From Thiocapsa marina 5811 (lineage in GTDB: Bacteria > Pseudomonadota > Gammaproteobacteria > Chromatiales > Chromatiaceae): a stretch of 64,000 bases of DNA. Each line of letters begins with the position of its first letter. Position 1 is the stretch's first letter. Where the stretch lies: assembly GCF_000223985.1 (NCBI RefSeq), contig NZ_AFWV01000003.1, forward strand, positions 186,001 through 250,000. Reading direction: 5' to 3'. Positions 1 through 64,000 of this stretch are shown here, piece after piece. A model generated the notes under the pieces. It did not search any database. It was not told the DNA's origin and worked only from the letters and a program-made list of their open reading frames with translations. Position numbers and translations under genes: made by a program.

Positions 1-56
1 GCACCGGCGGGCCCGCCGCCGACGATTACAACGTCGAATGTTTCAAGGTTTGTCAT
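1..56 (-). CDS. bchP: Geranylgeranyl reductase, N-terminal fragment cut by the window edge
   Basis: Only the first 18 codons are present, reading MTNLETFDVVIVGGGPAG. This is a hydrophobic beta strand followed by the GxGxxG nucleotide-binding loop that opens FAD-dependent geranylgeranyl reductases. BchP reduces the geranylgeranyl tail of bacteriochlorophyll to phytyl in three steps. The assignment rests on this short motif plus position: it follows bchG on the same strand, as in many purple bacterial clusters. Another FAD oxidoreductase is possible, since the catalytic part lies outside the window. Confidence 0.72.
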   Translation of the reverse strand, partial: MTNLETFDVVIVGGGPAG

Positions 57-165
57 CGATTGCTGGCCCTGATGTTGGGGAAAACCGCGATATTCGGAAG
101 ACCGCCGCAGGTGTCGCGTCGACGCGATGAAGCGTCTTGCCGGTTTATGCGCGGTCGGGTTTGGA

Positions 166-1083
166 TCAAGCGAGCAACCCGCGTAGAGCGAAAGCGCTGA
201 TCATCATGCCGGTGACGTAGACACTGACGCCGAGACCACTGAACCAGGTCGCCCGCTCGCGCGGACTCTGGAGGAAACGAACCATGAGCAGCAGCTGGAT
301 CAGCAGGACCACGCCGACGGCGATCCCGTGCGCCGGCTTGTCCCAGGCGAACAAGAGTGCGATCACGACCGCCTGAGGCACCGCCATCACGATGCTGGCC
401 AGGCGCGCGGCCCCGTCGACACCGAGTTGAACGGGCAGCGAGCGCACGTTCATCTGCTTGTCGCCCTCGATTGCCTTGAAGTCGTTGAGCGTCATGATGC
501 CGTGTGCGCCGATGCTGTAGAGCACGGCGAGTGCGAGGATCCGCCAGTCCGGCATGGCACCGCCGAGCATGACGGCGGCCCCGGTCACCCAGGCCAATCC
601 CTCGTAAGAGAACCCGACGGCGAGGTTGCCCCACCAGCCGTTGCCCTTGAGTCGGAGCGGCGGTGCGCTGTAGGCCCACGCCAGAGTCATGCCGATCAGC
701 GATGCCCCGAAGACCCACGGCCCGAGCGCCCAAGCCAGAAGCAGCGAGACCGTGGTCCAGATGAGCGCGAGATAAAGGCCCCAGCGCCCGGGGATCCGCC
801 CCGAAGGGATCGGGCGGTTCGGCTCGTTGATGGCGTCCACATGACGGTCGTACCAGTCGTTGACGACCTGACTCGTTCCGCACATCAGGGGGCCGGCCAG
901 CAGCACCCCGGCGAGCAGGAGCCACCACTGCTGCAGGACGGGCGCGCCGGAGGACACGACCCCGCACGCGAAGGCCCACATCGGCGGGAACCAGGTGATG
1001 GGGTGCGACACTTCCAGGATCGCGGGCATGGACGGATAGGCGGACGCTGCCACGGGTAACGCGCTTCGATTCATGCCGCTCAC
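166..1083 (-). CDS. bchG: Bacteriochlorophyll synthase (geranylgeranyl transferase)
   Basis: A 305-residue polytopic membrane protein of the UbiA prenyltransferase family. It attaches geranylgeranyl diphosphate to bacteriochlorophyllide a, the last joining step of pigment synthesis in the membrane. The first Asp-rich region reads NDWYDRHVDAINEPNRPIPSG (split NDWYDRHVD + AINEPNRPIPSG) near residues 75-95, the diphosphate/Mg-binding signature. A second, LNDFKAIEGDKQM, lies near residue 200. The first ATG overlaps the ppsR stop as ATGA, so the two are probably co-transcribed and translationally coupled. A second ATG three codons in is possible. Length and motifs are normal for ChlG/BchG. Confidence 0.96.
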   Translation of the reverse strand: MSGMNRSALPVAASAYPSMPAILEVSHPITWFPPMWAFACGVVSSGAPVLQQWWLLLAGVLLAGPLMCGTSQVVNDWYDRHVDAINEPNRPIPSGRIPGRWGLYLALIWTTVSLLLAWALGPWVFGASLIGMTLAWAYSAPPLRLKGNGWWGNLAVGFSYEGLAWVTGAAVMLGGAMPDWRILALAVLYSIGAHGIMTLNDFKAIEGDKQMNVRSLPVQLGVDGAARLASIVMAVPQAVVIALLFAWDKPAHGIAVGVVLLIQLLLMVRFLQSPRERATWFSGLGVSVYVTGMMISAFALRGLLA

Positions 1084-2504
1084 TTGTCGGATGGCGCCGA
1101 GGGCTCGGCTGCTTGGTCGGAAATGCCGTAGCGATCGATTTTGACGTATAGACTTTGGCGGCTCAAGCCCAGCAGCTCGGCGGCCGAGGCGCGGTTGTCG
1201 CCGGTCAGCTTCAGTGCCGCCTCGATGCAGAGCCGCTCGATGGTGTCGGTCGACTCGCGCACCAGCTCTTTAAGCGGGACCCGCCCGACCCGTTCGGTGA
1301 GCTGATCGAGCCAGCGGGGCTGCTCCGGACTCGTCGGTTGCTCGGCATGCAGCCGGCGACCGACATCTCGGATGAAGAATCCGAAATAGGGTCGCTCCCC
1401 GTTGCGCACCGCCGCGGCCGAGATCTCGATATCGGTCGTGGAGCCATACTCGCCGCGCAAGGTGGTCGCGAAGAGGCGGACCGTGTCGTGTTGGCGCAGG
1501 TTGGCCATCAGCACGTTCAGGTCGACCCCCGGGCGTCCGAGCCAACGGTCGAGCGATTCGCCTCGCGCCTGTTGCTCCGCGGCGATCTCGGTCAAGGCCA
1601 GGAAGGTGTTGTTGGCGCTCAAGACCCGTCCGTCCGCATCGGTGATGACGATACAGTCCGGTGCGTTTTCGAGGACGCGAAGATAGCGCGCCCGGTTTTC
1701 CGGCAGGGTGAAGGTGGCGCTCTCGACGATGATCGGCGACAGCCGCACGAGGAGGAAAGAGAGGTTTTCCTGGCGCAGCAGGGAGGCCGAGACCAAGAAC
1801 TCCTGCATGCCGTCGGCGAGCTTGGCCCGCACGTCGTCAGCCCGCCCGGCGGCGCGGACGCCGGCCAGAAGGCCGTTGATCGACTGTGTGCCTTCGGTGT
1901 CGAACCCTTCCGGGAAGGGCCGTCCGATCACGCGGGTGGGCGATTCGCCGAGGAGCTGTCCGGCGGCCGGATTCGCCTCGACGACCCGTTGGGTCGGCGC
2001 ATCGATGATGAGGATGGCCTCCGAAACCATACGGAACAGCAATCGATACCGGGTCTCGACCTGGCGGAAGCGCCAATAGTCGCGCTCGAGGGCTTGTTGG
2101 GCGTCGACGAGCTGTTGTTGCAGGGCGGCCATGCCCTGAAGATTGCGACCCAATGCCACGACGCTCGTCCCGAGACGCAAGGCTCGGTACTGGATCGGGA
2201 TATCGGTCCCGCGCACGGAGGGGTGGTTGACCTGTCGCCAACGGGTGACGTGGGAGTTGGATGCCTCGCTGAGCAAGGCTTCCAGGTTTGCGCGGCTCTC
2301 CGGCAGCACGGTGGTCAGCCAGGGTTGCCCGATCCAATCCCTGCTGAGCTCGCTCGAAAGATCCTCGCTGCCGAACGAGATATCGCAGACGATGCCCGCC
2401 TGGTCGACCACGACCGCGATGTCGGTTGCGCCTTCGACCAATGCGGCAGCCGTGTCGGCATCGAGGGTGCCGAACGCTTCCTTCGGGGCTCTGAACGGAC
2501 TCAC
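1080..2504 (-). CDS. ppsR: PpsR/CrtJ-type photosynthesis repressor (PAS-PAS-PAS-HTH)
   Basis: The aerobic repressor of bch, crt and light-harvesting genes in purple bacteria. I chose the GTG start at 2504 because GGAGGG lies 10 nt upstream and the family's N-terminus (RAPKEAFGTLDADTAAALVE) begins just after it; this gives 474 residues, the usual size. The open frame runs 150 nt further upstream, but that part is low-complexity and unlike the family. Three PAS-like segments fill residues ~15-390. The C-terminus has a Fis-type helix-turn-helix (NRASAAELLGLSRQSLYVKI). Cys426, just before the helices, sits where CrtJ carries its redox cysteine. TGT-N12-ACA boxes through the window are its expected targets. 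Its stop overlaps bchG. Confidence 0.93.
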   Translation of the reverse strand: MSPFRAPKEAFGTLDADTAAALVEGATDIAVVVDQAGIVCDISFGSEDLSSELSRDWIGQPWLTTVLPESRANLEALLSEASNSHVTRWRQVNHPSVRGTDIPIQYRALRLGTSVVALGRNLQGMAALQQQLVDAQQALERDYWRFRQVETRYRLLFRMVSEAILIIDAPTQRVVEANPAAGQLLGESPTRVIGRPFPEGFDTEGTQSINGLLAGVRAAGRADDVRAKLADGMQEFLVSASLLRQENLSFLLVRLSPIIVESATFTLPENRARYLRVLENAPDCIVITDADGRVLSANNTFLALTEIAAEQQARGESLDRWLGRPGVDLNVLMANLRQHDTVRLFATTLRGEYGSTTDIEISAAAVRNGERPYFGFFIRDVGRRLHAEQPTSPEQPRWLDQLTERVGRVPLKELVRESTDTIERLCIEAALKLTGDNRASAAELLGLSRQSLYVKIDRYGISDQAAEPSAPSDK

Positions 2505-4871
<2,367 letters not shown>

Positions 4872-4875
4872 CGCC

Positions 4876-6439
4876 ATGCAGCTGACACTCTGGTCATACG
4901 AAGGACCACCCCACATCGGCGCGATGCGTGTCGTCGCATCCATGGACGGCGTGCATCTGGTTCTGCATGCGCCCCAGGGCGACACCTACGCCGATCTGCT
5001 CTTCACCATGATCGAGCGGCGCGGTACACGCCCGCCCGTGACTTACACGACCTTTCAGGCGCGCGAGCTCGGAGGGGATACCGCGGAGCTGGTCAAGACC
5101 AGTGTCGGCGAGGCCTTCGAGCGCTTCAAACCGCGTGTGCTCCTGGTGGGCGAGGCCTGCACCGCCGAGCTGATCCAGGACCAGCCCGGTGCCTTGGCCC
5201 GCGGGATGGGTCTGCCGGTACCGGTTCTGTCGCTCGAGCTGCCGGCCTATGCGCGTAAGGAATGCTGGGGCGCGAACGAGACCTTCTACCAACTCGTCCG
5301 CGGTCTGCTCAAGCCGCGCGTCCCGGAGGCTGGGCGTCATCCCGAGCCGAGACCGGCCGATCGGCGCCCGCGCGCCAATCTGCTCGGCCCGACGACGCTG
5401 GGTTTCCGCTGCCGCGACGACGTCGAAGAGGTCACGCGGCTCCTCGCCTCCGTCGGCGTCGATGTCCACGTCGTCGCGCCCTTGGGGGCCACCCCCGAGG
5501 ACCTGCTCCGGATACCGGAGGCGGATTTCAACGTCTGCCTCTATCCCGAGACGGCCGATCAGACCTGTCTGTGGCTGGAGCGCATGTTCGGTCAGCCGAC
5601 GGTGAAGACGGTGCCCATCGGGATCGGCGCGACCCGTGATTTTCTCGACGAGGTCGGGCGTATCGCCGGGATCGAGGTGGCGGATGCCAAGTCCCCGATT
5701 TCGTCTAGAATGCCCTGGTACTCGCGGTCCGTCGATTCGACCTACCTGACCGGCAAGCGTGTCTTCATCTTCGCCGACGCAACCCATGCGGTTGCCGCGG
5801 CGCGGATGTGCGCCGAAGAGTTGGGCTTCACGGTCGTCGGCATCGGGACCTATGCCCGCGAGTTTGCCCGCGACGTCCGCGAGTGTGCGAAGCGCTACGG
5901 CGTCGAGCCGCTGATCACGGACGACTATCTCGAGGTCGAGAAACGGGCCGCCGAGCTTCAGCCCGAGCTGATGTTGGGCACTCAGATGGAGCGCCACATC
6001 GCCAAGCGGTTGGGCATCCCCTGTGCGGTCATCTCGGCGCCCGTGCATGTGCAGGACTTTCCGGCGCGGTATGCGCCGCAGATGGGTTTCGAAGGTGCGA
6101 ACGTGATCTTCGACACCTGGGTCCACCCTTTGATGATGGGGCTCGAAGAGCATCTCATCACCATGTTTCGGGAGGACTTCGAATTTCACGATGCGGCGAC
6201 ACCGTCGCATCTCGGATCGCGGGTCGGCACGCGTCGGCCGGCCGAGGCCGGGTCCCAAGCCGCGGTCGAATCGGCGGATTCGCCGATGCAGGCCGATGCT
6301 TCCACCATCACTTGGGCAGCGGAAGCCGAGCAGGAGCTGAAAAAGATCCCTTTCTTCGTGCGCGGCAAGGCGCGTCGGAATACCGAGCGATTCGCGGAGG
6401 AACAGGGCATCCAGACCATCACTGTGGAGACGCTCTACG

Positions 6440-6465
<26 letters not shown>
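4876..6465 (+). CDS. bchB: Dark-operative protochlorophyllide reductase subunit B
   Basis: The partner of BchN in the nitrogenase-like reductase. The 529-residue product starts [18 protein letters not shown]. Asp36 (HAPQGD) is in the position known to supply the unusual aspartate ligand to the NB [4Fe-4S] cluster. The C-terminus carries the small light-independent-reductase domain ([20 protein letters not shown]) typical of BchB/ChlB. Its last 26 bases overlap the start of bchH in another frame, tying Mg-chelatase translation to it. Confidence 0.97.
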
Positions 6466-11084
<4,619 letters not shown>

Positions 11085-11085
<1 letters not shown>

Positions 11086-11786
11086 TGGCCAACGGCTCGT
11101 ATCAAGAGCGCCGCGAAGAGATCGAAACTTACTTCGATCGCACCGCTGCCGATGCCTGGCGCAAGCTGACATCCGATGTGAAGGTCAGCCGTATCCGGGC
11201 CACCGTGCGCGCGGGTCGCGACGACATGCGGGCGACCCTGTTGGACTGGCTGCCCGCCGATCTGACGGGCAAACGGCTGCTCGACGCAGGCTGCGGGACG
11301 GGGGCATTGGCCTTCGAGGCGGCGCGGCGCGGCGCGGATGTCGTTGCCATCGACGTCGCACCGACGCTGATTCAGATCGCGCAGGAGCGTACCCCGAAGG
11401 ATCTCGGCCCCGGGTCGGTCCATTTCGAGGCCGGCGACATGCTGGATCCGGCGCACGGCCGATTCGATCACGTCGTCGCTATGGACTCGCTGATCCACTA
11501 CGTGCCGGCGGACGTGGTGAAGGTGCTCGCGGGGCTGGCCGGCCGGACCTGCGGCTCGATCCTCTTCACCTTCGCGCCCAAGACGCCCGCGCTGGCCCTC
11601 ATGCACGCCGTCGGGCAGCTCTTTCCGCGCGGCAACCGCTCGCCCGCGATCGTGCCGGTCGGGCCGGATCGCCTGCGCGCTCTCTTGACGGAAGAGCCCG
11701 CCCTTGCGGGCTGGCGTGCGCAGCGCACCAAGCGGATCGCCGTCGGGTTTTATACGTCGCAGGCACTGGAGTTGGTGCCTGCATGA
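11085..11786 (+). CDS. bchM: Mg-protoporphyrin IX methyltransferase
   Basis: BchM methylates the ring C propionate of Mg-protoporphyrin IX using S-adenosylmethionine, preparing the substrate of the cyclase BchE. The 233-residue product has motif I as LLDAGCGTGALAFEAARRG and a following acidic turn VVAIDVAPTLIQIAQ. The ATG shares one base with the bchL stop (TGATG). A TTG one codon earlier is possible but less likely. It ends the bch run; the next gene, puhA, is 281 bases away. Confidence 0.96.
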
Positions 11787-12067
11787 GCAGTCGAGTGCGG
11801 TGTTTCGAGACTGCCGTTCGTGCGCCCATGCGCGTGGCTCCGCGGCCGGTTGCGGCGCGGCGCTCGGGCGTCGTCTCGGTCCGGCGTGCGCCGGTCCTTT
11901 CACTGGCTAGGGGGCGTCTATTACATCGAGATCCAGAGCATCGTTCGCCGCGTTGACCGCCATTGATCCGCTCGTCGCTCCCCCGAACGAACCCGGTCAT
12001 CGGCATTCATCGCGCTTCGGCCTAACCGATTTCAGCGGTTAGTCTTTCGTCCTACGGAGGTCACATC
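11787..12067 (+). other. bchM-puhA spacer, place where lhaA is often found
   Basis: 281 bases without a gene. It contains an inverted repeat CCGGCG-TG-CGCCGG at 11881-11894 followed by TCCTTT, a weak terminator-like structure, and a clear GGAGG before puhA. Many purple bacteria carry lhaA here; no remnant of it could be recognised. Confidence 0.5.
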
Positions 12068-12835
12068 ATGTCAGCAGCCATCACCAGCTATATCGACGTC
12101 GCTCAGCTCGTCCTCTATGTCTTTTGGTTCTTCTTCGCCGGGCTTATCTTTTATTTGCATCGCGAGAACAAGCGCGAAGGCTACCCGCTCGAGTCCACGC
12201 GTGGCGGTAAGATCAAGATCGAAGGTTTCCCGTCCATGCCGGAGCCGAAGACCTATCTGCTTCCGCACAACGGCGGAACCGTCTCCGTGCCGCGTGTCGA
12301 GGCCGCAGAGAAGATCAATGCCACGCCGGCTCAGCCGTATCCGGGATCGCCGCTCATCCCGAACGGCGATCCGATGCTGTCCGGCTTCGGTCCGTCCGCA
12401 TCCCCGGACCGCGCGAAGCACCCGGATCTGACCTTCGAGGGTGCGCCCAAGATCGTCCCGCTGCGCGTCGCCACCGATTTCTCGATCGCCGAGAAGGATC
12501 CGGATCCGCGCGGTATGACGGTTGTCGGATTCGACGGCGAAGTCGGCGGAACCGTTACAGACGTCTGGGTCGACCGCTCCGAGCCGCAGATCCGGTATCT
12601 GGAGGTCAAGGTCGCGAAGGGCGGCAAGCAAGTCCTGTTGCCGATCAATTTCACGCGCTTCGACAAGAAGAACCGCCAGGTCAACGTCAAGTCGATCGCC
12701 GGCAAGCACTTTGCGAACGTGCCGGGTCTGGCCAAGCCCGATCAGGTTACCCTCTACGAAGAGGACAAGGTCTGCGCCTACTATGCCGGTGGCCAATTCT
12801 ACGCAACTGCGGATCGGTCTGAGCCTCTCCTGTGA
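12068..12835 (+). CDS. puhA: Photosynthetic reaction centre H subunit
   Basis: The H subunit caps the cytoplasmic side of the L/M core and channels protons to the QB site. The 255-residue protein has one N-terminal transmembrane helix ([20 protein letters not shown]) followed by [12 protein letters not shown], then a PRC-barrel domain with [20 protein letters not shown] near residues 155-175. The start has GGAGG 7 bases upstream. The stop overlaps the GTG of puhB. Length and motifs are normal. Confidence 0.97.
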
Positions 12836-13488
12836 GAGAGTATGAGTTCGAGCCCATTCGGGGCTTGCCCGAGCATCTTCCTCCAGGCGAGGAGATGCTT
12901 TGGCAGGGCGCGCCGCGCTGGAGCGCTCTGGCGCGGCGCGCCTTCCATGTTCGGAAGGTCGCCGTCTATTTCGCCGTCATCCTCGCCTGGCGGATCTTCG
13001 CGGATCTTGCCGCGGGGGAGACCTCGGTCGAGGTCATGGTCGGTGCGCTTTGGATCCTGGCCCTCGGCGTCGTCTCGATCGGGGGCCTTTTGCTGCTTGC
13101 CTGGGCGATGGCGAGGTCAACCGTCTACACCATCACGACGCGTCGTTTGGTGATGCGATTCGGTGTGGCGCTGCCGATGATCGTGAATTTCCCGTTTGCT
13201 CAGATCCATTCCGCGCAGATGAAGCGCTATCGCGACGATACGGGCGACATCCCCATCATTCTGGTCGCGTCGACGCGGACGTCTTACACGGTCTTGTGGC
13301 CGCATGTTCGGCCCTGGCATTTCTTCAAACCGCAGCCGATGCTCCGGGCAATTCCAGACGTGGCTCGGGTGGCCGAGATCCTTTCGGATGCACTCAACCG
13401 CTATCTGGCCCAAACCGAAAAGGGTGCCGAGCATGCCGAGGCCGACACCGACGACCGCGCGGGCCCCGATGCTGTTTCGACATCCTGA
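12832..13488 (+). CDS. puhB: Photosynthetic complex assembly protein PuhB
   Basis: PuhB helps assemble the reaction centre. The 218-residue protein contains the family opening [25 protein letters not shown] (two parts: [25 protein letters not shown]), two to three transmembrane helices, and a PH-like domain with [18 protein letters not shown]. The GTG start overlaps the puhA stop (GTGA). The C-terminal ~20 residues are acidic and probably disordered. The gene position right after puhA is conserved in purple bacteria. Confidence 0.93.
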
Positions 13489-13503
13489 AGAAGAGGTTGC
13501 ATC

Positions 13504-13959
13504 TTGACTGAATTGCATGATCGTCCGTTTCCGCGGGTCATGTTGATCGCGGTTGCCTCGCTGATCGGGTTTACGATCCTCGCCGTCGCTGTCGCAAGAC
13601 TGACCGGCTTCGACCCAAGCCAGGCGCCCGTTTCGCCTGAGGTTGCGGTTCGCGATCTGAGTTTCGTGGAAGTCGGCCAAGGTGAGCTGGCGGTCTACGA
13701 TTCCGACTCCGGGGTGTTGTTGGAGACGCTCCCGCAGGGTGAAGACGGATTCATCCGGGGGGTGCTTCGGACCTTGGAGCGCGAGCGTCGGATGCACAGC
13801 GTGGCCTTGGATGGACCCTATCGTCTAAGCCTTCGCGAGAACGGTCGTTTTACGCTGGAGGATCAGACGACCGACTTCTTCATCGACCTCAGGGCATTCG
13901 GCCCGACGAACGAAGCCGCCGTCGGACGATTCCTATCGGCGCAGCCGTCGGCTCAGTGA
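13504..13959 (+). CDS. puhC: Photosynthetic complex assembly protein PuhC
   Basis: A 151-residue protein with one N-terminal transmembrane helix (VMLIAVASLIGFTILAVAVA) and a periplasmic domain containing VRDLSFVEVGQGELAVYD and the usual block LPQGEDGFIRGVLRTLERER. PuhC is needed for normal LH1-reaction-centre assembly. TTG is used as start: AGAGG lies 8-12 bases upstream, and the opening TELHDRPFPR matches the family. No ATG fits. Confidence 0.9.
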   Translation: MTELHDRPFPRVMLIAVASLIGFTILAVAVARLTGFDPSQAPVSPEVAVRDLSFVEVGQGELAVYDSDSGVLLETLPQGEDGFIRGVLRTLERERRMHSVALDGPYRLSLRENGRFTLEDQTTDFFIDLRAFGPTNEAAVGRFLSAQPSAQ

Positions 13960-14223
13960 GGGCGTGGCCGGGTATCGGGGCGAGCGACGCCCTCTGCCCG
14001 GCCACCGTCGCGACGAAGCGGACCCTGCTCGCACGATGTCTCGCCTGGTATCATCAGGCTCCCCGACCTCGACATACCGCGTCTGCGAAATCGGTTTGAA
14101 CCGAGCGCGACACGCCGGTCGATACTCGATCAGTGGCCGTCGAGGTCCGTCGCTGCAGGGCAGGGGTGATCCGGGACGCGGAGGCATTCCGATCGCCATC
14201 GGCCAGAGAATAGGGCGCATTTC
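13960..14223 (+). other. puhC-puhE spacer
   Basis: 264 bases in which no gene, box pair or strong hairpin was recognised. The last part (AGGGCG before the ATG) may serve as the puhE ribosome-binding site. Confidence 0.4.
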
Positions 14224-15132
14224 ATGCTCGAATATGGTTACCCCGTTCTTTTTGCGCTCGGGCTCTGGTGGTTCAGCACGGGTCTGGTGCTCTATCTGGA
14301 TAATCTGCCGGGTCGCACCTTCGGGTGGACCATGCTCGGCGGGACCGCGGTGCTGGCGTTTGCCGTCTTTGCGCTCGTCGTCAGCAGCACTTCGACCTCT
14401 CTGAGCGCGGCCTACGTCGCCTTTACCTCCGGGGTGATCGTTTGGGGCGTCCTGGAAATGAGTTATTTCACCGGACTCTTGACCGGGCCGCGAAAGACCC
14501 CGTGCCCGCCGGGTTGTCCAGCCTGGAAGCGCTTCGGTCTCGCGATCTTGACCAGCCTCTATCATGAGTTTGCCGTTCTCTCGGCGGTGACCATCCTCGT
14601 CTTGATCTCGTGGGGGGAGCCCAATCAGGTCGGAACCTGGACCTTCGTCGTGCTCTGGCTGATGCGCTGGAGTGCGAAGCTCAATCTATTCTTGGGTGTT
14701 CCCAATCTGAACGACTGGCTGCCCGAGCATCTCGCCTATCTGAAATCCTACATGCCCAAGCGGAGCATGAACCTCTTGTTTCCGATCTCGGTGACGGTGC
14801 CCACCCTGATCGTGGTGTTGATGGTGTCCCGCGCGCTCGGTCCGGGGGCAAGCGAGTTTGAGATCGTCAGCCTGATCTTGGTGGCGAGCCTCTTGGCGCT
14901 GGGCATCCTCGAACACTGGTTCCTCGTGCTTCCCTTGCCGGACGAGGCGCTCTGGGCGTGGGCTCTGCCCTCTCGGGATGCCGACGGGAAACCGAGTGGT
15001 GAACCAAATATCCAACGCGGACGCGGCGAGACACGTGCCGATGGGCCGAAGCGTACAATGATGCCGTCCCGAAAGGTGTTGCCGCCGCAAGCGACCTCGC
15101 CGTCCCCCGACTGCTGCGCGGGAAACGGCTGA
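14224..15132 (+). CDS. puhE: Putative photosynthetic complex assembly protein PuhE
   Basis: A 302-residue integral membrane protein with about eight hydrophobic segments, matching the PuhE family (also called photosynthetic complex assembly protein 2). Recognisable stretches are YPVLFALGLWWFSTGLVLYL, the loop TGPRKTPCPPGCPAWKRF near residue 85, and KLNLFLGVPNLNDWLPEHL near residue 155. The last ~50 residues after the final helix are hydrophilic and of low similarity to the family, so the natural end may be shorter in relatives. Function: a supporting role in complex assembly, known mainly from genetics. Confidence 0.88.
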   Translation: MLEYGYPVLFALGLWWFSTGLVLYLDNLPGRTFGWTMLGGTAVLAFAVFALVVSSTSTSLSAAYVAFTSGVIVWGVLEMSYFTGLLTGPRKTPCPPGCPAWKRFGLAILTSLYHEFAVLSAVTILVLISWGEPNQVGTWTFVVLWLMRWSAKLNLFLGVPNLNDWLPEHLAYLKSYMPKRSMNLLFPISVTVPTLIVVLMVSRALGPGASEFEIVSLILVASLLALGILEHWFLVLPLPDEALWAWALPSRDADGKPSGEPNIQRGRGETRADGPKRTMMPSRKVLPPQATSPSPDCCAGNG

Positions 15133-15631
15133 ATGGCTCCGATCATCAAGTCTTCGTGAACCTAAACCGCGCCCGGCACGGTATGCGATCTTTTTGGACG
15201 GGAGCAGTCGCGGCAGACTGAACGGGCTTTGGGGCGGTGCGGTTTAGGCGTCGGGGGCAGGAACCCTCCGTATTGCGGGCTTTGATCCGAGCCGGAGACT
15301 CGGCTACGCTTGCTCGCATATCGCTCGAGGCCGTGTCGGGAAGACGATGTCGCGGCGCCCGGCGCGGTTGACGCGAATCATATCGAGCTGCTCGGGAATC
15401 AGCTAAGGTATGGAGCAATGCGCGCCCGGACGGCGCGAGACGAAACAACCCGATTCGGAAACGTTCGAGTTCTAGGCCAGCGCATCGCGGAGGCATCGCG
15501 TCCCGGTGTCCTCGCGTCTCGGTGTAACGCCGGTTTCGCTGGCTCGACGTGCTCGGCAATGTCCGAGATCGGACTGATGCGGTCAGGCTCGAATGGCCGT
15601 TTGCCGTTCGACCCGTTCCTGAGGAATTCTC
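15133..15631. other. puhE-bchE intergenic region
   Basis: About 500 bases. The first part holds copy A of the 86-bp hairpin repeat. The remainder has no gene and no TGT-N12-ACA pair. GAGGA just before bchE is its ribosome-binding site. The bchE promoter must be here but was not identified. Confidence 0.5.
15161..15248 (+). repeat. 86-bp hairpin repeat, copy A (diverged)
   Basis: Begins CCTAAACCGCGCCCGGCACG with GTATGCG following, and ends GGGGCGGTGCGGTTTAGG, giving terminal inverted repeats CCTAAACCGC/GCGGTTTAGG. The start matches copies B-D closely, but the internal hairpin is degraded. It lies 28 bases after the puhE stop. Confidence 0.75.
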
Positions 15632-17287
15632 ATGCGTATATTGATGATCCAGCCGAACTATCACTGTGGTGGTGCGGAAATCGCAGGAAACTGGCCACCC
15701 GGTTGGGTCGCCTATATCGGGGGTGCGCTCAAGCACGCGGGCATGACGAACATCCGGTTCATCGATGCCATGACCTACGATATTCCGGACGAGAAACTGC
15801 GCGAGATCATCCGGGTCAATCAGCCCGACGTCGTTCTGGCGACCGCCATCACGCCGCAGATCTACAAGGCGCAGACCACGCTCCAGATCGCCAAAGAGGT
15901 GCTCCCGAACTGCGTCACCGTGCTCGGCGGTATCCATCCGACCTTCATGTATACCCAGGTCTTCAGCGAGGCGCCCTGGATCGACTACATCGTGCGCGGC
16001 GAGGGCGAGGAGATCGCGGTCGCGCTCCTGCAGTCGATCGAGGCGGGCACGCATCGAAAGGATCGCAAGCGTATCTGGGGCATTGCCTATATCGACGACG
16101 ACGGTCAGGTCGTTGCGACCCCGGCACGTCCTGTCATCGAGGACCTGGATACCTTGACGCCGGACTGGTCCCTGCTCGACTGGGACAAGTACATCTATAC
16201 CCCGCTCAACTGTCGAGTCGCCGTACCGAACTTTGCGCGCGGCTGCCCCTTTACCTGCCGTTTTTGCTCGCAGTGGAAGTTCTGGCGCAAGTATCGTCAT
16301 CGCGATCCGAAGAAATTCGTCGACGAGATCGAGACCCTGGTTCGAGACTACAACGTCGGCTTCATGATCCTCGCCGACGAGGAGCCGACGATCTTCCAGA
16401 AGAAGTTCGTCGCACTCTGCGAGGAGCTGATCAAGCGCGACCTGCCGCTGCACTGGGGCATCAACACGCGCGTGACCGATATCATGCGCGATCGTGACCT
16501 GTTGCCCTTGTACCGCAAGGCCGGTTTGGTCCATGTCTCGCTCGGCACCGAGGCGGTCTCGCAGCTGAACCTCGACACCTTCCGCAAGCAGACCACGGTC
16601 GAGCAGAACAAGCTCGCGGTGAAGCTCCTGCAGCAGGCCGGAATCGTCGCGGAGGTCCAGTTCATCATGGGCCTCGAGAACGAGACGCCCGAGACCATCG
16701 AGGAGACCTACAAGCTCGCCCAGGATTGGAAGCCCGATATGGCGAACTGGAACATGTATACGCCGTGGCCGTTCGCGGAGCTGTTCGAGGAGTTGGGCGA
16801 CCGGGTGGAGGTTCGCGACTACTCGAAGTACAATTTCGTCACTCCGATCATGAAGCCCGAGGCGATGACCCGCGAGCAGGTGCTCAAGGGCGTCCTGAAG
16901 AATTATGCGCGCTTCTATATGCGCAAGAGCTTCTTGGAGTATCCTTGGATCAAGGACAAGTTCCGCAGACGTTACATGCTCGGCTGCCTCAAGGCCTTCG
17001 CGAAGACCACGGCGTCGAAAAAGTTCTACGACCTCGAGCGCCTCAAGATGAAGGGGATGTCGACCGAGGTGGACCTGGGCTTCGATGCGTCCAAGGTTCT
17101 CACTGCAGACGAGATCGCTCAGTTGAAGCGGGATCGTCCCGAGCTGTCCGCGGACATGAACTTCAAAGGGACACCCGTCAAGGTCGTGGCATGCGGCGCT
17201 CCGGACGATCTGCAGGTTTCGGAATCGGACCTGCCGGTCAAGGCAGCCGTTTCCAAGCCGAAGATGACGGCAGTCCAACCTGACTAA
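15632..17287 (+). CDS. bchE: Anaerobic Mg-protoporphyrin IX monomethyl ester cyclase
   Basis: A cobalamin-dependent radical SAM enzyme that builds the isocyclic ring E using water-derived oxygen. The 551-residue product has an N-terminal B12-binding-like domain and the radical SAM cluster motif [11 protein letters not shown] near residue 207. Start support: GAGGA 8 bases upstream of the first ATG. hemN follows after 13 bases. No aerobic cyclase (acsF) occurs in the window, so pigment synthesis here is wired for anoxic conditions. The C-terminal ~50 residues are lysine-rich and variable. Confidence 0.96.
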
Positions 17288-17300
17288 CCGGGTTCAAGAC

Positions 17301-18662
17301 ATGGCGCCTCCACTCCCTTCAGGCCTGCCGCTCGAGCTTCTCGAGCGGTTCGGACACTTGCCGCCGGGGTGTACCTTGGCGACATCGCAAATGGGCGGCG
17401 ACGCGGCTTTCTCGGATTCGAACTACAAAGAGGCGCTCGCGGGGCTGCGTGACAGCCCCGATGAGCATGTGTCCGTGTACGTGCACGTCCCCTTCTGTCA
17501 CGTGCGCTGTCTCTACTGTGCGTGCAACACGACCATCACGCACAGCGAGGAGAGGGTCGATCAATATCTCGATGCCCTCGACCTCGAGATGGGGCTCGTC
17601 ACCGACATCATCGGCCGCGGTCGGGTCACCGATCAGCTTCACGTCGGAGGCGGCACGCCCAACCATCTCAACGAGCCCCAACTAGCGCGCTTGATGGAGA
17701 TCGTCGAGCGCCACTTCCGCATTTCCGATCAAGCCTGTACCTCGATCGAATGCAATCCGCGCCGCACCTCGGCCGGGCAGCTCGACCTCCTCTACGGGCT
17801 TGGATTCAAGCGCATCAGCTTCGGTGTTCAGGACCTCAATTCCGACGTCCAGCGTGCCATCGGCCGTGTCCAGTCGCTCGATATGGTGCGCGATGTCTTT
17901 CTGACCGCGCGCGACACCGGGTTCGAGAGCATTAATCTCGACCTGATTTACGGCTTGCCCTTCCAGACGCGGGACGGGTTCCAAGCAACCCTCGACCAGA
18001 TCGTCGCACTCGGTCCGGATCGGGTCGCCTGCTTCAGTTATGCTCACGATCCCGTCAGCAGGCCCCATCAACACGCCATCAGTGCGGATCAACTTCCGAC
18101 GGTCGCCGAGAAGCTGGCCCTGTTTCATCAGGCCGTACAGTCCTTTTCTGCGGCTGGTTATCGCTGGGTCGGTCTGGATGTCTTCGCGCGCGAATCCGAC
18201 GAGTTGACCAGTGCGCAAGATGAACGCCGACTCTATCGGAACGCGATCGGCTACACCCCGATGCCCGCCAAGCATGTGCTTGCCTTCGGTCCAAGCGGCA
18301 TCGGCGAGGTCGGGGGTGCGCTTGTTCAAAACGCGCCCGACCTGAAAACCTGGCAGTCTTGCGTGTCTTCCGGTCTGCTTCCCGTGTCCTGGGGGCGCCA
18401 TCTGAGCGACCAGGACCGGCGCCGCCGCGAGGCCATCCTCTATCTGATGTGTAACCTCGAGCTTCCCGCGGCATCCGCGAAGGGTTTGGAGCGCGAGTAC
18501 GAGAGTCTTTGCCGCAATGGCGGGCGTGGCCTACTCGAGGTGACGGATGACGGGATTCGCGTCACCGAGGAGGGTCGGTACTTGCTGCATGGACTCTGCG
18601 TCGAACAGGACGCGTCTGTCGACTGGGGCAGCACCCAGTGGCGCGCGACGGCCGGGCCTTGA
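17301..18662 (+). CDS. hemN: Oxygen-independent coproporphyrinogen III oxidase
   Basis: HemN decarboxylates coproporphyrinogen III to protoporphyrinogen IX without oxygen, upstream of the Mg branch. The 453-residue protein is of normal length. The radical SAM motif reads CHVRCLYCAC near residue 66, with the extra cysteine typical of true HemN rather than the heme chaperone HemW. GGGTPNHLNEPQLARLM follows. It sits between bchE and bchJ, so this is probably a copy dedicated to pigment synthesis. Its last bases overlap the start of bchJ. Confidence 0.94.
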   Translation: MAPPLPSGLPLELLERFGHLPPGCTLATSQMGGDAAFSDSNYKEALAGLRDSPDEHVSVYVHVPFCHVRCLYCACNTTITHSEERVDQYLDALDLEMGLVTDIIGRGRVTDQLHVGGGTPNHLNEPQLARLMEIVERHFRISDQACTSIECNPRRTSAGQLDLLYGLGFKRISFGVQDLNSDVQRAIGRVQSLDMVRDVFLTARDTGFESINLDLIYGLPFQTRDGFQATLDQIVALGPDRVACFSYAHDPVSRPHQHAISADQLPTVAEKLALFHQAVQSFSAAGYRWVGLDVFARESDELTSAQDERRLYRNAIGYTPMPAKHVLAFGPSGIGEVGGALVQNAPDLKTWQSCVSSGLLPVSWGRHLSDQDRRRREAILYLMCNLELPAASAKGLEREYESLCRNGGRGLLEVTDDGIRVTEEGRYLLHGLCVEQDASVDWGSTQWRATAGP

Positions 18663-19264
18663 ACGCGCCCGCTGAGCTCGGCGCGATAGCGAGGGTCGGA
18701 CCCAACGCCGTCATCCGCGTCGCAGAGGCGTTGGAAGAGGCGCGCGGCCCGGATGCCGTCGCTCGGGTCTTCCGAACCGCCGGCCTAGAGCACTATCTGA
18801 AGACCCTCCCGAGCGAGATGGTCGACGAGCGCGAGGTCACTCGGCTCCAGGCGGCGCTGCGCGAGCAATTGGGTCTCGATGTCGCTCGACCCGTTTCGCA
18901 CGATGCGGGATTGCGCACGGGCGATTATCTGCTCGCCAATCGCATCCCGCGTCCGGTCCAGCGCCTCCTCGTCATCCTGCCGGCCCGCCTCGCGAGCCGT
19001 GTGCTGATCTCGGCCATTCGTCGTAACGCCTGGACCTTCGTCGGCAGCGGCGTCTTCGACGGGAAGCCCGGTCGCCCGACCAGGCTGACCGTGACGGATG
19101 GTCCGATCTGTCGAGGCGCTTCGGCCGACGAACCTCTCTGCGATTTCTACGCCGGGAGCTTCGAGCGCCTGTTCTCCAGGCTCGTCCACCCGAACGCGCG
19201 TGTCACCGAGGTTGCCTGCCAGGCCAGCGGTGACGAATCCTGCGTGTTCGAGGTGCGATGGTAG
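18638..19264 (+). CDS. bchJ: BchJ-type 4-vinyl-reductase-domain protein
   Basis: A ~208-residue protein of the 4VR (V4R) domain family. BchJ was first proposed to be the 8-vinyl reductase; later work on other organisms gives that activity to BciA or BciB, and BchJ appears to act as an accessory or substrate-channelling factor. Seen here: LPSEMVDEREVTRLQAALRE and the C-terminal V4R block with FYAGSFERLFSRLVHPNARV and TEVACQASGDESCVFEV. The start is uncertain: GTG (used) or the TTG at 18659 that overlaps the hemN stop as TTGA. Confidence 0.87.
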   Translation: MARDGRALNAPAELGAIARVGPNAVIRVAEALEEARGPDAVARVFRTAGLEHYLKTLPSEMVDEREVTRLQAALREQLGLDVARPVSHDAGLRTGDYLLANRIPRPVQRLLVILPARLASRVLISAIRRNAWTFVGSGVFDGKPGRPTRLTVTDGPICRGASADEPLCDFYAGSFERLFSRLVHPNARVTEVACQASGDESCVFEVRW

Positions 19265-19295
19265 CGCGTCTTTCGTGAGTGCCGGTCCAGATCCG

Positions 19296-20681
19296 ATGGA
19301 CATTCTCGATCTCCGGCTCCCATCCCAACCGGATTCGGCCTATCGCGCCGTTCTCGTCGGCGGCGAGCGATGGGACGGTTCGATGCTCGACGCGCGCATA
19401 CGGCAACGGGCCTCGTTTCTCCAGGCTCGGGGTCTTGAGCCCGGCCACGTCGTCCTCTGTCCCGACGGCCCCGTCCTTGATGTGCTCTTGATGAGCAGCG
19501 CCGCAGCGCGGCTCGGTGTTGCCGTGTTTCCCTTTCGTGCCGGCCTCGGACGCGCGGAATTGGATGTACTGGCTGTCGCAACGGGGACCGAGTGGCGATG
19601 GCAGCCCGAGTCCGGTGACCTTGTGAGCACGGGTGTCCTTTCCGCGGCGATGATCCCGCAAGAAACGCCGGTTGCTCGATTGGTCAAAACGAGCGGCAGC
19701 AGCGGCCAACCTAAGGTCGTCATGCTGAGCGCGAAAAATCTCCAGGTCTCGGCCGCCGCCGTCAATCGACAGCTCGGGTTCGGCGTCGACGATGTCTGGC
19801 TCTGTTGTCTTCGATTGAGCCATGTCGGCGGGTCGGCGATTCTTGATCGCACTGCGCTTGCGGGGGCGAGTCTTGTTCTGCACGAACGCTTCGACGCGCA
19901 AACGCTGGCCGAGGATCTGCGCCGGCATGCCGTGACCCATATCTCCCTGGTGCCGCCGATGCTGGACCGTCTCTTGGATGTCGGCGCGACCCCGCCCAAG
20001 AGCCTTCGCGTCCTCTTGGTGGGCGGCCAGGTACTAAGCCCGGCGCTCGCCGAGCGCGCGCTGGCCGCGGGATGGCCGCTCTATCTCACCTATGGAATGA
20101 CCGAGACTGCATCCCAGATCGCGACCTCGGCCCGTGCACTGGAGCGCGTTTGCGTTGATGGCAGCATCGGCCCGCTCCTTTCCGGCGTCGAGATCGCCTC
20201 CGGCCCGCCTGCGACCAGTCCGGCTCGCTTGAGAGTCCGCGGTCCGATGGTCATGATCGGCTATGCAAATCCGCAGCGCCTGCCGGGGCGGGGCCTCGAT
20301 GACGGCTGGTTCGAGACCTCGGACCTCGGCGGCGTCGGCGTCGACGGTGAGCTGCGGGTTGGCGGGCGAGCCGACGAGGTTTTGGTCATCGGCGGCACCA
20401 ATGTCTCGCTTTCCCGGGTCGAAGCCGTGCTGTGTCAGGCTCCGGGTGTTGCCGAGGTGGTGGTTGTCGCACTCGATGATCCGGTTTGGGGCCACCGCAT
20501 GGTTGCGATCTATCGCGGCAAACCGGACGAGCCGGCTCTTTGTTCCTGGTGCGAGCAAGCCTTGTCGGGCGCCGAGCGCCCTCGCGAGTTTAGGCGAGTC
20601 GCCGAGCTTCCGCTCCTTGATTCCGGAAAATATGACCGGAGCCTGATCCGCGCCATGGCGCAAACCGCCTCGAAGGCTTGA
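19296..20681 (+). CDS. MenE-like acyl-CoA ligase (adenylate-forming enzyme)
   Basis: A 461-residue enzyme with all core motifs of the AMP-binding superfamily: KTSGSSGQPKVV (P-loop) near residue 130, YGMTETAS, GWFETSDLG, GRADEVLVIGGTNV and GKYDRSLI with the catalytic lysine. The region LRLSHVGGSAIL...HISLVPPMLDRLL resembles O-succinylbenzoate-CoA ligase (MenE), which acts in menaquinone synthesis. Chromatiaceae reaction centres use menaquinone at QA, so a MenE role would fit the location after bchE-hemN-bchJ. This is inference; another carboxylate substrate is possible. No strong ribosome-binding site is seen; an in-frame GTG at 19275 is an alternative start. Confidence 0.72.
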   Translation: MDILDLRLPSQPDSAYRAVLVGGERWDGSMLDARIRQRASFLQARGLEPGHVVLCPDGPVLDVLLMSSAAARLGVAVFPFRAGLGRAELDVLAVATGTEWRWQPESGDLVSTGVLSAAMIPQETPVARLVKTSGSSGQPKVVMLSAKNLQVSAAAVNRQLGFGVDDVWLCCLRLSHVGGSAILDRTALAGASLVLHERFDAQTLAEDLRRHAVTHISLVPPMLDRLLDVGATPPKSLRVLLVGGQVLSPALAERALAAGWPLYLTYGMTETASQIATSARALERVCVDGSIGPLLSGVEIASGPPATSPARLRVRGPMVMIGYANPQRLPGRGLDDGWFETSDLGGVGVDGELRVGGRADEVLVIGGTNVSLSRVEAVLCQAPGVAEVVVVALDDPVWGHRMVAIYRGKPDEPALCSWCEQALSGAERPREFRRVAELPLLDSGKYDRSLIRAMAQTASKA

Positions 20682-20756
20682 ATCCAGAAGACTTGTGTTA
20701 TCCCCCGCCGCTCCTCGGCATCCCAATCACAGAGTCGGCTGACCACAAGAATTAGA

Positions 20757-20800
20757 TGTAAATCAGCCTTGACACATGCGACTGTCAGGTTAAACTAACA
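20757..20800 (+). promoter_or_regulatory. pucBA-1 promoter with paired PpsR boxes
   Basis: TGTAAATCAGCCTTGACA (20757-20774) and TGTCAGGTTAAACTAACA (20783-20800) are perfect TGT-N12-ACA sites, 26 bp centre to centre. The first ends in a consensus -35 (TTGACA), and the second contains a -10-like TAAACT; the spacer is 16 bp. PpsR bound to both would cover the polymerase site. This leaves a leader of roughly 130 bases before pucB. Confidence 0.85.
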
Positions 20801-20933
20801 CTCGTGGATCGCACCTCGCATCCGGGTTTCCCGGACTCGACGGCAAGCAGGCAGCGCCTTCCACACGTCGGAGTGTCCTGTCCGGGATCGCCGGGCGGCA
20901 CTCGCACCAATCCCTCAGCCGGAGGTTATTTCG

Positions 20934-21077
20934 ATGGCCGAAATGAAGAACCTGTCGGGTCTCACCGACGAGCAAGCGAAGGAGTTCCACGAGCATTGGA
21001 AGCATGGCGTGTGGAGCTGGGTCATGATCGCGACTCTGGTCCACGTGATGACGTGGGTCTACCAACCCTGGTTCTGA
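20934..21077 (+). CDS. pucB: LH2-type light-harvesting beta polypeptide, copy 1
   Basis: A 47-residue single-helix antenna protein: MAEMKNLSGLTDEQAKEFHE, then the membrane helix with the bacteriochlorophyll-ligating histidine in ATLVHVMTWVYQPWF. A strong GGAGG lies upstream. The N-terminal EQAKEFHEHWKHG block and partner alpha chain differ clearly from the puf-encoded LH1 betas in this window, so it is assigned to LH2. Nearly identical betas occur at copies 2 and 3. Translation is probably coupled with pucA, 25 bases downstream. Confidence 0.93.
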   Translation: MAEMKNLSGLTDEQAKEFHEHWKHGVWSWVMIATLVHVMTWVYQPWF

Positions 21078-21102
21078 GCTCTGAGCGACAAGGAGAATAT
21101 TT

Positions 21103-21363
21103 ATGCAAGTCCCGTATTTGATGGCCGACCCCTCCATTGCCAAACCCGATCATCCAGAAGAAGACTGGAAGATCTGGACCGTGATCAACCCGGCCACCTG
21201 GATGGTCCCGTTCTTCTTCATCCTGTTCATCCAGATGTGGTTGGTCCACTCCTACGCGTTGAGTCTGCCGGGCTACGGCTTCAAAGACAGCGTGCGCGTC
21301 GCCGAGCCCGCTGCGATTGCCGCCCCGGCTCCGGCCGCTCCGGCCGCTCCGGCTGCCCAGTAA
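21103..21363 (+). CDS. pucA: LH2-type light-harvesting alpha polypeptide, copy 1
   Basis: 86 residues. A soluble head MQVPYLMADPSIAKPDHPEE precedes the helix DWKIWTVINPATWMVPFF, continuing to the ligand histidine in WLVHSYALSLPGYGFKD. The INPATW segment is LH2-like rather than the DPRR/NPRP of the LH1 alphas here. The C-terminal tail is an Ala/Pro run (PAAIAAPAPAAPAAPAAQ) and is the part that differs most between the three copies. AGGAG lies 12 bases upstream of the ATG; a second in-frame ATG at codon 7 is possible. Binds bacteriochlorophyll a and carotenoid in the membrane ring. Confidence 0.92.
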   Translation: MQVPYLMADPSIAKPDHPEEDWKIWTVINPATWMVPFFFILFIQMWLVHSYALSLPGYGFKDSVRVAEPAAIAAPAPAAPAAPAAQ

Positions 21364-21371
21364 GCGGCGCC

Positions 21372-21393
21372 ATCGGCTGAGTCCTCAGCCGAT
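21372..21393 (+). terminator. Hairpin directly after pucA-1
   Basis: ATCGGCTGAG-TC-CTCAGCCGAT is a perfect inverted repeat starting 9 bases after the stop. No U-tract follows, so it may stabilise the pucBA transcript or attenuate read-through into the P450 operon rather than terminate fully. Confidence 0.55.
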
Positions 21394-21863
21394 TCCTCGC
21401 GGCCTGGGAGGCTGTCCGACTTCGGTGCGCAACGCGCTCGTACGCGAGTTTCCGCGGTTTCGAGCATGTCGAAGCCGCCGAAATTTGCGTAGTGCATCGG
21501 TTTTGATCATTACGTGACCGGTTTTCGGCGATGACCAGGCCGAGATCCGACAAGTCGGACAGACTCCTGGCGGCGGTCCTTCGGACCTGAGCCCAGGTCA
21601 CCGGCGGCGCATCCCCGCCTGTGCACCGGCTGAAAAAGCCCGACGACGGCCGGAGTTGTCGCTCCGGCCGCGGGCGAGGGCGTCGTCTAAGCGCTGGTCT
21701 TCGCAATACCGGAATACAGCTAGACCAAGGCCGACGACGTGAAGCTCGCGCAGACGACTGCGGCAGCGCCGACACAAACAGCACAGTGAATCAGTGCTTG
21801 GTCGTTGACCTGGATGCTTAAGCGGCCGGGGCCGCGACGAACCACCGCCGGTCAGAATTGATC
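21394..21863 (+). other. pucA-1 to P450 spacer
   Basis: About 470 bases without a recognised gene. It contains an imperfect hairpin (GCGGTTTCGA / TCGAAGCCGC, 21454-21478) and no TGT-N12-ACA pair. The P450 promoter, if separate from that of pucBA, was not identified. Confidence 0.4.
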
Positions 21864-23240
21864 ATGCACCTGCATCCCGCAACCGACCCCGTGACACCGC
21901 CCGACCAGGTCGTCGCCAAACCGCCGACCTTATCGGGCTTTGCGTCCCTGCCCCCCCTGTTCCGGCGGGATCTCCTGACCTTGTTTGCGCGGGCCTCGCA
22001 GACGCCGTTCGTTCGTCTCGACTATCTCGGCTTTCGGCTGTTTCAGCTCAACGATCCGGCACTGATTCGGGAGGTGTTGCTCGACAAGGAGCGTCGCTAT
22101 CGTAAAGGCCGCCTGATGCGTCGGCTCAGCGCCGTGACTGGCGAGGGTTTGCTGATCAACGACGGCGAGCGCTGGAAGAAGCATCGCCGTCTCGCCAATC
22201 CGTCCATGTCCGGTCGTCGCCTCGACGGCTATGCGCCGGCGATGGCCGAATCAGCTCGACTCCTGGTCGAACGCTGGCGTGCCCTTCCGGCGGGACAGTC
22301 GGTGGATTTGATCGCGGAGATCTCCCGCACGACACTCATCGCCTTGCTGCGGACGCTCTTCGGCATCGACTACGACGCGCGCTACGCGGATGTCAGTGAG
22401 GTCATTCACCGCCTGCTTGATGCTCTCGTTCAACGCGGAAGCAGCCTCCTCGCACCGCCGCTGAGCTGGCCGACGCCTGCCAACCTACGTTTTCGGCGCA
22501 AGATCACCGAGGCGGAAGCGATCCTGGCGCGCATCATCGACACCCGTCGCCGCCATCTAAACGACGACCGGGACCCGAGCGATCTGCTCGGCCAATGGCT
22601 TCGCCAGCGCGAGCAAGACCCAGAGCATTTCACCCCGGACGAGATGCGCGACGAGCTCATGACCATGCTCATCGCCGGCCATCATTCGCTCGCGATCGCG
22701 CTGAGCTGGGCCCTCTGGGAGATCGCCGGCGACCCGGGCCTGCAGCAGCATCTGCGCGCCGAGGTGGACCCGCTGGAGAAGGCGCCAACCGATGCCGCCG
22801 CGGTGCAGGCCCTGCCGTTGACCCAGGGCGCCTTCCTGGAGGCGCTCCGTCTCTACCCGCAGCCGCCGATCCTGCTCCGCGATGCCGTCAGCGACCATGT
22901 TCTTGGCAATTACCGCATCCGTGCCGGCGATCAGCTCATCATCAACATCCTCGCCATCCACCACGACCCGCGGCTCTGGCCGGAGCCTTATCGCTTCCGG
23001 GCGGATCGCTACCCAAACATCAATCCGGACCATCTGATGCAGGCGCATCATCTGGGCTTCGGGGGTGGACCGCGCAGTTGTATCGGGCGTCGCTTCGCCC
23101 TGATCGAAGGCACCCTGCTGTTGGCCCATCTCGTGCGCGGACTGCAGCTTGATCGTGCTACCGCGGGTCCGATCGAGCCTCGCTTCGCCGGCATGATGGT
23201 GCCCTCGGCACCGCTGCTGCTGCATGTGACCCCGCGTTGA
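21864..23240 (+). CDS. Soluble cytochrome P450 of unknown substrate
   Basis: 458 residues with the heme-cysteine loop FGGGPRSCIGRRFALIEG near residue 400, the K-helix ExxR as EALR, and an upstream GLLINDGERWKKHRRLANPS segment (C-helix W/R that contact heme). It lacks an N-terminal membrane anchor. The I-helix reads MLIAGHHSLAIALSW where AGxET is usual: the acidic residue is His and the Thr is Ser, which could alter oxygen activation. It is the first of three overlapping genes with a methyltransferase and dxs, next to pucBA, so an isoprenoid or carotenoid substrate is a reasonable guess only. I start at ATG 21864; a TTG two codons earlier is possible. Confidence 0.88.
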   Translation: MHLHPATDPVTPPDQVVAKPPTLSGFASLPPLFRRDLLTLFARASQTPFVRLDYLGFRLFQLNDPALIREVLLDKERRYRKGRLMRRLSAVTGEGLLINDGERWKKHRRLANPSMSGRRLDGYAPAMAESARLLVERWRALPAGQSVDLIAEISRTTLIALLRTLFGIDYDARYADVSEVIHRLLDALVQRGSSLLAPPLSWPTPANLRFRRKITEAEAILARIIDTRRRHLNDDRDPSDLLGQWLRQREQDPEHFTPDEMRDELMTMLIAGHHSLAIALSWALWEIAGDPGLQQHLRAEVDPLEKAPTDAAAVQALPLTQGAFLEALRLYPQPPILLRDAVSDHVLGNYRIRAGDQLIINILAIHHDPRLWPEPYRFRADRYPNINPDHLMQAHHLGFGGGPRSCIGRRFALIEGTLLLAHLVRGLQLDRATAGPIEPRFAGMMVPSAPLLLHVTPR

Positions 23241-24157
23241 GCGAATCATCCAACGCCGATACTCCGAGCACTGGCGGCGCTGCGCCGGTCGCGCCGACGC
23301 TCGACGGCGTCAGCCGCACCCTACTGATCCCGTTGCTTGCCCGCGCCGAGGCCCAGTCGCTGTGGCCCGGGGTCGCATTCGACGATGCCGCAGCGCGCGA
23401 CCTGGCGGCAAGGCTTGCTGTCGATCGCGCCGAGGTGGGAACGGACCCTTTCCCGATGCGGCTCTGCATCAGCCGCTCACTGGCGATCGAGGAAGCGCTC
23501 GGTACATTACTGAGCGAGCCGATTGAGCGCACCCTGGTGCTGCTCGCCTGCGGTCTCGATACCCTTCCTGTGCGGCTTGATGCAACCCTCGCACCCGCAC
23601 GGCGGGCGCGCGTGCGCCGCTGGGTCTGCGCCGACCTGCCGCCGGTCGTGGCGCTACGCGACCAGCTCCTGCCGGCGTCGGAGCGGATTCGGCACGTCCG
23701 CGCCGCGCTGCCCGATCAGCTCGATGAGATCGCCGCAGCACTCGACGAGACGCGGCCGGTGTTTATCCTGGAAGGGGTTCTGCCCTACCTCGATGCTGCG
23801 CAGGTTGCAGACTGTCTCGCCGCCCTTGGCAGGCTGGCGCCCGCCGGGGCCGATCTCCTGGTCGATGGCTACCATCCGGCCTTGCTCGCCTTCTCGAGGC
23901 TTGGCAACACCTTTCGGCGGATGCGCACCCGCTTCCGCTTTGGCATCGCGGACCCGCGCGATTACGCCGGGATGGCCCCGCGCATCCACTTTCACGCGCA
24001 GCAGAATCTGTTGCGTCCCCTGCCCTGGCATCACCGCAAGCGTGCCTGGCTGCCGTCGCTCGCCGCTGGCGGCAAGCCGCTGGCCACGCTGGCGCAGCTC
24101 GAACTCACGCCGAGTGCCGAGGGCGTCAACTCGTTACGGAGCGTCCGCCATGACTGA
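23237..24157 (+). CDS. SAM-dependent methyltransferase (LCMT/TcmP-like)
   Basis: A ~306-residue protein of the leucine carboxyl methyltransferase/polyketide O-methyltransferase superfamily. Motif I is [13 protein letters not shown], and [20 protein letters not shown] matches the family's conserved post-motif. The substrate is unknown. The TTG start overlaps the P450 stop (TTGA), and its own stop overlaps dxs by 8 bases, so the three are translated as a unit. Together with the P450 it suggests hydroxylation followed by O-methylation of a small molecule, by inference from neighbours. Confidence 0.82.
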
Positions 24158-26072
24158 TACCGAGCCTTCGGCCCCGCCACAGTATCCGCTCCTCGACTTG
24201 ATCGATGATCCAACCGATCTGCGTGCCCTCCCGAGCAGTGCCCTGAGGCCGCTGGCGAGCGAGCTGCGCGCCTTCTTGATCGACAGCGTCTCGCGCACCG
24301 GTGGCCATCTCGCCGCTGGACTCGGTGTGGTCGAGCTCACTATCGCCCTGCATCGCGTCTTTGACACGCCGCACGATCGCATCGTCTGGGATGTTGGCCA
24401 TCAGGCCTATCCGCACAAGATCCTCACTGGACGCCGCCAACGCATGGGAGGCTTGCGCCAGAAAGGCGGGATCTCGGGCTTCCCGAAACGCTCCGAAAGC
24501 GTCTACGACACCTTCGGTGTCGGCCATTCGAGCACGTCGCTGAGCGCGGCACTCGGAATGTCCATCGCCGCGCGGCTCAAGGGCGAGTCGCGGCAGGTCG
24601 TCGCCGTGATCGGCGACGGCTCCTTGGGCGCCGGCATGGCCTTCGAGGCATTGAATCACGGCGGTCCACTCGACCCGGACCTGCTCGTGATCCTGAACGA
24701 CAACGAGATGTCGATCAGCCCGCCGGTGGGCGCCCTCAGCAAGCACCTCGCCAGTCTTCTGAGCGGGCGCACCTATACCAACGTGCGCGAAGGCAGCAAA
24801 CAGGCGCTTGCGAGTCTGCCCGAGCTGCGCCAGTTCGTCGGCCGTTGGGAAGAACATCTGAAGGGGATGTTCATGCCGAGCACCTTATTCGAGGAGCTCG
24901 GCTTCAACTACATCGGGCCGATCGATGGTCACGACCTCGACGCCGTCATCGCCACACTGACCAACATGAAGCAGATGCCGGGACCACGCCTGCTGCATCT
25001 GATCACCCAGAAAGGGCGCGGCTACGCCCCGGCTGAGCAGTCTCCTACCCGCTACCATGGGGTAACCCCGTTCGATCGCGCGACCGGCAGGATGCACAAC
25101 AAGCGCGGCACCGGGCCGACCTATACAGAGGTCTTCGGTGAATGGATCAGCGACGCCGCGGCGCGTGATGCCCGGCTGATCGGAATCACACCAGCTATGC
25201 GCGAGGGCTCCGGGCTCGTGCAATTCTCCGAGCGTTTTCCGGATCGCTACTTCGATGTCGGCATCGCCGAGCAGCACGCCGTCACCCTTGCCGCGGGCAT
25301 GGCCTGCGAGGGACTGAAGCCAGTGGTCGCGATCTATTCATCCTTCCTCCAGCGCGCCTATGATCAGCTCGTGCACGACGTCTGTCTGCAGGGTCTCGAT
25401 GTCACCCTCGCGGTCGATCGCGCCGGGCTCGTTGGCGCCGATGGCGCGACCCATGCCGGCAGCTTCGACCTCAGCTTCGCTCGCACCCAGCCCAATCTCG
25501 TCATCGCCGCCCCGGCCGACGAGAACGAATGCTGGCAGCTGCTCGAAACCGCCTATCAGCATCCGGGTCCGGCCCTGGTGCGCTACCCGCGCGGCACCGG
25601 CCCCGGCGTCGCCCTCAAGCGCGGAGCCGAGACATTACCCATCGGTCGTGGAGAAATCAGGCGCATGGGACGCGATATCGCGCTGCTCGCCTTCGGTAGT
25701 CGCGTCCCCCCCGCCGAAGAAGCGGGGCGGATACTGGAGGCTACCGTCGCCAACATGCGCTTCGTCAAGCCCTTGGATGAGGCACTCATCCTCGAACTCG
25801 CCGATCGCCATCGGCTGCTGGTCACGGTCGAGGAGAATGCGATCGCAGGCGGTGCCGGCTCTGCCGTTTCCGAGGTGCTCGCCGCGCATGGCCTGAATGT
25901 CTACTGCCTGCACCTCGGGCTGCCCGATCTCTGCCTAGAGCAAGCCGGGCATGAGGAACAGCTACGCGTCTGCGGCCTCGATGCCGCCGGCATCGTGTAT
26001 AGCGTCAGGATGGAGATGGAGCACATCGATCTCTGCGCCGAGGCCCCAAGGCTCGATCAGCGCGCAGCCTGA
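24150..26072 (+). CDS. dxs: 1-deoxy-D-xylulose-5-phosphate synthase
   Basis: The thiamine-diphosphate enzyme that condenses pyruvate and glyceraldehyde 3-phosphate, the entry and flux-setting step of the MEP isoprenoid pathway. The 640-residue protein is full length: the ThDP motif [18 protein letters not shown] continues to NDNEMSIS; the transketolase pyrimidine domain has [18 protein letters not shown]; and the C-terminal domain is intact. It probably supplies precursor for carotenoids and the bacteriochlorophyll tail. It may be a second, pigment-dedicated copy; whether another dxs exists elsewhere cannot be told. Confidence 0.95.
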
Positions 26073-26095
26073 GGCGACGGATAACGGATAGTCAA

Positions 26096-26181
26096 CACAC
26101 CGCGCCCGGTGCGGTATGCGAAATTTGCCGAGTGGCTTGGCCGCGCCAGCTCCGACGACTGTCGGCGCTGGCCCGGTTTAA
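26096..26181 (+). repeat. 86-bp hairpin repeat, copy B
   Basis: Reads CACACCGCGCCCGGTGCGGT at the start with ATGCG following, then a long hairpin GCGCCAGCTCCGAC / GTCGGCGCTGGC, and ends CCCGGTTTA. It sits between two converging genes, 24 bases after dxs. Its terminal TTA is the stop codon (TAA) of the gene on the minus strand. Confidence 0.85.
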
Positions 26182-29100
26182 GGCGCCTGCCGACAACGCT
26201 CATCCAGAAATTGCCGCATCTGCTCCAGGAGCGAAGCATGGAAGCCTCGCAACGTCTCTAATCTTGCCACGTTCTCGAACTGATCGCCCTTGGCACGATT
26301 GTCCAGTAGCTCCCGAGCCGACTCATGCAGTTGCCGATGGATCCGCGCGATTGACTGAAAGATCGGTTGAGCGCCATAGCGTGCATTGCCATCCAGCGCG
26401 ATCCATTGCGCGAGATGACAGTGGTTGAAATCCAACGGCGGTGTGTTCGGACCATCCTCCCGCCAGTGATTTTCGAACGCGTGCATCCAGGCGCGGTGCT
26501 CCACGATTGCGAACAAAAGAGGGATCTCCTCGCGGCGCAGCGGCGGCTGACGGGTCCAGCGTCGATCAGGCCGCCAGGCGCGCACCCACGGCGGGATAGA
26601 CTCGCCCGGCATGGGTCTGGCGATGACATACCCTTGGGCCAGCTCACAGCCGAGTTGCAGCAGGATCTCGCCATGTTCCAGGCTCTCGACCCCTTCGGCG
26701 AGCACCTCGTGGTGAAAGGCGGCGGCCAGGCCCAGGACGCTCTCGACGATCGCCAGGTCTCCCGGATCGTCGAGCATGTCGCGCACGAAGCCCTGGTCGA
26801 CCTTGAGCAGACTGACCGCCAGGCGTTTCAGGCAGGTCAGCGAGGAATACCCGGTGCCGAAATCATCCATGGCACAGTGGACGCCGATCTCCCGGCAGGC
26901 ATCGATCACCTTGGAGACGCTGACCAGATCGTCCTGCGCGCTGGTCTCCAGCAATTCCAGCTCAAGGCCGTTCGGGGCGCGATCCGGATGGGCGAGCAGG
27001 CGCGCGTTCAGACACGCGGCAAAGTCGGCCTGCCGCAACTGGCGGGCGCCGATGTTGACGCTGATGGGGAGTTCCAGACCACCCGTGAGCCAGTCGTCCA
27101 TCTGGGTGAGCGCCGTTTCGATGACCCATTCGCCGACCTCGACCGCCAGCGGGTGATTCTCGATCGCCGGAAGAAACAGCGCCGGGGCCAGTAGGCCGCG
27201 TTCCGGATGCTGCCAGCGAATCAGCGCCTCCACGCCGATGACCGCGCCGGTCCGCATGTTGACCTTCGGCTGGTAATGGAGGACAAATTCGTGTTCCGCC
27301 AACGCCTGACTGAGACGTTCCAGGTTGGCATGGTGGCCGCGGATACTCTGTTCCTCGGCGGCGTCGAAAACGGAATAGCGATTTTTACCGGATAGCTTCG
27401 CCCGATACATGGCCTGGTCGGCCTGGCGCAGCAGTTGGTCCGCGTCGACCTCGGCGGACTGCGGATAGAAGGTGACGCCGATGCTGGCCGAGACCTGTAG
27501 GGAAAGACCATCCACGGGCACGGGCTGGGACGCGGCCATGAGCAAGCGGGTGAGCATCGGCACGCTCCCCGCATCATCCCCCAGATCCACCAGCACGGCG
27601 ACGAATTCGTCCCCGCCCAGACGGGCCAGGGTGTCGCCCTCGCGCAGACACTGCTTCATGCGCCCCGCCACGATCATCAGCAATTGGTCGCCGGTTTCGT
27701 GACCGTGGGTATCATTGATGGCCTTGAAACCGTCCAGATCGAGATAGGCCACCGCCAGGCGCTGTGCGCGCCGCTTGGTCTGCGCCATGGCCTGCAGCAG
27801 ACGGAATGAGAGCAGCACGCGGTTGGGTAGCGAGGTCAGCGCATCATAATGGGCAATATGCTCGAGCTGACGTTGATGCTCCTTGAGCGCGGTAATGTCC
27901 GAGAATAGGGCGACGTAGTGCTGGGGGCTGCCCAGCGCATCGCGCACGGCGCTGATGGTTTGCATCTCGGCGTACACTTCGCCGTTCTTGCGACGATTCC
28001 AGATCTCGCCGCTCCAGCGGCCATTCTCGATCAGTGTCCGCCACATCGACGCGTAGAACTCGCGTCCCTGACGCCCCGAGCTGAGCAGGCGCGGATTGCG
28101 ACCCAGCACGTCTTCGCGGGCGTAACTGGTGATGCGGGTAAAGGCGTCATTGACATCGATGATGGTGCCTTCGGCGGTAGTGATCATGATGCCTTCGCTG
28201 GCGTGGGTGAACACGCTGGCGGCCAATCGCAGGCGGGATTCAGCCTGTTTGCGATCGGTGATATCGACATTAAAGCCTTGAAAGTGAAAAAATTCTCCGT
28301 TGCGGTGAAAAATCGGGACCGCATGGCACCAAAAATCGCGGTACTCCCCCCTTGTGTTGCGGAGCCGAAAGTAGTTGTCGTGTTCGGCCTTGGCCGCGTA
28401 AGCGGCTTGCCAGACAGCACCCGCGCTGGCCAGGTCGTCGGGATGGACGTAGTTAGCCCAGGTTTCTAACGTCAGTTCTTGGCCCTTCCGGATGCCGGTG
28501 AAATCGTAGAAGGCCTTGTTGAGGTAACTGTACCGGATCCCGTTAAATGCCCAAATGTGAATACTGGCATTGTCGAGCACATCGGCAAGCGCCTGACGGC
28601 TTTCTTCCAACAACTGCTCGCGACGCTGGAGCCTGTCGGCCAGGTTGTGGGCGATGCGGATACTGGCGCGCGTGTTCACGACCGACAGCATCAGGCCGAA
28701 CAGCAGGCCGCTGAGCACCAGTCCGCCGCTCAGGGTGGCCCAGACCCAGGCATCGCGAATCCCGGACGTTCGTGAGGTTTGCTCGAAGACCAGCAGCCAG
28801 CGATGACCGTTGAAATCGAGATGCCGTACCTGCTGGCGCCGCGCGGGAGAGGCGTGTGCCTCTCGCCCTCCCAGGCTGTCGAACAGCAGCGTCTCGGGGG
28901 TCGCCAGGGCACCGTCGTGAATACGCAGATTGATCGACTGACCTTCGTGATGCGTCCAATCGCCCAAAATCCCGATCATGAGATCGTTCATCCGGTAGGG
29001 GCTGTACGACCAGCCGAAGATGGCCGCCCGTCGCTGCTCGAGGTTCTCCAGGGGCCAGCCGTTGCGATAGACGGGGACATACATGAGGGTTCCCGCCTGC

Positions 29101-29678
29101 ACCTCGGCGGCGGTCTCCTGCACCAGCTTGACCTTGCCGGACAAGGCCGCCTCGCCGGTATCGCGCGCCTGTTCCATGGCGGTCCGTCGCACCGGCTCGG
29201 AAAACATGTCATAGCCGAATGCGCGCAGATTGCGGTCGCGAAAGGGCTCCAAATAAATGATGGCGGTGTAGCTGGCGCGTTCGCCCGGTGGCGACAGGCG
29301 ATAGTCGGGAAAGCCTTCCGCGCGGATGCGGGCGAGATGGCCGGCGAGCTGATCCGGCGCGATCACTTGCGCAAAACCGACCCCCTGCACGCCGGGCAGG
29401 CTGTCCTGCGCCCGCAGGGTTTCAACATAGAGCCGCCACTCTTGACGGTCGACCGTCCCCGATGCCGCAAACAGTGCCGCGCCGCCGCGCAGAATCAGCG
29501 CATAGGCGCCCAGACGCTCGCGGATCTTCAGGGTCACCTGGTCGCAGTCGAAGGCGAACTGACGCACGGCGTCCGCCTCGATCCCCTGCTTGACCTGAGC
29601 GCCGACAAAGAGCGTCGCCAAGAGTCCGCAACCAAGCACCACCCAGGCGAGCCAGAATTCTTTAGACGTGATCTGCAT
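26178..29678 (-). CDS. CHASE-PAS-PAS-GGDEF-EAL protein with CZB-like C-terminus
   Basis: A 1166-residue membrane sensor of the cyclic-di-GMP network. Order: a transmembrane helix near residue 10-30, a periplasmic CHASE domain, a second helix (LVLSGLLFGLMLSVVNT) near residue 325, two PAS domains with PAC regions (DITDRKQAES, DITALKEHQRQLEH), GGDEF with intact RLGGDEFVAVLVD, EAL with VEALIRWQHPERG and the DDFGTGYSSL loop, then ~110 residues with spaced His/Cys (HRAWMHAFENHW, HCHLAQW, IARIHRQLH) resembling a chemoreceptor zinc-binding domain. Both catalytic signatures look complete, so synthesis and hydrolysis are both possible. It is last in a three-gene minus-strand operon, and its stop lies inside repeat copy B. 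Confidence 0.9.
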   Translation of the reverse strand: MQITSKEFWLAWVVLGCGLLATLFVGAQVKQGIEADAVRQFAFDCDQVTLKIRERLGAYALILRGGAALFAASGTVDRQEWRLYVETLRAQDSLPGVQGVGFAQVIAPDQLAGHLARIRAEGFPDYRLSPPGERASYTAIIYLEPFRDRNLRAFGYDMFSEPVRRTAMEQARDTGEAALSGKVKLVQETAAEVQAGTLMYVPVYRNGWPLENLEQRRAAIFGWSYSPYRMNDLMIGILGDWTHHEGQSINLRIHDGALATPETLLFDSLGGREAHASPARRQQVRHLDFNGHRWLLVFEQTSRTSGIRDAWVWATLSGGLVLSGLLFGLMLSVVNTRASIRIAHNLADRLQRREQLLEESRQALADVLDNASIHIWAFNGIRYSYLNKAFYDFTGIRKGQELTLETWANYVHPDDLASAGAVWQAAYAAKAEHDNYFRLRNTRGEYRDFWCHAVPIFHRNGEFFHFQGFNVDITDRKQAESRLRLAASVFTHASEGIMITTAEGTIIDVNDAFTRITSYAREDVLGRNPRLLSSGRQGREFYASMWRTLIENGRWSGEIWNRRKNGEVYAEMQTISAVRDALGSPQHYVALFSDITALKEHQRQLEHIAHYDALTSLPNRVLLSFRLLQAMAQTKRRAQRLAVAYLDLDGFKAINDTHGHETGDQLLMIVAGRMKQCLREGDTLARLGGDEFVAVLVDLGDDAGSVPMLTRLLMAASQPVPVDGLSLQVSASIGVTFYPQSAEVDADQLLRQADQAMYRAKLSGKNRYSVFDAAEEQSIRGHHANLERLSQALAEHEFVLHYQPKVNMRTGAVIGVEALIRWQHPERGLLAPALFLPAIENHPLAVEVGEWVIETALTQMDDWLTGGLELPISVNIGARQLRQADFAACLNARLLAHPDRAPNGLELELLETSAQDDLVSVSKVIDACREIGVHCAMDDFGTGYSSLTCLKRLAVSLLKVDQGFVRDMLDDPGDLAIVESVLGLAAAFHHEVLAEGVESLEHGEILLQLGCELAQGYVIARPMPGESIPPWVRAWRPDRRWTRQPPLRREEIPLLFAIVEHRAWMHAFENHWREDGPNTPPLDFNHCHLAQWIALDGNARYGAQPIFQSIARIHRQLHESARELLDNRAKGDQFENVARLETLRGFHASLLEQMRQFLDERCRQAP

Positions 29679-29720
29679 TAAACCGCGTCCAGAGCGAGAG
29701 ACTGAATTTCGATCATGACA

Positions 29721-32069
29721 TCACCTCGCTTGTCCGAGATGGCCGTATAAGTCGCTCAACCGCGCCTCACCGATCATCGCGGTCGACTGATCCCGTGCCC
29801 GCACCCACGCCTTCAGTCCATCCACCAAGCTGTCCATCAGGTCATGGAGCTCTCCCAGTCTGGCCAGCGCCTCCGGATGTCGACCGCGCGCCCGCAGCTC
29901 CAGCAGCTCGTCCACCACCCCATGCACCTGCCGGTGCAAGGCATCGATGCGCTGGAAATCGGGCTCCGCGCCATCACCCGACGCGACTTCGGCCCGTAAC
30001 CAGGCCGCAAAACGGCATTGGCGTCGATCCAGCGGCGGGAGCGGCGGTACGCCCTGCTCGCTCCGAAGATGAGCTTCGATGGCGGCAACCCAGGCGCGGT
30101 GTTCGACGCTGGCATAGAGCAAGGGTAGATGCTCGCGGCGCGCGGCCGGCAGCTCGGCCCAACAGGCAGGGGTCTGCCAGGCGGCCAGCCAACCGGGCAT
30201 CTCATGGGCCGGCATGGGACGCGCGATGCCGAAGCCCTGAGCCAGGTCGCAGCCGAAACGCAGCAGCATCTCCCCGTGCTCCAGGGTCTCGACCCCCTCG
30301 GCGATGACCTGACGATTGAAGGTACCCGCCAGGCTCAAGATGCTCTCGACGATCGCCAGATCCTCCGGGTCGTTCAGCATCCCGGACACAAAGCTTTTAT
30401 CGATTTTGAGTTGGGTGACCGCCAGACGTTTCAGATAGGTCAGCGAGGAATACCCGGTGCCGAAATCATCCAGCGCGACACTCACCCCGAGCTCGCGGCA
30501 GGCATCGATCACCAGGGAGGTCCCGACCAGATCATCGATCGCGCTGGTTTCGAGGATCTCCAGACAGAGACAGGACGGCGCGACCCCTGGATGCTCCCCC
30601 AGCATGGCGCGCAGGCGTGCGACGAAATCCACCTGCTGTAACTGACGGGCGCCGACATTGACGCTCACCGGAAGCGCCAGGCCGAGCGCCCGCCAGACGT
30701 CGGTCTGGGCGAGGGCGGTCTTGATGACCCACTCGCCGATCTCGACCGCCAGCGGGTGGTTCTCGGTCGTCGGCAGGAAGAGCGCCGGGGCCAGCAGACC
30801 GCGTTGCGGGTGCCGCCAGCGGATCAGGGCCTCGGCGCCGATGACCGTCCCGGTGCGCAGATTGACCTTGGGCTGGTAATAGAGCACGAACTCGCGCGCG
30901 GCCAAGGCGTGGCGGGTCTGCTCCAGGTGTTCGTGATGGCTACGGATGCGCTGTTCCAGCTGCGTGTCGAAGAGGAAAAAGTGATTTTTGCCGGACTGCT
31001 TGGCCTGATACATGGCCTGATCGGCCTGACGCAGCAGGAGATCCCCATCGACCACGCCCGCCTGCGGATAGAAGGTGACGCCGAGGCTGGCCGAGACCAG
31101 CACCAGGAGATCACCGAACCGCACCGGCTCGGCGGCGGCGGCGAGCAGGCGCTCGAGCAGTGGCGCACTGACGTCGGGGTCGGCGAGATCGATCAGCACC
31201 ATGGCGAACTCGTCTCCACCCAGCCGGGCGAGCGTGTCGCCCTCGCGCAGCACCGCCTGCATCCGCTCCGCCACGGCGACCAGCACCCCGTCACCTACCT
31301 CGTGTCCATGACGGTCGTTGATGGTCTTGAAGTCGTCGAGGTCGAGATAGCCCACTGCCAGCCGTTGTCCCCGCCGTTGGGTCTGCGCCATCGCCTGATT
31401 CAGGCGGTCGGCCAGCAGTCTGCGGTTGGGCAGCGCGGTCAGCGTGTCGAACAGGGCAAGATGTTCAAGCCGGCGTTCTTGCTCCTTGAGCGCGGTGATG
31501 TCGCTGATCACCACCCGGCAGACCGACGCGCCGTCGTCCGCCTGGGCGGCGGTCGCCGCCAGATGCACCCAGACGCGTGCGCCATCCGCCTTGACCTGCC
31601 GCAGGTCGCATTCCTGGGGTTCGCCCGTCTCGAAGAGACGTTTCCGATGCAGGTAGTACAGGTCCTGATCGTCCTTGACGATGAAGCGGGAGAGCGGCTG
31701 TTTGATCAACGCACTTTTCGGCGTCGCCAACAGAGACGCCGCGGTTAGGTTGGCCTCCAGGATCAGTCCCGTCTCGGAGAGCGTGCAATAGCCCACCGGC
31801 GCCAGGTCGTAGAGGTCGAAATAGCGCGCCCGCACGGCGTCGATCTCCGCCTGCACCCGACGCAGTTCCTCGTTCTGCATCGTCAGCTCGATTTGATGCA
31901 CCTGCAGTTCGTGGAGCGTGCGCCGGATCGCCTCGGGCGTAAGCGCGGCGAGGTCCGTCGACGAGGGCGTTGCGTCGCTCCCGATGCGCGCCTCGGCCTC
32001 CTGGCGCAGCGCACGCGCCGCGTCCGACTCCGGGGGTTCGTGCTCCGGTCGATCATCCTGGCTCGTCAT
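29721..32069 (-). CDS. PAS-GGDEF-EAL protein with CZB-like C-terminus
   Basis: A 782-residue cytoplasmic paralogue of the next gene. A helical N-terminus (LHELQVHQIELTMQNEELRR) leads to a PAS domain (YDLAPVGYCTLSETGLILEA), then GGDEF (RLGGDEFAMVLID), EAL (AEALIRWRHPQRG, DDFGTGYSSLTYLKRLAV) and a ~120-residue tail with HRAWVAAIEAH, QCRFAAWL and IDALHRQVH like CZB domains. CZB domains in other bacteria sense zinc or hypochlorite-type oxidants; that role is inferred here. The ATG overlaps the stop of the CheB-CheR gene (ATGA). No transmembrane helix was seen. Confidence 0.9.
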   Translation of the reverse strand: MTSQDDRPEHEPPESDAARALRQEAEARIGSDATPSSTDLAALTPEAIRRTLHELQVHQIELTMQNEELRRVQAEIDAVRARYFDLYDLAPVGYCTLSETGLILEANLTAASLLATPKSALIKQPLSRFIVKDDQDLYYLHRKRLFETGEPQECDLRQVKADGARVWVHLAATAAQADDGASVCRVVISDITALKEQERRLEHLALFDTLTALPNRRLLADRLNQAMAQTQRRGQRLAVGYLDLDDFKTINDRHGHEVGDGVLVAVAERMQAVLREGDTLARLGGDEFAMVLIDLADPDVSAPLLERLLAAAAEPVRFGDLLVLVSASLGVTFYPQAGVVDGDLLLRQADQAMYQAKQSGKNHFFLFDTQLEQRIRSHHEHLEQTRHALAAREFVLYYQPKVNLRTGTVIGAEALIRWRHPQRGLLAPALFLPTTENHPLAVEIGEWVIKTALAQTDVWRALGLALPVSVNVGARQLQQVDFVARLRAMLGEHPGVAPSCLCLEILETSAIDDLVGTSLVIDACRELGVSVALDDFGTGYSSLTYLKRLAVTQLKIDKSFVSGMLNDPEDLAIVESILSLAGTFNRQVIAEGVETLEHGEMLLRFGCDLAQGFGIARPMPAHEMPGWLAAWQTPACWAELPAARREHLPLLYASVEHRAWVAAIEAHLRSEQGVPPLPPLDRRQCRFAAWLRAEVASGDGAEPDFQRIDALHRQVHGVVDELLELRARGRHPEALARLGELHDLMDSLVDGLKAWVRARDQSTAMIGEARLSDLYGHLGQAR

Positions 32070-35000
32070 GTCTCGCTCCCGGATCGGTTCGCCCGTTCGG
32101 TGGTGGCGATGGCGTACATCTGCCCGCTCTCGTTCATCAAGGCGGTCGCGGTCAGCCAGACCTCCAGGAGCGCGCCGTCTTTCGTCATCCGTTGGGTCTG
32201 AAGGGGCTCCAGAATTTCCGCCTGACTCAGCCGATGGATCCTGGCCAGGGCGTCCTCGCGCAACCCCTCGGGGATGCGGTCGCGGACGTTCATCCGCAGC
32301 GCCTCGGCCTCGCTCCAGCCAAACAGCCGCTCCGCGCCGGGGTTCCAGGCCAGGATACGGCCGTCCAGATCCTGCATGGTGATGGCGTCGCGCGCGTCGC
32401 GCACCACCACGGCGAGGCGCCGCATGGCCTCGGATTGCCGCAGCGCCGTGCGCGCCTGCATGATCTCGGTGAGATCGACGAAGGTGAGCACCGCGCCCTC
32501 GATCACGTTGTCGAGCGTGCGGTAGGGGTGGATCCGCATCCGGTACCAGACGCCCGCCGTGGTCTGGACATCCAACTCCTTGGGGATCAGGGTATCCAGC
32601 ACCGCCTGGGTGTCCGCCACCAGACGATCGTAGTCCACCAGGTTGGAGAGGATGTGGCCCACCGGCCGACCGACATCGCTCAGAATCAGGTTGATGATCT
32701 GGGTCGCGGCGGGGGTGAAGCGCAGGATGCGCAGTCGATGGTCGACAAAGACGGTGCCGATACCGGTGCCGGCCAGCAGGTTGTTCATGTCGTTGTTGGT
32801 CCGCGACAGGTCGGTCACCTTGGTTTGCAGCTCTGCGTTGACCGTGGCGAGTTCCTCGTTGACCGATTGCAGCTCCTCCTTGGAGGTCTCCAACTCCTCG
32901 TTGGTGGACTGCAATTCCTCGTTGACCGACTGCATTTCCTCGTTCGAGGATTTCAGCTCCTCGTTGATGGTCTCCAACTCCTCGTTGGAGCTCTGAAGGT
33001 ATTCCTCCTTGGCGCGCAGCTCCTCCTTGAGTGCGGCAATGCGCGCGTCGGTGTCGGTGCCGGAAGCGGCCACCCCGTCGCCGTCTTCGGCGCGTGCCGG
33101 CCGAGTCGGTTCGCCCTCGCCGGGTCGCGATGGCTCCAGGATTACCAGATAAAGAGGCGCCTCGGACGTCGCGGCGGGGCCTGGCATCACCGGGCGGACC
33201 AGCAAGTCGACGCGGGTGAAGTCGCCGTTGGTTTTCACGCGCAGCCCCGGACGACGGACGCTTTCACGGGTCGCCGCCGCCCGGTGCAGGGCGGTGGTCA
33301 GGTCGGGCCGAAGCCCTTCGCGGGCCATCTTGAGGAGATTGCTGACGCCGGTCTCGCCGGGGGGCGGTTCCAGATAGAGACCGGTGCGACCGTGCAGGTA
33401 GAGAAGGTCGCCCCGCGCGGTGACCAGCGCGGCGGACGGGACGACTTCTTGCAGCAGGCTCTGTTCGGTCAGTTCGCGCAGCGGCAGTTTCATCGAGTAG
33501 ACCGCGGTGCCAGCCGCCCGAGCGAGCGCCGGCTCGCTGGTGGTTAGGGGCGGCACAACGCGCTCCAGGGGCAGGCGCTTCGCGGCGTACCCGTCGTCCT
33601 TGCGGCGATAGAACTTCAGCTTGCGGTCCAGCACCTCGAACAGATCGGGAGACTCGCCCACCGTCTCGGAGGTGCCCAAAAACAGAAAACCGCCGGGATT
33701 CAGGGCGTAGTGAAAGAGTGGTATCAGCCTTTTCTGCATCTCCCCGCCGAGATAGATGAGCAGGTTGCGACAACTGATGAGGTCGAGCTTGGAGAACGGC
33801 GGGTCCTTGATCAGGCTGTGTTCGGAAAAGACCAGCAGGTCGCGGATACCCTTGTGGATGCGATAGGCGTCGCCGCCGGGCTCGGCGGTGAAAAAGCGCG
33901 CGAGGCGCTCTGCGGAGAAGTCGGCGGCGATGCTGGCCGGATAGAGCCCGGCGCGGGCGGTGGCAATCGCCCGGGGGTCGATGTCGGTGGCAAAGACCTG
34001 CACCTTGAAGCGCTGCCGCAGCGCCTCCTGACGTTCGGCCAGCAGGATCGCCAGCGAATAGGCCTCCTCGCCGGTGGAGCAACCCACCGACCAGACGCGG
34101 ATCGCGACCTCCGCCGACTTGCCGGCGAAGAGCTTGGGGATCACCTCGTGCTCCAGCACTGCGAAGGCGTCGGGGTCACGGAAAAAACTGGTGACGCCGA
34201 TCAGCAGATCGCGAAAGAGCGCGTCCGACTCGGCGGGCATCTGCCGCAGATACTGGACATAGTCATCGAGGGTGGCGATCTGATGGACGGCCATGCGCCG
34301 CTCGATGCGGCGCTGGATGGTGCTCGGTTTGTACTGGGAAAAGTCGTGGCCGGTCTGGTTGCGCAGCAGAACGAAGACCTTGCGAAGACCCGTGTCGCTC
34401 CGGGATGGCGGGACCGCGCCCGGCCGGGGCGGGCGACCGAAGGCGTGGACTGCGTAGGCGATGAGCTGGGCGGGCATCTCGGCCGGCGGTAGCTCATAGT
34501 CCACCAGTCCGGTCGCGATGGCGCTGCGCGGCATCCCGTCGTACTCGGTGGACTCGGGGGTTTGGGCCATGACCATGCCGCCTTCGCCCTTGATCGCCCG
34601 CACGCCCAGGGTGCCGTCGCTGCCTGTGCCCGAGAGGACGATCCCGATGGCGCGAGCGTGCTGGTCCTGGGCGAGCGAGCGAAAAAAGAAATCGATCGGC
34701 AGGCGCTGGCCCCGCGGGGCGGCGGGCTCCAGGAGTTGCAGCGCGCCGTTGAGAAAAGCCATATCGCGATTGGGCGGGATGATGTAGGCGCAGTTGGGCT
34801 GCACCTGCATCCCGTCCTCGACCTCGAACACCCGCATCCGGGTCGAACGCTGGATGAGATCGGTGAGGATGCTCTTATGGTCCGGTGCCAGATGCTGCAC
34901 CAGCACGAAGGCCATGTCCGGATCGGTGTCGGCGGGCATCCCGGAGAAGAAGGCTTCAAAGGCCCCCAGCCCCCCGGCCGAGGCGCCGATGCCGACGATG

Positions 35001-35095
35001 GGGAAGCGCCCTGGGGGCGCTTCGGCCGTCTCCGACGCCACGCCAAGACCGCCCTCGCGCGGTGCGAGCGCGATCTCCTGATTGTTTGTCGCCAT
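32066..35095 (-). CDS. CheB-CheR-coiled coil-PAS fusion protein
   Basis: A 1009-residue fusion. CheB methylesterase is at ~30-215, with the catalytic set seen as GIGASAGGLGAF (Ser), VQHLAPDH (His) and SGTGSDGTLG (Asp). The CheR methyltransferase is at ~235-500, with VWSVGCSTGEEAYSLAILL. A long coiled coil of NEEL repeats (EELETINEELKSSNEEM) is near 680-740, then two PAS domains. No receiver domain precedes CheB. The start was chosen at ATG 35095, with GAGGGGG upstream and the typical low-complexity head MATNNQEIALAPREGG; the frame stays open ~400 bases further upstream. These fusions are thought to act as sensory hubs rather than chemotaxis enzymes. First gene of the sensory operon. Confidence 0.9.
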   Translation of the reverse strand: MATNNQEIALAPREGGLGVASETAEAPPGRFPIVGIGASAGGLGAFEAFFSGMPADTDPDMAFVLVQHLAPDHKSILTDLIQRSTRMRVFEVEDGMQVQPNCAYIIPPNRDMAFLNGALQLLEPAAPRGQRLPIDFFFRSLAQDQHARAIGIVLSGTGSDGTLGVRAIKGEGGMVMAQTPESTEYDGMPRSAIATGLVDYELPPAEMPAQLIAYAVHAFGRPPRPGAVPPSRSDTGLRKVFVLLRNQTGHDFSQYKPSTIQRRIERRMAVHQIATLDDYVQYLRQMPAESDALFRDLLIGVTSFFRDPDAFAVLEHEVIPKLFAGKSAEVAIRVWSVGCSTGEEAYSLAILLAERQEALRQRFKVQVFATDIDPRAIATARAGLYPASIAADFSAERLARFFTAEPGGDAYRIHKGIRDLLVFSEHSLIKDPPFSKLDLISCRNLLIYLGGEMQKRLIPLFHYALNPGGFLFLGTSETVGESPDLFEVLDRKLKFYRRKDDGYAAKRLPLERVVPPLTTSEPALARAAGTAVYSMKLPLRELTEQSLLQEVVPSAALVTARGDLLYLHGRTGLYLEPPPGETGVSNLLKMAREGLRPDLTTALHRAAATRESVRRPGLRVKTNGDFTRVDLLVRPVMPGPAATSEAPLYLVILEPSRPGEGEPTRPARAEDGDGVAASGTDTDARIAALKEELRAKEEYLQSSNEELETINEELKSSNEEMQSVNEELQSTNEELETSKEELQSVNEELATVNAELQTKVTDLSRTNNDMNNLLAGTGIGTVFVDHRLRILRFTPAATQIINLILSDVGRPVGHILSNLVDYDRLVADTQAVLDTLIPKELDVQTTAGVWYRMRIHPYRTLDNVIEGAVLTFVDLTEIMQARTALRQSEAMRRLAVVVRDARDAITMQDLDGRILAWNPGAERLFGWSEAEALRMNVRDRIPEGLREDALARIHRLSQAEILEPLQTQRMTKDGALLEVWLTATALMNESGQMYAIATTERANRSGSET

Positions 35096-35396
35096 GGGTG
35101 CATTGCCCCCTCGTCGCCATCCACAGAGCTTGGCTCGTGGGTCGACCCCAGCCGCCGGTGTTTGCGAGCAGGAGCCGAGGCGTGCCAACCGCGAGGGCCT
35201 GAGCCGGTCAGTGACAATCCGTCGTCGCCTGTACGTACTTGATGCGGCTGTCTGCCGCAGACCCTCATAGAGAAGCAGAGTAGCAGCAAATAAGGCGGTT
35301 TGCGGTGCGTCCTGATGCCAGGACGCGCTGTGAAGGCGACCGAAGACGTGATGCCTCGCCGCCCGGCCCCGGCGACGCGGACCCAGACCGCTCCGC
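35096..35396. other. Spacer between crtC and the sensory operon
   Basis: About 300 bases upstream of the CheB-CheR gene on the minus strand and downstream of crtC. No gene, PpsR box pair or clear terminator was recognised. The promoter for the sensory operon should lie here. Confidence 0.4.
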
Positions 35397-36317
35397 TTAG
35401 CGTCGGGGCATCCGATAGGGCAGCAGGTGCTGGACCCAAGCCGAGCGGAAGCGATCCAGCGATAGGCTTTCATGAACCGCCTCGATGGGACGGCCCTGCA
35501 GGTGTGAAGCAATCACCGAGCGTGAATAAAAGGGCGTGTCCTCCAAGGTCTTGACGACCCGTGGCGGATGCTTGGCATCGGCTTGGCTGGAGCGCGGCAT
35601 GCGCCAAATCGGGGTGCGCGCGAGCCGATGATCCGGCGGCGCATCGAAGTGACTCAAGCCACCGTCGGCACCGAAGTGCAGCCCGAGCGACAGCCTTCCT
35701 CCCTCGCGCCGATCGGCATGATAGAGGATCAGACTCTCATCGCCACCAAGACTGGCACGCGACCAATCCCAATACCGGAACGCATCCTCCAGCGGCTCGT
35801 CGCCCCAGTTACGGTCAAAATAGGCATGCCCAGTCCAATTCAGCGCCGGCCGCTCGAAGCTCACCTCAACCTTGGCGCTCGGTGCAATCGGCCGCCAACG
35901 ATGCCGACCGGCCTGATCGAGCGTGAAGACCTGCTCGTTGATAAAGGCCGGAGCGAGCTTGACCAGCCCTCGCACACGCTGCGGGATCGGGGTGCCGATC
36001 TCGTCCAGCTCCACCGTCAGGCCACCATCGGCATCCCACTGAAGCGCGCTTGGCCCGATCTGCAGGCGCGAAGCGGTTTGCGCGAGCGCGTGCCGACGCC
36101 GCTCGGTCATGGTCCAGCGCCGCTCTTTGCCGTAGAGACAGACGTTCAACGAGCAGTAATCGCTCGGCTCATCGCGTCCACGACGCCTGCCCTTGAAGTA
36201 GTATGGCGAGAAGACGCTGCCGATGAAGGCGATCAGGGTCAGCCCATGGCGGCCGTCATCACTGAGCGCGTCCACGTACCACCAGGCATACCCGCGCGGC
36301 GGGACCTGTACGCTCAG
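35397..36317 (-). CDS. crtC: Acyclic carotenoid 1,2-hydratase
   Basis: CrtC adds water to the psi end of acyclic or monocyclic carotenes to give the tertiary 1-OH. Diagnostic blocks are GYAWWYVDALSDDGRHGLT, GSVFSPYYFKGRRRG, YCSLNVCLYG, ALNWTGHAYFDRNWGDEPLE and WDWSRASL. The start is odd: no ATG, GTG or TTG lies close to the conserved N-terminus, but a CTG overlaps the crtD stop (CTGA) with AAGGA six bases upstream, giving 306 residues MSVQVPPRGYAWW. In an okenone-type pathway this OH is then methylated by CrtF. Last gene of the crtD-crtD-crtC run. Confidence 0.92.
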   Translation of the reverse strand: MSVQVPPRGYAWWYVDALSDDGRHGLTLIAFIGSVFSPYYFKGRRRGRDEPSDYCSLNVCLYGKERRWTMTERRRHALAQTASRLQIGPSALQWDADGGLTVELDEIGTPIPQRVRGLVKLAPAFINEQVFTLDQAGRHRWRPIAPSAKVEVSFERPALNWTGHAYFDRNWGDEPLEDAFRYWDWSRASLGGDESLILYHADRREGGRLSLGLHFGADGGLSHFDAPPDHRLARTPIWRMPRSSQADAKHPPRVVKTLEDTPFYSRSVIASHLQGRPIEAVHESLSLDRFRSAWVQHLLPYRMPRR

Positions 36318-37789
36318 GTCAGGTCCTTGAGGATCGCCTCCGCCGCTAGGCGCCCGGAGATTGCCGCCATCGGGACCCCCGGCCCCGGATGCACGCTGCC
36401 CCCCGCCAGATACAGCCCCGCCAGACGCGAGCGAGCCGCCGAGCGGCTGAACGGCCCCCGCCATCCATGCGAGGTGCGGCCATAGAGCGCGCCCCCGGTG
36501 GCCGGAAACATGCGCTCGAACTCCGTCGGCGTGGTGATCACCCGACGCTCCGGACTGATGTCGGCCCTGAGGCCACAGCGGCGCAACAGGTTGAAGGTCT
36601 GCTCTTCGCATTGCTCGATCTCTTCGCTCGTGAATGGTTTGATGTCGCCCCGCGCGGGTGCGTTGACGAGGCACAACAGCCGTTCCGGCCCCTGGACCTC
36701 CGAGTCGTCATTGCGATCCTGTGCGCAGACATAGACCGTCGGCTCTCTTGGCAGCTCGCCACGCCCGAAGATGGCATTGAACTCCTCGGCATAGTCACGG
36801 CAGAAGAACACGTTGTGCCGCACCAGCGGGAAGCCATGGGTCTTGGCATTGACACAGAAGGTCACCGCCGATAATGAGCGCGCGGAGCGTGGATGCGCCG
36901 AGACCGCGCGGCGCGCTGCCGCCCCGAAGGACCCAGCGGACAGAGCCGCGACATCGGCGTTGCAAAGAACGGCATCCGCCTGGATATGCTCGCCGGTCTC
37001 AAGCTGCACGCCAACGACGCGCTTGCGCTCGACGAGGATCTCCCGGACGCCGGAGTGGTAGCACAGCTTGACGCCTCGTTCCTTTGCGAGCGCTGCACAG
37101 GCCTTAGGCAACTGATGGATACCGCCATCGACTGACCAGACCCCAGCCTGCTCCACATGCGCAACGATCCCGAGCGTTGGCGGCGCGCGGAACGGCGAGG
37201 AGCCGACATAGGTGGCATAGCGACCGAAGAGCTGGCGCAGCCGAGGATCCGGGAAGAAGCGGCCCAAGTCCTGCCAGAGCGTCGAGTAGGGCTTCAGGCG
37301 CGCAACCGGAATCAAGCCGGAATCGAGCACGAGCGAGAGGGGGGTCGGCTCCGCAAGCTGGATGAAGGCATGCTCCAAGGTGCGGTACATGTCGCTGGCG
37401 CGCGCGCAGAAGGCACGAAACAGACGCGCCTGCTCGGCACCGGCAAAGTCCCCGATTGCCTCTGCCGAGCGATCGATGTCGGTGTAGAGGTCGAGCCGCT
37501 CGTCCTCACTCCAGGCATGGCGCGCCAAGACCTCGACCGGACGCAAGCTGAGGTAATCATCCAGCCTGGCTCCAGCCGCGGCGAAGAGATCGTCGAACAC
37601 CCAGCGCATGGTCACCACGGTCGGCCCGGAATCGATCTGCGCACCGGCGACTTGGACCTCACGCATCTTGCCGCCCGGATAGCCCGAGCGCTCCAACAAC
37701 GTGACTCGGATCCCCTGGGCGGCAACCCTGATCGCGGCGGCCAGACCGCCGATCCCGGCGCCGATTACGACGACGTGCGGCTCAGCCAT
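36314..37789 (-). CDS. CrtD-like carotenoid desaturase/oxygenase, paralogue A
   Basis: A 491-residue flavoprotein of the CrtI/CrtD family, with N-terminal FAD motif VVVIGAGIGGLAAAIRVAAQ and C-terminal signature GGSVHPGPGVPMAAISGRLA. It carries the CrtD-style segments EVLARHAWSEDERLDLY and RQLFGRYATYVGSSPFRAP. CrtD makes the 3,4 double bond of 1-hydroxycarotenoids. Work on okenone producers also described CruS, a related enzyme with desaturase plus ketolase activity. With two tandem paralogues here, one may be CrtD and the other a CruS-type enzyme, but sequence reading cannot say which. Overlaps the crtC start by 4 bases. Confidence 0.85.
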   Translation of the reverse strand: MAEPHVVVIGAGIGGLAAAIRVAAQGIRVTLLERSGYPGGKMREVQVAGAQIDSGPTVVTMRWVFDDLFAAAGARLDDYLSLRPVEVLARHAWSEDERLDLYTDIDRSAEAIGDFAGAEQARLFRAFCARASDMYRTLEHAFIQLAEPTPLSLVLDSGLIPVARLKPYSTLWQDLGRFFPDPRLRQLFGRYATYVGSSPFRAPPTLGIVAHVEQAGVWSVDGGIHQLPKACAALAKERGVKLCYHSGVREILVERKRVVGVQLETGEHIQADAVLCNADVAALSAGSFGAAARRAVSAHPRSARSLSAVTFCVNAKTHGFPLVRHNVFFCRDYAEEFNAIFGRGELPREPTVYVCAQDRNDDSEVQGPERLLCLVNAPARGDIKPFTSEEIEQCEEQTFNLLRRCGLRADISPERRVITTPTEFERMFPATGGALYGRTSHGWRGPFSRSAARSRLAGLYLAGGSVHPGPGVPMAAISGRLAAEAILKDLT

Positions 37790-37909
37790 CGGCTAACCGC
37801 GACTTTGCGCGAGAGTGACCAAAAGTTGAGAGGAACGCGGCTTGGGCAGCGCAACGCAGAACGGAACAGCGGCTGGCGCGATTGCGGGAATGATTCAACA
37901 GTGTCTCGA

Positions 37910-39400
37910 TCAAAGGCTTTTCAGGACCATATCGGCCGCCAGACGTCCGGAAATCGATGCCATCGGGATTCCCGGGCCTGGGTGCGCACTGCCGCCGGCG
38001 GTGAAGAGCCGCTCGATCTTGGTCACCGCGCCAGGACGATCGAACGAGCCCCACCAGCCATGATTGACGCGACCGAATACCGCCCCGCCAGAGGCAGGAT
38101 AGGCACGCTCGAAATGCATTGGGGTTGTGACGGCAATGTCTTCACGCTCGGCGAGCGTCAACCCGCAGTGCCGGAGCAAGGCGGTCACCTGCTCACCGCA
38201 GCGGCGGATCTCCTCCTCGGGGATGACCTGGGAATCACCGCGCGACGGCGCATTGACCACGATCAGCATCCGCTCGCGCTCGGTTGGCTCCGGCGCCGAG
38301 GGATCGCCGCGATCCTGCGCACAGAGGTAGACGGTCGGATGCGCCGGGAGTCGTAGGTCGTCAAAGACCGCCTTGAACTCGTCCGCATAGTCACGCGGGA
38401 AGAAGACATTGTGATACTGCATCGGAAAACCGGCCGGGCGCGCGAGCAGATTCCAGGTTACCACCGAATGGGAGCGATTCTTGGGCGGAATCGGCGGCAC
38501 CGCACGCTTGGCTTGCTCGCCGAACAGACCGGCACCGAGCGCGGCCGCATCCGCGTTGCAAATCACCGCATCGGCTTCGATCCGCTCGCCGTTTTCCAAG
38601 CGCACGCCGCGAGCGCGTCCACCTTCGATCAGGATCTCTGCCACGCCCGCGCCATAGGTCAGCTCCACGCCCTTCTCCGCGGCAAGATCCGCCAGTGCCT
38701 CGGGCAAGCGATGAATGCCTCCTTCCACCGCATGCACGCCGCGGCTTTCGACATCGGCAACCAGCATCAGGGTGGCCGGGGCATGATAAGGAGAGGCACC
38801 GACGTAAGTGGCGTAACGGCCAAAGAGTTGCCGCAGGCGCGGGTCCTTGAAATAACTGCCGAGCGCTTGCCACAGCGTGAACACGGCCTTGATCCGCATC
38901 AGCTCGCCGAGCCCGTTCCAGCCGAAGCGCGCGAAGATGGTCACCGGCGTGGGCTGTTGCGACTGGATGAAAGGGACATCCAAGGCCGCATAGACCCGCT
39001 TGGCGTGGGCTGCGAAGCGGCGAAAACCGTCCGCCTCTTTGGCTCCGGCAAACGCGGCGATGGCCTGCGCGGAACGCTCGTGATCACCGAACAGATCCAA
39101 GCGCTCGGTCTCGCTCCAGGCATGGCGGGCAAGCACATCTGCCTGATGCAGCTTAACCCGCTCGCCCAGGTTTGCACCGGCCTCGCGAAAGATCTCCTCG
39201 AAGACCCACGGCATCGTGAGCACCGTAGGTCCGGTGTAGAAGGATTGACCGTCAACCTGTTGCTCGCGCAGCTTGCCACCCGGGTGATGACCGCGCTCGA
39301 ACACCCTGACATCGAGCCCGTTTAAAGCGAGTTTCAAAGCGGCGGTCAAGCCGCCCATCCCGGCTCCGATCACAATGACCTGTTTTCTGCGCGTCGGCAT
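37910..39400 (-). CDS. CrtD-like carotenoid desaturase/oxygenase, paralogue B
   Basis: 496 residues, clearly homologous to paralogue A across its length: FAD motif VIVIGAGMGGLTAALKLALN, DVLARHAWSETERLDLF, QLFGRYATYVGASPYHAPAT, C-terminal GGSAHPGPGIPMASISGRLA. The separation of 120 bases from paralogue A contrasts with the tight A-crtC junction. PpsR boxes lie 38-81 bases upstream, so it is probably the first gene of the operon. The exact reaction (3,4-desaturation, or ketolation as in CruS) is undecided. Confidence 0.85.
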   Translation of the reverse strand: MPTRRKQVIVIGAGMGGLTAALKLALNGLDVRVFERGHHPGGKLREQQVDGQSFYTGPTVLTMPWVFEEIFREAGANLGERVKLHQADVLARHAWSETERLDLFGDHERSAQAIAAFAGAKEADGFRRFAAHAKRVYAALDVPFIQSQQPTPVTIFARFGWNGLGELMRIKAVFTLWQALGSYFKDPRLRQLFGRYATYVGASPYHAPATLMLVADVESRGVHAVEGGIHRLPEALADLAAEKGVELTYGAGVAEILIEGGRARGVRLENGERIEADAVICNADAAALGAGLFGEQAKRAVPPIPPKNRSHSVVTWNLLARPAGFPMQYHNVFFPRDYADEFKAVFDDLRLPAHPTVYLCAQDRGDPSAPEPTERERMLIVVNAPSRGDSQVIPEEEIRRCGEQVTALLRHCGLTLAEREDIAVTTPMHFERAYPASGGAVFGRVNHGWWGSFDRPGAVTKIERLFTAGGSAHPGPGIPMASISGRLAADMVLKSL

Positions 39401-39437
39401 AGGCTGAGGTACGTCGAATTAGCGAAGTTGGTGCGGG

Positions 39438-39481
39438 CGTATGCTAAACTAGACACCCGCGGATGTCTAGGTTACTTGACA
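39438..39481. promoter_or_regulatory. Paired PpsR boxes between crtD-B and the 39.6-kb gene
   Basis: CGTATGCTAAACTAGACA (39438-39455, one mismatch from TGT-N12-ACA) and TGTCTAGGTTACTTGACA (39464-39481, perfect), again 26 bp centre to centre. The pair lies in a divergent region and could control crtD-B on the minus strand, the small plus-strand gene, or both. No -10 as good as those at puc or puf was found in either direction. Confidence 0.75.
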
Positions 39482-39601
39482 GATGGCAGATCGGGAAACG
39501 ACGCCGTTAAGCTCGCGCAGCGAGTGCTGATCGGGCAACCGATGAAACCCAACCGGCCCCCCTCCAGCACCTCATTATCGTAACGAGGAGTCGCAGACAA
39601 A

Positions 39602-40042
39602 ATGAAGTATACCGCTAGATGTACTTGGCCTGAAAAATCGAAATCATGGGAGTACCTGGGCGAGTCCGAAAGCCTTGAAGAGTTCGCCCTGGCCTTTGCA
39701 ACCGACAAGGCGCTCGCGGTCGACACCGAGTTCGTCGTCATCGAAAAGGCCGGCGCGGAATCCGAGATCGAGTTCTTCAAGGTCACGCGAGCCTCGCCAT
39801 ATGGATTGGTGACGGCTGCCCCACGGGTCGAGAGCGAGAGTGGCCCGGGCAAGGCCGCGCCGCAGGACGCCCCAACCGCCGCGGTGGGCGGGGACGACAA
39901 CTTCGGCGGGGTCGAGGCAATTGCCGGCGCCTGGCGCGGTGTCATCGCCAACGTCTTGATGTTTGTCAAGGCCGGCGCGGCCGCCTTGCTCTTCTTCTTG
40001 GCCGCGATCTTTCTCGCCAAATGGCTCTTCAACGCCTGGTAG
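39602..40042 (+). CDS. Small tail-anchored membrane protein of unknown function
   Basis: 146 residues that I do not recognise. Visible parts: a soluble N-terminal ~70 residues, MKYTARCTWPEKSKSWEYLG through EIEFFKVTRASPYG, mixed beta/alpha in character and acidic; a Gly/Ala/Pro linker; and a single C-terminal transmembrane helix (AAALLFFLAAIFLAKWLF) ending four residues from the terminus. GAGGAG precedes the ATG by ~12 bases. It is flanked by PpsR box pairs on both sides and lies between crtD and pucBA-2, so a part in antenna or carotenoid assembly is possible. Codon use is like its neighbours. Confidence 0.75.
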   Translation: MKYTARCTWPEKSKSWEYLGESESLEEFALAFATDKALAVDTEFVVIEKAGAESEIEFFKVTRASPYGLVTAAPRVESESGPGKAAPQDAPTAAVGGDDNFGGVEAIAGAWRGVIANVLMFVKAGAAALLFFLAAIFLAKWLFNAW

Positions 40043-40093
40043 TCCCCGCGCGGCCGACATGAGCCCTAGCCTCGGCCGCGGTTCGGAAAATTT

Positions 40094-40137
40094 TGTAATC
40101 CACACTTGACACGGCAAAGTGTCATGTTAAACTGACA
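40094..40137 (+). promoter_or_regulatory. pucBA-2 promoter with paired PpsR boxes
   Basis: TGTAATCCACACTTGACA and TGTCATGTTAAACTGACA are perfect TGT-N12-ACA sites 26 bp apart. TTGACA (-35) ends the first and TAAACT (-10) lies in the second; spacer 16 bp. The architecture is the same as for pucBA-1. Confidence 0.85.
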
Positions 40138-40269
40138 CTCAGTTAGAACGCAGTTGGCTCAGGGGAGATCTTCCAATCTTCCACGGCCCCTGTACCTGCT
40201 GCGGTTACCTGGAGGCGCTTGTCCAGCGACGAGTGCCGGAGCTCTTACCCCGATCAGAGGAAAATGGCA

Positions 40270-40422
40270 ATGGCCGAAGCAGCAAAATCATCTAACCTGT
40301 CCGGACTGACCGACGCGCAAGCGAAAGAGTTTCATGAGCATTGGAAGCACGGCGTGTTTAGTTGGGTCGCAATCGCCACCGTCGTTCATGTGGTGACATG
40401 GGTCTATCAGCCCTGGTTCTAA
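40270..40422 (+). CDS. pucB: LH2-type light-harvesting beta polypeptide, copy 2
   Basis: 50 residues: MAEAAKSSNLSGLTDAQAKE, FHEHWKHGVFSWVAIATVVH, VVTWVYQPWF. The ligand histidine is in ATVVHVVTW. Two nearby ATGs exist (40264 and 40270); the second has AGAGG at a proper 9-10 base distance and matches the MAE start of its paralogues. It differs from copies 1 and 3 by a three-residue insertion near the N-terminus. Confidence 0.92.
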   Translation: MAEAAKSSNLSGLTDAQAKEFHEHWKHGVFSWVAIATVVHVVTWVYQPWF

Positions 40423-40496
40423 GCCCGCGGTCGTTCATTGAAAGCATTTGCACTCCGCATCGTTGCACTGTCTAACGTCTAATTAGGAGAGATACC

Positions 40497-40763
40497 ATGC
40501 AAGTTCCTTATCTGATGGCCGACCCATCCATTGCGAAGCCTGATCATCCAGAAGAAGACTGGAAAATTTGGACCGTGATCAACCCGGCCACCTGGATGGT
40601 CCCGTTCTTTTTCATCCTTTTCATTCAGATGTGGATGGTCCATTCCTATGCGCTGAGCCTGCCAGGCTACGGCTTCAAGGATTCCGCGCAAGCAGCGTTG
40701 GACGCTCGCACCGCTGTCGTGGTGGAGCAGGTCCAAGGTCAGCAGGTTGCACAGGTCCAGTAA
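40497..40763 (+). CDS. pucA: LH2-type light-harvesting alpha polypeptide, copy 2
   Basis: 88 residues, identical in design to copy 1 through DWKIWTVINPATWMVPFFF and MWMVHSYALSLPGYGFKDS, then a different tail: AQAALDARTAVVVEQVQG, rich in Val and Gln, ending QQVAQVQ. The start has TTAGGAGAG upstream. The tail difference between copies is the main visible way the three LH2 alphas could differ in assembly or spectrum. Confidence 0.92.
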   Translation: MQVPYLMADPSIAKPDHPEEDWKIWTVINPATWMVPFFFILFIQMWMVHSYALSLPGYGFKDSAQAALDARTAVVVEQVQGQQVAQVQ

Positions 40764-40872
40764 GATCCTGCTTGATGCGGAGCGTTTCACGTCAAACTGA
40801 ACCGCTCGCTGGACGAGATCTTGGCTCGTCTGCTTTGGCGCCAAGCCACGGATCATGACGCAGGGACGTGGT

Positions 40873-40905
40873 AAACAGCGCCCGTAACGGGCGCTGTTTT
40901 GTTTC
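40873..40905 (+). terminator. Rho-independent terminator after pucBA-2
   Basis: A perfect 12-bp stem AAACAGCGCCCG / CGGGCGCTGTTT with loop TAA, followed by TTTGTTT-like uridines. The strongest terminator seen in the window. It ends the pucBA-2 transcript about 110 bases after pucA. Confidence 0.88.
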
Positions 40906-41268
40906 GGGCAGGTTGCGGTGAGGCTATTGCTGCTTGGCGTCAGCGTGTCGCAATGCACCGAGGAGGCATCGCTGCTGTCGCCTGATGGTCCGGTGCGCAA
41001 GTGGCTGTACAATCTCTGCCATGTGATCATTCACCTGAATGTCTTCGGCGGCGGCGACCTGAGCCGGGACTAAGGCACGATCGACCGCCTGCTTGCGGAG
41101 CTGCGCCGAGGCCATCGGCAAGCAGGGCGAGCGCCGGCCTTCTTTCGCTTTCGTTAGGGTTATGTTAAAACCCCGCCGCTAACGGGGCGAGTCCAGCAGT
41201 GTCGCCCGTCCATCCCAGCCCTGTACGCTTCTTTTCTATCGCCAGGTTCAACTCGCGAAGGTATCCAG
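40906..41268 (+). other. Spacer upstream of crtF
   Basis: About 360 bases with no supported gene. A stem CCCCG / CGGGG near 41171-41187 is present. No TGT-N12-ACA pair was found, so crtF and the following pucC-type gene may lack direct PpsR control. Confidence 0.4.
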
Positions 41269-42387
41269 TTGCAACTTCCATTTATCGAGCGTTGGCGCGT
41301 TTGGCGCGATCGCAAGCTCGCTAGCCCGAGCTTTCAGCGCTGGGCAGCGGATTTCCCGTTGACCAGGCACGAGGCATCAAAGCGTGCCCGCGCACTGTTT
41401 GATATCACCGCCGGCTTCGTCTATTCCCAGATCCTCTCCGGATGTGTCGAGCTGGGGCTCTTTGACGAGCTGGCCGATGGTCCGCGGAGCGCCGATGATC
41501 TAGCCGGTAAGATGGGTATGACGCCTGCGGCTGCAGACCGCTTCTTGCGCTCGGCGGTCGCGATCGATCTCCTGGAGCGGCGCGGCAATGGCCGTTACGG
41601 GCTCGGCAAGCTGGGGATTGCAATGCCGGGCAATCCGGGGATCGCGGCCATGGTGCGTCATCATCGCATGCTGTATCACGATCTCGATGACCCGCTCGCG
41701 CTGTTTCGCGGCGAGCGCAGCGAGACCGAGCTTGGGCGCTACTGGTCTTACGCTGGCTCCGCAGACCCCGCAGCCGATGGTGACGAGCGGGTGGCTGAAT
41801 ACAGTTTGTTGATGTCGGCGTCGAGCGGCTTCGTCGCCGAGGACACGCTCGATGCATTCCCTCTGAGCGACTATCGTTGCTTGATGGATGTCGGTGGTGG
41901 CGAGGGTCGGTTCTTGTTGCAGGCGGCCCAGCGCTGGCCGCACCTGCAGTTGCGTCTGTTCGATCTGCCCGCGGTCGTCGAGCGGGCCCGTGAGCGCTTC
42001 CGCGATGCCGGAATTGAAGGCCGTGCCGAGGTCTTCGGCGGTAACGTCAAGGTCGATTCGCTACCGCGGGGGGCGGATATCATTTCTTTGGTGCGCGTGA
42101 TCCTGGACCATAACGACGACGGTGCGATGGCTATTTTGCGTGCCGTGAGGGCCGCACTCGAGCCTGGTGGTACCCTGATCATTACCGAGCCGATGTCGGA
42201 GACGCCGGGGGCCGAGCCAGTCGGTGACGCCTATTTCGGCCTCTATCTGCTGGCGATGGGCAGCGGGCGCACACGTCCGCCGCGCGAGCATCGTGCCATG
42301 CTGCAAGCCGCAGGATTCGACCAGATTCGCTTCGTCCGCACGCGCCGGCCACTGCAAACTCGGCTCGTCGTCGCCAAGGCGGCTTGA
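41269..42387 (+). CDS. crtF: 1-hydroxycarotenoid O-methyltransferase
   Basis: CrtF methylates the C-1 hydroxyl made by CrtC, giving the methoxy end group of spirilloxanthin- or okenone-type carotenoids. The 372-residue protein has an N-terminal winged-helix dimerisation part (ARALFDITAGFVYSQILSGC, GLFDELADGPRSADDLAGKM) and a SAM domain with LMDVGGGEGRFLLQAAQRWP and LILVRVILDHNDD-like SLVRVILDHNDDGAM. TTG is the start, with GAAGG seven bases upstream and no suitable ATG. Full length for the family. Confidence 0.93.
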   Translation: MQLPFIERWRVWRDRKLASPSFQRWAADFPLTRHEASKRARALFDITAGFVYSQILSGCVELGLFDELADGPRSADDLAGKMGMTPAAADRFLRSAVAIDLLERRGNGRYGLGKLGIAMPGNPGIAAMVRHHRMLYHDLDDPLALFRGERSETELGRYWSYAGSADPAADGDERVAEYSLLMSASSGFVAEDTLDAFPLSDYRCLMDVGGGEGRFLLQAAQRWPHLQLRLFDLPAVVERARERFRDAGIEGRAEVFGGNVKVDSLPRGADIISLVRVILDHNDDGAMAILRAVRAALEPGGTLIITEPMSETPGAEPVGDAYFGLYLLAMGSGRTRPPREHRAMLQAAGFDQIRFVRTRRPLQTRLVVAKAA

Positions 42388-42546
42388 GCGCAGGGCTGGC
42401 CATTGCGGGGATGTCGGCAAGGCGCTGGTCCGCCTTGTGCCCCATCCTCGCAGCCTTCCGTCTTCGGCAATCGGGCAGGTTTGTTGCCTGTGCCGGGCAT
42501 CGATCATGCGGATGATGCACGCAATAAGCCTGCCTTGGAGTGAGCT

Positions 42547-43953
42547 ATGAATCGCCTGACCAAGTATCTCGTGACCCTTCCCTTTGCCGATGCCGGGACG
42601 ACCGAGCTGCCGCTGCGGCGTATCTTGCGTCTGTCGCTGTTTCAGATCTCGGTTGGCATGGCGATGGTGCTGCTGTTTGGCACCTTGAACCGCGTCATGG
42701 TGGTCGAGCTTGGGGTGTCGGTCTGGTTCGTCTCGCTGATGGTGGCCTTGCCGCTGGTCTTCGCGCCGTTGCGTGCGTTGATCGGGCATCGATCGGATTA
42801 CCATCATTCGGCGTTCGGATGGCGTCGCGTGCCCTATATCGCGGTCGGCAGCATGCTGCAGTACGGCGGCTTCGCGATCATGCCGTACGCGATCCTCATC
42901 CTCTCCGATGAAACCAATAATCTGGTCTTCGTCGGACAGTTCTTTGCCGGAATCTCGTTCCTGATGGTCGGGGCAGGGCTGCACATCGTGCAGACCGCTG
43001 GACTGGCCTTGGCGACTGACCTGGCGCCGCGTGAGAAACGGCCGCGGGTGGTTGCGCTACTCTATTCGATGCTGTTGCTCGGGATGGTGGGTAGTGCGCT
43101 GCTGTTCGGTCATTTGCTCGAGGACTTCTCGCACGAGAAGCTGGTCAGGGTGGTCCATGCCGCGGCCTTGGCCACCATCATCATGAATCTGATCGCGGCT
43201 TGGAAGCAGGAATCGATCGATCTGAAACGGGCGGTGGCCAATATTCCGCGACCACCTTTCCGTGAGACCTGGAACGAGTTTCTGCGCGGTGGTTATGCGA
43301 GTCGACTTCTGATTGTTGTTGGCTTAGGCACCGCCGGTTTCAGCATGCAGGAGATCCTGCTCGAGCCTTACGGTGCGCAGGTGCTGGGGTTGACGGTTGC
43401 GCAAACCACCTCGCTGACCGCGATCCTTGCCGGTGGCGCCTTCATCGCCTTTGCCTTGTCGGGCTATGTCCTGAGCCGCGGTGGAAACGCTTATCAGCTG
43501 GCCAGCATAGGCGCCTTGGTTGGTGTCTTCGCCTTCCTCCTTGTGATCCTTGCGGCAACCGTGGAGTCGGCCTTGGTGTTCCGGGTCGGCACCGCGCTGA
43601 TCGGCTTCGGGACCGGTTTGTTTGCGGTCGGCACCCTGACCGCGGCGATGGAGCTTGCCGAGCGCGGCCACGTTGGACTGGCGCTCGGTGCCTGGGGAGC
43701 GGTTCAGGCAACAGCGCAAGGTGTGGCGATTGCTCTGGGCGGCGCGCTGCGTGATCTGGTCTCGGCAATGGCTGTCGCTGGAACCTTTGGGCACGGCGGG
43801 GCAAGCTCGTCATTCGGCTATCGTGTCGTCTACGGTATCGAGATCCTATTGCTGCTTGCCGCGTTGGTCGTCTTGATTCCGCTGCTGTTGCGTCGACGTC
43901 GGGATGGAGCGAGCAGTGCCCCCTCGCAATTCGGCTTGGATCAGATGCCGTAG
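42547..43953 (+). CDS. pucC: PucC/LhaA-family membrane protein (light-harvesting assembly)
   Basis: A 468-residue, ~12-helix protein of the BCD/PucC branch of the major facilitator superfamily, thought to help deliver bacteriochlorophyll to, or assemble, antenna complexes. Family blocks: LFGTLNRVMVVELGVSVWFV, APLRALIGHRSDYH, FGWRRVPYI, AGLALATDLAPREKRPRVV, FSMQEILLEPYGAQVLGLTV. It lies between crtF and pucBA-3. Because lhaA is missing upstream of puhA, this protein may serve LH1, LH2 or both; subfamily assignment needs a tree. Confidence 0.88.
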   Translation: MNRLTKYLVTLPFADAGTTELPLRRILRLSLFQISVGMAMVLLFGTLNRVMVVELGVSVWFVSLMVALPLVFAPLRALIGHRSDYHHSAFGWRRVPYIAVGSMLQYGGFAIMPYAILILSDETNNLVFVGQFFAGISFLMVGAGLHIVQTAGLALATDLAPREKRPRVVALLYSMLLLGMVGSALLFGHLLEDFSHEKLVRVVHAAALATIIMNLIAAWKQESIDLKRAVANIPRPPFRETWNEFLRGGYASRLLIVVGLGTAGFSMQEILLEPYGAQVLGLTVAQTTSLTAILAGGAFIAFALSGYVLSRGGNAYQLASIGALVGVFAFLLVILAATVESALVFRVGTALIGFGTGLFAVGTLTAAMELAERGHVGLALGAWGAVQATAQGVAIALGGALRDLVSAMAVAGTFGHGGASSSFGYRVVYGIEILLLLAALVVLIPLLLRRRRDGASSAPSQFGLDQMP

Positions 43954-44017
43954 GTGATTTCCGGAACAGGATCTACCGGTAGAGCCGGAGCCAGGAAAAG
44001 TGGTCGAAGGCTCTATT

Positions 44018-44090
44018 CGTTGTCGTTGTCGTTGTCGTAATCGGATTCCGGCCAACCACGAACACGACAACGACAACGACAACGACAACG
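44018..44090. repeat. Inverted hexanucleotide repeat (CGTTGT)n / (ACAACG)n
   Basis: The left arm is three copies of CGTTGT plus CG; the right arm is four copies of CGACAA plus CG. A ~27-base unique loop separates them. The arms can pair over about 20 bp. It lies 64 bases after the pucC-type gene and may act as a transcript end or be a slippage-prone repeat. Confidence 0.8.
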
Positions 44091-44320
44091 ATAATTTCTG
44101 CGACGGTTTGCTCAAGACTGAGGGCTAAGGGGGCTCGATGCCATCCAGGTATGCGCAGTCGGGATGACTATTCTCGGCCTTTGACCTTCAACTGGGTGGA
44201 GCGCGGTGGTTTGGATCTGGTAAAGGAAGCGAGGGTCGATGTGAATCTGAGTGAATCGTAAGAGGGTTGCGAACGAGGAAGGCCGTGAGGGGCGGAAAAG
44301 TCAGGAGGGAGGTGCGATCG

Positions 44321-44496
44321 TTTAACCTAAACCCGGCATTTGGAAACGCAAAGACGCAGAGGACGCTAAGGATAACAAGAAATTGCAATGCGAACGACGC
44401 TCACCCTTTGGGTGTATGGCCTCATTGAAGCAAGGCACTGAACACCTTTGCGTTCTTTGCGCCTTTGCGTTTTAACTGCTCTTTTTAGGTTTAAAG
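44321..44496. repeat. CGCAAAG-rich inverted-repeat element
   Basis: Outer ends TTTAACCTAAAC and TTTTTAGGTTTAAAG are inverted. Inside them, AAACGCAAAGACGCAGAGG (left) faces CCTTTGCGTTCTTTGCG and CCTTTGCGTTTT (right). The element has no coding capacity and looks like a non-autonomous palindromic repeat. Similar CGCAAAG-rich arrays are common in bacterial intergenic DNA. Confidence 0.7.
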
Positions 44497-44556
44497 CCAC
44501 TAACCGCGGCGCCCTCGTTGCGAGGGCTGGACCGCGGTCAGCAATGCGTCTGGTGC

Positions 44557-44799
44557 TTATTCGGCCTGCGGTGCAGGCGCGACGACCGCGACTGGCGCAG
44601 CAACTCGCACGGAATCCTTGAAGCCGTAGCCCGGCAGGCTCAGCGCATAGGAGTGGACCATCCACATCTGAATGAACAGGATGAAGAAGAACGGGACCAT
44701 CCAAACGGCCGGGTTGATTACGGTCCAGATCTTCCAGTCTTCTTCTGGATGATCAGGCTTCGCAATGGATGGGTCGGCCATCAAGTAAGGAACTTGCAT
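44557..44799 (-). CDS. pucA: LH2-type light-harvesting alpha polypeptide, copy 3
   Basis: 80 residues; the head and helix are the same as in copies 1 and 2 (DWKIWTVINPAVWMVPFFF, with Val for Thr in the INPATW motif, then MWMVHSYALSLPGYGFKDSV) and the tail is short (RVAAPVAVVAPAPQAE). AAGGAG lies upstream of the ATG. The gene is on the strand opposite to copies 1 and 2, in tandem with its pucB. Confidence 0.92.
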   Translation of the reverse strand: MQVPYLMADPSIAKPDHPEEDWKIWTVINPAVWMVPFFFILFIQMWMVHSYALSLPGYGFKDSVRVAAPVAVVAPAPQAE

Positions 44800-44832
44800 G
44801 CAGTATCTCCTTGTCGAGTTTGGGCTAGCGAG

Positions 44833-44976
44833 TTAGAACCAGGGCTGATAGACCCAAGTCACCACATGAACGACGGTGGCGATAGAGACCCAACTCCATA
44901 CGCCATGCTTCCAGTGCTCATGAAACTCTTTTGCTTGCTCGTCGCTCAGGCCCGAGAGATTCTTGGCTTCGGCCAT
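44833..44976 (-). CDS. pucB: LH2-type light-harvesting beta polypeptide, copy 3
   Basis: 47 residues, MAEAKNLSGLSDEQAKEFHE then HWKHGVWSWVSIATVVHVVT and WVYQPWF. The bacteriochlorophyll ligand is the His of TVVHVV. The start was chosen at the ATG with AGGAGCG nine bases upstream; the frame is open further upstream without a good start. Nearly identical to copy 1. Confidence 0.92.
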   Translation of the reverse strand: MAEAKNLSGLSDEQAKEFHEHWKHGVWSWVSIATVVHVVTWVYQPWF

Positions 44977-45100
44977 CGGAAACGCTCCTGTATAAGGTCG
45001 TGGTTCAGGTGCTGTCCGGCACATCTCTGCGCCGTGTTTCATGTGTGGAAGAGTCGATGCCCGCCCCGATACAGTTGCTGGTGTTTCCTCAATCCACGGT

Positions 45101-45144
45101 TGTCATTCTAACCTGACATCTCTGTGTGTCAAGGTCGATTTACA
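45101..45144 (-). promoter_or_regulatory. pucBA-3 promoter with paired PpsR boxes
   Basis: Read on the minus strand: TGTAAATCGACCTTGACA then TGTCAGGTTAGAATGACA, both perfect TGT-N12-ACA, 26 bp apart. TTGACA (-35) and TAGAAT (-10, five of six) are 16 bp apart. Best -10 of the three puc promoters. Confidence 0.85.
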
Positions 45145-45224
45145 TAAGTTTTTAGTGGTTTTCGTCAACTCAACTTGACTGGAAGCGCCGGCCCGCGGTT
45201 TACGGCCGCGAGCCAGGCGATGAC

Positions 45225-47129
45225 CTAGAGCGCGAGTGGTCCTTTGGGGTCGACGGTCGGGATCGGATTCTCGCGCAGCCCTTCGGCGACGAGAACCTGA
45301 TTGGCTGCCATACGGCCGGTCATGGTCGCCGCCTCCATCAGGTTGGCCGGCACCTCGAGCCGCAGGTAGTCGCCGGCGAGGAACAGATTGTCGATGGGTG
45401 TCTGCACGCCTGGGCGCCCTGCATAGTCGCCAGGCGCCCAGCGCGGGAAGTTCTCCTGCATCGTGTAGATGTCGTAGACGATCTTGGCGTCCTTGAGGGC
45501 CGGGATCAGCTCGTCGAGCTCAGCGCGCATGATGCGCTTGATCTCGGCCTCGTCGATGACGTTCTCCGGCTCGACCGCATAGGCATGCAGCTCGATGATC
45601 GAACCCGTATGACGACGCGCCCAGTCTTCCGATTCGGGCTGCATTTGAGAGTAGATCGCGATCGAGTCGGTGTAGCGCCAGCCGCTGACGGTATAGAAGG
45701 GAACCGCCATCGGCGGGCATTCGCCGTCAAGCCAGAGTCGCCAGACGATGTAGGGATCGGCGACGCCGAGGCGCTCAACGCTGCTCACCAGCTCGGGGCT
45801 TGAGAGCTCGGACTGGGCGATGATGGCTTTGACACCGGGCACATCGCAGGCCAGCACCACATAGTCCGCCGCCAGCTCGATGTTCGATTGCTCGGGGCGA
45901 GCGCTGAGCTTGACCTGCCCGTCGGGCATGGGAGTGGCGTCGAGCTCGACCAGCGGGACGATGGTTGGCCCAGTGGTGGGAACGCCGTTGCTGTCGTACT
46001 TGGCGCCATGGCATGGGCAGGCGAAGCCGCCCGTGGCGGCATCGAGGCCGACCGGGCAGCCCATGTGGGTGCAACGCCCGGAGACCCCCTGGATCTCGCC
46101 CTGCGGGTCGCGCTTGGCATAGTAGAGATCGGGGCCGTTCCAGAACGGGGTCCATTCCGTGCCGATGGCGGCGGCATTGATGCTGTGCTCAGCGCCGAGG
46201 ATGGCACCGGGACGCTTGAGGATGATCTTGCTGATGCGTCCATCATGCGCGACCAAGCGATCGACCTCCGCCCCGGTGGTGACGCGGACACCAAGCTCGG
46301 TGAGGGCGTTGGTCAATGGGGTGATCACCGAGGTCATGGCATCGTCGATGGTTTGGTCGTAGCCCATGCCATCGGGATTGCCGAGGAAGAAGAAATGGAA
46401 AAACTTGATGCCCTCGGCGGTCGAGTAGCGATGAAACTGGTTGAAGGAGGTGTGCGCGAAGGGCTCGATGATGGTGTCGACCATCGGCTTGTTGACGCGT
46501 TCGCAGAAGGTCTTGAAGTCGAGGTCATCGAGGCGCGCGAAGGTCTTCTCCGGATCGTAGCGCATCACCTCGTAGAGCCGGCCGGTTGGGTTATTGAAGT
46601 CGAGCAGTGAGACCGACTTGGCTTGATCGACGACGGCGAAGAGGTTGAATGGGAACAGGGTCGTCGTGTTGGTGAAGCTCTCGGTGCCTTTGGCCGGGTC
46701 TTTGAAAATCACCGGGTAATCCAAGACCGGCTTGAAGTTGTCGCGCAGGCCGTTCTCGGCGAGTAGCCCATTGAGGTTGTAGTACTGATTGAAGAAGCCA
46801 TGAAAGCCGTGCTCCGTGGCCATGGTCTCGCCGTTCACGTCGACATCCCAGCCCGTGAGCCGCCCACCAAGGTTGCTGGAGCGCTCGACCAGGGTGACGT
46901 CGAAGCCGCGCTTGGCGAGCTCATAGCTCGCGGCAATGCCGGCGAGTCCGCCGCCGACCACCACCACCCGCTTGCGTGTGCTCGGGCTCAGTGGGAGCGC
47001 TGCATTATCGTCGGAGGCAAAGGGCAGGGTAGAGCGCCGCGGCTGGATGGCGTACAAGCCAGCGGTGCCGAGCGCGGTGCCGGCGACGGTGATGAGCCCT
47101 ACATTTCGAATGAAGTGGCGACGGTGCAT
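45225..47129 (-). CDS. crtU: Carotene desaturase/methyltransferase (aromatase) with Rieske domain
   Basis: CrtU turns a beta ring into an aromatic chi- or phi-type ring by desaturation and methyl shift. The 634-residue protein has an N-terminal twin-basic, hydrophobic segment (MHRRHFIRNVGLITVAGTAL), an FAD motif VVVVGGGLAGIAASYELAKR, the GHGFHGFFNQYYNL-like EHGFHGFFNQYYNLNGLL, and in the middle a Rieske 2Fe-2S site: CTHMGC and CPCHGAKYD (~residues 375-400). The C-terminal part carries GDYLRLEVPANLMEAATMTG. Such a Rieske insert is also known from green sulfur bacterial and cyanobacterial relatives. Next to a divergent crtY it marks an aryl carotenoid pathway, most likely okenone in a purple sulfur bacterium. 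Confidence 0.9.
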   Translation of the reverse strand: MHRRHFIRNVGLITVAGTALGTAGLYAIQPRRSTLPFASDDNAALPLSPSTRKRVVVVGGGLAGIAASYELAKRGFDVTLVERSSNLGGRLTGWDVDVNGETMATEHGFHGFFNQYYNLNGLLAENGLRDNFKPVLDYPVIFKDPAKGTESFTNTTTLFPFNLFAVVDQAKSVSLLDFNNPTGRLYEVMRYDPEKTFARLDDLDFKTFCERVNKPMVDTIIEPFAHTSFNQFHRYSTAEGIKFFHFFFLGNPDGMGYDQTIDDAMTSVITPLTNALTELGVRVTTGAEVDRLVAHDGRISKIILKRPGAILGAEHSINAAAIGTEWTPFWNGPDLYYAKRDPQGEIQGVSGRCTHMGCPVGLDAATGGFACPCHGAKYDSNGVPTTGPTIVPLVELDATPMPDGQVKLSARPEQSNIELAADYVVLACDVPGVKAIIAQSELSSPELVSSVERLGVADPYIVWRLWLDGECPPMAVPFYTVSGWRYTDSIAIYSQMQPESEDWARRHTGSIIELHAYAVEPENVIDEAEIKRIMRAELDELIPALKDAKIVYDIYTMQENFPRWAPGDYAGRPGVQTPIDNLFLAGDYLRLEVPANLMEAATMTGRMAANQVLVAEGLRENPIPTVDPKGPLAL

Positions 47130-47441
47130 GGTGTTCTCCGGAACGATGAAGCGGTATGCGGGATAGGGTCTCGATGCCGCTGCCGCCATGCGCCGCAGGC
47201 AGGCATGATCCGAACCCGGCCAGGATGAGAGGGGTGTGAGGAGGATTGCATCGAAGGCTATCGAAAGCTCAAGCAGGGGTCGCAGACGGTCATCAAGCAA
47301 CCATCGGCGCAGGCTTGCGGGCGCTACGAGTCTGTTGCGAAGGTGATAGTATACGCCCCCCTGAGCACTGAGCCCAGTACGGACTGAGCTAGCGACCTGT
47401 GTCCCCCGTTCCCTCCGCCCTAGAACCCTGAGATCATAGCC
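47130..47441. other. Divergent crtU / crtY region
   Basis: 312 bases between two divergent carotenoid genes. No TGT-N12-ACA pair was found. GGAGAAC precedes crtU. Promoters were not identified with confidence. Confidence 0.45.
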
Positions 47442-48614
47442 ATGACCACCCAGGAACAACCGTGGGCCGACGCCGATTATCTGCTTGTCGGCGGTGGCCT
47501 TCAGAATGCACTCATCTTGATGGCTCTCGCCCGGCGGCGGCCAGATGCATCGATCATCTTGCTCGAGCGCGAAGCCGAAATCGGCGGCAACCATATCTGG
47601 TCCTTCCAAGCCCGCGATCTGCCGGAGTCGGCCTTCGATTGGGCCGCTCCCCTGATCGAGTATGAGTGGCCGGGCTATCAGCTTTTCTTCAAGGAGTCCT
47701 CGCGGTGGGTCAAGGGGGCTTATCGATCGCTGACCTCCGATCATCTCGATCGGGTCGTGCGTGCTGTCGCAGACACGTCATCGCGGATTGAGCTGCGGTT
47801 TGAAGTCGAGGTGCGCCGGGTGCAGGCCGAGGCGGTCGAGCTTGCCGATGGCTCGCGGTTACGCGGGCGAGTGGTGATCGATGCGCGTGGGCCGGAGCAA
47901 GGCGGTCACAGCCCGGGCGGGGGTTATCAGAAGTTCGTTGGTCTCGAATGTCGCCTCAGCCGTCCCGCGCCGACGGCGGTGCCGATCTTGATGGACTCGC
48001 GCTGTCGGCAGCGCGATGGCTTTCGCTTCTTCTATATCCTGCCCTTCGCTGCGGATCGGGTGCTGATCGAGGATACTTATTTCTCCAATTGCCCGGATCT
48101 GGATGTCGATGCCATCAAAGCGTCCATTTTGGCCGAAGCGCCTGATTTAGGCTTAGAGGTCGACGCGGTCTTGCGCACCGAGGTCGGCGTCTTGCCGATG
48201 CCGGCACTCAGCACCTTGCATCCTAAGTCCCGCGGGCCGATCGTGGCGGGCTATGCCGGGGGTTGGTATAATCCGAGCACGGGCTATTCATTGGCGGCGG
48301 CCTCGCGCTTAGCCGAGCATCTGTCGAAAACGCCCTTCGACGACCTCTTTGGTCGTGATTGGCGTCGCTTGACGCGCGACCTGCGCTTCCAGTCGATCTT
48401 CCTTGCCGCGCTGAATCTGCTGATGTTCCGCTGGTTCCATGACGATAAGCGGCGGCGCTTGATGGAGCGCTTCTATTTGCTGCCAGACGCGGTTATCCAC
48501 CGGTTCTTCGCGATGGAAACGACCTTGGTCGATTGGTGGCGGATCATGTACGTCGGTGCCCCTTGGACACCGAAGGGCTGGGGGCGCCGTGCGCGGACCC
48601 CGGAACAGCCCTAA
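47442..48614 (+). CDS. crtY: Lycopene beta-cyclase
   Basis: The 390-residue CrtY-type cyclase forms the beta ring that CrtU then aromatises. Diagnostic segments: the N-terminal dinucleotide fold DYLLVGGGLQNALILMAL, EAEIGGNHIWSFQARDLP, VVIDARGPEQ, QKFVGLECRL, the FFYILPFAADRVLIEDTYFS block (two parts: FFYILPFAADRV, LIEDTYFS) and AGYAGGWYNPSTGYSLAAAS. Since okenone has only one ring, it should act on a single end of lycopene; what limits it to one end is not visible. It is followed within 10 bases by repeat copy C. Confidence 0.94.
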   Translation: MTTQEQPWADADYLLVGGGLQNALILMALARRRPDASIILLEREAEIGGNHIWSFQARDLPESAFDWAAPLIEYEWPGYQLFFKESSRWVKGAYRSLTSDHLDRVVRAVADTSSRIELRFEVEVRRVQAEAVELADGSRLRGRVVIDARGPEQGGHSPGGGYQKFVGLECRLSRPAPTAVPILMDSRCRQRDGFRFFYILPFAADRVLIEDTYFSNCPDLDVDAIKASILAEAPDLGLEVDAVLRTEVGVLPMPALSTLHPKSRGPIVAGYAGGWYNPSTGYSLAAASRLAEHLSKTPFDDLFGRDWRRLTRDLRFQSIFLAALNLLMFRWFHDDKRRRLMERFYLLPDAVIHRFFAMETTLVDWWRIMYVGAPWTPKGWGRRARTPEQP

Positions 48615-48623
48615 TCATTCCTC

Positions 48624-48709
48624 TAAACCGCGCCAGCTCCGACAGTCGTCGGAGCTGGCGCGGCCGATCCACTCCAACAAATGACGCATACCGCACCGGG
48701 CGCGGTTTA
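48624..48709 (-). repeat. 86-bp hairpin repeat, copy C (inverted)
   Basis: Read on the minus strand it starts TAAACCGCGCCCGGTGCGGT with ATGCG following, continues to a perfect 15-bp stem CGCGCCAGCTCCGAC / GTCGGAGCTGGCGCG with loop GACT, and ends GGTTTA. It is 10 bases after crtY and probably forms a strong transcript-end hairpin. Confidence 0.88.
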
Positions 48710-48782
48710 GTAAGTGTTTACTGCACGACTGCGCGCAGCAGTTGTTGTGCGGTCCTACAACCATCACGAGAGAGTGTCTGTC

Positions 48783-49373
48783 ATGCCAGAATCCGCGGCC
48801 GATTGTCGGCCCATTCCATTCGTCTTGGTCTTCGTCATTGCCGCACTGGCGATCTTGCTCGGCGTCTACGCGGTGCCCGAGTCCTTCAGCCTGGCCGTTT
48901 TTGACGCTCAAGCGATCACCAAGGCGGCCATCTATCTGGGCGCGACCATGCTGATGATGTGCTATGTCGATGCCTTTCGCTCGCGGTGTTTGCGTGGCTT
49001 CGTCACCATCGCCTTGGTTTTGCTTGCGCTTGGCTGCGCGATCCCTTTCTTCGGCAGCGAGCGCGCGCTATGGGGACCTCTCCAGCATGGGGCCATCAAC
49101 AGCCTCTATCTACTTGTGGGGCTGCTGGCGTTCCTGCATTTTTCTCTGCATACCATGCCCCGTGCCTGGCGGCAGAGCCTGACGCCAAGGCGCTCCGACT
49201 GGATCGGCGCAGCGCTCGTGCTTGGTGTTGCCTTGTATCGCGATTATGACCCGAGCTTAAGGGTGGCAGAGAACCTCATCGGACTCGGGGCGACTGGGAT
49301 CGCCATTTTGGTGGGGGCGTTGTTGTGTACCCTGTTGATGCGCCATCGTGCACGGGGGCTCGCGCTGGCCTAG
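48783..49373 (+). CDS. Integral membrane protein of unknown function
   Basis: 196 residues with about six hydrophobic helices (IPFVLVFVIAALAILLGVYA, AAIYLGATMLMMCYV, GFVTIALVLLALGCAIPFF, LYLLVGLLAFLHFSL, and two C-terminal ones) and few charged residues. I do not recognise the family. ATG 48783 is preferred over the open frame upstream, which enters repeat copy C. The gene lies between crtY and the scar region on the same strand as crtY, so a link to carotenoid or membrane biology is possible but unproven. Confidence 0.65.
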   Translation: MPESAADCRPIPFVLVFVIAALAILLGVYAVPESFSLAVFDAQAITKAAIYLGATMLMMCYVDAFRSRCLRGFVTIALVLLALGCAIPFFGSERALWGPLQHGAINSLYLLVGLLAFLHFSLHTMPRAWRQSLTPRRSDWIGAALVLGVALYRDYDPSLRVAENLIGLGATGIAILVGALLCTLLMRHRARGLALA

Positions 49374-49617
49374 TGCTGCAGAGTGGAAATCCGGCCTCGA
49401 TCATCCCTTCGCCCACATCGGCCACCAAATGCGTCGTCAGGCCATCCTGGCCTGACAGAATCAGAGCTGGAAGCCCTGACTACGCAGGGACCGCAAGCAG
49501 TTGGACCGGACGATGATCAAGGCCGGAAATCCTGATACCGTTTATGCCGTTTGCGCGGTAACATGATGTCCATGCTCGCCATCCGTTGTGTCGGCCTGTT
49601 CGTCGTGGCCCACTGTG
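49374..49617. other. Spacer with hairpin after the membrane protein gene
   Basis: A perfect hairpin GTCAGGCC-ATCCT-GGCCTGAC (49436-49456) lies about 60 bases after the stop and may end the crtY-side transcript. Otherwise no gene is recognised before the transposase remnant. Confidence 0.4.
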
Positions 49618-49822
49618 TTGCTGCGCCCATTGACCTGACCAACAAACCCCGCCGCCGTCTCGAAGCCATCGTGCGCCAGCACGCGCGCCGCAGAGCCTCG
49701 TGGCGCGGGCCCGGATCATTCTGCTCGGCGCTGCCGGCGCGGGTGTGCGGGAAACCGCCGAGCAGCTCGGCCTCGGGCGTGCCGCCGTCCAGCGTTGGCG
49801 GGCACGCTGGAGGGCCACCGCG
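49618..49822 (+). pseudogene. IS630-type transposase fragment, frameshifted
   Basis: Two frames together read like the start of an IS630-family transposase: LTNKPRRRLEAIVRQH in one, then RAPQSLVARARIILLGAAG and VRETAEQLGLGRAAVQRWRA in the next (the helix-turn-helix). A frameshift near 49680 separates them, and the DDE catalytic part is missing. It joins directly to a crtD fragment. A dead insertion remnant. Confidence 0.65.
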
Positions 49823-49846
49823 TGGCTGATCCATCACAAGCTGATG

Positions 49847-49978
49847 CAGGCGACCATCCTTCGCGCCGGCGAAATCGCCAATCGCCTCGCTGATACGCTC
49901 CTCGTCGGCGTAGAGGTCGAAGCGCTCATGCTCGCTCCAAGCGTGGCGTGCTAAGATCTCGAACGGTTCGAGCGTCAG
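49847..49978 (-). pseudogene. crtD-like fragment
   Basis: On the minus strand the segment EPFEILARHAWSEHERFDLY followed by ADEERISEAIGDFAGAKDGR matches residues ~80-125 of both CrtD-like proteins in this window (for example VEVLARHAWSEDERLDLY). Nothing of the FAD motif or C-terminus remains. It points away from crtE, as crtD does in many purple bacterial clusters, so it may mark the former site of a crtD gene. Confidence 0.8.
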
Positions 49979-50024
49979 GATGATGGCCTCTATTCGGATT
50001 TGCATTTGACGCCGTTGGCGTCCG

Positions 50025-50068
50025 TGTCTATTGTACGTGACACTGCGAAGTGTCAACTAAAATTTACA
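50025..50068 (+). promoter_or_regulatory. crtE promoter with paired PpsR boxes
   Basis: TGTCTATTGTACGTGACA and TGTCAACTAAAATTTACA, both perfect TGT-N12-ACA, 26 bp centre to centre. GTGACA (-35, five of six) and TAAAAT (-10, five of six) are 15 bp apart. It should drive crtE and probably bchCXYZ and puf by read-through. Confidence 0.85.
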
Positions 50069-50094
50069 GATCGGCGGCGACCGGGGGAGCGGCG

Positions 50095-50961
50095 ATGGAT
50101 CCAACCACGCGAATCGAGCAAGCATTGGCAGCGGCCTTGGAGTCGGTGACGACGTCGTCCTGTCCGCCCCGGCTTGCAGAGGCGGTTCGCCATGCCGTTT
50201 TCCCGGGCGGTGCGCGCGTGCGACCGAGGCTCTGCTTGGCCGTCGCTGCGGCGTGCGGCAGCCGCGATGTCGAGGCGGCGGATGCGGCGGGCGCCTCCAT
50301 CGAGCTGCTGCACTGCGCGTCTCTGGTCCATGACGATCTGCCCTGTTTCGACGACTCCCCATTGCGCAGGGGTTTGCCCTCGGTCCATCGGGCCTACGGC
50401 GAGCCGCTGGCCGTGCTGGCCGGCGATGCGCTCATTGTCCTCGCCTTCGAAAATTTGGCCCGCGTCCTCGGCAACAACCCCGAGCGTTTGGCGCCCCTTC
50501 TGATGACCGTCAGCCGGGCCGTCGGGATGCCGACCGGCATCGTCGCCGGGCAGGCCTGGGAGTGCGAGCCCAAGGTGTCAGTTGCAGATTATCACCGGGC
50601 GAAGACAGGCGCGCTCTTTGCCGCTGCAACCGCCGCCGGCGCACAAGTGGCCGGCGCCGATGCCGATGCCTGGCGGGTGGTCGGCGACAAGATCGGCGAA
50701 GCCTATCAGGTCGCCGATGATCTGCGCGACGTTGCCGCCAGCGCGCAAGAGGTCGGCAAGCCGGTCGGGCGCGATGCAGTGCTGAATCGCCCGAGCGCTG
50801 CCGGCGAGCTCGGCGTGGACGGTGCGGTTGCGCTGCTTCGCGGTCTGGTCAAGGGCGCCATCGATGCGATCCCGCCATGTCCGGGGTCCGCGCAGCTTGC
50901 CGAGGTCCTGATGTCCGAGTCGCGCCACATCATGCCGAAGGGTCTTGCCGATCGCGCTTAA
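50095..50961 (+). CDS. crtE: Geranylgeranyl diphosphate synthase
   Basis: CrtE makes the C20 diphosphate used by both carotenoids and BchG. The 288-residue protein has the first Asp-rich motif in LVHDDLPCFDDSPLRRG and the second in YQVADDLRDVAAS; the second is shorter than the usual DDILD, as often seen in CrtE. GGGGGAGC lies upstream of the ATG. Its stop codon TAA is formed by the first bases of repeat copy D. First gene of crtE-bchCXYZ. Confidence 0.95.
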   Translation: MDPTTRIEQALAAALESVTTSSCPPRLAEAVRHAVFPGGARVRPRLCLAVAAACGSRDVEAADAAGASIELLHCASLVHDDLPCFDDSPLRRGLPSVHRAYGEPLAVLAGDALIVLAFENLARVLGNNPERLAPLLMTVSRAVGMPTGIVAGQAWECEPKVSVADYHRAKTGALFAAATAAGAQVAGADADAWRVVGDKIGEAYQVADDLRDVAASAQEVGKPVGRDAVLNRPSAAGELGVDGAVALLRGLVKGAIDAIPPCPGSAQLAEVLMSESRHIMPKGLADRA

Positions 50962-51044
50962 ACCGCGCCCAGTGCGATATGCGTAGTGTGTTGGTTTGGC
51001 TTGGCCGCGCCGGCTTCGACGACTGCCGGAGCTGGCGCGGTTTA
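50959..51044 (+). repeat. 86-bp hairpin repeat, copy D
   Basis: Starts TAAACCGCGCCCAGTGCGAT with ATGCG following, then a stem GCGCCGGCTTCGAC / GCCGGAGCTGGCGC (some mismatches) and ends GCGCGGTTTA. The first TAA is also the crtE stop codon. The element separates crtE from bchC, which are normally close together. Confidence 0.88.
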
Positions 51045-51411
51045 AACGAATCAAAAGATTATAATTGAAATCGCGTCTCACCGAGATCGAGGATATCCCC
51101 AAAGCCAAACACAAAGTGAAAATGACCCCATTTCGCTCGATTTGCCTGCTGCGCGCAGCGGTCAGTTTGCGTCTGGTCGCCATGGGCGGCGGGCGTCCGC
51201 GTACCCCCTTGGAGATCGAGAACATGCTGAGGCTCAACGTCTTCGATCCGGTGCGTATAGTGCCGACCGCGCGGCCGAGTCTGACGCGTCTGTTGGCCGC
51301 GACACGGATGGCGTGAGGTTCGTTCGATGGAAAAGTCCGGCAGCTTCTGCCTGACGCAGTTGAGTTGGGTTAAACTCGAACGCCTTTGATTGCCATTGTC
51401 AGGGTCGAACA
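51045..51411 (+). other. Unexplained stretch between crtE and bchC
   Basis: About 370 bases. A frame at 51065-51316 encodes 83 residues (SRLTEIEDIPKAKHKVKMTP at the start) that I cannot assign; it is probably spurious or a worn remnant of something inserted with repeat D. No PpsR box pair is present before bchC. Confidence 0.35.
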
Positions 51412-52365
51412 TTGAACCTCGATACCCTCGCCGTCGTTCTCGATCAGCCTGAATCCCTCGCGCTCAAACCGCTGACGCTCACCCCGCCTGGCGACGCGGA
51501 TGTCATGGTCGCGATTGAATGGAGCGGAATCAGCACGGGCACCGAGCGTCTGCTCTGGTCCGGGCGCATGCCGAGCTTTCCCGGCATGGGCTATCCCTTG
51601 GTGCCCGGCTACGAGTCGGTCGGTCGCGTGACCTGGGCCGGCGATCGGTCGGGTCTCGAGGTCGGCCAGCGCGTCTTCGTGCCCGGCGCGCGTTGCTACA
51701 ACGAGGCGCGCGGTCTGTTCGGCGGAGCGGCCTCTCGGATCGTGCTCCCCGGCGCGCGTGCCGTGCCGGTCAGCGATGCGCTCGGGGAGGAGGCCGTGCT
51801 GCTCGCGCTCGCGGCGACCGCCTACCACGCGATCGGTGGGCTCGGTGCAGGCCCCGTCGACCTCGTCATCGGCCATGGTGTGCTGGGGCGGCTGGTAGCG
51901 CGGATCGCTGCACTCATCGAAGGCGCTCGCCCCACGGTCTGGGAAACCAATCCGGAACGTGCGCGAGGCGCCGAAGGTCACGGCTACCAGGTCGTCGCGC
52001 CGGATCAAGACCACCGCACCGACTATCGGCGCATCTGCGACGTCAGCGGCGACTCGGGGATCCTCGACACCCTCATCGCTCGGATGGCCCCGGGAGGCGA
52101 GGTCATCCTGGCTGGGTTCTACAGTCAACCCCTGTCCTTCTCGTTCCCGCCGGCCTTCATGCGCGAGACGCGCATCCAGGTGGCCGCCGAATGGCGTCCG
52201 CCGGATATCGTCGCGGTCAAACAGCTCGTCGATTCGGGACGTCTGTCGCTCGACGGGCTGATCACCCATCGCGAGCCCGCAAGCCGAGCCGATGCGGCCT
52301 ATCGCACCGCCTTCGGCGACCCCAACTGTCTGAAAATGATCCTGGATTGGAGATCGATCTCGTGA
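51412..52365 (+). CDS. bchC: 3-hydroxyethyl bacteriochlorophyllide a dehydrogenase
   Basis: BchC oxidises the C3 hydroxyethyl group to acetyl, the last macrocycle step. The 317-residue zinc-free member of the medium-chain dehydrogenase family shows WSGISTGTERLLWSGRMPSF, PGMGYPLVPGYESVGRV, VPGARCYNEARGLFGGAASR and VIGHGVLGRL (nucleotide-binding loop). TTG is the start; no strong ribosome-binding site is visible. The stop overlaps the GTG of bchX. Confidence 0.95.
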   Translation: MNLDTLAVVLDQPESLALKPLTLTPPGDADVMVAIEWSGISTGTERLLWSGRMPSFPGMGYPLVPGYESVGRVTWAGDRSGLEVGQRVFVPGARCYNEARGLFGGAASRIVLPGARAVPVSDALGEEAVLLALAATAYHAIGGLGAGPVDLVIGHGVLGRLVARIAALIEGARPTVWETNPERARGAEGHGYQVVAPDQDHRTDYRRICDVSGDSGILDTLIARMAPGGEVILAGFYSQPLSFSFPPAFMRETRIQVAAEWRPPDIVAVKQLVDSGRLSLDGLITHREPASRADAAYRTAFGDPNCLKMILDWRSIS

Positions 52366-53360
52366 GTGTACCCGTTAACAGTCCCGCATTGGCGCCCGGG
52401 CGCCAATCGACCAAGGAACCGGTTGCCGCACCCTCGATCGCCACGCCCTCCATCAAGGAGACCCAGATCATCGCGATCTACGGCAAGGGCGGCATCGGCA
52501 AGAGCTTCACGCTGGCCAACCTCTCCTACATGATGGCGCAGCAGGGCAAGAAGGTTCTGCTGATCGGCTGCGACCCCAAAAGCGACACCACGACCCTGCT
52601 GTTCGGCGGGCGCGCCTGTCCCACCATCCTGGGGACCTCGGGCGAGAAGAAGCGGGCCGGCGACAAGGTCAGCATCGGCGATGTCTGCTTCAAGCGCGAC
52701 GGTGTCTTTGCGATGGAGCTGGGCGGTCCGGACGTGGGCCGGGGCTGCGGCGGTCGCGGCATCATCCACGGCTTCGAGCTGCTCGAAGGCATGGGTTTCC
52801 ATGAGTGGGACTTCGACTATGTCCTGCTCGACTTCCTCGGCGACGTGGTCTGCGGCGGCTTCGGTCTGCCGATCGCACGCGACCTCTGCCAGAAGGTGAT
52901 CGTGGTCGGATCAAACGACCTGCAGTCGCTGTATGTCGCCAACAACGTCTGCTCGGCGGTCGAGTATTTCCGTGGGCTGGGCGGCAACGTCGGTGTGGCG
53001 GGCATGGTGATCAACAAGGACGACGGTACCGGCGAGGCACAGGCCTTTGCCAAGGCTGTCGAGATCCCGATCCTGGCCACCATTCCGGCGCACGACGAGA
53101 TCCGGCGCAAGAGTGCCAATTACGAGATCATCGGACGCCCCGGCGATCGCTGGGGTCCGCTGTTCGAAGAGCTGGCGACCAATGTCGCGCTGGCCCCGCC
53201 GATCCACCCCAAGCCGCTCGATCAAGACGGGCTCCTGGGGCTCTTCACGGGCGACGTGGTCGGCCGGCATGTGGTGCTCGAGCCGGCGCGGCCCGAGGAC
53301 ATGTGCAGTGCCGAGACCTTCAAGAAACCTTCGCTCGAGGTGATCTACGACGATGTCTGA
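52362..53360 (+). CDS. bchX: Chlorophyllide a reductase iron protein X
   Basis: The NifH-like ATPase of the COR enzyme that reduces ring B to give the bacteriochlorin. P-loop [17 protein letters not shown]; bridging cysteines in GRGCGGRG and [12 protein letters not shown]. 332 residues, with an N-terminal ~35-residue leader before the P-loop, normal for BchX. The GTG start overlaps bchC (GTGA), and the end overlaps bchY by 8 bases. Confidence 0.97.
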   Translation: MSVPVNSPALAPGRQSTKEPVAAPSIATPSIKETQIIAIYGKGGIGKSFTLANLSYMMAQQGKKVLLIGCDPKSDTTTLLFGGRACPTILGTSGEKKRAGDKVSIGDVCFKRDGVFAMELGGPDVGRGCGGRGIIHGFELLEGMGFHEWDFDYVLLDFLGDVVCGGFGLPIARDLCQKVIVVGSNDLQSLYVANNVCSAVEYFRGLGGNVGVAGMVINKDDGTGEAQAFAKAVEIPILATIPAHDEIRRKSANYEIIGRPGDRWGPLFEELATNVALAPPIHPKPLDQDGLLGLFTGDVVGRHVVLEPARPEDMCSAETFKKPSLEVIYDDV

Positions 53361-54849
53361 GCCATCCGAGCGCGAAGGGCCGATCGGGGATCGCTCGGCC
53401 GGAGCGGGGGAGGGCGGCGGCTGTCACGGCGGCGCCGAGACCTTGCACGCCGCCGCGGCCGCAGCGGGAAACCGCGAGCTCTTGGAGCGCTACGCGGCGG
53501 ATTATCCGAAGGGTCCGCACGATCAACCCCAGACCATGTGCCCCGCGTTCGGTGCCCTGCGGGTCGGGCTGCGCATGCGGCGCACGGCCATGGTGCTCGC
53601 CGGCTCGGGCTGTTGTGTCTACGGTCTGACCTTTACCTCGCATTTCTACGGCGCGCGTCGCTCGGTCGGCTATGTGCCCTTCGACTCGGAGACCCTGGTC
53701 TCGGGCGCGCTTTTCGAGGACGTGCGCGAGGCGGTGCTCAAGCTCGCCGACCCGGATCACTACGACACCGTGGTGGTGATCAACCTCTGCGTGCCGACCG
53801 CCTCCGGCGTGCCGCTGCGCCTCTTGCCCAAAGAGCTCAACGGTGTGCGCATCCTCGGGATCGACGTGCCCGGGTTCGGGGTGCCGACCCATGCGGAGGC
53901 GAAGGATGTGCTCGCCGGTGCCATGCTGCAGTATGCGCGTACCGAGGCCGAGCAAGGCCCGGTGCAGGCACCGCGCGGCGGGCGCAGCGAGCGACCGACC
54001 GTCACCCTGCTCGGGGAGATGTTTCCGGCCGATCCGGTCGGGATCGGGATGATGCTCGAGCCCATGGGGCTGGCGCCCGGTCCGGTGGTGCCGACCCGCG
54101 AGTGGCGCGAGCTCTACGGGGCACTCGATTGTCGGGTCGCCGCGGCCATCCATCCGCAATATGCGGCGAGCGCGCGCGAGCTCGGTCTGGCGGGTCGTCC
54201 GGTCGTGGGCTCCGCGCCGGTCGGGTGCGAGGGGACTGCGAGCTGGCTCGATGCGATCGGAGCGGCCTGCGGAATCGCGCAGGACAAGGTCGATCTCGCC
54301 AAGAACAAGATCCTGCCGGCCATTGCCGGTGCCCTGTCGGGCAGCCCGATCAAGGGCCGGGTGACGGTCTCCGGTTACGAGGGCTCCGAGCTGCTGGTCG
54401 CGCGTCTGCTGATCGAATCCGGCGCGGACGTGCCCTATGTCGGTACGGCCTGCGGGCGCACGCCCTGGTCCGAAACGGATCTCGCCTGGCTGGAGTCGCG
54501 CGGTGTGCCGGTTCAGTTCCGAGCGTCTCTGGAGCAGGATCTCGCGGCGGTGAAGGCGCTGGAGCCGGATCTCGCGATCGGGACCACGCCGGTCGTGCAG
54601 GCGGCGAAGGAGATGAGTATCCCCGCGCTCTATTTCACGAATCTCATCTCGGCGCGTCCGCTGATGGGGCCCGCGGGTGCCGGCTCTCTGGCGCAGGTCA
54701 TCAATACGGCGCTGGCCAATCGGCATCGTTTCACGGCCATGCGCGGTTTCTTCGAGGGCGTCGGCGCGGGCGAGACCTGCGGAATCTGGGATCAGCCGCC
54801 CGTGTCGGTCGCCGCGCCCACCCCATCCCCAGTCGTCAAGCCACTTTGA
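53353..54849 (+). CDS. bchY: Chlorophyllide a reductase subunit Y
   Basis: One half of the catalytic YZ component of COR. The 498-residue protein has cysteines in [30 protein letters not shown] and [12 protein letters not shown], which provide the ligands of the bound [4Fe-4S] cluster. The Gly/Ala-rich first 40 residues vary in the family. The start ATG lies within the end of bchX, supporting coupled translation. Confidence 0.96.
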
Positions 54850-54874
54850 GTCCGGTTACGAGGACGTCTTACCC

Positions 54875-56314
54875 ATGTTGATCAACGACCTCGATCGCGC
54901 CGGCGGTTACTGGGGCTCCGTCTACGTCTTCGCGGCCATCAAGGGTCTGCAGGTCATTATCGACGGGCCGGTCGGCTGCGAGAACCTTCCGGTGACCGCC
55001 GTGCTGCACTATACGGACGGATTGCCGCCGCATGAGCTTCCGGTCGTCGTGACCGGTCTGGGCGAGGAAGAGCTGGGCCAGAAGGGGACCGAGGAGGCGA
55101 TGCGTCGCGCCTATGCCACCCTGGATCCGAAGCGTCCCGCCGTCGTGGTCACCGGCTCGATCGCCGAGATGATCGGCGGCGGCGTGACGCCCGAAGGGAC
55201 CAATATCCATCGTTTCCTGCCGCGCACCATCGACGAAGATCAGTGGCAGAGTGCGAATCGCGCCATGTACTGGCTGTGGAGTCAGTACGGCCTGAAGAAG
55301 GGCGGGATGCCGAAGGCCAAGCCGCGCAAGCCCGGCGAGCCCCCGCGCGTCAACATCATCGGACCCATGTACGGGACCTTCAACACCCCGTCTGATCTCG
55401 CCGAGATCAGACGGTTGGTGGAAGGCATCGGGGCGACGGTCAATCAGGTCTTCCCGCTCGGGAGTCATCTGGATCGGGTGCCGGAGCTGGTGAATGCAGA
55501 GGTCAACATCTGCATGTATCGCGAGTTCGGGCGCAGCCTCTGCGAGGCGCTCGAGCGGCCCTTTCTCCAAGCCCCGATCGGCCTGCACAGCACGACCAAG
55601 TTCCTGCGGACCCTCGGCGAGCTGCTCGAGCTGGATCCCGAACCCTTCATCGAGCAGGAAAAACACACGACCATCAAGCCGATCTGGGATCTCTGGCGAT
55701 CCGTGACACAGGATTTCTTCGGCACGGCCAGTTTCGGCGTCGTGGCCACGGACACCTATGCGCGCGGCCTGCGCCATTTCCTCGAAGACGAGCTTGGTCT
55801 GCCGTGTCATTTCACCTTCTCACGCAAGGCCGGCATCAAGCCGGACAATGACGCCGTGCGCGAGGCGGTGCATAAGAAGACGCCTCTGATCGTCTTCGGC
55901 AGCTACAACGAGCGGATGTATTTGTCCGAGATCGGTGCCCGCGCGACCTATATCCCGGCGTCGTTCCCGGGGACCGTGATTCGTCGGCACACGGGGACGC
56001 CCTTTATGGGCTACTCGGGGGCGACCTACATCGTCCAAGAGGTGTGCAACGCACTCTTCGATGCCCTCTTCAACATCATTCCGCTCGGAACCGATCTCGA
56101 CAAGGTCGATGCCACGCCGGCCCGGCTGCATCGCGAGCTGCCTTGGGACGAGGACGCACTCGCCGCGTTCGACCGGATTGTCGAGGCCCAGCCAGTCTTG
56201 GTGCGGATTTCGGCCGCCAAACGCCTGCGCGATGCCGCCGAGCGGGCCTCGCGCAATGCGGCCGACGACCGCGTGGGTCTCGAGCGCGTGCTCGAGGCGC
56301 AGCGCTCGGTCTAG
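54875..56314 (+). CDS. bchZ: Chlorophyllide a reductase subunit Z
   Basis: The partner of BchY. 479 residues starting [20 protein letters not shown], with the cluster cysteine in [13 protein letters not shown] and the block [19 protein letters not shown]. The frame is open upstream, but the family begins at this ATG. A C-terminal small domain ([20 protein letters not shown]) is present, like that of BchB. It ends the crtE-bchCXYZ unit; the puf operon follows after 618 bases. Confidence 0.96.
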
Positions 56315-56932
56315 TCGCCGACCCTCCAAGTCGGCTCAAGCCGCCGTGCCCGCATTCGAGCGGGCAGGTAGCGGTGCGTTCACCCGATTCCCTTCACCGC
56401 TCGTGGGATCGGCAGGCGCCAGCCTGCCGACCTTTCCGCCTGGGTTCTCCACGCGGTTCCTACGTCGAACGTGCGACCAGGGGACCGGTCCTGTCCGGCG
56501 AGTTGTCCGCGCGCAGCTGGGATGAAAAGAGGTGTAAATGTAGATTGACATCTACGTCAGTCAAGCTAGACTGACACCTAAATCCAGCCACCCCGCAAGG
56601 CTTTCGTGCCGCACCCGTGAGACCCGACCTAAACAATCCGCGATTCGACGCATCGAACGTTACGCCGTTTGCGTCGCTCAGAACATCCTTTGAGGTCGAG
56701 GTCCACGGGCAAGGTGCGCTGCGGGGCGAAGCCGGGTCTTTTTCGTCGGTCGGGGGCTTCGCCTCGCTCGGCATAGGTTGTCCGTCCCCGATTGAGGGGC
56801 GGTGGAATCGAGAGCCTGCCCGGACAATCCGGTTGGCTTCTCCGTCGCGGTCCGTTGCTCCGCGACGAAACCCCCGCCGCACGGGGTCGGTGCGGCGTCA
56901 CTTAGGTTCATCTCCTACTGGAGGATCGATCA
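56315..56932 (+). promoter_or_regulatory. bchZ-pufB intergenic region with long puf leader
   Basis: 618 bases. The puf promoter and PpsR boxes are at 56533-56576. The remaining ~350 bases before pufB would be an unusually long 5' leader in which I recognise no gene (no pufQ). Frames seen here are shadows. Confidence 0.6.
56533..56576 (+). promoter_or_regulatory. puf promoter with paired PpsR boxes
   Basis: TGTAAATGTAGATTGACA (perfect) and AGTCAAGCTAGACTGACA (one mismatch), 26 bp centre to centre. TTGACA (-35) and TAGACT (-10) are 16 bp apart, the same register as at puc. Confidence 0.85.
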
Positions 56933-57076
56933 ATGGCTGAAAACACCAGCATGTCCGGCGTGACCGAAGAAGAAGCGAAAGAGTTCCACGGGATCTTCGT
57001 GCAGAGCATGACCACCTTCTTCGGAATCGTGATCGTTGCGCACATCCTGGCATGGCTGTGGCGCCCCTGGCTGTAA
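56933..57076 (+). CDS. pufB: LH1 beta polypeptide 1
   Basis: 47 residues: [47 protein letters not shown]. The ligand His is in [13 protein letters not shown], the LH1-type C-terminus. GGAG lies upstream. First structural gene of the puf operon, paired with pufA 74 bases downstream. Confidence 0.96.
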
Positions 57077-57150
57077 CGGCAACCCATTCAGCGCTGGCGC
57101 CCGAGGGTGCCGGTCGCAAGATGATCTAACTCGTACTGATTCGAGGAGAA

Positions 57151-57369
57151 ATGAATATGATCTCGACCGAAAGCTTGTGGAAAATCTGGCTGATCATGAA
57201 TCCACGTCCCATCCTGATCGCCCTGTTTGGGTTCCTGCTCGTCTTGGCCCTAGGCATTCACCTGGTCCTGCTCAGCACTGCAGACTTCAATTGGCTCGAA
57301 GACGGCATCCCGGCCAAGTCGGCGGTCAGCCAGATGCAAGTGACGCCGGTTGTGCCGCAAAGGCAATAG
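57151..57369 (+). CDS. pufA: LH1 alpha polypeptide 1
   Basis: 72 residues: [57 protein letters not shown] and a tail ending VVPQRQ. NPRP replaces the DPRR seen in copies 2 and 3. The segment after the ligand His ([17 protein letters not shown]) keeps Trp, Asp and Ile at places that bind calcium in Thermochromatium tepidum LH1, but has one more residue between His and Trp. GAGGAG lies upstream; a second ATG two codons in is possible. Confidence 0.95.
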
Positions 57370-57441
57370 CGTCCTTTTCGGGGGTGGCAGGGGAGGCGTG
57401 GCTCATTAGCCAGACCCCACCTACCGCCGACAGTGCTAAGA

Positions 57442-57466
57442 GGAGGCAGCCGGATCGGATGCCTCC
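57442..57466 (+). terminator. Intercistronic hairpin between pufA1 and pufL
   Basis: GGAGGCA / TGCCTCC stem with an inner CCG-GAT-CGG. It lies 19 bases before the pufL ATG. Hairpins here in other purple bacteria protect the pufBA part of the message and set LH1 above reaction-centre levels; that role is inferred. A weaker TGGCT-CATT-AGCCA stem lies just upstream (57399-57412). Confidence 0.6.
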
Positions 57467-57484
57467 CCAGCAGAGGATTTTACG

Positions 57485-58321
57485 ATGGCCATGCTCAGTT
57501 TTGAGAAAAAATACCGCGTCCGTGGCGGGACGCTGATAGGGGGCGACCTATTCGACTTCTGGGTGGGGCCGTTTTACGTCGGCTTCTTCGGGGTCGCTAC
57601 GCTCTTCTTCGCCATTTTAGGTACGCTCTTGATCGTCTGGGGCGCCACCCTGGGTCCAAATCCCGAGCTTCAGACATTCAACATCTGGCAGATCAACATC
57701 GCTCCGCCCGATCTCAGCTATGGGCTCGGAATGGCCCCGCTCGATCAAGGCGGGCTCTGGCAGTTCATTACAGTCTGCGCGATCGGGGCCTTTGTCTCTT
57801 GGGCGCTTCGCGAAGTGGAAATCGCTCGTAAGCTCGGTATCGGCTTCCACGTCCCCTTCGCATTCGCCTTCGCCATTGGTGCCTACATCACCTTGGTCGT
57901 GATTCGCCCGATCCTGATGGGCGCATGGGGTCATGGTTTCCCCTACGGGATTCTGAGCCATTTAGACTGGGTTTCGAATGTCGGGTACCAGTACCTGCAC
58001 TTCCATTACAACCCAGCCCATATGCTCGCAATCACTTTCTTCTTCACCACGACTCTGGCGTTGGCGATGCACGGATCGCTCATCCTGTCGGTGACGAATC
58101 CCGCGAAAAGCGAGCCCGTCAAGACCGGCGAGCATGAGAACACCTTCTTTCGCGATCTGATCGGTTACTCCGTCGGCGCACTCGGCATCCATCGCTTGGG
58201 CCTCTTCTTGGCGCTCGCGGCGGTGTTTTTCAGCGCTGTTTGTATCGTGATCAGCGGACCCTTCTGGACGCGCGGCTGGCCGGAATGGTGGAGCTGGTGG
58301 CTTGAGCTTCCGCTCTGGTAG
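57485..58321 (+). CDS. pufL: Photosynthetic reaction centre L subunit
   Basis: 278 residues, five transmembrane helices. Ligands for special-pair and accessory bacteriochlorophyll lie in [20 protein letters not shown] and the following PAHML; the iron/quinone histidines are in [11 protein letters not shown] and [28 protein letters not shown] matches the conserved N-terminus. AGAGG precedes the ATG. Full length. Confidence 0.98.
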
Positions 58322-58337
58322 GGTCTAGGAGACAACA

Positions 58338-59309
58338 ATGGCTGAATATCAGAACATTTTTACAAGCGTGCAGGTGCGCTCTCCGGCTTACCCCGGAACG
58401 CCCATGCCGAAAGGCAATCTGCCGCGTATCGGCACGCCGATCTTTTCCTACTGGGCGGGCAAGATCGGCGACGCTCAGATCGGTCCCATCTACCTCGGAT
58501 TCACCGGTGTTGCATCCTTGCTCTTTGGCTTTATCGCCATTGAGATCATCGGCTTCAACATGGCAGCTTCCGTGAACTGGAGCCCGATCGAGTTCGTCAA
58601 GAACTTCTTCTGGTTGGCGCTCGAGCCGCCGCCACCCTCGTACGGCCTCAGTATCCCTCCTTTGGGTGATGGTGGCTGGTGGTTGATCGCCGGGTTCTTT
58701 CTGACCACGTCGATCATCCTTTGGTGGATCCGGACCTATAAGCGTGCTGCGGATCTGGGTTTGAGTCAGTGGCTGTCGTGGGCGTTTGCAGCGGCGATCT
58801 TCTTCTATCTGAGCTTGGGCTTCATTCGCCCGGTGTTGATGGGAAGCTGGGCCGAGGCGGTGCCTTTCGGTATCTTCCCTCACCTTGATTGGACGGCGGC
58901 CTTCTCGATTCGGTACGGGAACCTCTATTACAACCCGTTCCACATGCTCTCGATCGCCTTCCTGTATGGCTCGGCCCTGCTGTTTGCCATGCACGGTGCG
59001 ACCATCCTCGCCGTCAGCCGGTTCGGTGGCGACCGCGAGATCGACCAGATCACCGATCGCGGTACGGCGGCGGAGCGCGCAGCACTCTTCTGGCGCTGGA
59101 CGATGGGCTTCAACGCAACGATGGAATCCATTCATCGCTGGGCCTGGTGGTTCGCGGTCTTGACCGTCATTACAGCGGGCATCGGGATTCTCCTGACCGG
59201 CACCGTCGTCGACAACTGGTATCTGTGGGCAGTGAAGCATGGTGTCGCTCCAGTCTATCCGCTTGACGGCGCTGTGGATCCGACGTTGTTGCAGGGGGTT
59301 TCGCAATGA
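58338..59309 (+). CDS. pufM: Photosynthetic reaction centre M subunit
   Basis: 323 residues. Conserved segments: [20 protein letters not shown] at the N-terminal side, [20 protein letters not shown] and PFHMLS with pigment-ligating histidines, [20 protein letters not shown] and [12 protein letters not shown] with the iron histidines. There is a C-terminal extension ([18 protein letters not shown]), as in species with a bound cytochrome. The stop overlaps the pufC ATG as ATGA. Confidence 0.98.
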
Positions 59310-60388
59310 AGATGACTCATTACACGTCGATCCCGCTGGCTGCTGTTGTTGCTTCGGTTTTCGTGTCCGGCTGTGAAGCGCCGCCTCCCGAAACCGTGCA
59401 GCTGGGTTACCGCGGTCTTGCGATGGAGCATGTCCAAAACCCGGGCGATCTGGCACGCAACTATAAGGCGAACCAGCCTCCCGAGGTGATTCCGGCGGCA
59501 CCGCCTGGCGGACCGAAGGTCTCCGAGGTCTATGAGAACGTCCAGGTCCTGAGTGACCTCACGGTTGCGGATTTCACGCGTTTGATGGTAGCCGTAACCA
59601 CGTGGGTCGCTCCGGAGCAGGGTTGCAACTATTGCCATGTGCCCGGCAACTGGGCGTCGGACGACATCTATACGAAGGTCGTATCGCGTAAGATGTTCCA
59701 GATGACGCAGCAGGCCAATTCGGCATGGAAGGACCATGTCGCGGATACGGGCGTGACCTGCTACACCTGCCATCGCGGCAAGCCGGTCCCCGAGTATGTC
59801 TGGACGACCGATCCGGGTCCGGATCTGCCCTCCGGCGTGTCCCCGACGGGCCAGAACATCGCCTCGTCGACGGTCGCCTATGCGTCGTTGCCGTTCGATC
59901 CCTTCACCCCGTTCCTCGATCAGGCCAACGAGATCCGCGTGATCGGCGATTCTGCTCTGCCGAGCGGCAACTTGACTTCGATCAAGCAAGCGGAGTGGAC
60001 CTATGGGTTGATGATGCAGATGTCCGACGCGCTCGGCGTGAACTGCACCTTCTGCCACAACAGTCGGTCCTTCTTTGCCTGGGACCAGAGCACCCCGCAG
60101 CGCACGACCGCTTGGTACGCGATCCGGCATGTGCGTGAGATCAACCAGGAATACATCTGGCCGTTGAACGAGGTATTGCCCGAGACGCGGAAGGGTCCGC
60201 TGGGCGACCCCTACCGGGTGAGCTGCGTGACCTGCCATCAGGGCGCGTACAAGCCGCTTTACGGTGCTCAGATGCTCAAGGACTACCCCGCACTTGCAGG
60301 TCCGACCCTGATTGCGGCACCCGAGGAAGCGGCTCCGGTCGAGCCCGCGGCAGAAGCAGCGCCCGCGGAGGGGCCGAAGCAGTTGTGA
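59306..60388 (+). CDS. pufC: Reaction-centre tetraheme cytochrome c subunit
   Basis: A periplasmic electron donor to the oxidised special pair. The 360-residue protein has a signal peptide with lipobox FVSGCEA (acylated Cys near residue 23) and four c-type heme sites: CNYCH, CYTCH, CTFCH and CVTCH. The C-terminal ~30 residues are Ala/Pro/Glu-rich. It overlaps pufM. Full set of hemes, so a normal four-heme subunit is expected. Confidence 0.97.
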
Positions 60389-60583
60389 GCAAGTCGGCCG
60401 GCTCGGCTGGCCGGAAAGGCAAGGAGGCCAAGAGGCAGCGCCTGATTCCGGTCCGGCGCATAGCGGGTGAGATGATTCAGCAGGCCGCACCCTTATCCTG
60501 CCGCTCGCAACCGTCAGGTTGCTCAGGCTAGGGTATAACACCTGATAGGGAAAGGGTCCCGGTCACAAGGCGAGGAGCTATCG

Positions 60584-60730
60584 ATGACCAACCGGAACGT
60601 CACGACATCGGGTCTGACAGAAAACGAGGCGAAAGAGTTTCATGGCATCTTCGTGTCGAGTTTTGTCACCTTCACATCGATCGTGGTCGTTGCGCACATC
60701 CTGGTTTGGTTGTGGCGTCCTTGGCTTTAA
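60584..60730 (+). CDS. pufB: LH1 beta polypeptide 2
   Basis: 48 residues: [48 protein letters not shown]. Less like copies 1 and 3 than they are to each other ([12 protein letters not shown] against QSM..F.G.V). GAGGAG lies upstream. Second antenna pair in the B1A1LMC-B2A2-B3A3 order also known in Allochromatium. Confidence 0.94.
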
Positions 60731-60813
60731 CCGAGGCGGCGGGCGTCGAATGATGACCCACCGGGCGTTTGCTGATACAGCAAGTCCCATCTTTTAGACA
60801 CTGGAGTTTGAAA

Positions 60814-60948
60814 ATGCACAAAGTTTGGCAGATTTTCGATCCGCGTAGAGCACTCTCAGGCTTGCTTGGATTCCTGCTCGTCCTGGCGTTGTTGATCCAC
60901 TTTATCCTGCTCAGCAGTCCTGCCTTTAACTGGCTCGGCGGCGTTTAG
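60814..60948 (+). CDS. pufA: LH1 alpha polypeptide 2 (short)
   Basis: 44 residues, [20 protein letters not shown] then [20 protein letters not shown] and LGGV. It stops four residues after the conserved Trp, so it lacks the C-terminal tail of copies 1 and 3 and any acidic residue after Trp. Helix and ligand His are intact. It may form a minority subunit in LH1 rings. Confidence 0.93.
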
Positions 60949-61080
60949 TCTGGTGTTCGCATCGGGATCGTCCGCATTGGCCTTCGAGACCTATGGGCGA
61001 TCCGATCCAATGTGGTTCCCGCCGCGGGAAAGTCGCGGTAACGGCCAACTGGCCAAAACATGACAAGTGAGGGTAGTTCC

Positions 61081-61224
61081 ATGGCTGAAGAGAAAAGCAT
61101 GTCCGGGCTGACCGAAGAAGAGGCGAAGGAGTTTCACGGCATCTTCGTGCAGAGCATGTCCGGGTTCGTCGGGGTTGTTGTCTTTGCTCACATCCTTGCC
61201 TGGTTCTGGCGCCCCTGGCTGTAG
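61081..61224 (+). CDS. pufB: LH1 beta polypeptide 3
   Basis: 47 residues: [47 protein letters not shown]. Close to copy 1, with ligand His in [13 protein letters not shown]. Only a weak GAGGGTAG-like ribosome-binding site is seen upstream. Confidence 0.95.
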
Positions 61225-61311
61225 TTGAGCGCCTTAGACTCGCGATGGATTCCGACGGGAGGAGCGCAGCGAACTGCGCCGTCCCGGTCTATGTCTTTAG
61301 GAGATTAACTC

Positions 61312-61515
61312 ATGCATAAGATTTGGCAGATCTTCGATCCGCGCAGAACACTGGTTGCTTTGTTCGGTTTCCTGTTGGTGCTCGGGCTGTTGATCCACTT
61401 TATCCTGCTCAGCACGGCCGACTTCAACTGGCTGTCCGACGGCGCGCCGGCTGCGGGTAGCGCTGCCGCTGTGACGCCTGCGACACAGATGGCTCCCCTG
61501 CCTGCCGGCCGTTAG
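61312..61515 (+). CDS. pufA: LH1 alpha polypeptide 3
   Basis: 67 residues: [50 protein letters not shown] and an Ala/Pro tail ending LPAGR. Nearly identical to copy 2 up to the Trp, but with a full tail. AGGAG lies upstream. Last gene of the puf antenna series. Confidence 0.95.
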
Positions 61516-61585
61516 ATCAGGCCGCGAGTTGCGATCTCGGGCGGCGGTGCGCAAGGCCGGCTCCGCCCGAGAACGCAACGCCCGA

Positions 61586-61637
61586 AGCACTCCGCCCGCA
61601 GCACTCCGCCCGCAGCACTCCGACCGAAGCGCTCTGC
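61586..61637 (+). repeat. 14-bp tandem repeat, about 3.5 units
   Basis: AGCACTCCGCCCGC twice, then AGCACTCCGACCGA, then the partial AGCGCTCTGC. It lies between pufA3 and yjbQ, immediately before the yjbQ start codon. Confidence 0.75.
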
Positions 61638-62066
61638 ATGTTCCTCCCCTGCGAATCGATCGTCCTACGCACGGCCGCGCCGATCGAGATCATCGATATC
61701 ACGGCACGCGTTCAGGAACGCTTCCAACGAATCGGAATTATTCAAGGTCAGGTGACCTTGTTCTCGCCCCATACGACCGCATTCGTGTGCTTGAATGAAA
61801 AAGAGCAGATGTTGCAGCGCGACATGCTCGACTTCCTTCACCGACTCGTTCCCGCCGATACGGATTTTCGTCACAACCGCAATCCGATCGACGGTCGTCT
61901 GAACGCACATTCCCACCTGCTCGGGCTTCTGATGACCGCATCGCAGACCATTCCCGTTGCCGACGGTGCTCTGCTTCTCGGCGGATGGCAATCGATCTTT
62001 TTCATCGAATTGGATGGCCCGCGCGACGAGCGTCATCTTCTGATGCAGGTCAACGGAGAGCGTTAG
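61638..62066 (+). CDS. YjbQ/UPF0047 family protein
   Basis: 142 residues with the family motifs GQVTLFSPHTTAFVCLNEKE, NAHSHLLGLLMTASQTIPV and GGWQSIFFIELDGPRDERHL. The histidines and acidic residues suggest a metal site. In E. coli YjbQ has weak thiamine-phosphate-synthase activity; the real role is unclear. It ends 3 bases before the RuBisCO-like gene, so the two are probably co-translated. The start is uncertain, with no clear ribosome-binding site before this ATG because of the tandem repeat. Confidence 0.85.
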   Translation: MFLPCESIVLRTAAPIEIIDITARVQERFQRIGIIQGQVTLFSPHTTAFVCLNEKEQMLQRDMLDFLHRLVPADTDFRHNRNPIDGRLNAHSHLLGLLMTASQTIPVADGALLLGGWQSIFFIELDGPRDERHLLMQVNGER

Positions 62067-62069
62067 CGA

Positions 62070-63374
62070 ATGACGGGTGCCGATCTCGAAGGGTTTTTTG
62101 CGGATGCGGATACGTTGGATCCGGACGCCTATCTGCGTCTCGACTATTACATGGAGTGTCGGGGGGATCCGCGGTTGGCCGTGGCGCACTTCTGCTCGGA
62201 GCAGTCGACCGCACAGTGGCACCGTGTGGGCTCGGGGGAGGACCTGCGCGGCGAGTTCGGCGCCAAGGTCGTTCACCTCGCCGTCGATGCGACACTCCCG
62301 GATTTCAGCTACGGTTTGACGGCGCCGGGCGAGGGTAAGATTCACGCCTGTCGCGTCCGCATCGCTCAACCGCATCGCAACTTCGGTCCCCGAATCCCGA
62401 ATCTCCTGAGCGCGGTGTGCGGCGAAGGCACCTTCTTCTCGCCCGGCGCCCCGGTCGTGAAATTGCTCGACATTCATTTTCCCGATGCCTATCTGAGCAG
62501 ATTCGACGGTCCGCGCTACGGGGTCGAGGGTTTCCGTGACCTCCTCGGGGTTTACGATCGCCCGATCTTTTTCGGCGTCATCAAGCCGAACATCGGACTG
62601 CCACCCGAGGATATGGCGGAGCTCGGCCTACAGGGCTGGCTCGGTGGGCTGGATGTCGCCAAAGACGACGAGATGCTTTGCGACACCGATTGGTGTAGCC
62701 TCGAGCGTCGTTCCGCGCTCTTGGGTTCGGCGCGTCGGCGGGCGGAAGCGGAGACGGGCAGCGCAAAGGTCTACTTGGCCAACGTCACCGACGAGGTGGA
62801 TCGATTGACCGATCTGCACGATATGGCTGTCGCAAATGGAGCGAACGCCCTTCTCGTCAACGCCTTGCCGGTCGGATTGAGCGCTGTTCGAATGCTTGCT
62901 CGGCAGACCCGCGTGCCCTTGGTCGCGCATTTCCCGATGATTGCCGCCTTAAGTCGATTGGAGCGTTTCGGCATCGGCTCGGTGGTGATGACCAAGCTTC
63001 AGCGGCTTGCCGGATTCGACGTCATCATCATGCCCGGCTTCGGCGGTCGAATGTTCATGTCTGATACCGAGGTTCGTCGCAACGCCGCGGCATGCCTGGA
63101 GCCGATGGGGCATCTGCGCCCGAGCCTGCCGGTGCCCGGCGGAAGCGATTGGGCCGGGACGCTCGAGCGGGTCCACGATGCGCTCGGAACGCGCGATTTC
63201 GGCTTCGTTCCGGGGCGTGGTGTCTTCGGGCACCCGATGGGCCCTCGTGGCGGTGCCGCAAGCATCCGTCAAGCGTGGGATGCCATTGCTGGCGGGATCC
63301 CGATCGAGGATTACGCCATTCATCATGCGGAGTTGAGCGCCGCGATCGACGCCTTCGGTTGCCGTGCTGCCTGA
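62070..63374 (+). CDS. RuBisCO-like protein (form IV)
   Basis: 434 residues, homologous to the RuBisCO large subunit but not a carboxylase. Kept: the carbamylation-type motif [12 protein letters not shown] with K, D and E, and the first active-site lysine in [10 protein letters not shown]. Changed: the second lysine of KPK is Asn, and the loop-6 GKxEG motif is absent. This is the pattern of form IV. The overall sequence suggests the photosynthetic (IV-Photo) group known from Chlorobium and Allochromatium, whose reaction is not settled; other form-IV proteins are enolases/isomerases in methylthioadenosine salvage. Its neighbours yjbQ and idi are on the same strand with short gaps. Confidence 0.88.
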
Positions 63375-63422
63375 GCCGCAATGTATCGACGTCGCTCCGA
63401 GACGTTTTGTTGGAGGTCATGA

Positions 63423-63995
63423 TTGAGTGCTCGAATCGTACCGCCGCTTGTGGGCGACGCCTTGGAGCTTGCATCGCAACGTGACGCCCGCGAGCAAGTC
63501 ATCCTGGTCGATGACCGCGATCTCGTCCTTGGCTGCGCCGGGAAGATCGACGCGCATCGCGACGGTCAACTGCACCGAGCCTTCTCGATCCTGGTCTTCG
63601 ATGCGGACGACCGCCTTCTTCTGCAGCGGCGCGCCGATGTCAAATATCATTTCGCGACGCGTTGGTCCAACACCTGTTGCGGGCATCCCCGGCCCGATGA
63701 GGCGACGACGCAGGCCGCCGGCCGACGCCTGAAGGAAGAATTCGGAATCCGGGTACCGCTCACCGAGCGCACGCAGCTCGTCTATCGCGCCGAGGACCGG
63801 GCGTCGGGTCTGATCGAGCACGAGTATCTTCATGTCTTCTTCGGCGTTTACGCCGGCGATCCGCGCCCCGATCCGTCGGAGATCGGGGCCTGGCGATGGA
63901 TGTCCGTCCCGGCCATCCATCGTGCACTCCGGCGACGGCCCGAGTGGTTTACGCCCTGGTTCGGTTTGCTGATGAATCGCCTGTTCCCGCGCTGA
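63423..63995 (+). CDS. idi: Isopentenyl-diphosphate delta-isomerase, type I
   Basis: A 190-residue Nudix-fold enzyme converting isopentenyl to dimethylallyl diphosphate. Active-site blocks: WSNTCCGHPRPDE (Cys), the Nudix-like AAGRRLKEEFGI, and EHEYLHVFFG (Glu, His). TTG start with TTGGAGGT seven bases upstream; the near ATG is out of frame. Gives isoprenoid precursors for crtE and bchG, and ends five bases before the window edge. Confidence 0.94.
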   Translation: MSARIVPPLVGDALELASQRDAREQVILVDDRDLVLGCAGKIDAHRDGQLHRAFSILVFDADDRLLLQRRADVKYHFATRWSNTCCGHPRPDEATTQAAGRRLKEEFGIRVPLTERTQLVYRAEDRASGLIEHEYLHVFFGVYAGDPRPDPSEIGAWRWMSVPAIHRALRRRPEWFTPWFGLLMNRLFPR

Positions 63996-64000
63996 AACAG

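Follow-up and report, generated by a model that had tools for sequence, protein, structure and literature searches.

Gene content and organisation of the pigment region

Okenone is a red pigment of some purple sulfur bacteria. In Thiocapsa marina 5811, a P450 and a methyltransferase assigned to the leucine carboxyl methyltransferase (LCMT) family are encoded in the same region as an okenone-type gene set (Table 1), raising the question of which role they play there and whether the adjoining DXS (1-deoxy-D-xylulose-5-phosphate synthase) belongs to it. The stretch of DNA analysed comprises 64,000 nucleotides and is referred to as the window.

The okenone-type set is present in one cluster, i.e., crtY, crtU-, crtC- and crtF-type genes as well as a cruO/cruS-type pair, with the crtC- and crtU-type genes scoring below curated cut-offs or having no model of their own and the cruO/cruS assignment resting on context. 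The crtC-type ORF is matched from residue 147 on, placing the true start inside the ORF; that of the crtU-type gene is probably near 47130, most of the crtU matches in the family (16 of 146 genomes) beginning near residue 190–205. Genes of the crtF type were matched in 16 of 17 genomes searched. The pathway of Thiodictyon syntrophicum described in a review (crtY, crtU/cruE, crtC, crtF, cruO, cruS; PMC10604819) corresponds to the crtY, crtU-, crtC- and crtF-type genes and the two crtD-family genes of the window; no P450 or LCMT-type enzyme is named for it in the part of the review cited here.

Table 1 Features of the window relevant to the P450-methyltransferase pair
Feature	Position	Strand	Remarks
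Two TGT-N12-ACA palindromes (presumed PpsR/CrtJ-type box)	20757..20800 (20757, 20783)		upstream of antenna pair
Antenna beta-alpha pair	about 20918..21363	+	alpha NF040861, 53 bits; beta by similarity to antenna beta of a relative
Decayed 3' end of another antenna alpha gene	21691..21780	+	blastn 79.6 %, 93 columns, E 2.6e-18
P450	21864..23240	+	ATG 21864, stop 23240, 458 aa; Pfam p450 E 1.6e-70
SAM-dependent methyltransferase, LCMT family	23237..24157	+	TTG start, 306 aa
DXS, optional neighbour	24150..26072	+	ATG, 640 aa; second copy in genome
crtC-type gene (carotenoid 1,2-hydratase)	35397..36674	-	NF045922 E 1.3e-83, 280.5 bits (curated cut-off 400)
crtD-family gene 1 of pair (cruS/cruO-type by context)	36314..37789	-	NF045637 E 1.1e-209
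crtD-family gene 2 of pair (cruS/cruO-type by context)	37910..39400	-	NF045637 E 9.5e-192
crtF-type O-methyltransferase	41269..42387	+	Pfam Methyltransf_2 4.6e-37, dimerisation domain
crtU-type carotenoid desaturase, Rieske-like domain	45225..47744	-	HpnE, carotene desaturase and Rieske matches, all below cut-offs
crtY lycopene beta-cyclase	47442..48614	+	TIGR01789 261.4 bits (cut-off 215.2)

The P450, methyltransferase and DXS genes had been described as overlapping, directly behind an antenna operon labelled pucBA-1. Reading frames and domain matches bear out the overlaps of 4 bases (TTGA) between P450 and methyltransferase and of 8 bases (ATGACTGA) between methyltransferase and DXS. In five relatives (G139, G137, G119, G098 and Thiocystis minor), P450 and methyltransferase likewise overlap by 4 bases, the shared letters being ATGA or GTGA instead of TTGA; this supports the TTG start of the methyltransferase. 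The location and label of the antenna operon require correction, since 500 bases separate the end of the antenna pair from the P450, and the alpha gene of the pair is termed LH1-type pufA by NCBIfam instead of puc. The gap contains the decayed remnant of a further antenna alpha gene; in Lamprobacter (G137), this gene is intact and only 77 bases away from the P450 that follows it.

Of 10 pair-carrying genomes with readable surroundings, nine have antenna genes upstream of the P450, while in the tenth (T. minor) this position is taken by a piece resembling the upstream region of the antenna operon in genus g16. The TGT-N12-ACA palindrome, which we take to be a PpsR/CrtJ-type box, occurs 15 times in the window (shuffle mean 6.9), and the paired layout upstream of the antenna genes recurs at 40094/40120, 45101/45127 and 50025/50051. 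Within 1.5 kb upstream of the P450, two such boxes were found in the window (~1.1 kb away), two in G139, 2, 3 and 2 in three g16 genomes and one in each of two deltaproteobacterial MAGs; the strict pattern was absent from this interval in T. minor and four g38 genomes. With counts this uneven, the pattern by itself is weak. A scan for sigma-70 promoters and terminators performed no better than shuffles. The pair may be regulated together with the antenna genes.

DXS as an optional neighbour

The DXS assignment is firm (TIGR00204, 849.7 bits, cut-off 465.95), and the other copy of the genome, on contig C62, is 71 % identical. An obligatory three-gene pathway would agree with the overlapping frames in the window and two g16 genomes, and with the dxs start found behind the pair in four g38 genomes, where contig ends cut it and a gap intervenes (~140–250 bases from the aligned methyltransferase end in the two genomes measured); in these four, the methyltransferase follows closely behind the P450 without the 4-base overlap. 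However, no dxs accompanies the pair in T. minor and Halochromatium roseum, that of G139 is broken (residues 80–415 missing) next to an intact P450, and two crtU genomes lacking the pair (G107, G038) harbour dxs in their pigment regions. Such a pathway is therefore highly improbable: DXS is dismissed as an essential part, and the trio originally envisaged reduces to a pair with an optional dxs.

The P450 and its modified I helix

The heme-cysteine motif (FGGGPRSCIG) and the ExxR motif (EALR) of the P450 are conserved in the relatives compared, five close relatives share its length, and dN/dS against seven relatives (0.08–0.34; methyltransferase, 0.21–0.33) indicates purifying selection on both genes. 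A normal P450 requires O2, and standard P450 monooxygenases are expected to carry an acid-alcohol (D/E-T) pair in the I helix. All 13 clade members examined, i.e., the protein of the window, 10 others linked to the methyltransferase and two from deltaproteobacteria, instead have AGHHS or AGHQS, both acid and threonine being absent, whereas the canonical ET or DT is found in eight less closely related proteins and in the two other P450 matches of this genome. O2-independent P450s often lack the acid-threonine pair, and an enzyme working without O2 (as isomerase, dehydratase or driven by peroxide) would suit an anaerobic phototroph. Against this stand the intact heme and ExxR motifs, the ability of serine to partly replace threonine in the I helix, and the finding that none of the matches listed (60 by sequence, 50 by fold) is named as O2-independent; we consider this alternative improbable.

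Among the matches listed, the closest solved relative is CYP184A1 of Streptomyces avermitilis (30–31 % identity), which was solved with oleic acid and differs by a canonical GHETT I helix, followed by CYP97A3 with P450 BM3 close behind. The CYP97 hydroxylases (CYP97A3, CYP97C1) are among the best solved sequence and fold relatives listed and have I-helix and K-helix stretches in common with the P450. With the plant carotenoid hydroxylase CYP97A3 it shares RD(E/D)LMTMLIAGH and LRLYPQPP, a likeness in favour of an okenone-related function; the E-T pair of CYP97A3 corresponds to H/Q-S in the clade. P450 families are named at >40 % identity, and with 26–27 % to CYP97A3 the protein falls outside CYP97. 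It may hydroxylate carotenoid rings as CYP97 enzymes do. A literature search for PDB code 7WZL was without result.

The LCMT-type methyltransferase

The methyltransferase belongs to Pfam LCM (E 1.1e-6; 29.2 bits, gathering score 22.3) and falls short of the TIGR00027 subfamily of NCBIfam (31.9 bits, cut-off 93.55). A single-protein sequence search recovered no solved relative at E 1, and a profile search yielded two matches (E 0.081 and 0.21), none below E 0.05. The AlphaFold model (pLDDT 82.5) is predicted to resemble LCMT-type methyltransferases most closely, with ML2640c, Rv0731c, PPM1, TYW4 and human LCMT-1 as best folds; PPM1, ML2640c and Rv0731c share Pfam LCM and the fold at 13–20 % identity. 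Across 398 genomes of the phylum, a profile of the protein gave 8 matches including that of the window; the other seven (best, 1.5e-33) are provisionally taken as general family members. A function in place of CrtF was rejected, since the protein belongs to the LCM family instead of Methyltransf_2 with its dimerisation domain, and crtF-type genes are present in all 10 carriers searched (2 partial; Thiohalocapsa HLSAbin6 was outside this search).

Distribution of the pair

A survey of 146 genomes of the family for pufM, crtU, P450 and methyltransferase detected pufM in 57, crtU in 16 and the P450-methyltransferase pair in 9. All nine carriers are among the crtU genomes, and the pair is absent from all 41 phototrophs without crtU (Fisher p 1.3e-6, not corrected for relatedness). 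Methyltransferase matches of 32–34 % in two crtU-less phototrophs without the P450 (G049, G087) were not counted as orthologues. Since 7 of the 16 crtU genomes lack the pair, it is dispensable for okenone. Two mixed genera show the pair tracking crtU exactly: two of six phototrophs in g1 and three of five in g16 possess both, the remainder neither. In g38, four of five genomes have both and one crtU only. Two further carriers, T. minor and Thiohalocapsa HLSAbin6, also contain crtU and pufM. P450 and methyltransferase are adjacent in all 11 carriers and, in the 10 with readable surroundings, lie amid photosynthesis genes, although at differing positions. Thus, within the family the proposed pigment link is supported for the pair, while the competing expectation, that relatives of the two genes always occur away from pigment genes, does not.

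The same distribution bears on whether the pair modifies something other than okenone, i.e., another isoprenoid or lipid (quinone, hopanoid, fatty acid or other carotenoid), and rides on okenone islands for other reasons. A comparison of g1 with g16 shows 91–95 % identity for both the crtD-family pair and the P450, compared to 81–82 % for PufM and 76–78 % for a BchY/Z-type protein, as expected of a shared island. In T. minor, the P450 (94 %) and methyltransferase (88 %) are far closer than the crtD-family pair (72–74 %), which speaks against mere hitchhiking: the two genes arrived separately from the crtD-family pair, again next to pigment genes in a crtU genome. Moreover, the pair of g38 resides behind the puf operon on a contig other than that of crtU, and its absence from crtU-less phototrophs of the family likewise argues for okenone. 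In favour of a different substrate are the oleic acid in CYP184A1 and a deltaproteobacterial MAG (NP119, G149) encoding relatives of both the P450 (51 %, AGHHS) and the methyltransferase (40 %, over nearly the full length), which are not adjacent, have no recognised photosynthesis genes around them and occur in a genome where searches found neither pufM nor crtU; another deltaproteobacterial MAG (G148) has a P450 relative alone (56 %). The pair may hence be older and more widespread than okenone, and G149 weighs against okenone as the only substrate. Modification of a compound other than okenone is a realistic possibility, if well short of an even chance.

Proposed function

Tentatively, and at somewhat below an even chance, we favour the P450 and methyltransferase as a two-step tailoring branch of the okenone (aryl carotenoid) pathway. 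This reading builds on two intact genes under purifying selection, strictly nested in crtU genomes of the family and set among photosynthesis genes, with DXS optional. What the enzymes act on, at which site and in which order, their need for oxygen and their regulation are inferred as follows. Oxidation by the P450 would come first, with okenone or one of its late precursors as substrate and the aromatic chi-ring, or a methyl group on that ring, as the most likely site. The hydroxyl or carboxyl group so formed would next be O-methylated by the LCMT-type enzyme. Both genes would be expressed together with the antenna genes and their products be active when traces of oxygen are present, with the adjoining DXS, where kept, supplying isoprenoid. 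Counting against okenone tailoring are the O2 need of a normal P450 given the low to absent oxygen tolerance of Chromatiaceae (PMC8232776), the varied substrates of LCMT-family members, and the ranking of CYP184A1 before CYP97A3.

Precedents for okenone tailoring are Brevibacterium, where the final step towards aryl carotenoids depends on a P450 and such an enzyme thus acts on an aryl carotenoid, and the beta-carotene hydroxylase CYP175A1 (both as cited in PMC6212597). Among the literature found, as far as titles and opening lines of abstracts tell, no paper describes such a P450-methyltransferase pair. The genes for rhodopinal are given as unknown in the cited part of a review (PMC10604819); that the P450 might fill this gap was rejected on the indirect basis that the pair follows crtU.

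A more specific version is a realistic possibility, though less likely than not. It envisages an undescribed aryl-carotenoid branch in which the chi-ring end of okenone is oxidised by a P450 whose oxygen-activation site has been rebuilt, the LCMT-type enzyme caps the product as methoxy group or methyl ester, and both are induced along with the antenna genes where oxic and anoxic zones meet.

Implications for okenone-forming bacteria

From a microbial mat at Vigo, three unknown keto-carotenoids absorbing at 485–490 nm are listed in a table showing no okenone peak, and Thiohalocapsa is given as 32 % of the Chromatiaceae (PMC8549741); that the pair represents two candidate genes for keto-carotenoids of this type is only suggestive. 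If the okenone reading is correct, a tailoring branch in only some okenone bacteria would mean a further compound to seek in lakes and sediments. Should it also depend on oxygen, an anaerobic pigment pathway would have oxygen chemistry built into it. The form in which okenone persists in sediments is okenane, which serves as a marker of purple sulfur bacteria (as stated in PMC11041744); a derivative of okenone linked to oxygen could leave a separate trace next to okenane.

Gene organization in the window

According to family searches, the window represents a photosynthesis gene cluster with ppsR, bchH, bchL, bchM, puhA, puhE, bchE, a hemN gene, bchJ, pucC, a nitrogenase-like (bchY/Z-type) gene, pufL and pufM. 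Its carotenoid gene set is of the okenone type: crtY, a crtC-type gene, a crtU-type desaturase with a Rieske-like domain, a crtF-type methyltransferase and two crtD-family genes. Roles of crtY, crtC, crtU, crtF and cruO/cruS in the okenone pathway are described in the review PMC10604819, which presents CruS and CruO as distant CrtD relatives. The two crtD-family genes are, by context, candidates for CruO and CruS. The desaturase is tentatively named crtU from resemblance and context; the N-terminus of its ORF is ~200 residues longer than the matching part in most other genomes (matches mostly begin near residue 190–205), and since this extra part overlaps the crtY start (47442), the gene itself probably begins near 47130. 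Four palindrome pairs in the window are presumably PpsR boxes.

The three overlapping genes for a P450, an LCMT-family methyltransferase and DXS are real and located as originally stated, the families being matched by Pfam and TIGR00204. The first overlap reads TTGA and the second ATGACTGA; in five relatives, the overlap at the first site is ATGA or GTGA, in support of the TTG start assigned to the methyltransferase. The P450 and methyltransferase genes are under purifying selection, with dN/dS values of 0.08–0.34 (P450) and 0.21–0.33 (methyltransferase) against seven relatives each.

Features of the window and the basis of their annotation
Feature	Position	Strand	Basis or remark
AMP-ligase	19245-20681		MenE-like but under MenE model cut-off; overlaps bchJ; 94 % conserved in G139
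TGT-N12-ACA palindromes, four pairs, 26 bases apart	20757/20783, 40094/40120, 45101/45127, 50025/50051 (region 20757-50068)		
Antenna alpha gene remnant	21691-21780		Decayed, g16-type
P450 gene	21864-23240	+	Pfam p450, 1.6e-70
Methyltransferase gene	23237-24157	+	Pfam LCM, 1.1e-6
dxs	24150-26072	+	TIGR00204, 849.7 bits
crtU-type ORF	45225-47744		
crtY			TIGR01789, 261 bits
Small membrane-like protein	48714-49373		Between crtY and crtE; 86–87 % conserved in two g16 genomes; no match in Pfam or NCBIfam
RuBisCO-like protein	62070-63371		Behind puf region; also so placed in Thiocystis minor (72 %)

Association of the gene pair with okenone-type phototrophs

PufM, CrtU, the P450 (E 1e-60) and the methyltransferase (E 1e-10) were searched in the same 146 Chromatiaceae genomes, drawn from the larger family. 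PufM was found in 57 of them and CrtU in 16, all within the pufM-positive set. The P450 occurs in nine genomes and the methyltransferase in eleven, i.e., in the same nine and, as weak matches (32–34 %), in two phototrophs devoid of crtU and P450. All nine carriers of the pair belong to the 16 crtU genomes, and none of the 41 crtU-less phototrophs has it (Fisher p 1.3e-6, related genomes being counted as separate). Within genera, crtU and pair are jointly present in two and jointly absent in four of six g1 phototrophs, and present in three and absent in two of five g16 phototrophs; in g38, four of five genomes have both and one crtU alone. Since seven of the 16 crtU genomes lack the pair, it is not needed for okenone.

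A scan of named genome contigs yielded 20 loci, 11 of them with P450 identities of 51–95 % (Thiocystis minor, Lamprobacter modestohalophilus, Halochromatium roseum, a Halochromatium MAG, five Thiohalocapsa genomes and two deltaproteobacterial MAGs). It added T. minor and Thiohalocapsa HLSAbin6 to the carriers, both possessing crtU and pufM. The two genes are neighbours in all 11 carriers and lie within photosynthesis genes in the ten with readable surroundings (the 3.2 kb contig of HLSAbin6 displays nothing but the pair), such that the originally proposed pigment link is supported. In openly licensed papers on okenone/Chromatiaceae and P450, no such pair was described by title or abstract start.

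The location among the photosynthesis genes varies. In g16, the pair adjoins antenna beta-alpha genes ahead of crtD-family genes (in Lamprobacter 77 bases downstream of the antenna alpha stop). In g38, it lies ~0.5 kb downstream of the last puf-operon antenna genes, its far side being hidden by contig ends and crtU residing on a separate contig. In T. minor, it is flanked by the crtD-family pair on one side and the puf operon on the other; a search of the kilobase upstream of the P450 revealed no antenna gene, but the piece immediately preceding the P450 resembles the upstream region of the g16 antenna operon (72 %, 104 columns, E 1.3e-9). Given the decayed antenna alpha remnant in the window, the antenna pair upstream there is probably not the one standing at this place in g16.

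Compared with the window, g16 genomes share 91–95 % identity in the P450 and 93–95 % in the crtD-family proteins, but merely 81–82 % in PufM and 76–78 % in the BchY/Z-type protein, a pattern compatible with transfer of an okenone block. In T. minor, P450 (94 %) and methyltransferase (88 %) are likewise similar, but the crtD-family proteins merely 72–74 %; therefore, the pair moved separately from the latter and yet again came to lie next to pigment genes, in a genome that has crtU. This one genome provides the best argument against mere hitchhiking.

The trio with dxs originally envisaged is not supported as a fixed unit. Intact dxs adjoins the pair in two g16 genomes as well as in the window, and in the four g38 genomes it begins downstream of the pair before the contigs end, but it is broken in the closest relative with the pair, G139 (residues 80–415 missing), and absent beside the pair in H. 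roseum and T. minor. Conversely, dxs occurs in pigment regions of two crtU genomes without the pair, in G107 next to a crtF-type gene and in G038. Clusters of this kind thus include DXS as a supply gene and not as a member of a fixed trio; the window's genome contains another dxs, 71 % identical. G139 further differs in having a methyltransferase shortened by a few residues at its end and a second crtF-type gene.

Predicted function of the P450 and the methyltransferase

The closest solved relatives of the P450 are CYP184A1 (30–31 %) and the plant carotenoid hydroxylase CYP97A3 (26–27 %), with which it has RD(E/D)LMTMLIAGH and LRLYPQPP in common; P450 BM3 ranks behind both by sequence, and BM3 entries close behind by fold. 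The I helix reads AGH(H/Q)S in all 11 linked P450s and also in both deltaproteobacterial relatives, so that the clade defined by this change extends beyond the pigment-linked P450s. Canonical ET or DT is found in eight remoter relatives (L042-L048, L050) and two other P450 matches of the window's genome; no such motif was found in locus L049. AGH(H/Q)S could indicate that oxygen is activated in a different way, or that the enzyme does not use O2.

For the methyltransferase METHYLTRANSFERASE, the AlphaFold2 model (pLDDT 82.5) yielded ML2640c, Rv0731c, PPM1 (leucine carboxyl methyltransferase by structure entry title), TYW4 and human LCMT-1 as top Foldseek ranks. A replacement of CrtF is ruled out, since crtF-type genes are retained in all ten carriers tested (two as partial matches only).

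The P450 relatives of the two large deltaproteobacterial MAGs (56 and 51 % identical) belong to the same AGHHS clade. Neither pufM nor crtU was found in these MAGs, and the 21 kb surrounding the P450s showed no recognisable photosynthesis genes. One of them, NP119, also encodes a methyltransferase relative (40 % identity over nearly full length, E 2e-57), on a separate stretch without recognised pigment genes or P450; none was detected in the other (G148) at E 1e-5. Hence at least one genome outside the phototrophs contains both enzymes, which supports a joint function but weighs against a substrate confined to okenone bacteria. NP119 thereby constitutes the main evidence for the strongest alternative, i.e., action of the pair on another lipid or isoprenoid.

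The preferred interpretation, with the pair confined to crtU genomes among the Chromatiaceae searched, is that okenone or a late precursor is tailored in two steps: the P450 would oxidise the carotenoid, and the methyltransferase would then O-methylate the product. Of this account, the genes, the selection on them, their distribution and their location are observed; substrate, product, order of the reactions and regulation are inferred. P450s acting on aryl and cyclic carotenoids are known from Brevibacterium and Thermus (CYP175A1), as cited in PMC6212597. If oxygen-dependent, the step would resemble that of the oxygen-requiring ketolase CrtA (PMC10604819) and would render this branch of pigment synthesis conditional.
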